The notes under the pieces were generated by a model. The model had not been told where the DNA came from and ran no database searches. It saw nothing but the letters and a program-made list of their open reading frames with translations. A program made the position numbers and the translations under genes. This document shows, one piece after another, positions 1 through 64,000 of a stretch of DNA of 64,000 bases. Origin of the DNA: Liolophura sinensis. Taxonomy: Eukaryota; Mollusca; Polyplacophora; Chitonida; Chitonidae. The first letter of the stretch is position 1, and each line of letters starts with the position of its first letter. The stretch lies in contig NC_088302.1 in the NCBI RefSeq assembly GCF_032854445.1, positions 34,007,979 to 34,071,978 on the forward strand. The letters are read 5' to 3'.

Positions 1-239
1 ACTGACACCAAAACGATGAAAAAAAAGCTTGTCCCATTCTCTTATCCAACATGTGAGCATGATGCCATATATGATCACAGCTCTAAAAGCCAGTGTCGAT
101 AGCTTGAACAAATCTGAGCTGTAAATGAGCAAAATGCAATTTCAATTTTCAAACACGTTCGGCCACAGAAGTTGTGACTGTACAAGAATGTCATAAGCAT
201 CTCCAGGTCAATATTAAACATCAGTCACATGACGAATAA

Positions 240-486
240 GGGTCAATAGATATGGCGCCAAAGTGCCGCCACCGCTGGAGTATCATTCCGAAGACACCAG
301 ATATGACACCCCACTCAATCACATCATACTGACAATGGGCCAACCAGCCAACCTCTCAGTCCTGAACGCCAGGTGAGGCAGCAGCAAGTACCATTTTTTA
401 AAGTCTTTGGTATAACTCGACCTGGGTTTGACCCCAAGTCTCTCGATTTCGTGGTAGACGCCCTAATCATTAGGCCTCGGAAGCGG
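240..486 (-). mobile_element. tRNA-derived SINE, family B, near full length
   Basis: Read on the minus strand it starts with a tRNA-like head (GGCCTAATGATTAGGGCGTC as A box, GGTCAAACCCAGGTCGAG as B box region). It continues through TGGTACTTGCTGCTGCCTCA to a 3' region with GGTGTCTTCGGAATGAT and ACTTTGGCGCCAT. The second copy in the window at 41650-41885 shares the same order of blocks. Confidence 0.6.
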
Positions 487-1525
487 TGTCCAATATTAAA
501 CAGATGTTGGCAGTGGTAGCAAATTTATATATTCATGTATTCCATAGCGAGGTTCCTGGAAATCAGATTCTGCACATACAACTAGATTCTACCCATTTCT
601 CTACAACTACAGAGAGCAGAAAGCTTTTATTTTCAATTTCTAAGCTGAAAAAGGATGCATTTTATTGGTGTTTAACGCGACACGAACGCTTTAAAAACCA
701 TTTCGTGATTTTAAGGCAGAGCTGAACCGGTCTGATCTAGATTCAACAATCCATTGCATTGGAAGATCAAGTTGTTTCAGGAATGACGTCACTATATTTC
801 TGTGATAAGCGGACGAATTGGTGAGGATGGAAAAGAACGTGCTACCTTGGTAAACGGCGATTTGTTGTACGAGAGAATCAATTCAACACTTTAGCCAGCC
901 AGGACCCTAAAGTAGCCAACATTATACAGCTGAAAAAAGTCCTTAATATTACACAACAGAACAGCGAGTTCTCTCTGTTGTTACCATTACTTTATTACAT
1001 TCTGCATGATTCAGGACTATATACACGCAATATATGGGCCACAAAAATATATATAGGAGATATGATATCGGAGAGCAATTGTTCCAAACTGCATTTTAAC
1101 TCTATATAAGAAACACATCACAATTTAAATTAGAATATCTCAGTCATATAGATCTCAAATATACAACACGTGTTAACAATATACAACCACTGATAGACCG
1201 GTCTGAATCTGCGTGCATAACATTTATATGTTACTAGCGATTTACTCGCTACCTGCCGAGACGAATTAATTATTAGGTCCGAGCAGGAGTAAATTATAAA
1301 TTAATGGTTAAAACAGTAAGATCGTGACAATTTTGGTTGAAATCAATATCAATGAAAATGGCCTTTTTTTATACAAATTTTTAAAAATAGAACAAATATA
1401 TTACATGTATACTGATACATAATGATTCAATAATCTCTGAAAAATCTCAGTAAAATCTCAGGTAAAATTCAGTTTAAGTACATCCGCAATATAACGGTGA
1501 AAGTGTTAACCATGTATGATCTGAA
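487..1525. other. No gene recognised
   Basis: AT-rich sequence with only short chance open frames and no supported repeat. Confidence 0.5.
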
Positions 1526-1539
1526 CACAAAAGTTGAAT

Positions 1540-2130
1540 ACAGAGTATATATCAGATGGGCATAAAAAATGGGCCGTACTTTCAATATCTCCAAAACCCT
1601 CTTACGTCAGCTTTTAAAAATTTACACATTCAAAATGCCATTCGTCTAAGTATACAGACAAAAATTTCAGTTTCATCCTTTAAGATTTCTGTTCATTGGA
1701 CCAAAACCAAAATCAAAGTTGAGTTAAAAACGCATGTTCCGGACATTTCAGAATGATGTTCTACCTTCTTTTACTAGAAAAGGTGATCAACTGGTCCTCT
1801 ATCTTCTCGGCAGACGGCGCGCAAACGTTTCTTCCATGAGCTGATTGAGTTCCGAATCTCCTTAAAAGTAAGTCACACAGGTGCAGTGCGCGCTCTACTC
1901 ATGACACCTGACAGCTGATGCAATGTGGGTCACCGGAACGTGCGTTTATGAGGCTATGTTTTCTTTTTAACTCTGTGTACAGGCTACTCAAGCTATGACC
2001 TTGAAAATTGGTCAGTATATTAACAAAATTATGCCATTTCAAAGTTTGAAACGGTTTGAACAAAGGATAATAGAGAAATGCGGCATCAAAATACAGCCCA
2101 TTTTTTATGCTCACCCGATATACACTTGTA
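1540..2130. repeat. Imperfect inverted repeat (fold-back), arms about 210 bp
   Basis: The left arm (about 1540-1755) begins GGGCATAAAAAATGGGCCGT. The reverse complement of the right arm (about 1915-2130) begins GAGCATAAAAAATGGGCTGT. They share further blocks up to ACGCATGTTCCGG / ACGCACGTTCCGG. The loop is about 160 bp. It may be a fold-back transposon or two opposed copies of a dispersed repeat. The two short open frames here are the two arms. Confidence 0.55.
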
Positions 2131-4438
2131 CCTATATCAGAAACGTATACAAGCTTTATGTCCTGTTTTATGTACGGTGGGATGAGCGACAGTGCACAAT
2201 AATGTCTAGACCATCAGATCAAAAATGAATGCACCATAATCTCTAAAAAGATAAAAAAAGACAGACTTCATCAGAATAAAGATGTAGTTTCTGCACTAAA
2301 ACATACAATTAAGAAACACTGTTTCCATTAAAGTTTTTTTAACAATATGATACAGATCCAGGGCTGATTCTACACAGCGATAATTTGTACAAAGTGCATT
2401 ATATTGCGTAGTGTATAAAGACCCCTAAAAGGTTGAAACTGACAGATTTGCTTTGACAAATGTTTTCTCAATTACAACCACAAATAAGTGTTAAAATCAG
2501 ATTTTACTTTTTACCTTCAGTCAAAACCAGCTTTGTAGACTCTGCCCTTGACATTTACTTGGGTACATGTGTACATTTAGTGAATAGTGTAAACATTTTT
2601 CTAGCAAGGAAATCAATAACAAATATTTCTTGAGACAAATTTTCAAGCCACAGAAATGTTACAAAATCAACTAACAGAACTAGTAAAAACTCAAGTGCTT
2701 GTGAATACTAAGGATGACAAGCAGAAAATCACTGTGACATACCAAAGTATACAATGTCAATGTTGTATGATGTGTCTCTGTGTAGTGAGCAGTTTTCCTG
2801 GAATGTCGTCCATTTCACTGAATTACCTTTGAGCTATCAAGAATTTAGTTATTCTCATGCTATAAGCAGAATATTTCTGAATCTAAAACATATTTTAAGC
2901 TTTTAATATCAAACATATACGACTTATTTAATCCAACAATAGAAGTCCAAAACCGTATCAGGGGCAAAATGATGCAGATCTATCACCCAAATACCTACTG
3001 TCAGATTTGTGTGCAGTAATATCACCTAACATACATTGTATAAAAAGCTAAAAAGCAGATTGTTATTGGTCTCAGCAAAATATGAGCATAGTGGGCATAG
3101 TTGGTTATTCAAAAATGTATCAATCCTTGGAACATTTAATCGACAACTTCCATCATAAAACTTTGCAAGTTTAACCTTTTTATTATTCGATTAATTTCTG
3201 AATGACCTGGAGATTAGGAGTTTTGAGTTGGTGACTATGAGGTCAATCCCAATGCAGGTCAGGCATAGAAGTTCAAATTTGGCAGTTTTGGTACCTATCT
3301 AAAAGTTGGCCCCCTGTATAAGAGATGGGCATGTCCGGAGACTTAAGCACGATATTTAAGTGAGTCAGCACCACAAATAATGTCCGCATTAGGCGACACC
3401 AATTTTACTTTGAGATTTACGAGCCAAAAATGAAATAAAAAGAAAGCCGAAAATCCACCATTTTTTGGTCACATCTTAATGTTTTGAAGGCTTAATGTTT
3501 TTGATGATGTAAAAGTGTTTTCAGCAGGAAAAATGGCTAGGATAGTCTAAAAAAAGATGATTTTTCAAAGTTTCATACAATTCTCTGACATTAAAAAAAA
3601 ATTATTTTGCCCGTAAAAAAACAACTTTAATTAATGAATTGGTGTGGCCTGAGAGCTGGCCTGCTCCAAGGAGATAAGAGTCATACTATTCAAGCAGTAG
3701 TACACTTTTGAATAACCTGGGCCCACAAGACAGTAACATCTACAGTAAAACTGATAATCAGAGTTTTTTCTATACAATGATTCTTGTAAAAACATGGTCC
3801 CTTTCACACAGAGATCAGCTCTGGATTTCCAACAATAGCTGTAAAAAAGATACTCTGATGTTAAAACTTGTAACTTGTTAGGGAGCAGCCCAGTTAGATT
3901 TGTCAGCATTTTAAATATATCTTGAATTTTAATAATCAAATATAAAAAGACAAAAGTGTAAAAAATTCTGTTTTGTTCAGATGTTCTGTTCAAATACATT
4001 TTCATATCCATATACATGTATGTACATGTCTAACAAGTAATCTATAGTATAATTTGCATACAAAGTTAGGAAATTTGATGTAGAAATGAGCAAGTTTCCT
4101 TAAAAAAAGAGAAAATAATAAAAAAAAAATTATCAGACAACAGGAAAGATCAGATATGTCAACATTGAGTTCTTTCAGTATAAGGATGAGAGATGAACAA
4201 AATACAGGTATTTTTCATTTAAGAACACAACAGCTGATGGAGAGAGAGGCAGAGAGAAGGAAGCTCTGTATAACACATGTATATGTACCTCCAGTTTATT
4301 AGTAGTGTAAAACATTTACTGCTTGAGAGCTTTAAACATTTATATAAACATGTACACACAAAGAACAGAACAGCAACCAGATAATGAATGTTGAGGAAAT
4401 GCATGTTACTCTCCCTTTACAAGCAGGCTTTGTGCACT
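2131..4438. other. No gene recognised
   Basis: AT-rich intergenic or distal 3' UTR sequence; the open frame at 3631-4017 (minus) has no coding signature that I can see. Confidence 0.45.
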
Positions 4439-4439
4439 T

Positions 4440-4930
4440 TCTTTAAGACCCACTGCTTTCTGTAGGGTAGCCTTCTATGTAAGGCCACAGTTTAAAATTG
4501 CCTTCTGTGGAATGAACAATAGCCTTCTGTAGGGCCATAGTTTAAAATAGCCTTCTGTAGGGCCATAGTTTAAAATAGCCTTCTGTAGGGCCACAGTTAG
4601 CCTTCTGTAGGTCTACAGTTAGTCTTCTGTAGGGCCACAGTTAGCCTTCCGTAAGGCCACATTTAATAGATTTCTATAGGGCCACAGCCTTCTGTAGGGC
4701 CATAGTTAGCCTTATGTAGGGCCACAGTTATCCTTCTGTAAGGCCAGAGTTAGTTTTCTGTAGGGCCAAAGTTAGCCTTCTGAGGGCCAGAGTTAGTCTT
4801 CTGTAGGGCCACAGTTAGTCTTCTGTAGGGCCACATTTATTGATTTCTGCAGGGCCAGAGTTAGTCTGTAGGGCCAGAGTTATCCTTCTGTAGGGCCTCA
4901 GTTATCCTTCTGTAGGGCCACAGTTAGCTT
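4440..4930. repeat. Minisatellite, ~22-bp unit
   Basis: More than twenty degenerate copies of CCTTCTGTAGGGCCACAGTTAG. Variants carry TAGGGCCATAGTTTAAAATAG or drop a few bases. Confidence 0.85.
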
Positions 4931-6936
4931 TCACACAGTTGTAAAACAATGTAATATATGCAGCACAGGAAGTTAAGGAATGGTTTCCCTCTTGTCACTT
5001 ATAGGGGACAAGTCAAAATGTCCCAAGCAGTTTTAATTAAACATTTGACACTTAAACAACATGCTACATAACAACTCAAATACCAATTAAAATAGTATAA
5101 TTACCTGAAAAGACCATAGTATTACATGCTTCGCATCTAAAAAAAAATTGTTTTTACACCTTTACATATTCTATTGTTTTCAGAACAGATAAGACTATTT
5201 GCTATGCATGCAGTTTTACAGGCTAGATGTGCCTACAGAGATCAGGTACAACGCATTATATGTACTAACACTCAAAAATCCAAGTTGTAGATATCTGCAA
5301 ATCTCAAGAAGCTTACAGAACTTAAATGACTGGATGTGATGCACTCGCTGTAGCACAGACAGTACACTATTATGACTGAGGTATGATGGGAAATTGCCGT
5401 GTTTGATGAAAATCTGTAAAAATGATCACAGTCAACTACCTGATGCTTCAAAAAAAGTGCTATTTTGTTTGCCTTCCTGCAAAATCCCTAGTTTAAAGTT
5501 GTGTCAGTATTTGTTATTACTATTTAAACTTGAAAGTTACAGACATCTACTTAAAGGACTTAATAAGACTTTAATAATATGTTAAAATGTAAAATCTGGA
5601 ACTGAAGAATTCCAGAGACTATTACGGAGCTCAAGTTCACTTACGTTTCCGGTGGATGCGTAAACACAGAGGTCATTCTAGGTAATTTTACAAGCTATCA
5701 CAACATTTTGACCTCCTTTCACACAAAACATTCTTTGATTTCAAAATATTCTTGGTCTTCGTCTGTACATGTACACTGATCAGTTTATTTCACCAGTGAA
5801 TTATAATAATTCCTAAGTAATGATACGGACGCTATTGTATTTACACGACATGAGATGCCCACATGACAGATGTATTAAAACAAGTCTTATATATACATGT
5901 ACTACGTTCTAAACAGGATTGCGCTTGGATTAAAACAAGACCTGTATATTATTGACTGCTGTATATATATGTAAAGGACTGCATTTTGTTTCCTGATGTC
6001 CTCAAGCTACATTCTGATTTTAGTAATACATAGGTGACTACCTTTTCAAGGAATTAAAGGCTGTCGCTGTCTCTTAATTCAGTGTGCAAGCATATATGAA
6101 ATGTTGCTGTTTACTTTGTCAGTTTCCAAATGCAAATAAGCGAACTGCAAAACTTACAAGAAATTTTACAGGAAAATTAGTTACAGTTAGTAAATTAGTT
6201 ACAATCACTGTGGCTGCTTAAATTCAATCACAGTGGTACTTCCAAAATGCTAACAGCCTTGATAATTGAACTGATAACCAATTGTCAAGGGAGGTAAATC
6301 CTTGAAAAGTGAATTGTATGTATTACAAAAATAGCCCATACCAAAAGATAAACTTAGGTAACAGTTCTTCTGAAAGAGCATGTTTCTCTGTTCAGGAATG
6401 AATGGTACAAACCATTATGAAAAAAACACACATACAAAGTAACAAACCAATAACAACTAAAAACAACCATATGACACAATACAAAAAAAACTCCACTGCA
6501 ACAATTTTCAAAGCATGGCTATTAAACAGAGGCTAAAGATGAAAACCCGACACTATTTATACATGTATATGAACATGTAATTCCAAAAACAAGTATCTGA
6601 ATGATATGAGATTACTAAGTTACAAATGCTTCCCTGCCCAAAAGCCAGCTAAAATTAAGATCTAAAACAAAAGTTACATAAACTTTCAGTCATGATCATC
6701 ATTAAATGACTTCATCTCTGTGGGATTTCGTGGCTGTCCTTCATTTAAGACTGACATGAATATCTCCATACATGTATCACAGTATGAAAGTAAACAAATT
6801 CACAGATGGTCTCTCAGATATTGATAACAGTCTTGCATGAAGGCTTTGCCTCCAGTACCAATTGTTTGCTTGCCTCATTCAGGAAGAAAATAAACAAAAA
6901 AACTGAGATTTGTTTAAGATTCCTATAAGCTATTGG
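4930..6936 (-). other. PAM 3' flank, probable 3' UTR
   Basis: No coding exon is seen downstream of the PAM stop. Minus-strand AATAAA occurs near 5783-5788 and 4293-4298, and ATTAAA near 5560. Any of these could end the transcript, but I cannot choose between them. The sequence is AT-rich and otherwise unremarkable. Confidence 0.3.
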
Positions 6937-7100
6937 CTAAGCCTTGGGTGTGGTACTATAATCTTCACCATCTGAGTCATTCAAGGGATCAACTTCATGG
7001 TCACTGTCTTCTGTGCTCAGCGGGTCAAAACCTTTGTGTGATGTAAAATAGTTGAAAACTGGCTTTTTGCCTTTTCCAAATGCACAGCACCTCAGCTTTC
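6937..7100 (-). CDS. PAM: PAM coding exon 22 (cytosolic tail and stop)
   Basis: Residues 919-972 encode a basic stretch, then NYFTSHKGFDPLSTEDSDHE and an acidic end closing at PKA and TAG. This matches the vertebrate tail (NFFASRKGYSRKGFDRVSTEGSDQE), which directs endocytic return and granule sorting and is phosphorylated at the STE-SD cluster. Here that cluster is an acidic casein-kinase-like site. Confidence 0.95.
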
Positions 7101-10100
7101 CTGAAATATTTAAAATAGGTGGATATATAATTCGGCTCAAAAACGTGGAACAGATACATTTATACATATATGTATGCTTGATCAATAATCATTAATTGTT
7201 TCTATTTAGAAGCTCTGTCTTCAAGAATGTTTCGCTTATATGGTCATGGTTAGGTTTATGGGTGGAGAAAACCACAGACTTTCACCACATCCCTGACAAT
7301 CCTCCTGATTCAAAGCCACAGCCGAAGCCCCAAGAGCTGGAGTTGACAAGGGATTTAATTAATTAAAAAGAAAAGACAACACTACCCCAAATTATGTATA
7401 CACGTATCAGCTCATATGACTGAAAAAAAAAAAAAAAAAGACACCTTTTATGTTTAAGATGTACCGCATAACCAAGATATCGCAGTTCAGAGTAAGCAAA
7501 AACCCCAATGCAGGGAGAATCAAATGGGATGCCATATAGATATTTCTACCAATCCAGGCAATGCATCTGTTCCACTGTGACTTAACGCATTCATAGTTGA
7601 CCATTTAGTGTTAAATCAGCTGTTTTCCTGCTGATTATTGACAATTCTGACATACTTTAAAGCAATTTTCAATGAGAAAGTAATAGTGGAATATGACTTG
7701 TGTTATTTCCCAAGATCTCAACCAGGAGGTCACAATGCGTATAACTCTAATGGGGACAGTACTTTGCATGATAAGGGAGCGTCTTGCCTCAATCTAATAC
7801 TAAAGAGCGTAAGGTATGGATGACGCTACATCGTGTTTCAGGTCTCTCTAAAAAGGAGTATCCCATGGCCTCTCAAGAATTCCAGATTATTAGGTGATTT
7901 GTAGTGTTGCCAAGCATGAAACAAAAAAATGCCTGTGCCCCATAAGTTGTGTGTACCCCTCTTCTGAAATAACACTGGTTATATTTTTTCTTGTCCTTTT
8001 TTTTTAAGGGTCTTGTGGTTCTAGTGTGCCAGCAATTCCACCATCAGAGGACCAAAATGGGGACACGTTATTTTACAAAATATGATTTGAAGTCACTGAC
8101 TACATGTAGTCATAAAGTACAACAACCAAAACTTTTATATTTCAGAGCAACATATACTGGCAATGAAAATAAACTGGAGTTGACATTTACAAGTATGTAA
8201 AGTACATAAATGTTTATGAGAAGTACATGTACACATACATGTAGGTAATGTTGTGTAGCAGGACATTTCCAAAGCTACAGAAAAGGCACTTAAAGGCAAA
8301 TAAAGAAAATACAGACATATCTTTGCAAATCTCATAGATTTACATGTAACAATAGCATATTTTCAGCAAATCTCAGAGACATAACAATGGCATAATTTGG
8401 CAAACCTCAGAGATATGCCAATAGAATATTTTTTTGCAAATCTCAAATATAACAATAGCATTTTTGTAGCAGATATCAGAGATACTGTATAACAATAGCC
8501 TATCTGTATTTTTTTCAATCTCAGCGACATAACACTAGCATAATTTTTGCAAATATCAGAGACATATAAACAATAGTATACTTTTGCAATTTCAGAGACA
8601 AAAATTGGCATAATTTTTGCAAACCTCAGAGACATAAAACTGGCAGAGTTTTTGCTAACCTCGCAGACATAACACTTACATATTTTGTGCAAACTTCAGA
8701 AATATAACAACAGTACACTTTTGCAATCTCAGGCAGGCAACACTGGCATACAAGCACTGACCTTTGGAATGAAGCCTTGCGAGCACTGTGATGACAATCA
8801 TTAGGGCAATGGGCACTATGAGGAGTACCCCGATGATGATGGAGGCCTTGGAGTTCTCCTCTTCTTCATCTGGCTGTGGTTTACCAGACACTGTTGACTC
8901 CTCGTGTCCTTCATTCTCATGCACATGAACACCTCCCTTCTTCATTGTCTCGTGATCACCTAAACCTGCTAGAAACAACCACTCATTTCAGCTCTTAACT
9001 CTTTCATGTGTGGGTTCAATCCCAGCCTGTGGCAGGGAATCCATCAATTGTTCACATCATTGTTCATAAGGTCACTGTAATAACAATTTGTGGTTGACAA
9101 TGATGATGTCATCGATTGTACAGTCTCACATTTGTTAAAGACAATTTGCCCTCCACCAACATGGTGTTCAGATCTGTTTATTTATTTATTTGATTGGTGT
9201 TTTAAGCCGTACTCAAGAATATTTCACTTATACAATGGCGGCCAGCATTATGGAGGGAGGAAATCGGGCAGAGCCAAGGGGAAACCCATGACCATCCGCA
9301 GGTTGCTGAGAGACTTTCTCACGTACGACCACATAGGAAGCTGGCTGTTGAGATCTGTACATCACATGTGGGAAAATATCAGCACAAGTTGTTGACTGAT
9401 TTTTAAAACATTTCATTCACATACCACATTCGTTGATTTCATGGTTGGATGAAACCACTGCCATTTTGCGAGTTTCACGGACCCAAGAATGGTGGAGGTA
9501 TGAGGAATCTAAAAAAAGTCCTGCCCAAGAAACTGAAGCAACAGCTTGTTTTTCTAGATGAAAATTTTAAATCTTTTACAACTACCACCTGCTGTATAGC
9601 AGAATAATAGTATTCAAAACATCAACTGGGACAAGGCTTTCATGTGTGGAATAAAAGGTTTCTCAGATTCTCACAGACATACATGTAACATGTAACATCC
9701 CATGTTTCCACGGCTTTCAAAGACAATGAGGACCTGTCACACACCAGGCAGCAGGGCCTTGATGTCATTTTATTGATGTCAAATGTTCCTTTCCCAGCCT
9801 ATCATGAGGATGTCACATTAAACACAGTACGACGTTACAGTAGAAACTGACACATGGTAACATTAAAGACGTTGCGCTACAATCCATTTCTGACATAACA
9901 ATGGCTCAAGGTCCTGTTTCACTCTAGCATAACCTGATATTAAAACATATGCCGCCTCCTCATTAAAATACAAAGTTTAAGGTAAGATTTTACCAGCTTA
10001 TTTAACCGTGCATTTCAAACATAGCACAATATAATATAAGTTCTGGAAAAGAATATCAAGTTCTTTCAAAAACTCAAAAACTATCCAATAACTCTTTTTC

Positions 10101-13100
10101 TGGAACTGTCAAGGTCTTGAACAACTTGAAACAACTCATGAAATACAAGTAATTTTCAGAATATCAAAGTGGTAATGTCATTGTATACCTGGTATCAGGA
10201 CACTGACCTTTGTCATGCTTATTTTGTAGCGTAGAGGCCTTGATGAACTTCCAGACAATATTTGGACCTATCTCTCCCACATATACCTCTTCTTGTTCTC
10301 CATAAACGGCCAAAGTGTGGGGAAAGGAAAACTCCTGTAAATACGCATGTATTGTGAGAAGGAGAAAACAGAGATCTTAAAAATATCTATCAGTGTCTCT
10401 TATAACCTAAATGTACAAAAAATGACTTCAGCGATGTCTAATAACAGTTTTGTTTTACACACAAAATGAATTTTGCTTCAATGTCGTAGGAAGAAATGAA
10501 AATAAATATAAAAATGAAAAATCATCCAATTAGAAGGAAATGTGAGTTGTCCCAGCAATTGTTCCAAATTGTTAAAAATTGCTGAACACATACATGTGTT
10601 TGTGTGATTGGAAAAGCCTTCAAAAAAGAGGATAATTGTGTTGAAAAAACATTAAGATCTGCAAAACAAATTTTAGATTTTATTTTAAAGCATTTTTGGA
10701 TTTTTTGATTTCAGGTTGCCCAGTAAAACACAAAATAAACTTGGTGTCGCCTAATCTAACATTCGTGAACACCGGTGAATTCATTCTAATTGTGACAAAC
10801 ATTAATGTTTTCTTTTATTTATTGGATTAGTATAATAAACAAAGTAGTCATGAGTTTTACATTTACAAAAGTGTTCACATTACTGGGTAGAGGAAACCGG
10901 ATCCCTCGACCTTTATTAGGTATGATTGACCAACCTCCAGTTGGGCTGGATATAAACATATTACCGACTTCATCAAGGGCCCATCAAGTTAGCTGCAGTA
11001 AGCCTGCCCTTACACCATCCGAGCCAAATTATGAAATATCAGTGCATTAATATGTTAATACCTATAACAAAGGTGTCCACGTACTGTAATTCTTCAACCT
11101 ACTGACATTTTTGCAAAGGTGTTTATCGAAGCAAATTCTGAGGACATCATTACGTGTACCCTGATAAAATTATGTTTGTGAGATGCCCTGAAATTGGTCA
11201 ATCCCAAAAATGTACTGTGGTCTCCAAAATCAAACTAAAAACACGCAAAAAACTGCCCTTAAAGTCGCTCTTTCATCTGAGAAAAGATTGAGGAATTAGG
11301 GTACATGAATAAACATTCTATCTGTGTCTATCCTGTCTGCTTGTTAAGAAGTAAACATCTCTGTACACTGTATGAATGTACTGTCTGTTGTCATTCAACA
11401 CATACCTTCTTATCATTGGAGGGTTGCCAAGTACCAGTGATCTCCCCTGAACTAAGGTCAATACTGAAGCCCTGAGACTTGATTCTCTCTCCATTAGCTA
11501 ATGGTTTGTGGTATGGGCTCTGTCCATTCACTGCAAACAGCATTCCCCCTGGTGGACGAATTAACAAATAATTATTTTCACACATGAGACTTGAGTTTCT
11601 TGTGGTCCATTAAATCATCCAATTTGCCAGGGTTGTGAAATGTGCGTAGTATGATAGCACAAACTACATGCATCTACACTGCATAGGTTTTCGAGCCATA
11701 ACCAGACCTCCCCCCCCCCCCCACCAAAAGTTACATGCAATTGCCGAGCAAAGTTTAATAGATTTAACACGATTTCCTTCATTGTGAATTGAGAAGTAGA
11801 TGATCACGCCACTATTCATCAAATGATAACAGCTGGGTTTTAACACCATTTTAAGACAATGTCAATTACAGAGGAACTCCAGTGTTGAGATCTAAAGTCT
11901 CAAAAGCAGGGTTAAACAACATGGGTCGAGACGTTAAGAACTGCTTTCTAAAACTGTACCAAAAATTTACCATCGTTGTTAGTTTCGGAGGTTAATACAA
12001 AAACCAAAGTCATTTCCAATTTTGCCTGGCGTGATGTCATGCAAGAACAACTGGTGTCACCCACTGCTGACGTATAGCCACAAATGATGTACTTTCAAAT
12101 ACTCACGACCTCACTCCAGCATAATTGCCTGATCTGACGTCGTATCTACCTGATTCATTGTCATATAAGGAATACTATCACGTCACATCAGCAAAATTGT
12201 ATGGAAACTGACAAAGAATTTGCTCTTGAAATTAGAGGAATAATGGTGTTATTCATCATAAATCTTTTTGAACTGCTGTGTTAGCCCTGCTCTGTTGGGT
12301 ATCCTTCATATCATTTAAATATTTCCACAGGGTTTCTCTTGGGACAGAAATAGCACTTTAAGACTTGTTTTTTTTAAATGTTTTTTTTTTCTAGCAAGTT
12401 GGAGTTGGAGAAGTTTTAAATGCGCCCCTATGACATTTCAAATTTTACTTCATTGCGAAACAATTTACTCAAATTTTTTTGGCACTTGAGTGCAGTGCTT
12501 ACGTAATTGGAATATACAATGTATAATATTTAGAATGGTGGACATTGCACCAGATATGCATGAGACAAAATTTTAATTGGTAACCTACTTTCAGCAGCGG
12601 TTTGATCCAATGAAATCATCACACGTCTGTGCAAAGGAGATTATTTTAGATGTAGTAGCACATAAATTATCTCACTCAGCATGTTTTTACCTTCTTTCGG
12701 ACAGTATGCCACACCAAAGACTTGGCCTCCAAATCGAGGACTGGTGATTTGCTTCTGGAAGTTTCCTTCCAGGTCATAACACTGTATTCTTCCATTTTCC
12801 CGGTCACTGGCACACAACAGGTTTTTCTCCTCTGCCACTGTGATACTGTGTACAATGTTGAATGTGTTGGTGGGTGGATAGCCATCATCTGAAGGTTAAA
12901 TCCACGACACATACATGTAAATCTTGCTTCAACATACATGTAAACAGGCCAGGTGACGTGGGATACTTCAGAAACATTCCAGCCGTAGTTCACAAAATAA
13001 ACCAAATAAATTTGTTTTCTCGAAAAAAAAAAAAAAAAAATCAGGTGAAAATCACTGTATTAAAATTTTACATAAAATTTTGTCAATGACTATAAAGTTA

Positions 13101-16100
13101 CTTGTTATACCTGATTCTCAGTGCTCTACTGATCTAAGAAAGCTGTTTAGAGGGACTTTTCTTTGAAAGGTCCAAGCTGGGATTGAGACAGATCTGGGTC
13201 AGTCAATTACTACCACCAAGATCACAGGAACAGTGAAGATTCACTGCCTGAGGCTGGAATCAAACAATCTGACAAACAGTGACTGAGAGAGAAGCATTTT
13301 AATAAGCATTTTTACATGACCCACCTCCTTACGCAAAAGAAAACCCTCAAATAGCATCACCTGTTATACAAAATTAACGCACGCATGAAAAGCTGACAAA
13401 TGTATCAACTGCTCACTGGATTGTAAGAGAATACCACTACATGTACTATCAACTCTGTTTTCAATCAGAGAAATGTTTGCAGTTAAAAATGGCATTTTTT
13501 TTTTTGCCATTTTATCACACTTGTTGAATAACACAGATGTTTGCACTTTGGTGGAGACAGGATGCAACTCATTAGCAGTTTCAGGTATGAGACCAAGGAT
13601 TTGTGAGCAAGTCTGAAAGTATATGTAGCCATGGGTCAAGGGTAGCGCCCTGGGGGGTTCAGTGGGAAGTGGCCATCCCCCATCACCCGAGGAAAACACA
13701 ACAATACTACTTTTCAGCTGAAATTAAAGGCCCCCTGACAATGAAACATGCAAATTTTCAAATTAACAAAAACGCATTAAAAGAAAGTGAAGTCAAATCA
13801 AAATACATCAGACGAAACCAATTTACCTATACTTCTTTTTCTTCTGTCAGTTGCAAAAGTGGCAAAGAAATTTCAGTGCATTTAAACTCGGTCAGGTAAA
13901 CTGATTAACAGTAATAGCCAGCTTTTTCAGAGTTCCTTTTCCCGTCTTCCAAATAACTATTCGCAGTCAATGTTATTCAAACACTACTGGACAAAACTAA
14001 CAAGATAATTAACCATGGGAGTAACCTACATGTAGATATACCCAAATTCTGTAACTTTTTCAACTGCCTCTGCAACCGATAGTTTGAAACTATAGTCTGA
14101 GAGAACTATGGGGTGTAGAGAAATAACCTGCACAGTTTTATGAAGCTTGCATCTTTAATGACACAAACAAATCATGTTTTAATAGCATCATTTTCAAAAT
14201 CATTTTATGCATAAATTCCACTAAAAAAAGTGTTTTAGTGGTTGAAAAGGTTGAAGATTTACAGGAAGAAGTATGTTCACTTGTTTTTATGTTGATCTAA
14301 GTTTTCAAATAATGCTTTTAAAACCATTTATGCGACATGATCTCAATTCTGAGTTTTATTTTTGGTATGAGTGGGATAGACAACTAGATTTTCAGTAATC
14401 TCACCAATGACCCATCTTTGTTGGCAAATACAACTGAAAGTACATTCATATCACATTTTTCCCAGTCCACAGTTGTGGTTATTCTGAGACTTAGGTTCAC
14501 ATCTTTTAAATTTTAAATTTACATCCACTGCCAGTAGGCTGCTAACATTCGACCAGCTCTGTAAATATTAAAGACAATATCTAGACCTACAGGCCTACAT
14601 GTCGCTTACGTCCTGATCGGAACACAGAACAAATTCACTTCTAAACAGAGATCTTTCAATTACATTAGTTAGCACCACTCACACCTTCACTCAATAAAGC
14701 GAAAGTTAAACTGAGAAACCGGACCTCTGTCCACATGATGATAGACTCATGGTCCTGGCTATATATACAATATATATATACATGAGAGTACTTTTCATTC
14801 ATAATCAGGAAACCTTACCCCCTACCCCCACAAACTTTTCTTTACCCCACAAATTTTTTATTCTCAGATTTACACTGATCTCAGAAATGGCAAAACTTGT
14901 CAAATTACTTCACCACCTCTGAAAATCCTTACAAGAAGAACATAACTGAAAAGTAATAAAATTTTACCCACTTTGAGCTGGCTCCCCCAGGCTTGTGCTG
15001 CCCCAGGAATTCAGGAATTGGCCATCTTTAGAATACTTTATTATCCTCGCATTGCAGTAGCTGTGTAACAGATCAAGAAAATCTTTATTGTTCCACTGAT
15101 AAAATGCACCATAAATTTGTCATTTTTTAACTCTGCAAGAGTTTTAAGTAGGGAAAACTTGGTGAAGCCAAGCACGAAGTATCGAATTAAATGAAAAACC
15201 ATTCTAAAACCTTAAGTTTTGGAACCTAAAGACATGCCAGCAGGATCCAGGTTCAATAGGCTTCTGGGCTGGTTGAAGGTGTACATCAAAGCACCTCTAG
15301 ACACATGCTAGTTTTACTATATTTCACCAGAAGTTTGATACATAAAAATGCACTTTCAGAAGCAAATAATGGTATTAAAATGACACTTCCGATGGCAACA
15401 CTTAAGTTTTTCTGATTAGGAATTAATCAAACTCCACAAATAAATCTTCAGTGGCACAATAAAGTGAATCAAGCGGAATCAAGCAAAATTTATCCCTTGA
15501 AAAATCCTAAACTTTAGGTGAAATAAGGTAATGACACCAGTGATGTTGGCCATAAAACTAGTACACGTACATGTACACTACATGCCACAATACCCAAAGC
15601 TTGGACAGTTAATAATAGGTTAAGCATATTTCCTAATAGTCTTTTTTCTCACCCATCAGCCACGAAGAATTCTCCAGTGGACAGGACAGCCACATCTGCT
15701 GGCTTACAGAAGTGTGTGTCATCGTGACCAGGAACAAACCTCTCTCCCAACACCAAGTCAGGCTTGTCACTCCCAGGAGGATAACGAAATACCTGCGAAT
15801 ACACAGTCAGATACTATACAGGAGGACAGCAAAATACCTGTAAATACACAGTTCGATACTGTGACACATACTGCTATCCAGGAGGACAGTGAAATACCTG
15901 TAAATACACAGTCCGATACTGTGACACAAACGGCTATCCAGGAGGACAGCGAAATACCTGTAAATACACAGTCCGATACTGTGACACAAACGGCTATCCA
16001 GGAGGACAGCGAAATACCTGTAAATACACAGTCCGATACTGTGACACAAACGGCTATCCAGGAGGACAGTGAAATACCTGTAAATACACAGCCAGATTCT

Positions 16101-19100
16101 ATGACCTACAGGGCTATACAGGAGGATAACGAAATACCTGCAAATACACAGTCAGATACTGTGACACACACGGCTATACGAGAGGACAGCAAAATACACA
16201 GTCAGATACTGTGACATACAGGGCTATACAAGAGAACAGCCAAATACCTATAAATACACAGTCAGATATTGTGACACACACGGCTATACGAGAGGACAGC
16301 GAAATACACAGTCAGATACTGTGACATACAGGGCTATACAAGAGCACAGCAAAATACCTATAAATACACAGTCAGATATTGTGACACACACGGCTATACG
16401 AGAGGACAGCGAAATACACAGTCAGATACTGTGACACACACAGCTATCCAGGAGGACAGCGAAATACCTGGTAACTGAAGTGAAATATTGTTACAAAACA
16501 CTGATGAAACCTCCAACCACCCACACGACCCCCTCCTCACTGCTGTTTTTTTTCAACACAGGAAATATCGAGAAACACTTGGGTATATAAAACAGATGTA
16601 CTCAATCAGTTTTTGAGATACATTGCTCACATTATTTGTACATGAATACACAAACCCTTTCGCCTAAGTATAAATCAAGCTGACCCGACTGCATCGCAAC
16701 AAGAGCATTGTAAATGTCCCGGGAAATAAGACTTTCTAAACATGCTTTTGAGGACTGAGTTTTCTGCTTGTTAAAAATACTGTGCAATCACTGAACTATT
16801 TTGGTACAATGAACTAAAATTCCAATTCTTCCACCATGTATTTAAGTGTGAGAGTAGCACATCCATGCACTGGACCCACAGACATCATATGTATATCATG
16901 ATTTACGAGTAATTATATCATGCCTGTTAAAAAAAGGTTCACATATCTGTGTGCACACACAAAAAAAGGTATGAACATGAAATCACAGTTCAAGGCATGG
17001 CAGCTTTCTGGGAACATGATCAAATGTTGCATTTATTTATTTATTTGATTGGTGCTTTACGCCGTACTCAAGAATATTTTACTTATATTCTACAATGGCG
17101 GACAGCATTATGGTGGGAAAAAAACAGGCAGAGCCCGGGGGAAGCCCATGACCATCCGCAGGTTGCTTCCCACTTATGGTCGGAGAGCTGGACTTGAACT
17201 CACAGCGACCGCATTGGTGAGAGGCTCTTAAGTCATTACACTGCGCCAGCGCGCTAACCAACTGAACCACAGAACCACAGAGGCCCCCATATTTAAGCCT
17301 GACACATATTTCAAGCGTTCCATGTCCATACCTGATGGAGAGCGACATCAGTAAGCCAGATGTTACCAGAACTGTCCACTGTTATCCCATGGGGCATGTA
17401 AAATCTGCAAATAAACACATTTACCTCTATTTAGTTTCCGTTTCAACGACAAGTACTGTATTTCATCTCAAGTTCGGTATGTAAAAATGGACGTCTGAAG
17501 CCAACAGGTCAGTTACTTTGATTAATCAAACTAAAACTCTTAAGTGGGGCATGTAAAATCTGCAAATAAACACATTTACCTCTATTTAGTTTCCGTTTCA
17601 ACGACAAGTACTGTATTTCATCTCAAGTTCGGTATGTAAAAATGGACGTCTGAAGCCAACAGGTCAGTTACTTTGATTAATCAAACTAAAACTCTTAAGT
17701 GGCTCCTTAAGTTGGACGAGTCAATCAGAATCATGCAAAATGTGTCACTGGAAAAATGCCAAACATTAAGTGAAACACAGCACATGTAGTCATTTGATCC
17801 AACAGTATTCAAAGTGCTGTTTAGCTTTGCCAGATTCTTTGCTGTTGGCATATTAAGTATCATTTTAAGGCCTTTATGTGCTTTTGAAAGTGGATTTTTA
17901 CAGGCCAAACTTAGGTATAAAAATATGGTAATTTTAGAAAACTTTTAAGAAAACTGACATACATTGCAGGATATCATCCTACCTTCCAAACAAGCATTAA
18001 AAATCTTTTTAAGATAAATAGAACACTTGAAGTAAAATGGTCATATATATGTAGAATAGTTCTATTACACGTGTCCTGGTCTTGAGGTAATGGTTGTAGA
18101 GCCAGAATTAGGTCTGTGTATGTTTAATAGCGTAACTGGTGTTTTATAATACTTTGAACTGTTCATTTCAAATCTACATGTGTTAAGATTGCTGTTCATC
18201 CACATACTGTCCAGCTCCCCATTGCCTCAGCACTCGGCCAGCTCTGTCCATCTTCACCAAAGTATTATCCTTGATCGGATCGTTTTGATGCAAGAATCTA
18301 TTGACCACGTTGAAAGAACTGAAACATAGGCAGTGATACAAACATTGACCTGGCAATTACATATGCCACAAAGAGTTAAATACAGAAGGCAACAATATTT
18401 TAAACATTCTCTAAAGTTTAACATGTTAATGAGTCAACTTGTTGCGAGCCCACCACCCAATGCTTTAGTCTTTCTATTTATATATTTATTTAATTGGTAC
18501 CCTGTTTTACCCTGTACTCATGAATATTTCACTTATATGACGGCAGCCAGCATTATGGTTGGAGGAAAACGCTGGCAGATCTTCCCAAAAATGGCCGGAG
18601 AGGTAACCAGCATGAGCTGGACTTAAACTCACAGCGACCACATTGGTGGAAAGCTCCTGGTTCACTGTGCCCGGCTGGCATGCTAACCCCCTCGGCCACC
18701 TTTAGTCTTTCTGCCTTAAGCCTTAAAACATGCTATACATATCAGAAAAGTTGTCGGAAATAATATGAATTTGAGTTCATACATATAGATAAAAAATTGT
18801 TATTATGATTATATATTATAATGTTGATGTAAATGTATAACCTGGGAAAAGTAATTTCTGGTTGAAATTATATGTAACTACAAACTGAGAGATTTCACTC
18901 CCCACGCAGAGGTTTGTGTACCTTAATTATGGTAATCAATTTTTACAGTTGACTGTAGAGTCAGTTGTTAGGATCTTGTTCAATACATGCTGACACTTAC
19001 CCTCCCGCCCAGATTCTCTTCCCGCGATGAAAGACATAGAGATTTCCGTCTTTGTCCGTGGCTACGCCTCCGACCTGTCCAATGATAATGTCATGTTCTG

Positions 19101-22100
19101 GCCAGTCTGGAGCAGGGACCATGGCTGGAGGAGACAGACAGAGGACAAGACATCAGGGACACAGTATACTACAAATATGTACATGCACATGAGAACATGG
19201 TGAATTTAGAGTACATGTACATATGTACATGCACATGAGAACATGGTGAATTTGGAGTACAAGTACATGAGAACATGGTGAATTTAGGGTACATGTACAT
19301 ATGTACATGCACATGAGAACATGGTGAATTTAGAGTACATGTACATATGCAAAACACATGAAACAAGAGTCTTGATGTAAGTCATACTCTTGCTAGTAGA
19401 ATGGCTTTATGAAAAAAATAGTTTAAGGCAAGTTGTCACAAGAAGCATTCAACCACAATGTAGACTATTCAATTCCTCAACCTTTTCACGTATGAAAGAG
19501 CAACTTTCAGTGCAATTTATGCACATTTTTAATTTGATTTTCAGACACAAAACAGCATTGGCTGGATTGGCTATTTTCAGGGCTTCACAAAAAGTATAAT
19601 TTTATCAATCAATACAGAATAAGGCCTTCAGAATGAGCACCTTGCAAACATGCACAAAGGTTGAAGAATTATAGTAGAGTAGTAGATAAATTACAATGTA
19701 AAGTTATTGTACACAGGGTGCTAGTATATGGTATATATCAAGATATAGACATATCCTTCATCATGCAAAGTTGTTGTAGGCTGACGGCGACCACTTGCCA
19801 AGGCAACTGCTTTACCAAGGCAACTGCTTTGCCAAGGCAACTGCTTTACCATGGCAACTGCTTTGCCAAAGCAACTGCTTTACCATGGCAACTACTTGGT
19901 GCATGCACACATAAAAGTGTGTCTTTAACATGTGTTGCCTTGCCAGTTGTACTTAACTTTACAGCCTACCATACCTTTTTGTAAATATTCCAAGGCACAT
20001 TGCAATCAAGCGTGCAAAATACAAAAAAAGTACATACATTACATGAACAGCACTGGGAAGACAATATAAAGTAGGGCAAAATACACCTACACTGTACAGA
20101 ACTTTGTTTTTCACAGATGTGTAAATATAAGGATTATAATAGGTGGTATTTTTGTAAACAAGGGTCATAGAAAAGCCACATAATAAAGAGTCAATTAATA
20201 ATAAATACAGAATAGAATTTAAATGTACATGTTGAAACTGCAAATACACATGGAAACTACAAATACACATGGAAACTGCAAATATACGTGGAAACTACAA
20301 ATACACGTGGAAACTGCAAATATACATGGAAACTACAAAGAGACTTTTGATTTACAGTTAAAGTTTGTATGAACAAATGTTTAACAACACAAGCATCATC
20401 AGTACACTGTGTAACCAACTGGTCAAGGAAATAATTACATCCAACTGAAAACTGGTAAAACAATATCAAGTCACAAAGAACTCACAGACTGTGCAATAAT
20501 GTTGATAAGTTAAAAACTAACATGAAAATAAACTCCTTTAGAACAAGCCGCTTTGACTTCACAAAAGTGGTCAAAATCAAAAAGCACATGCATTGTGACA
20601 ATAAACATGCTTGTCTCTTTGAGTAAAAAAACCCCATAAAACTTAAGATCCAAACAGCCGTCTGAATGCAACACTGTAGTTACACAGCCATGTACATGTA
20701 GAAAAGTACTGTAACCTGGTAAATGTAGAACCAAACAGCACTGTAACTGCAGAACCAAACAGCACTGTTACTGCAGAACCAAACAGCACTGTAACTGCAG
20801 AACAAAACAGATTGACACAGGACTGTGCTATCAGGACTTGTAGACTGTTTGAAGATGGGACAAAAACACACATAGCAAAACAAAACTTCAAACCAGTTAG
20901 GTGGCCAAATATTGTCACAGGACATCAGAAATGCTCAAAAGCACACAAAATGTGAATCTAAAGGTGACATATGAAAAAAAATGTAAACAATGAACACACA
21001 TTTGAATTCACATAAAAGTAAATCAGAATGCACTGTTTACTAAGGCATTAACAAGCAATCCACATACACATATATATACATGTACAGTGTACCTGTATGT
21101 GCTCTGTACATGAACTTGCTGCATTATACATGCCCCAGGTGATAACATGGGTAAAGAGTAACATGCCCAAAGGCTGAGTGTTGAGGGTAGACATGCAATA
21201 TGGGATTAACTTTGAACAGACTATCTTTGGGATAATCAAGCAATGTAAAGCTCCGGGCCCCAAAATCACAAAGTGATCTTAGAATGAATTCAAAATTTCA
21301 AATCGCTTTAAAATTGATATTTCTTATATAACAAGGTCAAAATATGGTTTGACAATGTAATTTCTAAATAACTTATTGTGAAACAAATTTCAGCTAATTT
21401 AAACTAATGGAAAGCAACAAACCAAGATTAACAACTGAATTTTGTCTAAGATTGCTTTGTGCTTCCAGCAAATTTCTTTCATTCCCTGACATAAAAGCTT
21501 TCACAGAGCATCATTTTCATACCCATTTAATAAACTTCCTTTCTGAAAGGTTACAATGCCACCTTTAAAGTTGGGATTAGAATCTACATTTTCCAATTTC
21601 CATAATAAAAATATGGAATGCTTTTATTAACACACACATAATATAATTCTCTTGTACCAGTGACAAAATAAAAAGCAGGAGATCAAAAGACATATGTAGG
21701 TTTGTTATAAAGATTACAACTTACAAAAACACAGAGGTCACAAATATGCATGACAATAATCAGCACTTTTGTGAAGGTAACATCAAAAAATTCTAAAATA
21801 TACACATTTTACATGTAGACGGGGAGGGTAGGGAGAGTCACAGCACATGGTAGATCACAACAGCATATCCATTTGTCTTCAACACCACACAGCACAGCAT
21901 TTACTGAAGCCAGGCCAGCATGGCACTTACTTTTGGGGACGTGAGCCCACTTAGTGCTGAGCTTCTCAGTCTTAACAGGCTTAGCACTGGGACGAGGAGT
22001 GACTGGGAGGGAGGGTCTGGCTGTGTGTGGTTTCCTGGGTGGTGCTTTCCCCACAGGTGCAGACTTAACAGGTTTGGGTGTCGTACGGGAGCGGGGTCTA

Positions 22101-25100
22101 AAACCTGGCCCCTTTTTGGCGCTCATGGATCCCCAACCATTCCCTATTCCTCCTACTGAATTCCTGATGGGTGAGGTAGTCTTCTTTCGCGTGACCGGTG
22201 AGTTTTGGCCTGCGTACTGATTGGCCAGGATTTCCTTCTCAGACTGGTGGAAGTATGGGTAGCGGTTCCTGTTGCGGCCTCGGTCTGTTTCCGTATCGTC
22301 GTAAAACTTGCCCATGTACCTGGGCTCGTAGTGCTGAGGGTAATCAAATGAAGGGTAATCTTCATCGTAAGGCTCAGAGTAATAATCCATACCTGTCAGA
22401 TCCTCTGACGCAGGGGGACCAGGTGTCAACTGGGTGCCGCCCTCTCTCCCCCCTGAGGGATGGTCGTGCCCGCCAGTCATCCCATGGTGGTGGTGGTGGC
22501 CCTTGGCTATCTCGTCCATGACAGGGTTTGGGGGCAGAGACTTGTCAGAGTCAGCAGGAATCTGCTTAACCAGGGATGGCAGATTGTTCCGCGAACACAT
22601 CCCGCTGGTCATCCCTGATGTTGAATCCGTGTAGTACATGATGTAAAAGTTACACATTTCATCATTAGCTGTCGAACTGAAAACATAAAAGTAAAGAAAA
22701 AGATCAAAACAAAGGTTAACTCCTTTAAACAGTTAGCCGAGATGTTCATATATGTGTGTACCAATAACTTCAGTTCATCACAAGACTGCACAAGCTGGTT
22801 TTCCCTTTTTCACTAATGAGTTTGAACTTGAAAAAGTTGATATGGCAAATATTCCACAAAATTGCTGCCTTACGGGTGCTGTCTTGTCCTGGAAACTTCA
22901 AAGTTCAAATTCTGAGCTAATGATGTGCCTGGTTCTGGTGGTGAGATAATTGTTTGTTAAGTCTTCAAATGGCAGTAGAAAGTTGGCTCAACAACTACGA
23001 TACAATGTACATGAGATGGACAGAGGCAAATGAAATTTGGTATGATGCTATCAGTGTGCTAACGGTGAGCTATTAGTGTGCTAATGGTGAGCTATTTGTG
23101 TGCTAGTGGTGAGCTACATGTATTTCCAGTGGCAAGCCCACCAGAACCTTCAGCCTTGGACTTCGCTGTTGCTGAACGCTGCTGTAGAAAGGCTAACTCA
23201 GTTTTATAATAGTGATATAAATCCTCTGTATTTCAACCGTCAGAAAAGACACATTCTGACTGATATATGCATCTTATAGGACCATTTAAGACTGCTTTGT
23301 GAAGTTTGATTAATTTCTCATCAGGAAAACTTAAACACTGGCATCAAAGGTGTCACTTTAAGACCTTTATCTGCATGCTTTTGAAATACCATTTTCACAG
23401 GCCTTAAAACATCAGCTGAAATACAGTAAATAACCATGGTAACTAGTGAACATACACTGCAGCAATCATTACTGAGTATTTTAAAAGCAAAAATTCTTAC
23501 CCCATGTATACTGTATGCCCTACTCCAGTTGAATTATAAGTGCAACGTGCCGCCTGAAATTTACAATGGGTTGAAATGTTCTTTTCAATAACACCAACTC
23601 ATTTGAATGCCAGTTTGAAATTGATCGCAACTGATTTACAAACCAATAAAGTATAATGAGTCAAAAGCTAACAAAAGTTTCATTTAAATTTACCACATTT
23701 TGGTTGACAAATTCAACATTTTTTTTATCTTAACCCTAAGAAAGGTGTTCTCAACATAACATTCAGTATTCACTGACATGTTTTATATTTTGGCAAAATT
23801 TAATTTTTGAATAATTCAGCTGCAAAGTTAGTCAGACATTATCCAATCAGCCCCTGACTACCAAAACTGCAGATTTGAATCTGGCTCTTGTTGGTTTGGC
23901 AGTGGATTTTATGTGTGGAGGTTTGGTGTGTACAAGGCAAAGTGCAGCAATTTGCTATGGACTCTATTTATTGACTTACATGTCTTTGATTGATTTTTTT
24001 TGCTGCACTCAAGAATATTTCACTTATACAATGGTGGCCAGCATTATGGTGTGAGGAAACTGAGCAGGGCCCCAGGGAAACCTTCTACCATCTGTAGGTT
24101 GGTGCCAAAACCTTCCCACAAACAAACGGAGAAGAAACCAGCCTAAACTGGACTTGAACTCACAGTGATGAATACAATGGACTTGGAGGCTCCTAGTTAC
24201 TACAGCTCATTAGCCAATAAAGCTTACTGCCATCATATATTAATTAAACTGATAAATTCTTAAATACAGCAAGCAGCAATTAAACGAAGTATTTAATGCA
24301 GTGAAAGATTAAAATGTCCATAGGTAAACCTGTCTCAACAAATATGGCTGGGCGAGTTCAATTTGACATAAAAATGTTACGATGTGTTACCAGTTTATCT
24401 CCAGGTTTTATCACAATTTTGTCCTTAGTTGGGTAAAACGCCTGAAAAAAAATAAACAAATAAATTTGTACACAATGTTAATAGTAAGTATGAATATATA
24501 AATGGCTTTTTTTCAATGGACTTTTCAAGTAGTTTCAAATACTTAAAATACAAATTCAAGTATCTCAAATGATAGTCACAATCTCTGCTTTCGCATACAA
24601 ACTGTGGCAACAGGCGCAGCTTGAATAGTTTTTAAGGTGATTTCGTATGGGTGGTACAGTTTTCCGTGGCATTCGACCAGTACACAGCCTTGTGTTGGTG
24701 CCATAACCTTCAGTCGGTGCAGACATCACTGATAATCAGACAACCCATCATGGATTCTTATAAATTTTCCACTGTCCGTCAGAATAAAAAGCGTAGCTTA
24801 AAATATTTCCACACAACGCACGTGTTTGTAAACAGCGTCACTGTCAGTCACGAGTAGTCCAGGGTGGAGACATCTATACTTTGGAGGCACAATCAGCAGT
24901 ATGCCCGACTGACACTGCTGGCGTCGTGCACAAGCCAGTCCTTGATATCTGGGAACTGCAGCCATTCATCGCTAAAACAACAGTTGCTTGGCATCTCTAA
25001 TGCTTTTTTTCACATACCAAATCACTCTCAATGACTACAGTGTAAGCTTTTACAGCCAAACCCAAAAATGGTGATATCAGCACCCTCTGGCGGAGAAAGG

Positions 25101-28100
25101 AAGTCTGTAGTGGTGCAAAACTATGACCGCATACATACCACTGGCGGCCGCTTTAAGTGCATGCCTGTTGCCAGTTGATTCACAGATTCTTATCACCATA
25201 AAAATGGTCAAATCAAAGTGTTTTCCAGTCCTTGAATTAGCAAAACAAAATTAAAGTACCTTCAAGGTTTTCAAAGACCCGTGCAAACCCTGAAATATAC
25301 GACAGTACTGATTGACACCTTACCTGAGGCCACTGTGGATTTCCCTTGCCTATTTCATGCCAGGTGTCATTGATCTGATATCCTGTAATGACTCGACCTG
25401 CAAAGGGTGCATTTCATATTAAACGCATGTACAGGACGAGGTACATAAAAAAGAATACCCTGAAAACAACTGCCAATGAAATAATGAATACATGTATTCA
25501 GGAAACACCACATAACTGGCCTTAAAACGAACTGTAAGGTAAGAAATGGCTTTTGCCAGGTAATCTCTTTACTACATGTATAATAAAAAAGTAGTGTTTA
25601 ACAAACCAGTTTTTTTACTTATCTTTTTCGCAAAAGACTCTTGATTTAAGGTATTTCCCAAACTTACGAAATTTTAGTGAAAAAGGGCTCAAAAAAGAAT
25701 TTTAAATGAGTGCAAGTACAGAGTAAAATCCCTTTAAAGGATTACTGTAACTCTTCAACCTTCTCACATGTTTGCAAGGTGTTTGTTTATTCAAGCATAC
25801 TCTTAGAACATCTGTGTAGACTGCTAAAATTATAGTCTTTGTAAAGTCCAACAATTGGACAATCCAACCAATGTAGTTTTGTCTCTGAAAACAAATCAAA
25901 GAGGTGCCTAAATCTCAATGAAAGTTGCTCTTTCATATGCGAAAAGTTTGAAGAATTAGGGTCTGTGTGAAAGGCTGGAAAATTATGTCTCTCATTAATG
26001 ACACTAACTTTATACATGTACATGTACTTACTCAGAGCATGGGCATGTGTCCTGTATCCAAATGGATAAATGGCAGATGGGCCTTCAAATTTACAGGATA
26101 CATCCAAATGAACCACTGCAACCACAAAATAAATATGATATAAGTTATGATCAAAAAAACTATCAATATTTCAGCTACAATGTACAGTGGTAATACATTC
26201 ACACATTCAGAATCAAATCAAGCCATACTCATATTACATAAACGAAATGATTTTGTTTGAAACTTATTAAATGTATTTATTAGGTTGCCTTTATACAGGT
26301 AAAAGTGATTTACATGGTTTAACAGTGGACTGTATCAATTCAGCTCTCAAACGGATACATACTAAAAAACTGATACACAAGTACTAACCTGGGGTATTGG
26401 GAGGGATGGACCGCATTGACATCATCAAAAATATCCCAGCTATATATTTTTGTCTGAAGAAAAATAAAAACATTCGATTGTACGGAAAAAAATATAATGT
26501 GAGTTATACCCCAATGCGGCCCCCAACGCTGGATTTGAGCAAGTCACCTCATTGATCAGGGGGCTACCTTGCCTTTAAATATTTAATTTATGTTCACTGA
26601 TTAGTGTTTTACGCTGTCCTCTAGAATATTTCACTTATTCAATGGCGGCCAGCATTATGGTGGGAGGAAAAGGGGCAGAGGCTTGGGGAAAACCCACGAT
26701 CATCAGCAGTTTAAATATTTAATTGTAACACTGACGCATAAATATGACTGAATACTACTGGGTCAAACGATGACAGGGTTCAAAATGTTTGGTTATTTAA
26801 CCCTGGATAATAGTCTCCAAAACTGGTTGATATGCTTCTTGTTTTCTCCATGGACAGCATTTATCTTCCTAGTGGCCGTCCCTGGTCGCAATAATGTTCA
26901 AAAGTGTAACACCCTTGTATTAACTTTAGCCTGGACTAGAGTGCTGTTAGTTTTTAATTAGGATGAGACTAAATGTAGTATTTAGGATTTATGTCTGGCT
27001 TAACTTTAATATACTTTTCAACAACTGGCCCCTGAATAATCTGGTTCCTTTCACAATCATATATGTAGCCATCAGCAGCCTAAAGGCTGTTTCCACCTGC
27101 AGCTGCTCATTGTTGTTGTATTTAATGGCTCATAAAAACATACTATGCTACTGTTATATTACGCATGCTTAAAAAGACCAGAAATGACAGATATTTGCTG
27201 TGTACTCTTACAATAAAGTTACCCATTCAGCTCTCATACAGCCTATGATCCCCAACTGGCGGCTTGTGACGGCAGTGAGAGAACATGACTGCCGGTCCAC
27301 CACCAGTCAGCACTGGTGAAATTAAAACGTCTTAAACTTTCCTTAGCAGTCCTGAAACTCAATCACTGGTCATCGGAGGTCATCTCGCGAGTTTATCAGG
27401 AACTGGGATTTATTCAATCCGAGTAAGATGTTTTGAGGTTGATTTTGAGGGCAGGATGATGTGTTACTTACAAAATGTAATTCTCATAACTAAGAGTAGT
27501 GTTTTTAATAGGTTGTCTAGGTCATTTATCAGGTTTATTGGCAGTACACCACTGGAATACATAAGCCGGTACAATGTCATCATATTTATTATCATCATTT
27601 AGCACTGTTTTACATACAGCTTAGCCTGTATTTACTTGATAAAGAATTTCACAATGAAACAAGGCGAGTCTAGCAAAAAAAAAATTACACTAGAAAGGGA
27701 CATAACTCTGCTTACCGCTGTTGTGAGATTTCCAGCTGTATCCCTGAGTAGTCTGCCTGTTCATCAGCTGAAAGACAAACATAACCAAATGTTACCTGTA
27801 TTATTCTCCCACAAATGGCTGTAAAATACATGTTTTAATTACCTTTACTGTATCTCATACTCAAGATACTACATGTACAATCAAAATTATTACAGTCAAC
27901 CAAAACAGTTTCGGGAGGTGAATGGGAAAGAATCATCAGAGATACAGGGAAACCAAAGTAATTCTACAATGTTAAATTTACTAGTGCACTTTAATTGGTA
28001 AACTTATAGTCATACAAACACTATAAATCAACACCTATGTGGTTCAGTGACCAGAAAAAAACCAAAAAAAAAACCAGGGAAAATTAAATAGTTAAAGCGT

Positions 28101-30000
28101 AATGTCAAAACACACATCACATAGTTTTGGGTAATCAAATCTGATTCTTCCTTTTCTTACTGAAAGCTTCACCAATTTCAATTTGCTTACCAGCAATAGC
28201 ATGGGCATAGTGAATCTGCATAACAACATAGTTCACATTCACATCATCTCCAAGCTGATAACCCACATCTGCAACACACAACAAAATCAACTAGTTTAAT
28301 TCAATGCATTCAAAGAATGATAGGAAATTCCTCATCACAGTAACTTGAGCCACATCTGCCAAAGCTACAAATTTTACTTCTTTCTTGACATTTTCCAATA
28401 TACTCGATACTTTCAATATAATACTCAAGATTGCTTTGCTTAGTTGTAACTGTATTTTCCACTAATACTCACCCGACGCAAATATATTTTATTAAATTTT
28501 GCTTTTGCAGCCGAAACTTTAGCAGGATATCATAGTACATGTTCCTTCAAACTGCAGATGGCCGTATGTTTCCCTGCATTTTTCACAGCAAAACACTGGT
28601 CTTCGCTGTATAACTGAAATATTCTTCAGTACGTCGTAAAACACTAATTAAATGAATAAATCAATCCTATACACAGCATGCTTTAAATGAAGCTGGCCTT
28701 CTCTGTCAACATTCTACATAATATATGTACATTACTTTAACAAATCAATGTTTTTTTTTTGCAAGACATAAATTGTCTTTGTTGTATGTTGTAGTTGTAT
28801 GTGTATATAAATGTATGAAGGTTTAAATACATATTTTTTAATTTTTTACGCCTTTGTTTTATAATACAACTGTTACAACTGTAACATGGTAATTGCGAGG
28901 TGGCTACTGTAGATACCACAAATCCGGCTTGAAATTCAAGACAGGTTGTTCAAAACTGTCTTTCACTAATACCAGATTTAACTTTAAGCCAAGTCTTCAG
29001 TTTCATACCCTGTCTAAAAATAATTTATTTATTTATTTATTTATTTATTTGATTGGTGTTTTACTTCGTAATCAAGAGTATTTCACTTTTCCAATGAAGA
29101 CTAGCATTATGGTGGGAGGAAACCCCAAAATAATTGTGTTGGATTACATAAAATATGAACTAAAAAATCTGTTGTCTTTCCATTTGGTGTCTGTACAACT
29201 GAACTGGTTGCTGGGTTTTGTTAAAATCATACACATATAGTATGACAGAGTACTGGTATTAGCTATAAATAAACTTTGAACAACCGGGCCCTAGTTTCAA
29301 TGGCAACAAATAAAGGATTTACAGATTCCTACCTTCAGGTAGATGAAGCGGAGGAGCATTCTTGGCCCAAGCAAACATGATCCCTCTTTCTCCATTGCAG
29401 ATGGACCCGCATTCCCTGAAGTGACAGACATATAACCTCAGTGAATATAAACATATAAATTCAGTAAATATAACCATATAAACTCAATGAATATAAACAT
29501 ATAAACTCCGTAAATATAAACATATAAACTCAGTAAATATACACATATGAACTCAGTGAATATAAACATATAAATTCAGTAAATATAACCACATAAACTT
29601 TGTGGAAATACACATACATGCAGCGACGTGGAAGCTATGCCCAATTTCCTCCCAGCACAATGCTGGTCACCGTCAAATAATTGAAATATTCTTGGTTATG
29701 AGGTAAAAACACCAATAAAATAAATAAATAAGTAAATCCTACATACAGCATGCTTTAAATGAAGCTGGCCTTCTCTGTCAACATTCTACAAAATATATGT
29801 ACATTATTTTAACAAATTCCTTTTTTGAAAGACATAAATTGTCTTTGTTGTAGTTGTATGTGTATATAAATATATATATATAGGTTTAAATACATATTTT
29901 TTATTTTTGTACACCTTTGTTTTATAATACAGCTGATGCAACTAATAACAAAAATAGTCAACATATATGTTGTTAAAATCATACCATGCTTGATATATAA

Positions 30001-30068
<68 letters not shown>

Positions 30069-33000
30069 GTAGGTCAATATTTTGTATACAGAAAAAGCCA
30101 AGAGATATGTACATGTAATAGCTTGCATGCTCTCCTTGTGCAGAGGTCTGTCTTCTTGTCTCTCCTGAAAGAGCTCACAAGTCTGATACAGATGTTTAAT
30201 TACATGTAACATCATCCAGAATAACTGTACCATCATAAACAGTGACATGTTGTTGTCATGTTACTGTGACCGAAGGAAGTTGGACATTACATAAGGGCCA
30301 AATTTTCCTAAATTTGATTTCATTCTTGGATCGTGTTTTAACTATGGAGACTAATGATAGTCCACTTATGGGCGATCTGTGATGCCAGGTACTGCGAAAG
30401 TGTTTTCTATTTTGTTGGAAATGCACGACTCAGTCAGTTGGTAGCTGAGACTCTGCGTTTGTGTATTCTTGTGAACATTATTGAAGACACACCTCGAATT
30501 CAACCAGGGCCTCCGTGGCTCAGTTGGTTAGCACCCTAGCACAGCGTAATGACCCAGGAGTCTCTCACCAATGCAGTTGCTGTGAGTTCAAGTCCAGCTC
30601 AGGCTGGCTTCCTCTCCAGCTGTAAGTGGGAAGGGATGCAGCAACCTGCGGATGGTCGTGGGTTTCCCCCGGGCTCTGCTCAGTTTCCTCCCACCATACG
30701 TGAAATATTCTTGAGTACGGCGTAAAACACCAATCAAATCAAATCCAATTGAGCCTACTCGTTTGGTAAGACATTGCTCATTCATTAACTATTCACAAAT
30801 TACATCAATTTTCAATTGTATTAGAAAACTTCACCTCAGCATCCCAAAGCTGTCTTAAACTTAAGTAAGACTTAATCTTAGCTTGTACATGTAGTATTAT
30901 TTCCAAGCCTAGAATTAAACTCAACACCAATTTTCAATTTTTGTTAGGATAATATAAAAGAGTATTTTAAGAATGAAAGTAAAAATTGTCTTTTGACAGA
31001 GTATGGAATCAATAGATTTGAAAGGTCTGTTTTGCAGAGAGTGCAGCTTGAAATAATAAACATGTACAAACATACATATGGTACCAAATTCCCTCAGAGG
31101 GCAATGATCTACGTTTTGTTGAGTTATTTTGCACACTGACTCACCAGACTCCATTATATTTGTACGGTAATGAGCAGGCGTACAGCAATATGTGGTGGGC
31201 TGTTGAGGCTTCTGCCAAGGCCTTGTAACCAACTGTAAAAGATAAGCAGATGATCACAACAAACCCCTAACTCAGCAATGAGATTACATTTATAAATTTA
31301 CTTATCAAACATCATATTTAACAATGTTATATGTGAGAAAGACTGTGCAAGTGGCCACACAAGCGTCATCGACTGCTTTAATATTGTCACCAATGCACCA
31401 CTAATAGTGACACATACAAATTCCCAGTCCCAAGCTAAAATCTTAATGTAGTAAGGCCAATGAAAAGACATACATTTTATTTAAATGGAGTGAGGTCATT
31501 GAAGAGATGCAACTTAAAGGAATGAGGTCATTGAAAGAAAAGCATCTTAATGGAGTGAGGTCATTGAAGAGACATTCATCTCAATGGGGTGAGGCCATTT
31601 CAAGATATGCATCTTAATGGAGTGAGGCCACTGAAAAGACATGCATTTTATTTAAATGGAGTGAGGTCATTGAAGAGACATGCATGTTAAAGGAGTGAGG
31701 CCACTGAAAGAAATGAGACTTAATGGAGTAAACCCATAAAAAGACATGCATCTTAATGGAGTGAGGCCATTGCAAGACATGCATCTTAATGGAGTGAGGC
31801 CACTGAAAAGACATGCATGTTAAAGGAGTGAGGCCACTGAAAGAAATGCATCTTAATGGAGTAAACCCATAAAAAGACATGCATCTTAATGGAGTGAGGC
31901 CATTGCAAGACATGCATCTTAATGGAGTAAGGCCAATGAAAAGACATGCATCTTAATGGAGTGAGGCCACTGATAAGACATTCATCTTAATGGAGTAAAC
32001 CCATAAAAAGACATGCATCTTAATGGAGTGAGGCCATTGCAAGACATGCATCTTAATGGAGTAAGGCCAATGAAAAGACATGCATCTTAATGGAGTTAGG
32101 CCACTGATAAGACATTCATCTTAATGGAGTAAACCCATACAAAGACATGCATCTTAATGGAATGAGGCCATTGCAAGACATGCATCTTAATAGAGTAAGG
32201 CCAATGAAAAGACATGCATCTTAATGGAGTGAGGCCACTGATAAGACATTCATCTTAATGGAGTAAACCCATACAAAGACATGCATCTTAATGGAATGAG
32301 GAGTAAACCCAAGACATGCATCTTAATAGAGTAAGGCCAATGAAAAGACATGCATCTTAATGGAGTGAGGCCACTGATAAGACATTGTTGTTCAATGCCA
32401 TATTTATTGAATTTTTCAATTACATCACACAAGTGTCAAGTTGGCCGAGGGCTTTCCCACCAATGTGACATGATTTTATTTATGTATTTAGAACAAATTT
32501 TGCAGTAAACTTTAGCCACACAGACTGCATCTAGAATATCTGTACATACACCGAATTTCGCAGGCAATAGCTACACGTGTTATTACATGGTCCTAATCCT
32601 GCATTATTTTCCGGACCTCACTCATTGTCTCCCCTAATCTCAGGGGGGCGCTAGCAAATTCTGTTTTCTGCCATGCAATACATGTAAACACCCATGCTGT
32701 TACAACAGGCCTAACATGCTAAGCGAGAAGTAGGTCACTTAAAATAAATGACCCAATCAAGGTATGCTGTGAGACGCTCTCTGATGATATGTTTGGGCAG
32801 CCTGTAGGAAGCAATCGCGCACTTTTCGTTTAAAGGTCTGCATTGAAGGTCAAGCATCTTGAAGTGAGATTTGCGGGTTATGAGAGAGACAAGTGTCCAC
32901 GTGTTGGCAATATCATTATAAAGAAAGTTCACATCAAGAAGCAAAGTTTTGCATCAGATACATGTGCCAAGTGCTTATTTTGACTTTAAGTTACATAGGC

Positions 33001-33707
33001 AGTCGCAATACAGTTGTGTGAAATTTACAAATAATAAAAACATGTTCTACACTGTCTTATATTGTACTCCCCATCATTTTCAAACACCAATAAATGCTTG
33101 CACTGTACAAAATTGCACAAAACAACAGCAAACTTACCTACATAGCCTTTGTTCACTGGAACTGTAGTACACAGGTAATGATCAGACTACAACAGAAAGG
33201 TCAGATCAATCTACATGTCACTGAGTCTGTTTGCTGGGACTGCTCTACATATACATGTAGGTAAATGTATTGATGACTGATTGAACTGATAAACATAAGA
33301 GCTAATCTATCAGTTTTTATACCAAGACAGAAATCCTGTGAAAATAGATAATGATCAAACTGAAATCAAAACCATATCTGTTCATCTTAATCATTTAAAT
33401 ATCGGGACGTTGGGCACGAGTCACTCACCCCCCCTACCACCCTCACCAACCTTTATACGTGCACATAAATATATGTCTATACATACAAATTTAAATTTAT
33501 AAACTGACAAAGCTGGTGATTTAACTGATCATATTGTGTGCCCTGTTTATGAAACTTGCTATTGGGGTATTATATACATGTACTCACATATGCTGGCCTA
33601 GCTCCTGGCATCTTGATATCCAGTGTATGAGTGTTTTTGACCTGGCCCCTGATAGAAGGGACCATCATCAAACTCCATAAAAACACAACTATGTATAGAC
33701 TCTCCAT
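6937..33707 (-). CDS. PAM: Bifunctional peptidylglycine alpha-amidating monooxygenase (PHM-PAL), 22 coding exons, complete
   Basis: The enzyme converts glycine-extended peptides to C-terminal amides in secretory granules: PHM hydroxylates the glycine alpha-carbon using copper, ascorbate and O2, then PAL releases glyoxylate. Coding exons on the minus strand (high to low): 33588-33707, 33138-33186, 31145-31232, 29333-29415, 28191-28268, 27716-27767, 26389-26453, 26032-26115, 25324-25397, 24391-24441, 23501-23553, 21931-22676, 19001-19124, 18208-18318, 17332-17404, 15653-15792, 14972-15060, 12691-12888, 11406-11548, 10208-10334, 8762-8968, 6937-7100. All have GT/AG ends and compatible phases, summing to 2919 nt (972 residues plus TAG), close to the ~976 of rat PAM-1 (from memory). 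Residues 1-~20 are a signal peptide, ~28-300 PHM, ~300-514 linker, ~515-845 PAL, ~892-912 membrane span, 913-972 cytosolic tail. PHM copper ligands are all present (H69, H70, H133, H202, H204, M273), as are PAL zinc histidines H598, H707 and H813. Bifunctional, membrane-anchored PAM is the vertebrate and mollusc arrangement, unlike the split genes of Drosophila. No break is seen. Confidence 0.95.
8335..8740. repeat. Intronic minisatellite, ~33-bp unit
   Basis: About a dozen degenerate copies of a unit with GCAAATCTCAGAGACATAAC and AATGGCATAATTTT, directly downstream of PAM coding exon 21. Confidence 0.8.
8762..8968 (-). CDS. PAM: PAM coding exon 21 (stalk and transmembrane segment)
   Basis: Residues 850-918 form an acidic, His-containing luminal stalk (PQPDEEEENSK). 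A ~21-residue hydrophobic span (892-912: SIIIGVLLIVPIALMIVITVL) follows, with ARLHSK on the cytosolic side. The acceptor is a TAG-CAG tandem (NAGNAG), so the first residue (A850) may be optional; the second acceptor would start at 8965. Confidence 0.93.
9148..9405 (+). mobile_element. SINE family C copy, interrupted by a SINE family A insertion
   Basis: The flanks CTCCACCAACATGGTGTTCA and TACATCACATGTGGGAAAAT join into the same order seen in the family C copy near 54780. The join is broken by the insertion at 9177-9350. Confidence 0.5.
9177..9350 (-). mobile_element. SINE family A, head-truncated, nested in family C, with 7-bp TSD
   Basis: The (TTTA)n tail, GATTGGTGTTTTAAGCCGTA core and CAGCATTATGGAGGGAGGAA block are present and the tRNA head is missing. 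The target-site duplication AGATCTG lies at 9170-9176 and 9351-9357. Confidence 0.8.
10208..10334 (-). CDS. PAM: PAM coding exon 20 (last PAL blade, zinc ligand H813)
   Basis: Residues 808-849 include EFSFPHTLAV and VYVGEIGPNIVWKF. H813 aligns with zinc ligand His786. The rat motif is MPHD...VYIGDAHTNTVWKF, so the Met and the Asp flanking the His are Phe and Thr here. Confidence 0.92.
11083..11302. mobile_element. MITE-like element, copy 1 (~218 bp)
   Basis: Terminal inverted repeats: the left end is CTGTAATTCTTCAACC; the right end, read in reverse, is CCCTAATTCCTCAATC. TA lies at both outer edges, suggesting a TA target. The interior is shared with the copies at 19469, 25743 and 34410. Confidence 0.6.
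11406..11548 (-). CDS. PAM: PAM coding exon 19 (PAL)
   Basis: Residues 760-807 include GMLFAVNGQSPYHKP and QGFSIDLSSGEI, matching GFLFAVNGKPYFGDQEP and QGFVMNFSSGEI. The donor is GTATGT, phase 0. Confidence 0.94.
11708..11721. repeat. Poly-C tract
   Basis: A run of about 14 cytosines within PAM intron 18; a smaller one occurs near 43675-43685. Confidence 0.7.
12691..12888 (-). CDS. PAM: PAM coding exon 18 (PAL, zinc ligand H707)
   Basis: Residues 694-759 include FNIVHSITVA (H707 aligns with zinc ligand His690) and the PAL signature CASDRENGRIQCY (rat CVADRENGRIQCF; R723 aligns with Arg706). The blade continues SPRFGGQVFGVAYCP. Confidence 0.95.
14972..15060 (-). CDS. PAM: PAM coding exon 17 (PAL, catalytic Y665)
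   Basis: Residues 664-693 begin GYCNARIIKYSKDGQFLNSW, matching DGYCNSRIVQFSPSGKFVTQW. Y665 aligns with catalytic Tyr654. The conserved frame needs donor GTGGGT. The better-looking GTAAAA five bases downstream would place a stop at the next exon's start. Confidence 0.88.
15653..15792 (-). CDS. PAM: PAM coding exon 16 (PAL)
   Basis: Residues 618-663 (plus part of G664) include LGERFVPGHDDTHFCKPADV and end GEFFVADG, matching LGRSMQPGSDQNHFCQPTDV of PAL. The acceptor CAG|GTATTTCG is the gene-proximal unit of a 60-bp minisatellite, so the array overlaps the coding edge. The donor is GTGAGA. Confidence 0.94.
15781..16480. repeat. 60-bp minisatellite that starts inside PAM exon 16 and repeats its splice acceptor
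   Basis: Units contain GGAGGACAGCGAAATACCTG and TAAATACACAGTCCGATACT. Five or six units are 60 bp; the distal part changes to a 110-bp higher-order form (16171-16400). Read on the minus strand, each unit carries ACAG|GTATTTCGCTGTCCTCC, the same junction as the true exon 16 edge at 15792. Confidence 0.92.
17031..17288 (-). mobile_element. SINE family A, full length
   Basis: On the minus strand the head GGGGGCCTCTGTGGTTCTGT and GTTGGTTAGCGCGCTGGCGC precede the B box GTGAGTTCAAGTCCAGC. The body CCAACC-free core and CGCCATTGTAGAATATAAGT follow, ending in CACCAATCAAATAAATAAAT. It sits in PAM intron 15. Confidence 0.85.
17332..17404 (-). CDS. PAM: PAM coding exon 15 (PAL, zinc ligand H598)
   Basis: Residues 593-617 contain FYMPHGITVDSSGNIWLTD, matching FYLPHGLSIDTDGNYWVTD. 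H598 aligns with zinc ligand His585. The acceptor and the first 14 exonic bases are duplicated perfectly 155 bp upstream (see the tandem duplication). Confidence 0.95.
17391..17700. repeat. Perfect 155-bp tandem duplication spanning the PAM exon 15 acceptor
   Basis: Bases 17391-17545 and 17546-17700 look identical. Each begins GGGGCATGTAAAATCTGC and ends ACTAAAACTCTTAAGT. The unit includes 14 exonic bases, the acceptor and the upstream intron, so transcription meets a decoy acceptor 155 bp before the real one. Confidence 0.93.
18208..18318 (-). CDS. PAM: PAM coding exon 14 (PAL)
   Basis: Residues 556-592, including DPIKDNTLVKMDRAGRVL, match GPIEEDTILVIDPNNAEIL of PAL. The acceptor is TATGTTTCAG and the donor GTATGT. 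Confidence 0.93.
18476..18700 (-). mobile_element. SINE family A, near full length, 12-bp TSD
   Basis: The tail, ACTCATGAATATTTCACTTA core and tRNA-like end (GGTGGCCGAGGGGGTTAGCA on the minus strand) are present. It is flanked by TTTAGTCTTTCT at 18464-18475 and 18701-18712. Confidence 0.85.
19001..19124 (-). CDS. PAM: PAM coding exon 13 (start of PAL, R548)
   Basis: Residues 515-555 run from DWPEHDIIIGQVGGVATD to YVFHRGKRIWAGG. This is the first PAL propeller blade (compare LDWPG...GQVSGVALD...IFHRGDHVW). R548 aligns with catalytic Arg533 of rat PAL. Confidence 0.94.
19170..19345. repeat. Minisatellite, ~45-bp unit
   Basis: About four copies of ACATGAGAACATGGTGAATT with ACATGTACATATGTACATGC between them, in PAM intron 12, next to exon 13. 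Confidence 0.8.
19469..19672. mobile_element. MITE-like element, copy 2, inverted
   Basis: The opposite orientation to the 11083 copy; ends are TTCAATTCCTCAACC and GGTTGAAGAATTATAG. The interior motif GGGCTTCACAAAAAGTATAA matches the other copies. Confidence 0.6.
19790..19895. repeat. Short tandem array, ~17-bp unit
   Basis: Six copies of GCAACTGCTTTGCCAAG / GCAACTGCTTTACCATG. Confidence 0.8.
20225..20342. repeat. Short tandem array, ~16-bp unit
   Basis: Copies of CATGGAAACTACAAATACA with alternating CTAC and CTGC, about seven units. Confidence 0.8.
20705..20812. repeat. Short tandem array, ~24-bp unit
   Basis: Copies of CAGAACCAAACAGCACTGTA followed by ACTG, three to four units, within PAM intron 12. 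Confidence 0.75.
21931..22676 (-). CDS. PAM: PAM coding exon 12 (end of PHM with M273; His/Pro/basic linker)
   Basis: This 746-bp exon, by far the longest, encodes residues 266-514. It starts with STANDEMCNFYIMYY, where M273 is the CuM methionine (rat Met314) and N275/Y277 match the substrate-pocket Asn316/Tyr318. After about residue 300 the sequence is unstructured: a GHHHHHG run, a Tyr/Asp-rich stretch (DYYSEPYDEDYPSFDYP), RKK and other basic sites, then a Lys/Arg/Pro-rich tail. It occupies the place of the mammalian PHM-PAL linker, where alternative splicing and endoproteolysis separate the enzymes. The donor is GTAAGT. Long frames on the other strand over this exon are composition shadows. 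Confidence 0.95.
23055..23117. repeat. Three tandem 22-23-bp units
   Basis: GTGTGCTAACGGTGAGCTAT, GTGTGCTAATGGTGAGCTAT and GTGTGCTAGTGGTGAGCTAC in PAM intron 11. Confidence 0.75.
23501..23553 (-). CDS. PAM: PAM coding exon 11 (PHM)
   Basis: Residues 249-265 (plus part of G266), AARCTYNSTGVGHTVYMG, match AARCVFTGEGRTEATHIG. An NST sequon (N255) could be glycosylated. Confidence 0.9.
23961..24218 (-). mobile_element. SINE family A, diverged copy
   Basis: The CACTCAAGAATATTTCACTT core, CAGCATTATGGTGTGAGGAA block and TGGACTTGAACTCACAGTGA B-box region are present with many substitutions. Confidence 0.75.
24391..24441 (-). CDS. PAM: PAM coding exon 10 (PHM)
   Basis: A 17-codon exon (residues 232-248, AFYPTKDKIVIKPGDKL) matching AFYPVEHPVDVTFGDIL. 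It is in phase 0 on both sides. The donor is the weaker GTAACA. Confidence 0.88.
25324..25397 (-). CDS. PAM: PAM coding exon 9 (PHM)
   Basis: Residues 207-231, SRVITGYQINDTWHEIGKGN, match the KVVSGYRVRNGQWTLIGRQNPQ strand pair of PHM. The exon exits in phase 0 after WPQ. Confidence 0.93.
25743..25964. mobile_element. MITE-like element, copy 3 (~220 bp)
   Basis: The left end is CTGTAACTCTTCAACC and the right end GAAAAGTTTGAAGAATTAGG, with the shared interior (GCAAGGTGTTTG, ATGAAAGTTGCTCTTTCATA). Confidence 0.6.
26032..26115 (-). CDS. PAM: PAM coding exon 8 (PHM, CuM ligands H202 and H204)
   Basis: Residues 179-206 end in YRTHAHAL. R200, H202 and H204 align with rat Arg240 (peptide carboxylate contact) and His242/His244, ligands of the catalytic CuM. 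Rat has HTHH where this protein has HAHA, but both ligating histidines are kept. Confidence 0.93.
   Translation of the reverse strand, partial: WFIWMYPVNLKAHLPFIHLDTGHMPML
26389..26453 (-). CDS. PAM: PAM coding exon 7 (PHM)
   Basis: Residues 157-178 include IAGIFLMMSMRSIPP, matching IAGMYLMMSVDTVIPP of PHM. The acceptor is a strong pyrimidine tract and the donor is GTTAGT. Confidence 0.93.
26589..26709 (-). mobile_element. SINE family A, head-truncated, 15-bp TSD
   Basis: Only the tail and core are present (TTTCACTTATTCAATGGCGG, CAGCATTATGGTGGGAGGAA). It is flanked by the perfect duplication TTTAAATATTTAATT at 26574-26588 and 26710-26724. Confidence 0.85.
27716..27767 (-). CDS. PAM: PAM coding exon 6 (PHM)
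   Basis: Residues 140-156 (plus part of R157), ADEQADYSGIQLEIS, match the DxSGVxVxL strand that follows the His172 region in PHM. The cysteine before Ser-Gly in the rat protein is a tyrosine here. Confidence 0.9.
28191..28268 (-). CDS. PAM: PAM coding exon 5 (PHM, CuH ligand H133)
   Basis: Residues 114-139 include YVVMQIHYAHA. H133 corresponds to rat His172 in LQVHYGD, the third CuH ligand. The acceptor is TGTTGCAG and the donor GTAAGC. Entry and exit phases are both 1. Confidence 0.93.
28597..28880 (+). repeat. Dispersed ~280-bp repeat, copy 1 (includes SINE family A tail)
   Basis: A SINE-type tail (GAAATATTCTTCAGTACGTC) is followed by CAGCATGCTTTAAATGAAGC and AAGACATAAATTGTCTTTG. All are repeated at 29640-29945. 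Confidence 0.7.
29026..29126 (-). mobile_element. SINE family A, head-truncated, 9-bp TSD
   Basis: A long (TTTA)n tail and GATTGGTGTTTTACTTCGTA core. The target duplication AAAATAATT lies at 29017-29025 and 29127-29135. Confidence 0.8.
29333..29415 (-). CDS. PAM: PAM coding exon 4 (PHM)
   Basis: Residues 87-113 carry two cysteines (C88, C92) and the highly conserved MFAWAKNAPP block, equivalent to LYAWARNAPP of vertebrate PHM. The exon lies between two copies of a ~280-bp intronic repeat (28597-28880 and 29640-29945). Confidence 0.94.
29430..29615. repeat. Minisatellite, ~23-bp unit
   Basis: About eight copies of AACTCAGTAAATATAAACAT and variants, next to PAM exon 4. Confidence 0.8.
29640..29945 (+). 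repeat. Dispersed ~280-bp repeat, copy 2
   Basis: The order matches 28597-28880: SINE-type tail, CAGCATGCTTTAAATGAAGC, AAGACATAAATTGTCTTTG, GGTTTAAATACATATTTTTT. Confidence 0.7.
29990..30062. repeat. (TA)n microsatellite
   Basis: A nearly pure TA run of about 55 bp with short impure edges. Confidence 0.95.
30507..30750 (+). mobile_element. SINE family A, full length, forward
   Basis: The tRNA-like head GGGCCTCCGTGGCTCAGTTG has an A box (TGGCTCAGTTGG) and a B box (GAGTTCAAGTCC). The body CAACCTGCGGATGGTCGTGG and 3' end CTTGAGTACGGCGTAAAACA follow. It resembles the mollusc SINEs of the RUDI or Meta type, but I cannot decide which. Confidence 0.85.
31145..31232 (-). CDS. PAM: PAM coding exon 3 (PHM, CuH ligands H69-H70)
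   Basis: Residues 57-86 include STAHHILLYAC. The HH pair corresponds to rat His107/His108, two of the three ligands of the electron-transfer copper CuH. The exon ends inside the Trp codon of the GVW-EC junction and has donor GTGAGT. A longer reading frame over this exon in another frame is a shadow. Confidence 0.94.
31440..32392. repeat. Minisatellite, 33-bp units in a 134-bp higher-order repeat
   Basis: Units contain GACATGCATCTTAATGGAGT followed by GAGGCCATTGCAA, AAGGCCAATGAAAA, GAGGCCACTGATAA or AAACCCATAAAAA. This four-unit order recurs at 31898, 32032 and 32166, a period of 134. Open frames here are repeat artefacts. Confidence 0.92.
33138..33186 (-). CDS. PAM: PAM coding exon 2 (PHM)
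   Basis: Forty-nine bases encoding SDHYLCTTVPVNKGYV, the first disulfide-bonded strand of PHM (compare SDTYLC). The acceptor TTCTGTTGTAG and donor GTAAGT are both good. Entry phase is 0 and exit phase 1. Confidence 0.92.
33588..33707 (-). CDS. PAM: PAM coding exon 1: start codon, signal peptide, start of PHM
   Basis: This exon encodes residues 1-40. It opens MESLYIVVFLWSLMMV, a hydrophobic signal peptide probably cut near SIRG. It then enters the LDIKMPG motif that opens PHM (compare LDIRMPG in vertebrates). The ATG at 33705-33707 is chosen because it is followed directly by the signal peptide and the exon joins in phase 0. The donor is GTGAGT. Confidence 0.93.
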
Positions 33708-33922
33708 GGTTGAATGATGCAGTAATAAAAACAAGGCGTATTAGAGTCTATTCGATGTAAATGATATATGGGTATTGCTTAATCCTCTTCTGTTGTGAAT
33801 TAGTTTTAGCTGATCGGAATTTCTGCACAGATTCTGACAATTTCTCAGGATGTTGTTGATTGTCCTAAAGCTTTACAGCAGCCCCTGATTTGTTTAGAAA
33901 TCCCATCAGCGTAGTGTTGATC
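33708..33922 (-). other. PAM: Putative PAM 5' UTR part of the first coding exon
   Basis: Upstream of the start codon a good acceptor (CTTCACATTTGCAG) sits on the minus strand with the exon edge at 33922. It would give 215 bases of 5' UTR in the same exon as the ATG. A short upstream reading frame lies in it. This is an inference from splice signals only. Confidence 0.45.
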
Positions 33923-34192
33923 CTGCAAATGTGAAGATGACCTGTTCAGATCACACAAGCCATGTGCAAATATCTGTCATTAACAAAGGGGACAAACACC
34001 ACTGAAATACAGCATGAAATTTTCAAAATAAGATCACTTTGATGGTTTTGTATGTTTTTTTAATCCTCTTAAGAAAGGCCGTCAGAAAACATGTACAAAA
34101 ACTGTGTATAAGGGCTGAAAACAAAGAAACAAAGGCGAGAAGGTGCAGTTTAACAAAGTATGTTTCAATGATCATTATCAGATGCTGAAGGA

Positions 34193-34244
34193 TTGATTGG
34201 TGTTTTACGCTGTACTCAAGAATATTTCACTCATACGACAACGA
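34193..34244 (-). mobile_element. SINE family A, very short tail-only copy with 14-bp TSD
   Basis: A 52-bp insert with GGTGTTTTACGCTGTACTCA. It is flanked by CAGATGCTGAAGGA (34179-34192) and CAGATGCTGTAGGA (34245-34258), one mismatch. Confidence 0.75.
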
Positions 34245-34409
34245 CAGATGCTGTAGGAGAATTTGTTTTTATTAAAAGATATGTCTTCGGTACTGGAAAA
34301 ATACTGAGACAATTTTTTGATGCAATTTGAAAACATCTTTTTACAAACTTTCAAACACGTGGAATTTCAGGACTTTAGAACAACACAGTATAGATTAGCT
34401 GTACATGTA

Positions 34410-34600
34410 CTGTAATTCCTCAACCTTTTCACATTGTTGCAAGGTGTTTATTCAAGCATATTCTGAAGACATTATTCTGTGTTGAATGAACAAAATTTAC
34501 TTTTTGTGAAGCCCAGAAATTGACCAATCAAAACAATGGAGTTTAGACCCCAAAATCAAATTAAAAATGTGCATAATTGCACTGAAGGTCACTTTTTTTT
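34410..34600. mobile_element. MITE-like element, copy 4, right end missing
   Basis: The left end CTGTAATTCCTCAACC and interior TTTTTGTGAAGCCCAGAAAT match the other copies. It stops at a poly-T run. Confidence 0.55.
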
Positions 34601-37600
34601 TTTTACTAACAATAAGCATACATTACCCCATAATTTTTAATGTTCATAATGTGTATTTGGTGTTTATACGTTACCTGAACTAAAATCAGAACCAGAGAGT
34701 ACATGTACTTTTGAAATAGTAGGAAACAGAAATAGCCCTTACCTGATTTATGTGGGGCTGAGCTTCAACAGGTTCAAGTAAACAAGATGGGGTAATGTTC
34801 AAAAGAGGTCATCCAGGGCAGAAACTTGACAGCTACAAATCAAACCACAACAGATGTATACCTGTACTTGTAGGATCAAATACTATTAGTTTAAAATTCT
34901 GTCAAAAATAAAGAACTATGTACATGTAGTTCCTATATGTGTGCAAAATATGAGAATGTTCACCTGATGGAGAGGCATGATCAGTCAACAGGCTTCTGGG
35001 AGACATGTAAATTACTGCTAAGTTTGTACTCAGTAGTACCACTCAAGAGCTTCATACAAGTCTATGTCACTTGTACATTATACAGACCTCTATGTAGATG
35101 ATATAGCAAGTCGACCTGTGACAGATGGGACGAATATTGATCACAGGTTAACATCAGTAAATCTTCATGTTGATTGAGAGTCAATTTAATTCACTGGAAC
35201 TTTGTCCAATGTTGACAATAAAACATCCTATCAGCATCAGCATCACACAGAACGATGCCTTTAACAGTCCCAGCTGCCTTGACTTATTGAAGAATTCACA
35301 GTACCTGAGGCCAGATAGCTGAACCACCTTCACTCCATTCACTGAATGGAAAGAAAAATTAATTTCACCTAACGCTTTATTACATTATTTCGATTTCCAA
35401 GTATGTAACATATAAAAATTGTTGGGTTTTAATTCCACCTACTTGTAATGATACCTGTACATACAGGACCACATACATGACATGTGACTAACTTTTATTA
35501 AGTTCACAAAATTTCTCGATAAATGTTAAATATACCTTTGAGGGAGGTTGTGCAAATGATGGAACAGCCAGCACAACATGAGATTTTAACGTGCCCTTTA
35601 CATACGTTTAAACTGGTGCAATATTAATTACGCATACATTCTCTCTACAACTGACTGTTACATAAATAATTAATAAAAGAAAATACATCCCCTTTTTATA
35701 GGAGTGATCTCACATTTACGATTATAAACCGGAAATTAAGAGCTCTGTCTCCAGGTGTTTTGTGGTACAAATATGTTTTATGTAAACACTGCTCTGTAAT
35801 GATCAAAACATATGGAAGACTGCAGGCCACATTTATTTATACATGCATGTCTTTATTTTGCATAGGTTGCTTTATACACATATGTATCAAAACATTACCT
35901 TTAACTGAAGAAAACTTTGATAAAATTCCCCCTAAAATATATACAGCTAATAAATCATGAGCTTTGCATTCCTTTTTTTTTTTCTTTTTCAAACATTAAT
36001 ATTAAAATGAGATGATGAGATGACTTGTCTGTAGACAATGTTTGGCCATTTACCCCAAATTAAAAACAAAATGTTGAAGAATCATTCAACAATGTATGTA
36101 TCAGTACAATCTTATTTCCTTCAAAGTGTCACAATGGCATTTTTTTTTTTAAAGTCTCCTATTTCCCTAAATCAACAGATGACAGACAAGAGAAGCCTAT
36201 GTATGTAACTAATGTAAAACTGCGCTCACCTGATAACCCTGTCAACCAGCCTTATGAAACATGTACATATCTACCATGAGGAAACTATGTATTTTTCTTT
36301 CTGTTCCCAAAACGTAAAGTGCATGAACATGTAAATGCTAAGAGTTACATCCAGAATTTCTTGTCCTTATTCACAAATGCTAATGACATAAAAACTAGGT
36401 TCATCATTACTTTGAACAGTACTCACCGGGACAGAAATAAAATAATAAATTCATAGAAATAAGCTCTAAAAGAGGAAATAAGTCTTAGACCAGTAATTTT
36501 TGCTTTTGATCTTATTTTAAAGTTTAAATTTTATTAACAGTTGATGGGTGAGTAAGAATGATTTATTCAATTCTCACTGATTATTGTTTTCAAATACTAA
36601 TAATATTTTGGTAAAGATTTTTCGCGTCTATACAGCATATGTAACTCGAACACATAAAAATACACCCTCAAAGGACTCAAATAGCACACAGATATCAAAT
36701 CTAAAGCTTTCTTCTTATTATTATTATAACAGACAGAAGTATTACTGTAGTAGAAAACCCTTCTGTTTCTAATTCACTCACATAAATTTCAACCACTGTC
36801 ATTAGGCTATAGTACAGCGTTAAAATACTATTGAGGGCCAGAACATATAGAACAGAAATAGCCCCAGAACAGTCAGTGCCCATTTCAGCAGATAGCCTAC
36901 CATGCACTGTATCTTTAATAGTACAATATTTAAGTGGAAATACATGTTTGCCACCAGCGGCAGTTCTCAAATTTGTCAGCACTGTAAAGATATATCAATC
37001 TACATGTAGGCAACATGTATCCGCACACTTTTTATAGACTTCACCGCAGAATGTTCGAAGGCAAGTCAAACTTTTCATTTGTTTACAATCAGTTTAGATA
37101 TTGCACATGAACAGTTGAGCTATGACAAAAATACAACAAATTCAACCCTCCCTAAAAATGATCAGAGCTTTTCATAGATATTAACACTTACAGTGCACAA
37201 TTCTATCATGCGGTGAACCCAAAACAAAAAGGTTAAAATGTAACGACAGATAACATGAAGCAACATACCCACAGGAGAGATTAAGGATTAATTGATCTAC
37301 TCCTCTAGGCTGTTAAAATGTTTACATAATGACCAAGCTATGGACAAGGGGCAGAGAAATGTGCTGAATATGGCAGAGAAATGGCAGAGTAGGGTTAAAA
37401 ATAGTTGTGCTTTTCAAGAAACTGGAACAGTCATACAGCACATTTGTTGCACTTTCAACCTAGAGTAGCCATGAGAATTAGAGCATGCTGTATTGCTGTA
37501 AATAGCGGGTGTGTTCAGATTTCCCTACCCCATACAGATACGACAGATGCCACAGAAGACCGGCACAATGTAGGACTGGTGTACGTGTTACACAGCAGGA

Positions 37601-38110
37601 TATTAGAAACCATACAGATAAACAGGCTAAATATTCCAAACCTACAAGCACACACAAACACACATCTTCTTGACGAACAAAACTTATTCACCAAACGCAT
37701 GTGCAACTAATTTGCTAGGTGTTTCAAGTGACAGAACATTAATTTTTCATTTCAGCTTTATTGAGAATGTGAAAACTTTTATTTATTCAGAAACTAAGAA
37801 GCAGTTTAGAGCTCTTCAAATCACCTTCATTTTGGCAATATAAAACCATTCATGGTTCAATAGAGTGGTCCAAGGCTCACACAAAACAAACACCTCTCCC
37901 CACCCCCAATCCAGACAGAGCAGATACAAGTTATATAACTAACACAGTAGTTCTCAGACCCAGATGTTTAGGGCATCAATTATTCTTGAGTGCACAGGTC
38001 TAAGACCTATTATTCATTTTAGCATTCAATTTAAGACTTGATTATTTATTATTCATTTTTATATGTTCTATATTGTACATACATATCAAAATACTACGTA
38101 ATAAAAATAT

Positions 38111-38155
<45 letters not shown>

Positions 38156-40200
38156 TTACAGGTGTCTCTCTAAGAAGGTCACTGCTGATGAGAAAAAAAC
38201 AAAATAATTAAAACTGCCAGATTCATCTACGGCATGTTACTTAATAAATAATGGCTTCATTCATTTGTGTGTACAGTATGACAACTGCAGGTGAAACGGA
38301 CGTGTCCATCTTTTTTGGACTCTGCCTGCAACCTCATTCCAAAACAACTGATACTTTTTTCATTACTGCAGTTATCACACCATGTTAAGCAGCCGGAATG
38401 AAACCATTCTTTCCATTCTAACACATCACCTGTTCTAAATTTCAGTTTTTATTACTTTCCACTTTCCCCTTTATTTTGAATACACTTCTCTTGACTCGAT
38501 CCTCCATTTCAATGACAGCAACTGGAACAATCCTGCTAAATGCTATGAGATAACTCTTGGGCATGTGTTCCATTAATTGTTGCATGAAAAAGATCACTAC
38601 TTTATGGAAGATCTGAGAGAGGTCAGCTACACATAAGTGACTGTAACACAGAAACTACTGCCTGGACATCTATCAAGGCTACAGACTCAAAAAGAAAACG
38701 TTTCAAGTTATACAAAAATATACAATAATTCTGAACCCATTTCTCGGACCAAACAAAAGAAAAATGCAACCGTCACTGCTGGTCTGGGAAGCCATTTTTA
38801 GTGGATTACCTACATAGGCAGTAATTTCTATGTAAATGCGGTCATGTATGAAATCAGGTCTTTTATACAAGTCTGGTCTATCATTCTGGTCTATAAGCTA
38901 GCCCCTAAAGCAGACAGGGAGCAGAATGCCATTTTTACTGGATATAACTTGATGAAATCACTATATGTGTGTACCAATGTGAAACGTATACATTACATAA
39001 TTTATAATTATTCATATTTATAGTCAAAGGGAAAAGAATTTTATGTACTAAACATGTATTTAAGCAAAGTGTAGAATTCATTTTTAAATACATGGTAATG
39101 AGGTAAAGTGGTAAGGGTTAACTTTCACCTTGGCATATGTATTTGAATTCATTAACACTTTACACTTAAAAGCATTATATTCGTACATGTAACATTACTG
39201 CCTTCACTCCTCTTTTATGTTACTGAAGTCAATTAAATTGGGAGGATTTGTAGTGATAGATTACAGCAGTTACAGGACATACGATAAAGACAAAGTTTGA
39301 CCCCCCCAAAGTTGGATAGAGGCAAATAAATGTCATAAAATTTGATGTGTTGCTAGTTATACTTTCACAGAGGCATATCATCCTACCCATATCTCCCAGA
39401 TAAATCTAAAAAAATCCTTCTATCATCAATAGAACTCTCATACTCAAGTAAAAAGTGCAACTTCGCCATGGGCAAAATTATAGATTGTTTAGCATATATG
39501 TATTGTCTCCTTGAGACCTAGTCCTGTAACCTCCTAGTCAGATATCAAATTCAAGTTTCTCAGGAAACAACAGGATATAGGTGGTACCACTGATCTTTCG
39601 TATCGTTTACATTTCAGGAAATGAACATGGAAATGTCCTTATTCATTAAACAGTCATAAAAGAGATAAATAACACTACAAGACACATCTAATTAACAGTA
39701 ATGGTTGAACAAAATCACCTTTTTCTTAGAATTTTTAGATAATTATCATGAATGTATTTTCCCTCACTATTCTTGTGTCACTTTTTCATTTATTTTCACA
39801 CAATAATTTTTTCAGACTTTCAGAAAAAAGGACATAACAAAATCAACGTCTATGTTCGAGTTTACTAGAATTTATAGAAATCCATATGTACATGTAGCTC
39901 TACAAATGTAAATTGCACTAAATGTAATAAACAGTCTATAACGTGTGAATTTTCATCAGATTATCAAGTCTGCGGAATCTTCTGGCGGCCGTAAATCATG
40001 AGATCAAACAGCTACGCCAAGGTGTCAGACAACGCTGAAAATGAGATAATATCTCGCTGGTACACATACATTGATTAAATGACACAACATTACATCTAAT
40101 ACACTGAGTGTGTGTGTACACAAACCATCACATCTCAGCCCATGGCTCCAGCCATCACATCTCATCCAAGAACCACCGAAAATCACCTCCAGCTTCAAGT
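34600..40200. other. No gene recognised; likely the first PAM intron
   Basis: AT-rich, with a (TA)n run at 38105-38151 and only short chance frames. If the candidate first exon at 40215-40395 is right, this is intron. Confidence 0.4.
38105..38151. repeat. (TA)n microsatellite
   Basis: An almost pure TA run of about 40 bp. Confidence 0.95.
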
Positions 40201-40214
40201 TTCTGCATACTTAC

Positions 40215-40395
40215 AACGGCGGTGGGATATCTGAAGACTCCACTGGGAGGGGATGAAGATCTTGGCGAGTTTTTCTGTTACAATCTGCTGTTTTTGCCTC
40301 TTTTTGAGCCACCTTCCAGCCCCATGTCAACACTTGACGTTCTAATCGCGGTAGCGCCACTTCCGGGGTGCATCTCTGTTAAGGGGAAGTAACTC
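40215..40395 (-). promoter_or_regulatory. PAM: Candidate noncoding first exon and promoter of PAM
   Basis: This is a locally GC-richer block. On the minus strand it ends in an excellent donor (CCGCCGTT|GTAAGTATG) at 40215. It is the only strong exon-like unit upstream of the PAM 5' UTR acceptor at 33922 on this strand. It contains a short upstream open frame starting ATGCACCCCGG. The transcription start is not visible; the 3' edge at about 40395 is approximate. Confidence 0.4.
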
Positions 40396-41394
40396 TCACA
40401 AACATTCCGTCAGATAACGCCTAGGCTGTAGACACAAAAAGCTAACCAGTAGAGGGTCGCGTGTGACTTTGTCATGAATATTCATAAGTATTCCAGGGTA
40501 GTGTAAAAATGATGACTTCACTTAACTCTTGGAAAATCAAATTCAATACTTTCATTTTGTCTCTGTGCATAAAGAAGGAAAATCCAGTGTTTATGAAGGT
40601 TCACATTTACTTATAAACCTCTGTAATTGTTTAACGCCAGAGTACATGTAGGCTACATGTAGGCCTACTTTGCGTTAGACTTTCAGATCACGAGCAAGCT
40701 CCCGTGCGGTGAATCCTCTCATTTTCTCTCTTAGGCCCAGTCTTAGCAAAAGAGTAGTACCATGTGAGGTGATTTATAACTAACCACTTCTAGGCCTATT
40801 AGTCATGATTGTTTGGGTTAGTAAATTATTTGAACGATCTCATTCTGTAAAGGATTTATAAGAAGTCACTTGGTAAAGCCTATATGCGATTTAAGCTGGG
40901 TGCAGAGGTTCAATCCCAAGTCGAATCGTGTCTTAGGCCTTCGAAAATTGTCAGTCTTGGCATTGGTGATGGTAGGATACTTTAACTCACAAGGGATCGA
41001 GTCATACGTATCTAATATCTTCAACGCAGCGTTCCAGGGAAGCAGCACGAATATATGATATGACTTGAATAAAATTGAAAGCGATGTAGGCCTACGTTTC
41101 AAGAATGAAAAAACAGAAACACTACGTCTAGGTAACAATCTGACGCTTCGAAGCTTAGGAATTCCAAGCTTATATGCAATTTATACTTCGTGAGATAACT
41201 GTAAGTCCTGCAAGTATAAGACTTTTTAAAGACTTGCTAAAGGCAAAGAAAACACTAGAATAAAGTACCGGTATTAACCAGATGAAAAACCATTAAACAC
41301 TGTCTAGGAAAATAGTTTGATTTACATTTTACGTTCTCAGAATTTTTCTAACCAGTTAAAAATGCATTTAAACATAGGATTCTATCGTGGTCTG

Positions 41395-41545
41395 TTGAGA
41401 CAGACCACGACAGAGGGACCATCCGCGCGTTGCTGGCAGACCTTCCAACGTAAGACCAGAGAGACGCCAGCTTGATCACTTTAGTGAGAGGCTTCTGAGG
41501 CATTTCGCTGCGCTGGCAGGATAACCTTAGCAACGGAGGCCTCAA
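41395..41545 (-). mobile_element. SINE family A, head part only
   Basis: CCATCCGCGCGTTGCTGGCA, TGAGAGGCTTCTGAGGCATT and GCGCTGGCAGGATAACC match the tRNA-proximal half; the tail half is absent. Confidence 0.65.
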
Positions 41546-41649
41546 CAGTTTGAGTATATACGCATGTTTTGTATAGATATATGTGATGCTTTTTAAATGG
41601 TATGGACACATAATTCGATTAAAAAGTGTTGGTTAATTCAGGCCCGTCA

Positions 41650-41885
41650 CTGCTTGTACGGACTGTCTCGTTAATGGTTAGAGCGTCCGATTCAAAGTCG
41701 GGAGACAAGAGATCAAACCCAGTTAAGTCCAGCCTTAAAAATAGTACTTACTGCTACCTCGCCAAGAGCTCGGTGAGCATTCTAAAGCAAGCTACGAAGG
41801 GTAAATGGTTAGCCGTGTGTTAGTATCCTGTGACTGGGTAGGGTATAATGTCAGATGTCTTCGGCACCACTTTGGCGTCATGAAT
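41650..41885 (+). mobile_element. tRNA-derived SINE, family B, second copy
   Basis: The head TCGTTAATGGTTAGAGCGTC and B box AGATCAAACCCAG are followed by TAGTACTTACTGCTACCTC. The same 3' motif (AGATGTCTTCGGCACCAC, ACTTTGGCGTCATGA) then follows as in the copy at 240-486. It is diverged from that copy. Confidence 0.6.
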
Positions 41886-42689
41886 TCGCCCTGCCACAAG
41901 AAAACACAGTATAGGCCTTACAGTCTCTGTTGAAACACCCTGCAAATCCCTGTGCGGGGATCTGGAGACCACTAATCCACACTGGCCTATGGAAACGAAC
42001 CTACAAACACCTAGCCGATTAAGACTGTTGATGCCGCTTCATATCAGAAGTAGGTTGATCGTGGAGGTAGAATCTTTGACAAGAGCGGAACGACTATCAC
42101 AGTCTATTAGGCGAGGGTCCAAAGGCCCCCTAGGCCCCGGAAGCTCCGGGACATTAGATCGCAGGAGAGAGAATCTGAGTGATTTCGAAGTGTTTCGAAT
42201 GCAGATTTGGACAATGTGTACACATTCATTTTCACATTAAAAAAACAAAAACAACAAAAAACAACTCAAGTTCAGCTTATGTGGGGTTGAAAACAGGCTG
42301 TCCCTGAATACATAGTTTTTATTGTCATGGGTTCCAGAGTTACAAACAGTACAAATAAAACTGCGTCATCTGTCTTGTCCACCGGACGGAAATGGCTACT
42401 GCTGCCTGCGCGGTACGATTCAAGAGAGGTACTTCTGTAAAAAAACACGCCGTCTTCCACCGGGAAGAATATGGAGTGGTTCACATAACAGAACATGTCT
42501 AAATAGGCCTATATACTATTTAGTAAATTGGTACGAAATTGAAATATATAAGCTACAGCAAATATTTGTGGAATGAATGTTAATAGCTAGGTAAGAAATA
42601 TTCTCAGATATATTCTCAGTTTTCTCAGATTCTCACTATAAAGGCCAATGCACAGCTTGTGCCGGGCACTGCAGTTTCAACCACTCATA

Positions 42690-42745
42690 AACCTGCCGTC
42701 ATATAAGTAAAATATTCTTGGGTACTACATTAAACATCAATCCAA
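42690..42745 (+). mobile_element. SINE 3' tail fragment
   Basis: GTCATATAAGTAAAATATTC and TTGGGTACTACATTAAACAT resemble the common 3' end of families A and C. Confidence 0.5.
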
Positions 42746-43866
42746 TATATACTTGTAATAACCCAGACCCAGATGTGATCACGATTTTACAAGACTCAGT
42801 ATCTGTGCTGTTTCTTCGAGATGATCTTAAGGGTCTTATAGATGGTCATGAAGCTCGTTGAAGATACTACTAATTGGACATAGGCCCTATATAAGTATAT
42901 TCAACTCGCTGTGCGGGTGAAAATTTATGCGTCATGTGGAGAAGGTCGATAGTTACTTGCCAAAGTCCCGTGGTTTTCACCTTGAGCTGCACACTGTAAT
43001 AACGAACAACGTATGTATTTTTATAGTGAAATTTGCTGGCAGTAGATTCTACAGTTCATTTTCTTGTAAATAGGCACCTCTCTTCTGACTGTACACAGCC
43101 AACTGCAGCTATACTTGCGTATAGATAATAATGTAAATCAAGATAGTCTCATGTTTTTTCGGAGCTAAAGAATGGTAGATGCATATGAAAATAAATCAAA
43201 TATACAGAGACATTCTGTGAAGTTCTAGTGAATAATCCTAGCTAAACTGATAATACGTAATTCGGTGCTATACTGTATTTCAGAACTGTAACATTAGTAT
43301 ATACAGTATATTTTTGTGCATCTTCTCGTTTTGGCCAGAAAAACAGTAACTTTAACTATAAGCACATATAATATTTAATGGCATTATCATGGAAATTTCT
43401 GCCCCATAGATGAAAATAGTATCTAAACAGCAATAAAACTGAAAGACTGAAAAGCATTGCATCCTTGGAGACATTTCATGATACCTTGTCTGGCATTTTC
43501 ACCACAACATACATGTGTCCCCAAATTCCGTTTGTGAAAGTGACCATGCAAACTTCGCATGGTTCTGTAACGTTTTTTCATATGTTGATCTGTACTATAT
43601 ATTGGTTTCCAATTAAGCTAACCGCGCAAGTGTGTCATTTAATAGTCCATCTAAATTATCTGTAAAAAATTGCACCCCCCCCCCCATCAATCCAAATATT
43701 AATTTAATCAAACAAATCATGTGCAACCAGGATATATATGTGTAAATACCTTTTCAGAATATAAGATAGCTATATTTTGAATGCTCATCCATCTATGTAT
43801 TTGATCAATGTAACATTTATCTAAGCCTAATATCCGTTTTCTAAGCCTAATGGTCGTTGATGACCA
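42746..43866. other. No gene recognised
   Basis: AT-rich, with a short poly-C run near 43675; nothing else supported. Confidence 0.5.
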
Positions 43867-44085
43867 CATTTCTTCCACCAGTATGTTGTACATATGTGTA
43901 AGTCAAATACGGACAAAATCTTCATCACCGTATATACATGTAACTTGCCCAAGGTCGGTGATTCATCCCGGCCACAAAAGATTCCTAAACCAATAAATCT
44001 GACCACCATTGTATAAGTGAAATAGTGTTGAATATGGCGTTAAACAATGAAAACTCAAATAAATATGCAAATAAATAAAGATATG
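43867..44085 (+). mobile_element. SINE family C copy
   Basis: CTTCCACCAGTATGTTGTAC, CTTGCCCAAGGTCGGTGATT, CCATTGTATAAGTGAAATAG and GGCGTTAAACAATGAAAACT appear in the same order as in the 54775 copy, ending in an AAATA-rich tail. Confidence 0.55.
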
Positions 44086-44147
44086 TATGCAGCTGATACA
44101 AACATTATACTCCATTATATGGTTTACAGCATATTGTTATGACTTCA

Positions 44148-45242
44148 TGCACTTTAAACCATGGAAGCTGGATAAGGCCGTCATTGTACCATCTTTCCAT
44201 CGTCCGCCGATGGCACGATGATGGGTAGCAATGGCACGATGGCACGAAGCGGTGACACGATGCTAGCATCGTACTATCGCTTCGTGCCATCGTGTCATCT
44301 CTTCCTGCCATTGTGCCACAGCCACCCAAAGAATAATCACGTGAACAGAGCACTGTGGTCTTTGTGTTTTAATTTTCCGCAACTGATACTTGTGCAAAAT
44401 TACTCATATTACACATGCACCCATATGGGTTTGTCGGGTGTTTACCTTTCAGCGTTTACACACAGTTAATCTGCACAAGCTCGGTTTCGACAACAAGAAC
44501 ATTATCTCGGGTGACGTAGTATAAAAAAAAAACAGTGGCATGCTGGATATTGGGTGGAGTTCAGGATGTTTTGACGGAGTGTGACATCTGTTACCTAAAC
44601 TTCTATCAACTTAAATCTAAACCCTGTTTTTCCAACTCTTCCATATTAGACATTGTTCGCAGGTCTCACGGCAGTATGGTTTTAGAACTGGGTATAAAAA
44701 ACATTGTAGTCTATTCGCTGAGACAGTAGTGTAGACTGTGTTACTGCGCGGAGATTTGTTCTAAGAGATGTTGGTGCACCTATTGTAAAACAAACTCGTC
44801 TTCACTGTTTAGCATGCAACTTATTCTTGAATAATTATAACGTCACCCGAGGTAATGAGTTCTCGGCGTTGAAAAGAGGCTTATGGAGTTTAACATAATG
44901 AGTTAGGTTTATTTTTTTATTTATTTGATTGGCGTTTTACGCCGTACGACGATTTCACGTATACAACGGCGGCCGGCATTATGGTGGGAGGCAGAGCCCA
45001 GGGGAAACCCACAACCATATGAATTAGAAAAAAAAGTATTCTAACCTCTTTCTAACTGAAATGAACAGACTATAGTAATAAACTGTATGTTCCACAATAC
45101 AAAACATCACTTGTCATAAGGCCTATGGCACGATGGCACGACTCGATGACACAACGACACAAAGCGATGCCATCGCCGAACGATGATACGATAGTACAAC
45201 TGATGACCTTATCCGGCTTTTATCTTTAACCATTTAAAGTAT
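44148..45242. repeat. Inverted pair of GC-richer 'GGCACGATGGCACGA' repeats with nested fold-back
   Basis: The left copy (44148-44320) has ACTTTAAACCATGGAAGCTGG, GATAAGGCCGTCAT and GGCACGATGGCACGAAGC. The right copy (45120-45242), reversed, has ACTTTAAATGGTTAAAG, GCCGGATAAGGTCATCA and the same GGCACGA array. Between them ATCTCGGGTGACG (44507-44519) is inverted as CGTCACCCGAGGTAA (44843-44857), and a SINE tail lies at 44907. Confidence 0.55.
44907..45017 (-). mobile_element. SINE family A, head-truncated, 9-bp TSD
   Basis: The tail and core GATTGGCGTTTTACGCCGTA and GGCATTATGGTGGGAGGCAG are present. The flanks ATGAGTTAG (44898) and ATGAATTAG (45018) differ by one base. Confidence 0.75.
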
Positions 45243-46271
45243 ATAATACTTATGAAAAATAACCAGTCGAATTAAATGATTAATATAAATAAATATAAAG
45301 TCTACCCCAGAATCATGAAGCTGTCTTTAAGTCAAAGAGTCTTATCTTGGGGTATGATTCCTGAACTCAAAATTGAAGTTCAATACTAATTTTCATTCTT
45401 GTCATGATTGCCTAATACAACTCTTAGTGTTAAAATAAAACCCCTTAAAGTAAGTCATAATTTTAGCGCAGTAAACTTTTTAGATGTTAAGAGTATGAAG
45501 TGTGACTTACCTGTAAGTCTAAGAGAGCCACAGTACGTGATGCTTGGGCTTTGAGTTAATTGTGTGATATCTCTGCATTCAAAAGATCCACATGCATAGA
45601 TATGTAAATATGTAACGGTGTACATGGTATCTTCAGGTTACTGCATGTAGAGACACGCGGTGTTCAGGCAGACCATGAAGGCATGCTGGCGAGCACCTGC
45701 TACGGGGTCATGTGGATTGCACTCACGGGTGGACGGAGTAACGTCACGCTTCATCACTGTAACGTGACTGAATCAACCCTGGTGGTGGGAAGTTAATTCA
45801 GGTATAAACAGACGATTTTGTGCTTTATAACGTAGCAGTGGTTTTCTCTCATTACGCAAAATCAGCACGACTAGATAAAACGACAGCGTATATATGCTTA
45901 ATTAAAGACATTGCTGAGCCCATAACTTAGATTTCACAACCTTAATGTGCTTTAATTGATTTTTTTTTTAGTTACGGGATATAAATATACAACTTTAAGA
46001 ACACCACGCATACACCATTAACAGTCTCTCTTGAAAACGTGTTTAAATTGATATTTGAATCCTCAGTATTTATTTGTACAAGTATATATACTTTTATATC
46101 ATTACGTGAGAAAAATATGAATGTATCGGTATATATATGTGCATATATACATATATGGAATTATTTATTTGTAATTTTGATCGGTTATTTTCTCTTACTG
46201 CATGGCGAGAATTTTGCAACATGCTAATTTACCTCTTGCACCCGACCCCTCTCAGCCCGATACTGCTCCCG

Positions 46272-46414
46272 ATGCTAGTGTCACGTGACTGTCGGAATTT
46301 CTTCGCTCGGCAAGGCCAGCTGGCTGCAGTGTTAACGCTAGCCTTTACTCTGGCTGCCGGTACCTCATTTAACGGAATCCATCATCTCTCAAGTCACACA
46401 CATCGGCACACCAC
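46272..46414 (+). CDS. Weak candidate first exon with hydrophobic N-terminal segment
   Basis: An ATG opens 47 codons with a hydrophobic stretch (QLAAVLTLAFTLAAGTSF) and stops at a consensus donor CCAC|GTAAGT (phase 2). It could start a secreted protein, but no phase-compatible downstream exon was found, so the call is tentative. Confidence 0.18.
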
Positions 46415-48245
46415 GTAAGTAACGGTAAATTATAATTAACCATTCAATTTCAACATCTCTTAAGCGAGATTCAAACATGTATGTGTCATCAGCAATAGTG
46501 CTGACAAAGACGATGTGATCGTCTTTTGGGGGAGCTAAACGTGCAATACCTGCCAGTCCATTGACATCTGGCTAGGCCGGTGCTGGGACTGTCGAAGGAT
46601 CTTGGTCTAAGAGAATGTCTTGCTTGCTCTGTGACGCTACATGGTTTGTCTGCAGGCGCCATATGAAGCTTAATGGTGGTCCAACATTTGACGGAATAAA
46701 CGCGGTTAGACTGGAACCATTGTGTCAATCTCTTGACCAAATATAATCCGGATGGAGATGGTGTATGCCTGAAATGTATGAATGGTTTTGTCGTAAAAAC
46801 CTGATAGAGGCAAACGACAGACAGACAAACCTTGCCATTTTATTATCTCTAGAGGCATAATGCACCATGACGTCATTTTGAAGGCGGTCTTTTTAAATGT
46901 ATGTTATACTTACATAAATGCATCACTGACATATTTTTTCCCATGAAGAAAATGTTTTTGACGAATGATCAGTTGTGAGAAAAATTGAGGAAAGGAAAGC
47001 GGGGGGGAATATCCAACATCTTAAAGTTAGAAATTGTTAACGTGTCATTCTTGAAAAACGGAATGGATGAAAAGGAGCACGGCGCCATCTTGGTTTTTGC
47101 CATGTGTCTCTTGTTTCTTAAATTCCCGGTGGTAAACATCCCTGACACAAAAAAGGAAAGCTTTAGTTTGTTTCATCAATTGCCAGGGTACAAATCTCTT
47201 TGTCAATTTGGCGTGGAAGGCTACCCCGAGAGCGGGATGTTTGATTAGAGTGCTGACTCATGGATGGATCGAAATACCGCTCCCCCGACTACCCCCTACC
47301 CGCCACCCCACCCGCTATAACCAGGATCAACTTAACGGCCTTGTCAGAAAGCTAGACTCTGGAACTGTCTATAACTGGTCCTGCTCATACCGCGCATCCC
47401 TCTGCGGAATTATGATATTCGCTCAAACCATATCATAGGAGTTCGTTTATAGGAGTCACATACCTCAGCTATTATATGCGTGCTTCCACTCAGCCTGTGT
47501 AAGACGAGATCAATTCCTTTTTACGTATTAACGTTCAACGTCTAATGCGTCTAGCTTAAATGATGCTTACTAACTCGAGTCTCCAGTAAAAAGCATGATC
47601 CTTTGTTGGAAAGGGAGCAGAATAAAGATCAAGTGCAGTTCTTTAGAAAGTAAATTTACATGGCGCCAGAAACAAACAACTGCCAAATCTGGAGTCAAAA
47701 GAGCTACACCGATTGTTTAATTCGCTTGACGTTGGACTGTTAAATCTGCAGCAATGTGTATGTGGCAGAAATGCAACGGTATAGTGCAAGCCGGGCTCCC
47801 AAGATTGCTTGTTAGCAATTATATATGGAGATATTGAATGGCCAAATATGGTAACGCAAACTGAGACCAGAATTGTGTCAACACGTAAGATCACGTTAAC
47901 CAGAGCTGTTGTTTTTTCCCCTATACATCATGTTTCCACCAAATCAAGCTTTCTTATCAGATCAGCTCTTGCCAAAATTTTTCATGGTTTAACTAATCGA
48001 ACTGTGACGTTATCGTTGGATTTAACCACGCTGGCGTGAGTTTAACCCAACATGATTGAGCACATGTCATATTTCTACAGGCAAGTCACCGACCATGTAG
48101 AATTATGGTGATAACTTTTATCAACGTTTATCTCATAAATAACGGTTAGCGACACATATCCTTATAATGTTTATTTGAAACTAAGGTCATATAAATTTTT
48201 AAAAAGCTTAATTCGATGAGTATGTATTTGTATGGTTATATATGG
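46415..48245. other. No gene recognised
   Basis: Mixed-composition intergenic sequence; the short frames on both strands lack splice or family support. Confidence 0.45.
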
Positions 48246-48250
48246 TGTAT

Positions 48251-48307
48251 GAGTCATCGATTCGTCATGAGACTAAGGTAGTCCGTCTATCTTAATCCCG
48301 GATAGGG

Positions 48308-48367
<60 letters not shown>

Positions 48368-48421
48368 TCATCGATTCGTCATGAGACTAAGATAGTCCGT
48401 CTGTCTTAATCCTGGATAGGG

Positions 48422-48487
<66 letters not shown>
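48251..48487. repeat. 114-bp tandem duplication, each copy ending in a long (TA)n run
   Basis: GAGTCATCGATTCGTCATGA begins at 48251 and again at 48365. The unique parts differ at about three positions. TA runs fill about 48310-48364 and 48424-48487. Confidence 0.9.
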
Positions 48488-48489
<2 letters not shown>

Positions 48490-49715
48490 CATGTAATGCG
48501 CCTAGCATATGGCTGTCTTGTACGATGATAAAATCTTGCCTTCTACAAAATTTGTGATGTTTAGCTCGTTTTAAAACATAACTGGGTTTTCATTCTTTGT
48601 TCGCTATCTCATATGTGAAGGGAAATAAAATGGGTGATTGTGACATGTAGACGATATAGAATGAAATATTAAAAGAAGGAAGAAGGTATCTGCTTTGTGT
48701 AACTTAACTGAACGCAAGGAACGGATTACAAGCTTCTGGCAATGCGTTCTCTGCATTTATAAGCCATGTATGCTTCCGAACGTTCGAACATAATGAGGGT
48801 GTGGCTATCGCTCTAATGAGACATGTTTATTGTATCTTATTATATCTTATGGATGTTTGAAAGGGGTGGAGGAGAATTTTTCCTGTCTGTTCCCTTCCAG
48901 AATAAGTCTTGTGACTGTGGACTTCAAAAGTATGCAAAGCGCTCGTGTGCCACTGTCGCAGTTTCCAGAGTATAGGCATATATACATGGGAGAAAAATAC
49001 TGTTAGGATTAAATAAAATGTGATGACTTTTTGGAAGTAACTAATGAGGCTGTATGCTTCGTATCTGACTGATCTGAAAACACCGAAGATTTGCACTTGA
49101 TACCGACAAACCTTTCATCAGACTACATTATACACCGTCGACTGGCGAAGCGTCAATATGTATACATAAAACATCGGCGCTATATTTGATTCTAGACAAT
49201 GCCAGTAGTATATGTAACATTTGGAAATGAGTACAAATCTACTTGGGTAAATACTACTTATTTGGACATGGGGATAACGGGATTTGTTTCCGTTCCAAAG
49301 TGCAGGACAACAGCAGATATACAAGAGAGGAAATACTGTGCTACATATGTTCCTTTGTGTTAAATGCATCGATCCCACAAAAGCGCACATTAACTGAGTT
49401 GTCAACATGAATATTTGACAACCTTACTGTTGGACATCTCTCCTGATGATCATAGATATTGTAGGCATTTCCAATTTTCTATGATAAAATCACGTTCTAA
49501 GAGATGTTGCAAGCGATGTTGCAAGTTACCGGTAACCAGTTCACTCGTTTATCCATTTTCACATGCAATTTATGTATTGTTGTTCCTAATTAGCTAGTAT
49601 AATTAATATAAGCTAGTTAATTAGTATAATGGTGAGATTTTGTTGATATACGGTAAATGAAAAAATATCTATCCTATCTGACAACACATTTCTTTGTCTG
49701 AATGCTGAAGTTGTG

Positions 49716-49717
<2 letters not shown>

Positions 49718-49746
<29 letters not shown>
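49718..49746. repeat. (TA)n microsatellite
   Basis: A short pure TA run of about 28 bp. Confidence 0.9.
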
Positions 49747-49748
<2 letters not shown>

Positions 49749-50471
49749 GTGTATTCGTACGTTAGTATTTCATAACGTTAATTCTCATTAGCTCTATATG
49801 GGTGTGTGTTTCTACGCGAACATAGCCCCATAGGCCAACATTGCTTATGTTACATCTTAGTTCAGAAATACATGTACATTTGCATGGATAGTACTTAGTA
49901 GTATAGTATTCAAGCTGTAAAGAATTGTTATTCTTAGTTAATTTCGAAGATGTGCGAGTATCGATATATTTTCCCTGGGTGTAACTTAATTAGTGCTGAT
50001 TGAAGGAACAATCCAAAATCATTAAGCATACAAAGACATTGTACTGTACAATGGCATTAGGTTGACTAGAATTTTTTACTGAAAGCTAGATATGCAGCCA
50101 TGAAGACAAGTGTACTTCAAATTCGAAGCAAGAAGCCTGAATTTCTGTGATAGTAGAGAATATACTTTATAACTGGTGAGTATAGCTTCTTGAAAGCTTA
50201 AGTAACAGTATGCTAGGGAATTTTGCAAACAATTTTAATGCACATTTAAAAAAAAAAGACTAAACTATGCAGTCCGTCCATCAGTGTGTATACTCTAATC
50301 TGTCCACGTTCAACCAGGCACACGCAAATCTGAAGCTTTTTAAACTTGTTTTTTTTTTCGTCCGCCTTGCAATTTCGGATCTCAAGCAGATGGTGCAAAT
50401 TATGGTGACGTTTCGAGGATTGATGTCTGGTCTCAAAAAAGCTGAGTCATCTTAACTGCCCATCCTTATAG

Positions 50472-50825
50472 CTTGTGGGGCTGAAGGATGCTCGGATAAG
50501 ACATCAGCGAATGCATTATCAACAGCTGGGAATCCGGAGAGCAGCGTATGTAATGATACAGTATCCGTTTACACTTGATGATACGTCTCCAGAGCACGAC
50601 AAACGCTATGCTATAAAGTTATACACAAAATACCCGGAGCCTTCCAGCTATCTCAACATTCCGTTACCCAATGGTTCCAAACAGCTCAGAATACAGACAA
50701 AAAAGGTCTATGTTCAGAGGCACATGGCGCGCAACCTCAACTTGCTGCACGTGGCTTTCATACAGATAAGCGGGAAAAAAGTTTACGTTTTTTTCGGTGA
50801 CAGACGATTTCTAGGCTACAGGCTG
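50472..50825 (+). CDS. Orphan exon-like open block, 118 codons, function unknown
   Basis: The open frame begins right after an acceptor (CATCCTTATAG, whose TAG is the in-frame stop) and ends exactly at a consensus donor (CTG|GTGAGT). It is 354 bases, phase 0 on both sides, and its base composition is more coding-like than the surroundings. The translation is basic and strand-rich, including RYAIKLYTKYPEPSSYLNI and QISGKKVYVFFGDRRFLGYR. I recognise no family and cannot find its partner exons with confidence. It may be an internal exon of a plus-strand gene, a relic exon, or chance. Confidence 0.35.
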
Positions 50826-53335
50826 GTGAGTATACACGTCTGTATAGGTGATGGCTGGTATTAGATATTTACAGAATATGTACTTTACATCACAAACTGA
50901 ATAGTCAAAGAAGAATCGATACTTCTTCTTAATACCGATGTTTTGACTTCTTCTGGACAGCTTTGTTATACTCGACGTTAAGTCCCACAAAGGTTTGGCT
51001 GTTATTTATCAGATTTGACATATTGGTGTTTCAAAATAATAACAGACAATAACTTGCATATGGAATACTGTAAGTCTATGTTTCTGTAATGATAAAGAAA
51101 TGAAAAACATGAGATGAAACTGAAACGCTCTGTGGCTTCATTAGCCGGACTGAATTCGCAGAATCTTGCCATCAGAAGGGCATCAGCTATATTCGTTTGT
51201 ATATTAAGATATTTTCTTTCGTTCCATGGCCTAGTTGTCTTGTCTGGGTCTGATTGAATTTTTATGACAGAAAATGCAAACAATGCTTTTTCAGAAATCG
51301 AATCAGCTTTAGTTAAACTTCGTGAGAGTTTCAAAATCTGCGTCATGGACATTATTGAAGAATGCGATTGATTCCTATGACAGCAAAGATTGAAGTTTTT
51401 TTCGTTTTACCCTTATAATTTCATTAGTTTCGAGCATACCCGTGCCATCGACTTTATGGCTGGCAGTGCGTTCTCGGAAACCAACATCATGGCTTGAATT
51501 TTGATAGACCTCGTGGAAGTCTTGGAAGCCTTTGGTCTTTTTGCAAACTGTCTACAGGAATGCTGGACTAAGCCTTATTTCATCACGATGCCATTTATCT
51601 CCTTGCATATTGTAGTAAATGCAAACAATATGTAGCTACAACTGTATGTTTGCCTTTTTCCAAAAAGTCTATAAGACGAAAGGGCTACATCTTGCTGTTC
51701 ATGTGACGATGTCATTTGTACATGTAGCCTATCTGAAGTAATTATGTTCGTTCAAAAAGACAAATAATTAAGAACATGGTTTTGTGGTGATCGCTACAAT
51801 GAAAATAGCATTTTAAATATTTTTTCGACGTTATTGTTTTCTAAACGTTTACAACAACCCTATTGTTTCTATAGATTGTGGCAGGTACATGTGAATAAAA
51901 AGAATGGAACATGTATGGGTATGTGGTTTTCGAGGCCGCTCTCATTGTATGTATCAGGGATTTTGACATATGTCGCAGACAATGGGAATGTACACTATAG
52001 CATGGTATAAAAGGGCATGGGTAGTAAAAGGATACCTATCAGTGTCAAAGGTATATGGATGCTGCTGACGGTTGGCAATTTTTATGTCGGGGCAATAACG
52101 TCTTGGCACGCTGACAGCGGGTCTGTCATGTAGACCTCGCTCACGCCGCCAAACTACATTCCCAATAATTTGCGGATAGAAGTAAGTCACGGAATGCCAA
52201 ACCTCATTCGACGTACGCATTTCACTGACAAAAGCCCTTGTCGTATTTCCATGGCAAGGGTGGTAATTCGACAAAGCTATGTCTGTATCCTAGACGCAAT
52301 TTTGACAGATATTAGAATGTGGCACTTAAATTGCACGTGGTCGTGCACCTGGTGTTCCTGATGCACCTGCTGACACGGGAATGTTTACGTCGAATACGAA
52401 GGCAGTGCATTGTCCGCGCATTGTCTAGAAAGATTGATGTGGAAATTTGCTTACATATCTACGGCTGTGCACATGTACGAGCTGAAGGTATTTGTGTGTG
52501 GTTGACCTTTTGGACGATCGTCATCGCAAATTGCTCACGTATATGTAAAACCATGATCTCAATTTTGTACACTGTCATTTTACATCCATACTTATTATTA
52601 TAGGCCATTTTCATGATGTTACATGTGCAAATGCGTTTCTAACTTTATACGTATGTTGTGTAAATCTAGGCTTGACTCAGCAGGTGAAACTATAGGAATA
52701 TTGTTTTACTGTATATATAGGGCAAAACTCTGACGCTTGTTTTTGTCCGATTTTGAACATGATGTATCGCAACTGCGCAGTGTTCTGTCTGTCTGCCGTT
52801 AAATGGGACGTGGGTGAGAAAATCATTTTGTGGCAATTGGTTCACAATGACATTTTGCCCTTCTCCGACATAACAGAGTCTGCGTTTGACAGTTGAAACA
52901 TTATAAGCCACAGAAGTGAGGCGGCCAACTCGCAAAACAAAATTGTCACATGGTGATGTGTGAAGACGATTTTCTGTTTCAGCATAAACAGATGGCACAT
53001 GCTGCATGTTTGTCAGTACGCTCAAGGCTGAGCGCAAACCAGAAAGCACGATCGTGGATGAACAACAACAATTATTATTTGAATCTGAGTGAAAAAAAAG
53101 CCATTCTGTTTGACCGAACTCTCGTCAACACAATAATGTGACGCCACGCTGGCGTCAGATATAAAACCGTGTCTCTAACAATGTTATTTAGCCGTCATAA
53201 AATAGAATAAAACTGCGTTAAATTCAGCTGGGCCACAACACATTATCTCTTTGTACCTATATATCAGATTCTAAATCGCTTACTTCCATTTACGTGAAGA
53301 TTTAGGTGAATTTTGATATATGCTTATATCATAAA
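50826..53335. other. No gene recognised
   Basis: Intermediate base composition with several 100-residue frames on both strands (for example 52690-53049 minus). None shows a family motif or a paired set of splice sites that I can defend. Confidence 0.35.
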
Positions 53336-53339
53336 TATC

Positions 53340-53452
53340 GTGAGGTAGTCTGCCAGAAATCTGTCCGATTTCCTTCCACCATAATTCTGGCTCACGTCGT
53401 ATAAATGAAATATTTTTGAGCACGGCGTTAAACACCAATGGAATAAATGAAC
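53340..53452 (+). mobile_element. SINE family A tail half, diverged
   Basis: TTTCCTTCCACCATAATTCT, GTCGTATAAATGAAATATTT and GCACGGCGTTAAACACCAAT match the 3' half. Confidence 0.65.
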
Positions 53453-54323
53453 AAATCAAAACTCAAAAAAAAGTAGTTCAATTTGGGCCTCTGGAAATAA
53501 TATAATAATAATTTTTAATTCCAGACACAAAGGTCCACATATATGTTATATGTTATATATCATAATAAATGGCTTCCTCTCGTTCATTAAACTTAATTCT
53601 CATACACCTGGCAAATGACCACCGGTTGGTGGCGGTTGAGTGCGGTGGGACCGAGTGTTCTCACTACGATGATTCATTGTCGCTCACCAGGAATGTTAAA
53701 TACGTTTCAACTTTACTGGTGTCGACCAGCGGTGGGCCGCCGGGGATGCATCAGCACTTATACGATGGCGCGGTCAGTGTTCTCATACAGTCGACGGCGA
53801 CCGCCAGTGGTGAACTGCCGTCTCTATGAGAACCTGACTGTGGACATTTTATAGAAATTTCGATAGAATGCTCGACAAGACATCGCTATTTTACGTATGC
53901 TGTATATTGGTAGACCTGTACCTCCTCACAGATTGGTAGCCTATATTATACTGCAATGGCACGCTGCTGATGCGGGAACAACACGGATATCAGAGTGTGT
54001 GCGTGGTGTCAGTATCTATATGTGGGGACGGGGCGACAAGATTTTAGCACAGATCACTTCACGGACAGTAGAACCCTTTGTTATAACCGCTACTTCCACG
54101 AATTCTGACAAGAACCTTATGCCGATAACGGTCAGAATTTGACCCCCTTATCGTATCACCCATCCGGCTACAGAGGCAATGGCGTTACACTGGCCTATTC
54201 GTTCCAGAAGCAGTTTGGTTATACTTTATACAGCTTTAATACACAAGTAAAGTGTTATACTGAAAACAAATATACCTTCACTGTGATCCATTATTTAATT
54301 GTCAAGATTTATCACCAGGAATG

Positions 54324-54520
54324 ATTTATTTATTTATTTGATTGGTGTTTTACGCCGTACTCAAGAATATTTCAGTTATACGACGTTGGCCACCATTATG
54401 GTGGGAGGAAACCTGGCAGAGCCCGGGGGAAACCGACGACCATGCGCAGGTTGCTGGCAGACCTTCCCACTTACGGCCGGAGAGGAGGCCAGCATGAGCT
54501 GGACTTGAACTCACAACCAT
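54324..54520 (-). mobile_element. SINE family A, nearly complete, extreme head missing
   Basis: The tail, ACGCCGTACTCAAGAATATT, CACCATTATGGTGGGAGGAA, CGCAGGTTGCTGGCAGACCT and CATGAGCTGGACTTGAACTC are present. A GAATGA repeat flanks both ends. Low divergence suggests a recent copy. Confidence 0.8.
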
Positions 54521-54774
54521 GAATGACGATGGTGGGATGTAAATGTACGGAGAAATATATATGAAGCCGCAATTAAGCTATCGGTTCATATAGAAATGTA
54601 TTATGTGAAACAGATCTGTGGAAAAAACGGTTATACTGCTATCAAGTGTGGAACTGAAAGTGTATAAGAAGTTTTGCATGTATTATGGGATGGCAACATG
54701 AGAAAATGCTAAACTAATTTAGAACCGATTCGCCCGACATGACTGTTGTTGGGACCTTTTTGACAAGCAATAAG

Positions 54775-54990
54775 CGGTGGACGGCGTGTGTAGATGGATA
54801 GTTGTCTTCCACCAACATGGTGTACAAATTGCTGTGTCACACGTTGGAAAATTCATACATAATGTTCCACAGGCCGGTGGTTTACCTCGGGCACTCCGGA
54901 TTTGTGTACTCATAAAACCGCATTATTGCATTATCGTATAAGTGAAAATATATTGACGATTGCGTTAAACAGCAGTGAAAAGAAAAAAGT
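54775..54990 (+). mobile_element. SINE family C copy
   Basis: CTTCCACCAACATGGTGTAC, CACGTTGGAAAATTCATACA, GGTGGTTTACCTCGGGCACT and CGTATAAGTGAAAATATATT then GCGTTAAACAGCAG. The order matches the copies at 43867 and 9148. Confidence 0.55.
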
Positions 54991-55569
54991 CAGATGACAA
55001 TAATTACGCCATCGTAGAAGCAATAAAAAATGAATACGCGTGTTTCCGCGTCTGTATTGCGCTTAGATGCATCATAAATCGATGCGAGAATCTACATGCT
55101 TTACTTTTGTTCCGATGATCAAGCCCATATCCCCATATCACTGGTCGAAAAGAGAACTGGACTAATCAAGCATATTGAGCAAATCGACTTCCGACAGCCA
55201 GTTTCTTCTGCTCGATTTTGCTCGGAGATATTTGGTGTGAGCCGACTGAGACGTTTGCGCAGACAGGCCAACGGGCTGGCTCGAGATTACCCCGATTTGC
55301 GCGCAAGCTCCAAACTGATACTGTGTTGCGACAGGAAATCCAAATCTTATCCAAACATACCGTCTTTGTTGAGATGTTCTCCGAACAGTCAGCCCGTGCC
55401 CCGAGCAGAACCTCGCTTGTAAGATAATGTTAGGCAAATAACCGAACTGGGAGACATTGACAACAGGCCCTCGGCACACACTGCACGCAGTGAATACCTC
55501 TGCTGGGTGTTTCAAGCCATGGCTTTTGTTTTAGAACTTAGCCCCTGCTTTGCCCCTATGATATACTGG

Positions 55570-56150
55570 CACGCCCATTTCCACTGTATTTCTACTTCGT
55601 ACTGTAAGCCCATGCATATCCCATGCGTATCCCATGCTTTTACTGTACACTGCACCCGCATTATTATCTAACCTTTCACGGTACGGTTGATACCATGACC
55701 ACTATCTCTGTAAATTATATTATAATGCATGCCCTCGGGAAAGGTTTATACATTCATCACTACTGTATCCATGCCATGCATTGTAGACCTCCCCACTTTT
55801 GCTGACCTTATATTGTTGACACAAATCCCATGGTATATGCCTTGTATTGTAGACTCCATCCTCCTACCCCGGCCTATGATGCTGATATACCTTATATTGT
55901 TGCTGGCATCCCCGTGGTATAAATTCTTTGTACAGTGAAGCTGTATCCATGTCTTATGTTGTAAAATCACCTTTGTATTATAAATCAATGCTTTGTATTG
56001 TGCTTCCGACATCATACTTACTTTGCATTGGAGACACCATCCCCACTTTTGCCTGCTTTGTATTGTGGACAACATCCCCATAATATCCATGCCCTTTTTT
56101 GTTGCTCTGTGCATGGTAGAGAAAGTCCCCATTTCAATCCGGCCTTGTAT
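55570..56150. repeat. Degenerate leader of the 55-bp array
   Basis: Scattered CATGCCTTGTATTGTAGAC-like strings, spaced irregularly, look like decayed relatives of the array that follows. Confidence 0.4.
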
Positions 56151-57722
56151 TATGTATTATGTTGTATTATAAGTTTGTTGTAGACCCCATTCCTGTTCTA
56201 TCCCTGCATGTACCTCCTCTCCATACATTTTGTTGTAGACCCCATCCCTGCTGTATCCATATATGTACCTCCTCGACATGCATTTTGCTGTAGACCACAT
56301 CGCTGTTTTATCCAAACATGTAACTCATCTCCATGTATTTTGCTTTAGACCGCAACCATGCTGTATGTATCCCTCTTGTATCCATACATGTACCTCCTCT
56401 CAATGCATTTTGTTGTAGACCCCATCCATGTTGTAGCCATACCTGTACCTCCTCTCCGTGCATTTTGGTGCAGGCCCCATCCCTGTTGTATCCGTACATG
56501 TACCTCCACAGCGTGCATTTTGTTGCAGACCTCATTCCTGTTTTATCCACACATGCACCTCCTCTCGATGCATTTTGCTGTAGACCCATCCGTGTTGTAT
56601 GCATACGTGTACCTCTTCTACATGCATATTGTTGTAGACCCCCAACCCTGCTGTATCCATACATGTACCTCCTCATGCATTTTACTGTAGACCCCATCCC
56701 TGTTGTATCCATACTTGTACCTCATCTCCATGCCTTTTGTTGTAGACCCCATCCCTGTTGTATACATACATGTACCGCCTCTCGATGCATTTTGTTGTAG
56801 GCCCCATCCCTGTTGTATCCATACATGTACCTCATCTCCATACATTTTGTTGTAGACCCCATCCCTATTGTATCCATACATGTAGCTACTCGACATGCAT
56901 TTTGCTGTAGACTACATCCCTGTTTTATCCATACATGTACCTGCTCTCAGTGCATTTTGTTGTAGGCCCCATCCCTGTTGTGTCCATAGATGTACCTCTT
57001 CTCCATATTAGCCATACATTTTGTTGTAGACCCCCATCCCTGCTGTATCCATACATGTACCTTCTGTCCTTGCATTTTGTTGTAGGCCCCATCCCTGTTG
57101 TATCCATAGATGAACCTCTTCTCCACATTACCCATACATTTTGTTGGAGATTCATCTCTGTTGTATCCATATATGTACCTTGCATTTTGTTGTAGACCCT
57201 GTTGTATCCATACATGTACCTCCTCTCCTTGCATTTTGTTGTAGACCCCACCCTGTTGAACCCTCCATGTTGTATCCATACATGTACCTCCTCTGGAGGC
57301 ATTTTGTTGCACACCCCATCCCTGTTGTATCCATACATGTACCTCCTCTGGATGCATTTTGTTGCACACCCCATCCCTGTTGTATCCATTCATGTACCTC
57401 CTCTCGATGCATTTTGTTGTAGACCCCATCCCTGTTGTATTCATAAATGTACCTCATCTCCATGCATTTTGTTGTAGACCCCATCCCTGTTGTATCCATA
57501 GATGTACCTCCTCTGCATTCATTTGTTGTGGACCCCATCCCTGTTGTATCCATTCATGTACCTCCTCTCGATGCATTTTGTTGTAGACCCCATCCCTGTT
57601 GTATCCATTCATGTACCTCCTCTCGATGCATTTTGTTGTATCCATACTGTTTGCGTATATGTACCTACTCCCCATGTATTTTGTTGTAAACCCCATTCGT
57701 AATGTATCCATGCCTTTTCTTA
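56150..57722. repeat. Minisatellite, ~55-bp unit, about 27 copies
   Basis: The unit is GTAGACCCCATCCCTGTTGT, then ATCCATACATGTACCTCCTC and TCGATGCATTTTGTT. Spacing between neighbouring GTAGACC starts is 55 bp (57419 and 57474). Long open frames on both strands (up to 165 codons) follow from the repeat, not from a gene. Confidence 0.95.
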
Positions 57723-57911
57723 TAGACTCTGTCTAGGAGTTCCATCGTCTGTGGTCACATAACTCATCATGCGGTGTTCACTGTTCTCATATATGACCCC
57801 CAAGCCATACAGATCTGGGATACAGAACATATTGCAAAACTATAATCCCAATGGGTATTGTTTTCAAAACTCTTTGTACCCAACCAGTTTGAATGAATAA
57901 CATAACTTTAT

Positions 57912-57992
57912 GTTTTATTTATTCCCTTGGTGTTTAACGCCGTACTGAAAAATATTTCATTCGTTCGATGTCGGCCACTTTTATGGGTGGCG
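57912..57992 (-). mobile_element. SINE family A tail fragment, old
   Basis: TGGTGTTTAACGCCGTACTG and AAAATATTTCATTCGTTCGA with further divergence. Confidence 0.6.
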
Positions 57993-58080
57993 CAGTACAC
58001 ACGCACATGTAACAGCTATTTAAAGTGTACGGTAATACTATACGTGAGTTATCAAACCTTTTGTGTTATTTTTATTACAG

Positions 58081-59387
58081 GCTCACTGCCACTAAGGTTC
58101 TAACAGCCACATTGTGATAAAAAGTCACCGCCATCTTCACCATGAGGTTCTGGGTCATTTTACTACTTGCATTCCTCGCCACCGTCGCCATGGTAACGGC
58201 ACAAGATGACAAGCAACCAACTCCAGAGTCCGAGAAATCACCAGATATATCCCCAGAATCAGGTGTGTGTGGCGTCATTGTTTGTGACTGACAGTTTGTG
58301 ACCTCAGACTTGTAAACCGAATAGTGGACAGGCCACGTTTTGCTGGGTATAATCAAGTATATTAGGGAAGAAATATTTGATAATTCTGGCAAAGGCAATG
58401 TCGAAAACCCAAAGAATTTCACGTTAACAGACAAATTCTAGCAACTAAAACGCAGTTGTCAAAACTTACGCCATAATAATTGCACAAGAAGGCACATTTA
58501 AGAAGAAGTATATTAAGAAGTTCAGATATTAAAAAAAACGCATTTTAATGAGTGGGAAGCTTGCCACGATCGAATGCTTTCTTAACGATAGTATAAACCG
58601 CTTACACACTCGGGGTACTCGGGGACTGATTGCGATATGCTTATATGCGTGTAGGGTGATAGCTTGGTTGTTTGGGAAAGGAAGTAAGTTAAAGTGCATC
58701 AAAGTAATAACATTTTGGTGAAATCTGGATTAGATAAGAGTTAGAATAGAAAAACTAAATTCCTGCAAAGGAGAGAAATCAGGGGAGATAACCAGTTTGT
58801 CGACATCGAGTTTCCATAAGATGTTGTTATCTCCCTTGTTTGGGTAGTATGTTACCAACATAAATTTATTTATTTATTTAATTGGTGTTTTACACCGTAC
58901 TCAAGAATATTTCATTTATGCGACGGCGGTCAGCATTATGATGGGAGGAAAGCGGACAGTCCGGGTGGACAACGTAAGAAAAGTGAGTAAAGTTCAGTTA
59001 TCAACACTTTGTGGAAGTCAACTGTGACAAACCTACGCTAGTAATTCACTCTTTGTAACACATGCTGCAATCCGTAAATTGTGTACATGTGCACCATGAA
59101 CATCACTTGTAGGTCCCTTCTGTATACTGTTGCCAAAGAATGGTTAATATGGAATGTTTTAAAGGAAATGTAAGCAGCGATATGTATGGGAAAAGTAATA
59201 ATTTTCAACCCAAAATGTATACAAATTCTATTCTCCTATTTTTTTTTTTTCAGATGACAAAGAAGTGGAGAAATCCTCCCCAGAGCCCGAACCGGAGACA
59301 ACTCCGAAATCAGGCGCCGTAACCATCTTGTCAGGGGTCCCTGTGATACTCTTCCCAATTGTCACCATATTTTTGTCCTTCCATTAA
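58081..59387 (+). CDS. Small secreted, probably GPI-anchored acidic protein (84 residues, 2 coding exons)
   Basis: Coding exons are 58142-58262 and 59254-59387 (TAA at 59385-59387); a pyrimidine-rich acceptor at 58080/58081 suggests an upstream noncoding exon. The ATG has a favourable CACCATGA context. Residues 1-21 (MRFWVILLLAFLATVAMVTA) are a signal peptide. The mature part is short and rich in Pro, Glu, Ser and Thr. It contains DDKQPTPESEKSPDISPES followed by DDKEVEKSSPEPEPETTPKS, two related segments each coded next to the splice junction. The C-terminus is a hydrophobic stretch of about 22 residues ending in SFH with no basic tail, behind a small-residue SG site, as in GPI-attachment signals. 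The junction is phase 1 and rebuilds a Gly/Asp codon in frame. I do not recognise the family. A single-span membrane peptide is the alternative. A polyadenylation signal AATAAA lies near 60627. Confidence 0.7.
58862..58965 (-). mobile_element. SINE family A, head-truncated, in the intron of the GPI-type gene
   Basis: (TTTA)n, AATTGGTGTTTTACACCGTA, CGACGGCGGTCAGCATTATG. It lies between the two coding exons of the small secreted-protein gene. Confidence 0.75.
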
Positions 59388-60214
59388 ATATTCACTGAGC
59401 TTCCAAACTAAAACAGAAAGTAAAACCCCACCAAAACCTACAGTCACTAAAATCATAGATCATGCAGTCAAGCTCTTTATCTCAGAGGTGGTATGTATGT
59501 CTACTTTCAACCGGAAAAATCCAATCTCTTCCAGTGCCAGTTTACAACACATTTTGTGGAGACCAATATGATATAGGCGTATTTACAAAACGGAATATTC
59601 GTTGTGATGTTTATATCGCAAGTCACGTTAATGACTTCAACGGAAACTTGGAGACCAATTCTATAACGTGCGTGTGGCAATATGTGTGTGTTCAGTTAGG
59701 TGATGAGTGTAAAACTGGCTTTTTTTCTTCCGCGATAGTAGAGTTAATTTGCGAGCATTTAAAATATCGATGTTGTCAGCCCATTATATTGTCCTTCAAA
59801 GCTCCAGCTTACTCTCGCTTAAAGGTTGTACAAGTTACCTAGCTCCCTTCTTCGACTTGCGTATACGGGATATGCCAACTTAATATAACCCACCGCGCAT
59901 TATGGGGACAAAAAGAGAAGAAAAGATCGAAGACAAATGACTTCTTCTTGAACGATTGTCCGATATTTTCGAACTCTTTTAAATGTGTCTATTTTGTAGG
60001 CATCAGGATGTCTTTTAGGCTTGTGTACATGTATATCTCGACTGTACTTGTTTGTAACGTTTTATATATGCGTCTATATTTTGTACAACCATATAAACTT
60101 TACTGCAATATTGAATGCTTATCATACAGGATTTATTTGCGATAAATGGGTGTTCCATAGGTTTGCTATGCAAATTTACTGGTGCTTTTCTATCCCTGTT
60201 CGCTCGTGATTGTC

Positions 60215-60480
60215 TGCACTCCTCAATGTCTGCAGTCATAATTGTCTGCTGCTCTAATTCGTCTGTGGCGCTCTATGTTTGAAGCCCTCATTTGTATGCA
60301 GACATCAATGTCAGCTCCCTCATTTGACCACAGCCCTAATTGTCTGCAGCCCTTAATGTCCGAAGCCTTCATTGTCTGCGGCCCTTATTTGTCTGCGGCC
60401 CTCAATATCTACATCCCTGATTTGTCTGCAGCCCTCATTTTTCTGCAGCCCTCAATGTCTACGCCCGTTAATGTCTTCCA
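60215..60480. repeat. Degenerate minisatellite, ~21-bp unit
   Basis: About twelve copies of GCAGCCCTCAATGTCT / GCGGCCCTTATTTGTCT. Confidence 0.8.
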
Positions 60481-60716
60481 CAAGTGTTCAGGTAAGATTT
60501 CCTCGTGGAATCTGACCGTTACCTCTTTAACTGGGGCATTTTTACCAAGTTCTGACAGTATTTCTGGCTGCTAAGAAAACATTTAAACGTATTTTTTTGT
60601 TCGCCCGCTCACTTAATGCTCACATTTAAATAAAGTTGTCAATTTGTCACTGTGCTCTTTCTATACAAGTTGTACCTGTTTTCCTTTCAACATTGTGTTG
60701 CACTCTGTATTTGAGA

Positions 60717-60718
<2 letters not shown>

Positions 60719-60757
<39 letters not shown>
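60719..60757. repeat. (TA)n microsatellite
   Basis: A pure TA run of about 38 bp. Confidence 0.95.
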
Positions 60758-60759
<2 letters not shown>

Positions 60760-60905
60760 GCTTCCTTTTTTAGGGGGTGGTGGTTGTATAGTTTCAGGTT
60801 GATCGTTATTTGATTGGAACTTCACGCCGAGCCCTCCTAGAACAATTGACTTTATTCAAGATTGAAGCAAACCAAAGAGAACCCCGCCCCCCTTCCCCTT
60901 CCCCA

Positions 60906-60907
60906 AT

Positions 60908-60941
<34 letters not shown>

Positions 60942-60946
60942 ACACG
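60906..60946. repeat. (CA)n microsatellite
   Basis: CA repeats interrupted once by AAAC. Confidence 0.95.
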
Positions 60947-61376
60947 TTATCATCTTACTGAGTCGGTTTTCTGAAAAACCTCATGACGCAAAGCGTAACA
61001 AGAAGGTTCAAACACGCAATATCATTGGCTACTAAGAGCGACGACATGTGACTGGGCCAGCTTATAAAAATACCTACTTCCGGTATTTTTTATCAACGGA
61101 CTATCTGATACAGAGGGAAGCCAGATTTAGAGACAAGTTTTTAAGTCACTTTCTGTCGCCAAAGGAATATATAAATGCAGCCTGCAAACATGAATTATAC
61201 TAAACTTTGAAGATTACTTATAATATAAATACAATACTTATTAATTTGTACATAGCGGAGTGAATACCACGAATCCTGGACATGAGGTCATTTGCCTTGG
61301 GTCAGGTCATCTTGGCAGGCCGAGCGAGGGTCAGGCTGAGATCAAACCCTGAACTTCTGAGAAGTGGGTCAGCAAA

Positions 61377-61404
61377 ACAAAAAAAAAAAAAAAAAAAAAA
61401 AAAA
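61377..61404. repeat. Poly-A run
   Basis: About 27 adenines; no retroposon body is evident upstream. Confidence 0.9.
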
Positions 61405-61477
61405 GAACACATCAGCTGGTAAGTCAAGCATTACCAGCTCGGCTACCACCCGCGCACACACATAATTGGGTAAAACA

Positions 61478-61632
61478 ATTATTTATTTATTTATTTGATT
61501 GGTGTATTACGCCGTACTCAAGAATATTTCACTTATGCCACGGCGGCCAGCATGGACTTGAACTCACTACGACCGCATTGTTGACAGGCGCCTGGGTCAT
61601 TGCGAGGGGCTGGCGTGCTAACCCCCCTGTGA
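61478..61632 (-). mobile_element. SINE family A with internal deletion
   Basis: The tail and core (ACGCCGTACTCAAGAATATT, CACGGCGGCCAGCATG) join directly to TGGACTTGAACTCACTACGA and the tRNA-side GGCGTGCTAACCCCC. The middle of the element is missing. A second head fragment lies at 61865-61970. Confidence 0.75.
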
Positions 61633-61864
61633 ATTAAGACAATGAATTACGTGTTTCAGGCTAAAGCCAGGTTTGTACAGGTATACAAAATATAAAAGAC
61701 TCTAGCATACAGATACAAACCAGAGCAGTGACGACAATGTCATAGTTGACCAATGGTCACGGGTATTTTCCTCAGATTTTTATTCTAACTGCTCATGTAT
61801 GTGCTTAAAATGAAGCAACGTACATATCCTCATAGCTTAAGTAGAAATGGGTAAGAGGAGTAAC

Positions 61865-61970
61865 GTAGAGGACGCCAGCATGAGCTGGACTTCAACTCAC
61901 GGTGACCGCAATAGTAAGAAGCTCCTGGTCACCGTGCAGCGTACAACCGTGTGCAACTGGCATGTAACAT
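61865..61970 (-). mobile_element. SINE family A head fragment
   Basis: GAGGACGCCAGCATGAGCTG, GACTTCAACTCACGGTGACC and AAGCTCCTGGTCACCGTGCA match the tRNA-proximal half. Confidence 0.6.
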
Positions 61971-61974
61971 TTTC

Positions 61975-63370
61975 AGTGTATAACGTTAGTAATAGAGAAA
62001 AATGTTAATTGTAAAAAAGAAAAGTAACCAAGGACAATCTCTCGAGATGATGTTGGTGGAGACTGTTTTGCACGGCGGTCTCATTAAAAGATAATTCCTG
62101 GATCCTTCGTGTACAATGTGACGTAAGGCATTGCGGTATGTTTTACTGAGAGCATGTTAGATCGTTTAAATTTGACTCCGCAAAGCGCACTTTCTAAACA
62201 CAGCTGACCCAGTTCAACACTAATTTAGCGTAGTGCTGTCAACATAACTGGGGAGAACACCCACATGGCGAAGAGCTGTAGATGAATAACAAGCACACTC
62301 ATTAAAAATTCAAATTTCCGATGAATTTTTTCACTTTAATCATATGGTTTAAGGTTATAGTTAGTATGTGCCTTTGTGCATATTGATTTGAGGTATATCG
62401 ATATTTCGTCTTGCGTTACTTTTTTTAAACAATAAATTAAAACGTTTTTCAAAAGTGAACTAAACTATATGTACGAGACGTACATGCATTGGAGCTCCTT
62501 GTTTCCGTGACTTCGATTGTGGTGTGTACGTGCATTATGAAAAGAAAACATAGCAAGAGAAATTAACATCATGATTAACACACTTGGAGGAAGTTTTTTT
62601 AGCCACATAACATTCTTTTATTTTGGTTGTATTTGTCATACAAAGATAGCATTCCGTGATGTCACAAATGAATTGCACGTGAAATAAGCGAATGCATAAC
62701 CGGCAAATTGGTGCCACAGTGATTATTGTTATTCTTGTGCCGTGTACTGCAGTCTTCTCTGTAGTACTTCAAGTTGTATGCATGAGTACAGTCGTGAACT
62801 TGTGAAGTCGTTTTGGTACAACTCGGGTTGAAAAGGGTAACGCCTAACGTAGGATGCGAGGCGAACGCGGAATGGATGGTGTTACGTTACCACTTCACAT
62901 TCGTCAAGGCTTTAAATGTTCTCTTTAAACTCGAAATACGACCTACAAACAGGCGCCTGCGTTAACTAAAAGGAAATATCCAGTTGCATTTGGGAAGGAG
63001 GGGTACTTTTGAAGGCATCTTGTTTCGTTTAATGCCTAAATTGGGTAGCTCTTTTTATTTTTGGAACTTGTTGATTAATGGTCTTAAACGCTAAGAATCT
63101 TAAGTGTTTTAAAGGACTCCTCAAATGGTCCCTGGTGAAGTAGTTGAAAGTTTGCCCCTGTAGTTGGGAGTTATAGAAGTAACGTATAGATAACGCGAGA
63201 TCCTAAAAGGTCAGGAATTGAGATAGCTTTCTAAAGGTCAACGTATCATTATTCCAGCACCCTGGATGCCCCCAACAATTTGGAGAGGTGGAGGGTAAAG
63301 ACACAAACGTCGGCCAAAGATACTTAAACTCCCAGGAGAGATTTACTAAGACATTGAAATGTTTGGGCTA
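61975..63370. other. No gene recognised; upstream flank of the right-edge gene
   Basis: Ordinary intergenic sequence with no supported exon or repeat. Confidence 0.5.
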
Positions 63371-63375
63371 TGGCA

Positions 63376-63383
63376 TATATAAA
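63376..63383 (+). promoter_or_regulatory. TATA box candidate for the right-edge secreted-protein gene
   Basis: TATATAAA lies 141 bases before the ATG at 63524 and would predict a start near 63406-63412. The position fits a short 5' UTR. Confidence 0.4.
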
Positions 63384-63523
63384 CAGCTAGTTTAACAAGC
63401 AGAATGAATGCGGTGTCGTCTACCCGTCTTTATCTCAACCATAAAGGCCTCTCAGGAAAGAAAAACGAACAGGAGTGTTGTTTTTATGGGGTTCTGTAGT
63501 TCTCCAAGGAAAGCCTTGAAGCA

Positions 63524-63842
63524 ATGGTGGTTTGGTTGATCACTCTCGCTGTCCTTACACTCCGTCTTCCTGTCCATGGCGGCAGCGTCGGAAAATCGCC
63601 ACGACGTACCCTGCTCGACGACGCCGAAGATGTACACGATTTGTACAAAGAGGAAGGTATGAAGGAAATCACCAGTTCTCTGGTCTCCCAGATGTCCAGC
63701 GCCTGTGATGTCACACATGTCATCGTTCGTCTCATCTTGAAAGAAGCTGAGGAAAGGTCTAAACTGGCCCTACGACTACAAGCCAGGCTAAGGAAGATGA
63801 GCACTAAATTGGCCTCCATTAATGCTGAGCCTCCGCCCCCAG
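63524..63842 (+). CDS. First coding exon of an unrecognised secreted protein, cut by the window edge
   Basis: The exon opens MVVWLITLAVLTLRLPVHGG, a clear signal peptide. It continues for 106 codons to a donor (CCAG|GTATGC) that leaves phase 1 after an EPPPP stretch. The mature part has a dibasic site (PRRT), an acidic patch and a predicted helix (residues ~55-95) with heptad-like Leu/Ile/Val and many Lys/Arg/Glu (KEAEERSKLALRLQARLRKM). This suggests a coiled-coil stalk ahead of a domain coded outside the window. A TATATAAA box lies at 63376-63383, about 30 bases before a plausible start. An upstream frame (63486-63539) overlaps this ATG. I cannot name the family; C1q- or lectin-type secreted proteins with coiled-coil necks are only one possibility. 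Confidence 0.55.
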
Positions 63843-64000
63843 GTATGCAAGAGTTTATATCCTCGTGCTATATAGACAAGATTGCAATTTTACATTGATG
63901 TTATTGTATGTTTTTACATTGTGCTCTAATATTGCTCTTATACTATTCGCAAACTGGCGGCAAAATGTAACTTTAACTGCGAAGTTATTGAAATTAGAAA

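Follow-up and report, generated by a model that had tools for sequence, protein, structure and literature searches.

A mirage-type minisatellite, probably without useful function, at the exon 16 acceptor of PAM in the chiton Liolophura sinensis

In the chiton Liolophura sinensis, the 3' splice site of coding exon 16 of the PAM gene is preceded by a minisatellite whose units are copies of that same splice site. Judged on its sequence, this array appears to be a fresh example of the mirage phenomenon known from amphioxus, and not a new kind of structure. Very probably it is a mirage-type minisatellite that is tolerated at the exon 16 acceptor without serving a useful function. The analysis was carried out on a window of 64,000 nucleotides, that is the whole stretch of DNA examined, and positions are those of this window.

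The PAM gene and the array at its exon 16

A GT-AG model with 22 coding exons was built on the minus strand (6940..33707), covering PHM, PAL and the membrane anchor. Its translation was identical at all 817 residues to P0125 (PAM-like isoform X2, Liolophura sinensis), with which the window PAM gave a 99% match in a protein search. P0125 carries the domains PF01082, PF03712 and PF01436, the PHM and PAL halves being found in a single protein. The exact model of P0125 and its PAM domains confirmed the initial annotation, in which the gene had been recognised as PAM and the region as its PAL half, and the 22-exon model established that the exon concerned is indeed the 16th coding exon. This exon (15653..15792, minus strand), reading VFRYPPGSDKPDLVLG...FFVADG, is an exact spliced match to P0125 and is entered at the acceptor cgcag/GTATTT. 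The edge 15792 is therefore the true acceptor, as had been proposed, and is the one used in the gene model of the annotated isoform X2. In a PDB search, exon 16 matched the rat PAM structures 3fvz and 5wm0 with E-values of 1.8e-07 and 3.8e-07. Upstream, coding exon 15 (17332..17404, minus strand) ends at the donor CATCAG/gtatgg (17331), which opens intron 15. This phase 0 intron runs over 1,539 nt from CATCAG/gtatgg to cgcag/GTATTT, the intron lengths across the gene ranging from 273 to 3268 nt.

The minisatellite occupies positions 15774..16470 on the minus strand and consists of tandem copies of the intron end together with the first ~20 nt of exon 16. It was called by TRF at 15814-16470 with a period of 60 and 11.4 copies. 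Seven CAG and two TAG decoys stand before 15792, every one exactly where the initial annotation had located it. On the minus strand, the CAG/GTATTT decoys lie at 15837..15838, 15897..15898, 15957..15958, 16017..16018, 16077..16078, 16137..16138 and 16467..16468, and the TAG/GTATTT decoys at 16247..16248 and 16357..16358; the exon edge is the lower coordinate of each pair and is used below to designate the decoy. Decoy 16467 is the 5'-most one and adjoins unique intron sequence. Read 5' to 3', the intervals between edges measure 110, 110, 110, 60, 60, 60, 60, 60 and 45 bp. The 60-bp unit described at first thus holds for five of the nine intervals and fails for the three 5'-most (110 bp) and for the last (45 bp). 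Each 110-bp composite unit is made of a 60-bp unit and a 50-bp unit with no splice site, the 50-bp half looking like the product of a loss of TACAGGTATT between two GTATTT words.

Of the 13 occurrences of the word YAGGTATTT in the window, 10 fall in the array region (the nine decoys and the true site). Shuffled sequences contained 1.89 occurrences on average and 6 at most, and none out of 100 shuffles reached 13. The centre of the array is homogenised and its edges are diverged: 16017 is identical to 15957 over -21..+23 and 15897 reaches 98%, while the least similar copies are 16467 (57-68%, due in part to its unique flank) and 15792 (57-89%). The copy closest to the true edge is decoy 16137, with 89% over 44 nt. 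When the flank to the left of 16467 was compared with three units, the score obtained was reached by 6, 148 and 284 of 1000 shuffles.

Origin, genomic background and relation to known mirages

The repeated exonic bases encode VFRYPPG, and the corresponding residues in distant orthologues are VFRFPPNSDKPD (P0127) and VMRFPPGSDTPD (P0128). Since the repeated exonic part is conserved in orthologues, the exon is the founder and the array is derived from it, so that the evidence speaks strongly for the earlier suggestion of an array born from the exon edge. The reverse direction, an intronic repeat captured as a new exon start, was ruled out because the coding sequence of the exonic part is conserved. 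We propose that tandem duplications straddled the 3' splice site of exon 16 by chance, and that the copies would then have expanded and been homogenised, the outermost 3' copy staying the working acceptor.

The neighbouring acceptor has also been copied. A 155-bp tandem duplication lies over the exon 15 acceptor (17390..17702, minus strand), with 2 copies that are 100% identical. Its decoy edge at 17559 matches at 31 of 32 nt, and its use is predicted to yield a product of 449 aa. This duplication is a second, younger case of the same phenomenon as the exon 16 array.

In order to compare splice edges with their background, a local copy of an edge was defined as a match at 26 or more of 32 nt. 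Such a copy accompanies 2 of the 42 PAM splice edges (2/21 acceptors and 0/21 donors), versus 30/400 (7.5%) and 132/1500 (8.8%) random positions of the window. Twenty other stretches, sampled from the contig of the window at spacings of 2-3 Mb and totalling 200,000 bases, gave 170/1500 positions (11.3%). Against these backgrounds, an attraction of repeats to splice edges was ruled out for PAM. Arrays of period at least 10 covered 27,153 of the 200,000 bases (13.6%) in the 20 stretches, versus 8.9% in the window. Minisatellites being dense in this genome, an occasional overlap with an exon edge is expected. The exon 16 array is this dense background meeting an exon edge, with no sign of attraction or purpose. 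Among open frames at array edges in 22 stretches, 10 of 70 were scanned and none of the 10 had a Pfam match; within this sample there was accordingly no second mirage gene besides PAM. These observations suggest that boundary duplications are ordinary in minisatellite-rich genomes, a point relevant to models of intron gain.

The mirages of amphioxus are described in PMC3087553 as minisatellites lying over intron-exon boundaries and containing AG/GT signals, with no interference with regular splicing noted there. They concern the genes Adh3 and the globins BflGb6 and BflGb9, and the founding paper is given in the same source as Canestro 2002. Repeats in lancelet PGBD5 have been likened to mirages in a passage of PMC3902484. 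The chiton array shares with the amphioxus cases, as presented in PMC3087553, boundary-spanning tandem duplications with AG/GT in many units, as well as a homogenised centre with diverged edges. BflGb6 is like it in that an intron's 3' end is repeated along with the 5' part of the exon that follows. We found in the chiton array the structural features of a mirage: it spans a boundary, its nine decoys keep YAG/GT (the 50-bp units have lost it), and concerted evolution is seen inside the cluster with its boundaries excluded. Unit lengths of 10-72 bp (Adh3) and 150-160 bp are given for amphioxus in PMC3087553, and those of the chiton are 60, 110 and 155 bp.

Some differences from the lancelet mirages, as far as these are covered by the two sources, were also noted. 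The chiton is a mollusc, and its two cases sit at neighbouring acceptors of one gene; the exon 16 array has nine intact AG/GT decoys, all of which stop at codon 8. For amphioxus mirages, PMC3087553 reports length instability and RT-PCR, whereas the chiton array is known from the sequence of one assembly. The phenomenon, confined to lancelets in the literature found, is thereby extended to molluscs. No mollusc mirage was found in the literature searched, from which subscription papers were mostly absent, and it would be unsafe to claim a first case in molluscs.

Decoy products and choice of the acceptor

All nine decoys share the frame of exon 16. After ~20 exonic nt they carry ATAG in place of the exon's GAGTGAC, so that in the PAL frame a TAG stop falls at codon 8 in each of them. 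The decoys had first been read as VFRCPPG followed by a stop: the stop proved general, and the peptide VFRCPPG was recovered in 3/9 only, the others being VFHCPPG (2/9), VFRYPPV, VFCCPPV, VFCCALV and VFGCSLV (one each). With this in-frame stop in 9/9 decoys, the view that their use would truncate PAL was upheld. Whichever decoy is taken, the predicted product has 470 residues, with a stop at codon 471. Such a product would, from its sequence, retain PHM and be deprived of most of PAL; by the positions of the rat enzyme, we take it that two of the three zinc-binding histidines would be missing. The predicted stop of a decoy message lies 922-1552 nt ahead of the last junction, and a transcript with a stop that far upstream is normally a target of nonsense-mediated decay. 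Our protein searches would have missed a 470-aa isoform, one of them covering sequences of ~504-1605 aa and another the best 120 of 730 matches.

Acceptors were scored with a matrix built from the 20 other PAM acceptors. The true acceptor scored 7.28. The five decoys from 15837 to 16077 scored 8.51, decoy 16137 gave the top decoy score of 10.02, and three decoys had scores of 4.0-4.5 (4.01 for 16247 and 16357, 4.53 for 16467). As 6/9 decoys outscore the true acceptor, motif strength fails to explain the choice of 15792 and was ruled out as its cause. A branch-point-like CTGAC is present at -15 of the true site, of decoys 16137, 16247 and 16357 and also of the exon 2 acceptor, and is absent from the five decoys nearest exon 16. 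Branch-point loss would be a weak reason for the skipping of the decoys: three of the five losses, in near-identical copies, are probably one event. Moreover, 6/21 PAM acceptors have no YTNAY in their AG-free stretch.

Exon 16 measures 140 nt with the true acceptor versus 185-815 nt with a decoy. The simplest account of the correct choice would be exon definition, the acceptor closest to the exon 16 donor being the one that gets paired with it. That the five nearest decoys are devoid of the CTGAC kept by the true site would be a likely second reason. We expect the nine decoys to be skipped in nearly all transcripts, and a stray decoy message, stopping at codon 471, should go to nonsense-mediated decay. 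The array offers a natural test of how the spliceosome settles on a single site among ten near-identical acceptors, given that 6/9 wrong ones are seemingly stronger.

The initial annotation had also put forward that copy number could tune splicing. Under such a regulation, use of the decoys would make part of the PAM transcripts encode the 470-aa product or send them to decay, in a proportion set by the length of the array. The common frame of the 9/9 decoys, their single product length, the position of their stop relative to the last junction and the higher scores of 6/9 of them would all suit a regulator. However, the shared frame and stop are explained by the homology of the copies, the annotated isoform P0125 uses 15792, and PAM edges have copies no more often than the background. 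In addition, similarly made amphioxus arrays leave regular splicing intact in the descriptions of PMC3087553 and PMC3902484. On these grounds the tuning of splicing by copy number was not retained, and we regard a regulatory role as improbable.

Recursive splicing was considered as well. In this case the units would act as zero-length exons, and a decoy used in error would be respliced to 15792, leaving the mRNA unchanged. Exon 15 ends in CAG and every decoy starts with GTATTT, so that any decoy used first would rebuild a donor CAG/GTATTT. The donor score of the CAG decoys is 4.13, above that of 3/20 other PAM donors (range 3.5-10.6); the 675 nt from 16467 to 15792 also fall inside the range of PAM introns. 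Against this, GTATTT makes a weak donor next to that of exon 15, which scores 8.56, and neighbouring units are 60 nt apart, far under the shortest PAM intron. The ratchet points of Drosophila, in the description available from PMC8605326, resemble the chiton units by the direct juxtaposition of acceptor and donor motifs; the chiton differs by its weak donor, short intron and array of copies. Ratchet points are there reported as abundant within long introns, whereas intron 15 has merely 1,539 nt. From the sequence motifs, it seems equally improbable that the array works as a self-correcting splice buffer, in which a second splice to 15792 would restore the normal mRNA. Were it so, an acceptor minisatellite could grow without cost. 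Direct splicing and the recursive route are indistinguishable in mature mRNA.

Intron gain, assembly and related sequences

The tolerated mirage-type minisatellite was finally weighed against an intron birth in progress, where an upstream copy of the boundary may be, or may become, an added exon or intron. The geometry is that of the potato RdRp gene, in which the duplicated piece likewise crosses an intron end and an exon start (PMC4974935), and it also fits a model outlined in PMC3087553. AG/GT is moreover present in each full unit. In potato, however, the new intron is reported as spliced out (PMC4974935), while the annotated chiton mRNA has none: P0125 corresponds to 22 exons, with no exon or intron added at the array. 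Because of the in-frame stop at codon 8 of every decoy, a retained copy would need to end before that stop. An ongoing intron birth is therefore highly improbable.

The published L. sinensis assembly, whose species was first named L. japonica and corrected to L. sinensis in PMC12441733, comprises 609.5 Mb in 632 scaffolds obtained with PacBio HiFi, according to the data given in PMC11068029. That the copy number is wrong, with repeats collapsed or expanded during assembly, would be favoured by a HiFi coverage of just 14x (PMC11068029) and by the 100% identity of the exon 15 155-bp duplication, but is extremely unlikely, as the units of the array differ at many sites, HiFi reads, averaging 8,347 bp (PMC11068029), greatly exceed the 0.7 kb of the array, and the array was found at one place only in a whole-assembly search in which very common words were skipped.

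Related sequences were recovered for the region around the acceptor. P0001, a short Logan protein of different origin, is 89% identical over exon 16, and MWQYLIVYLQ precedes VFRFP in it, meaning that it reads through the intron end. This peptide matches unit 16137 in the same frame at 7/10 residues, versus 5/10 for the sequence now flanking the true acceptor, and no other position with a 7/10 match was found in the six frames of the whole window. The match to unit 16137 thus points to a relative with a unit-like intron end at the same acceptor. Another protein, P0002, joins the exon 15 and exon 16 sequences in an uninterrupted open frame (VALHQVFRFP), so that intron 15 seems absent in the source of P0002.

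Tandem duplication at the exon 15 acceptor

A 155-bp tandem duplication, present in two copies of 100% identity (17390-17702), extends across the PAM exon 15 acceptor. Its upstream copy supplies a decoy acceptor edge at 17559, whose motif is the same as that of the true exon 15 acceptor (score of 10.27 for each) and whose reading frame gives FYMPHLRVLV followed by a stop.

Repeats in the PAM introns and in the genome

Minisatellites look very abundant in this genome: among 20 sampled stretches of the same contig (L004-L023), tandem arrays with a period of at least 10 covered 27,153 of the 200,000 bases. Within the PAM introns, at 17079-17330, 18510-18701 and 9231-9416, stretches of open frame that resemble one another (for example QPADGHG, IMLAAIV and SEIFMSTG) turn up repeatedly, and we take them for what looks like an interspersed SINE-like repeat. 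In the copy following exon 15, the first part is tRNA-like. On the + strand, antisense to the exon 16 acceptor array and exon 16, a stop-free frame of 196 codons (15624-16214) is probably a by-product of the 60-bp periodicity.

Intron 15 and the PHM-PAL linker

VALHQVFRF is read unbroken in P0002, a protein predicted on a 45.6-kb contig from another source, outside the window; intron 15 therefore seems to be missing in that source. In isoform X2, the annotated 817-residue protein, the PHM-PAL linker exon ends at donor 22393. The open frame continues far past this donor, from 22393 to approximately 21960, as GMDYYSEPYDEDYPSFDYPQHYEPRYMG..., which suggests that a PAM isoform with a longer PHM-PAL linker is likely.
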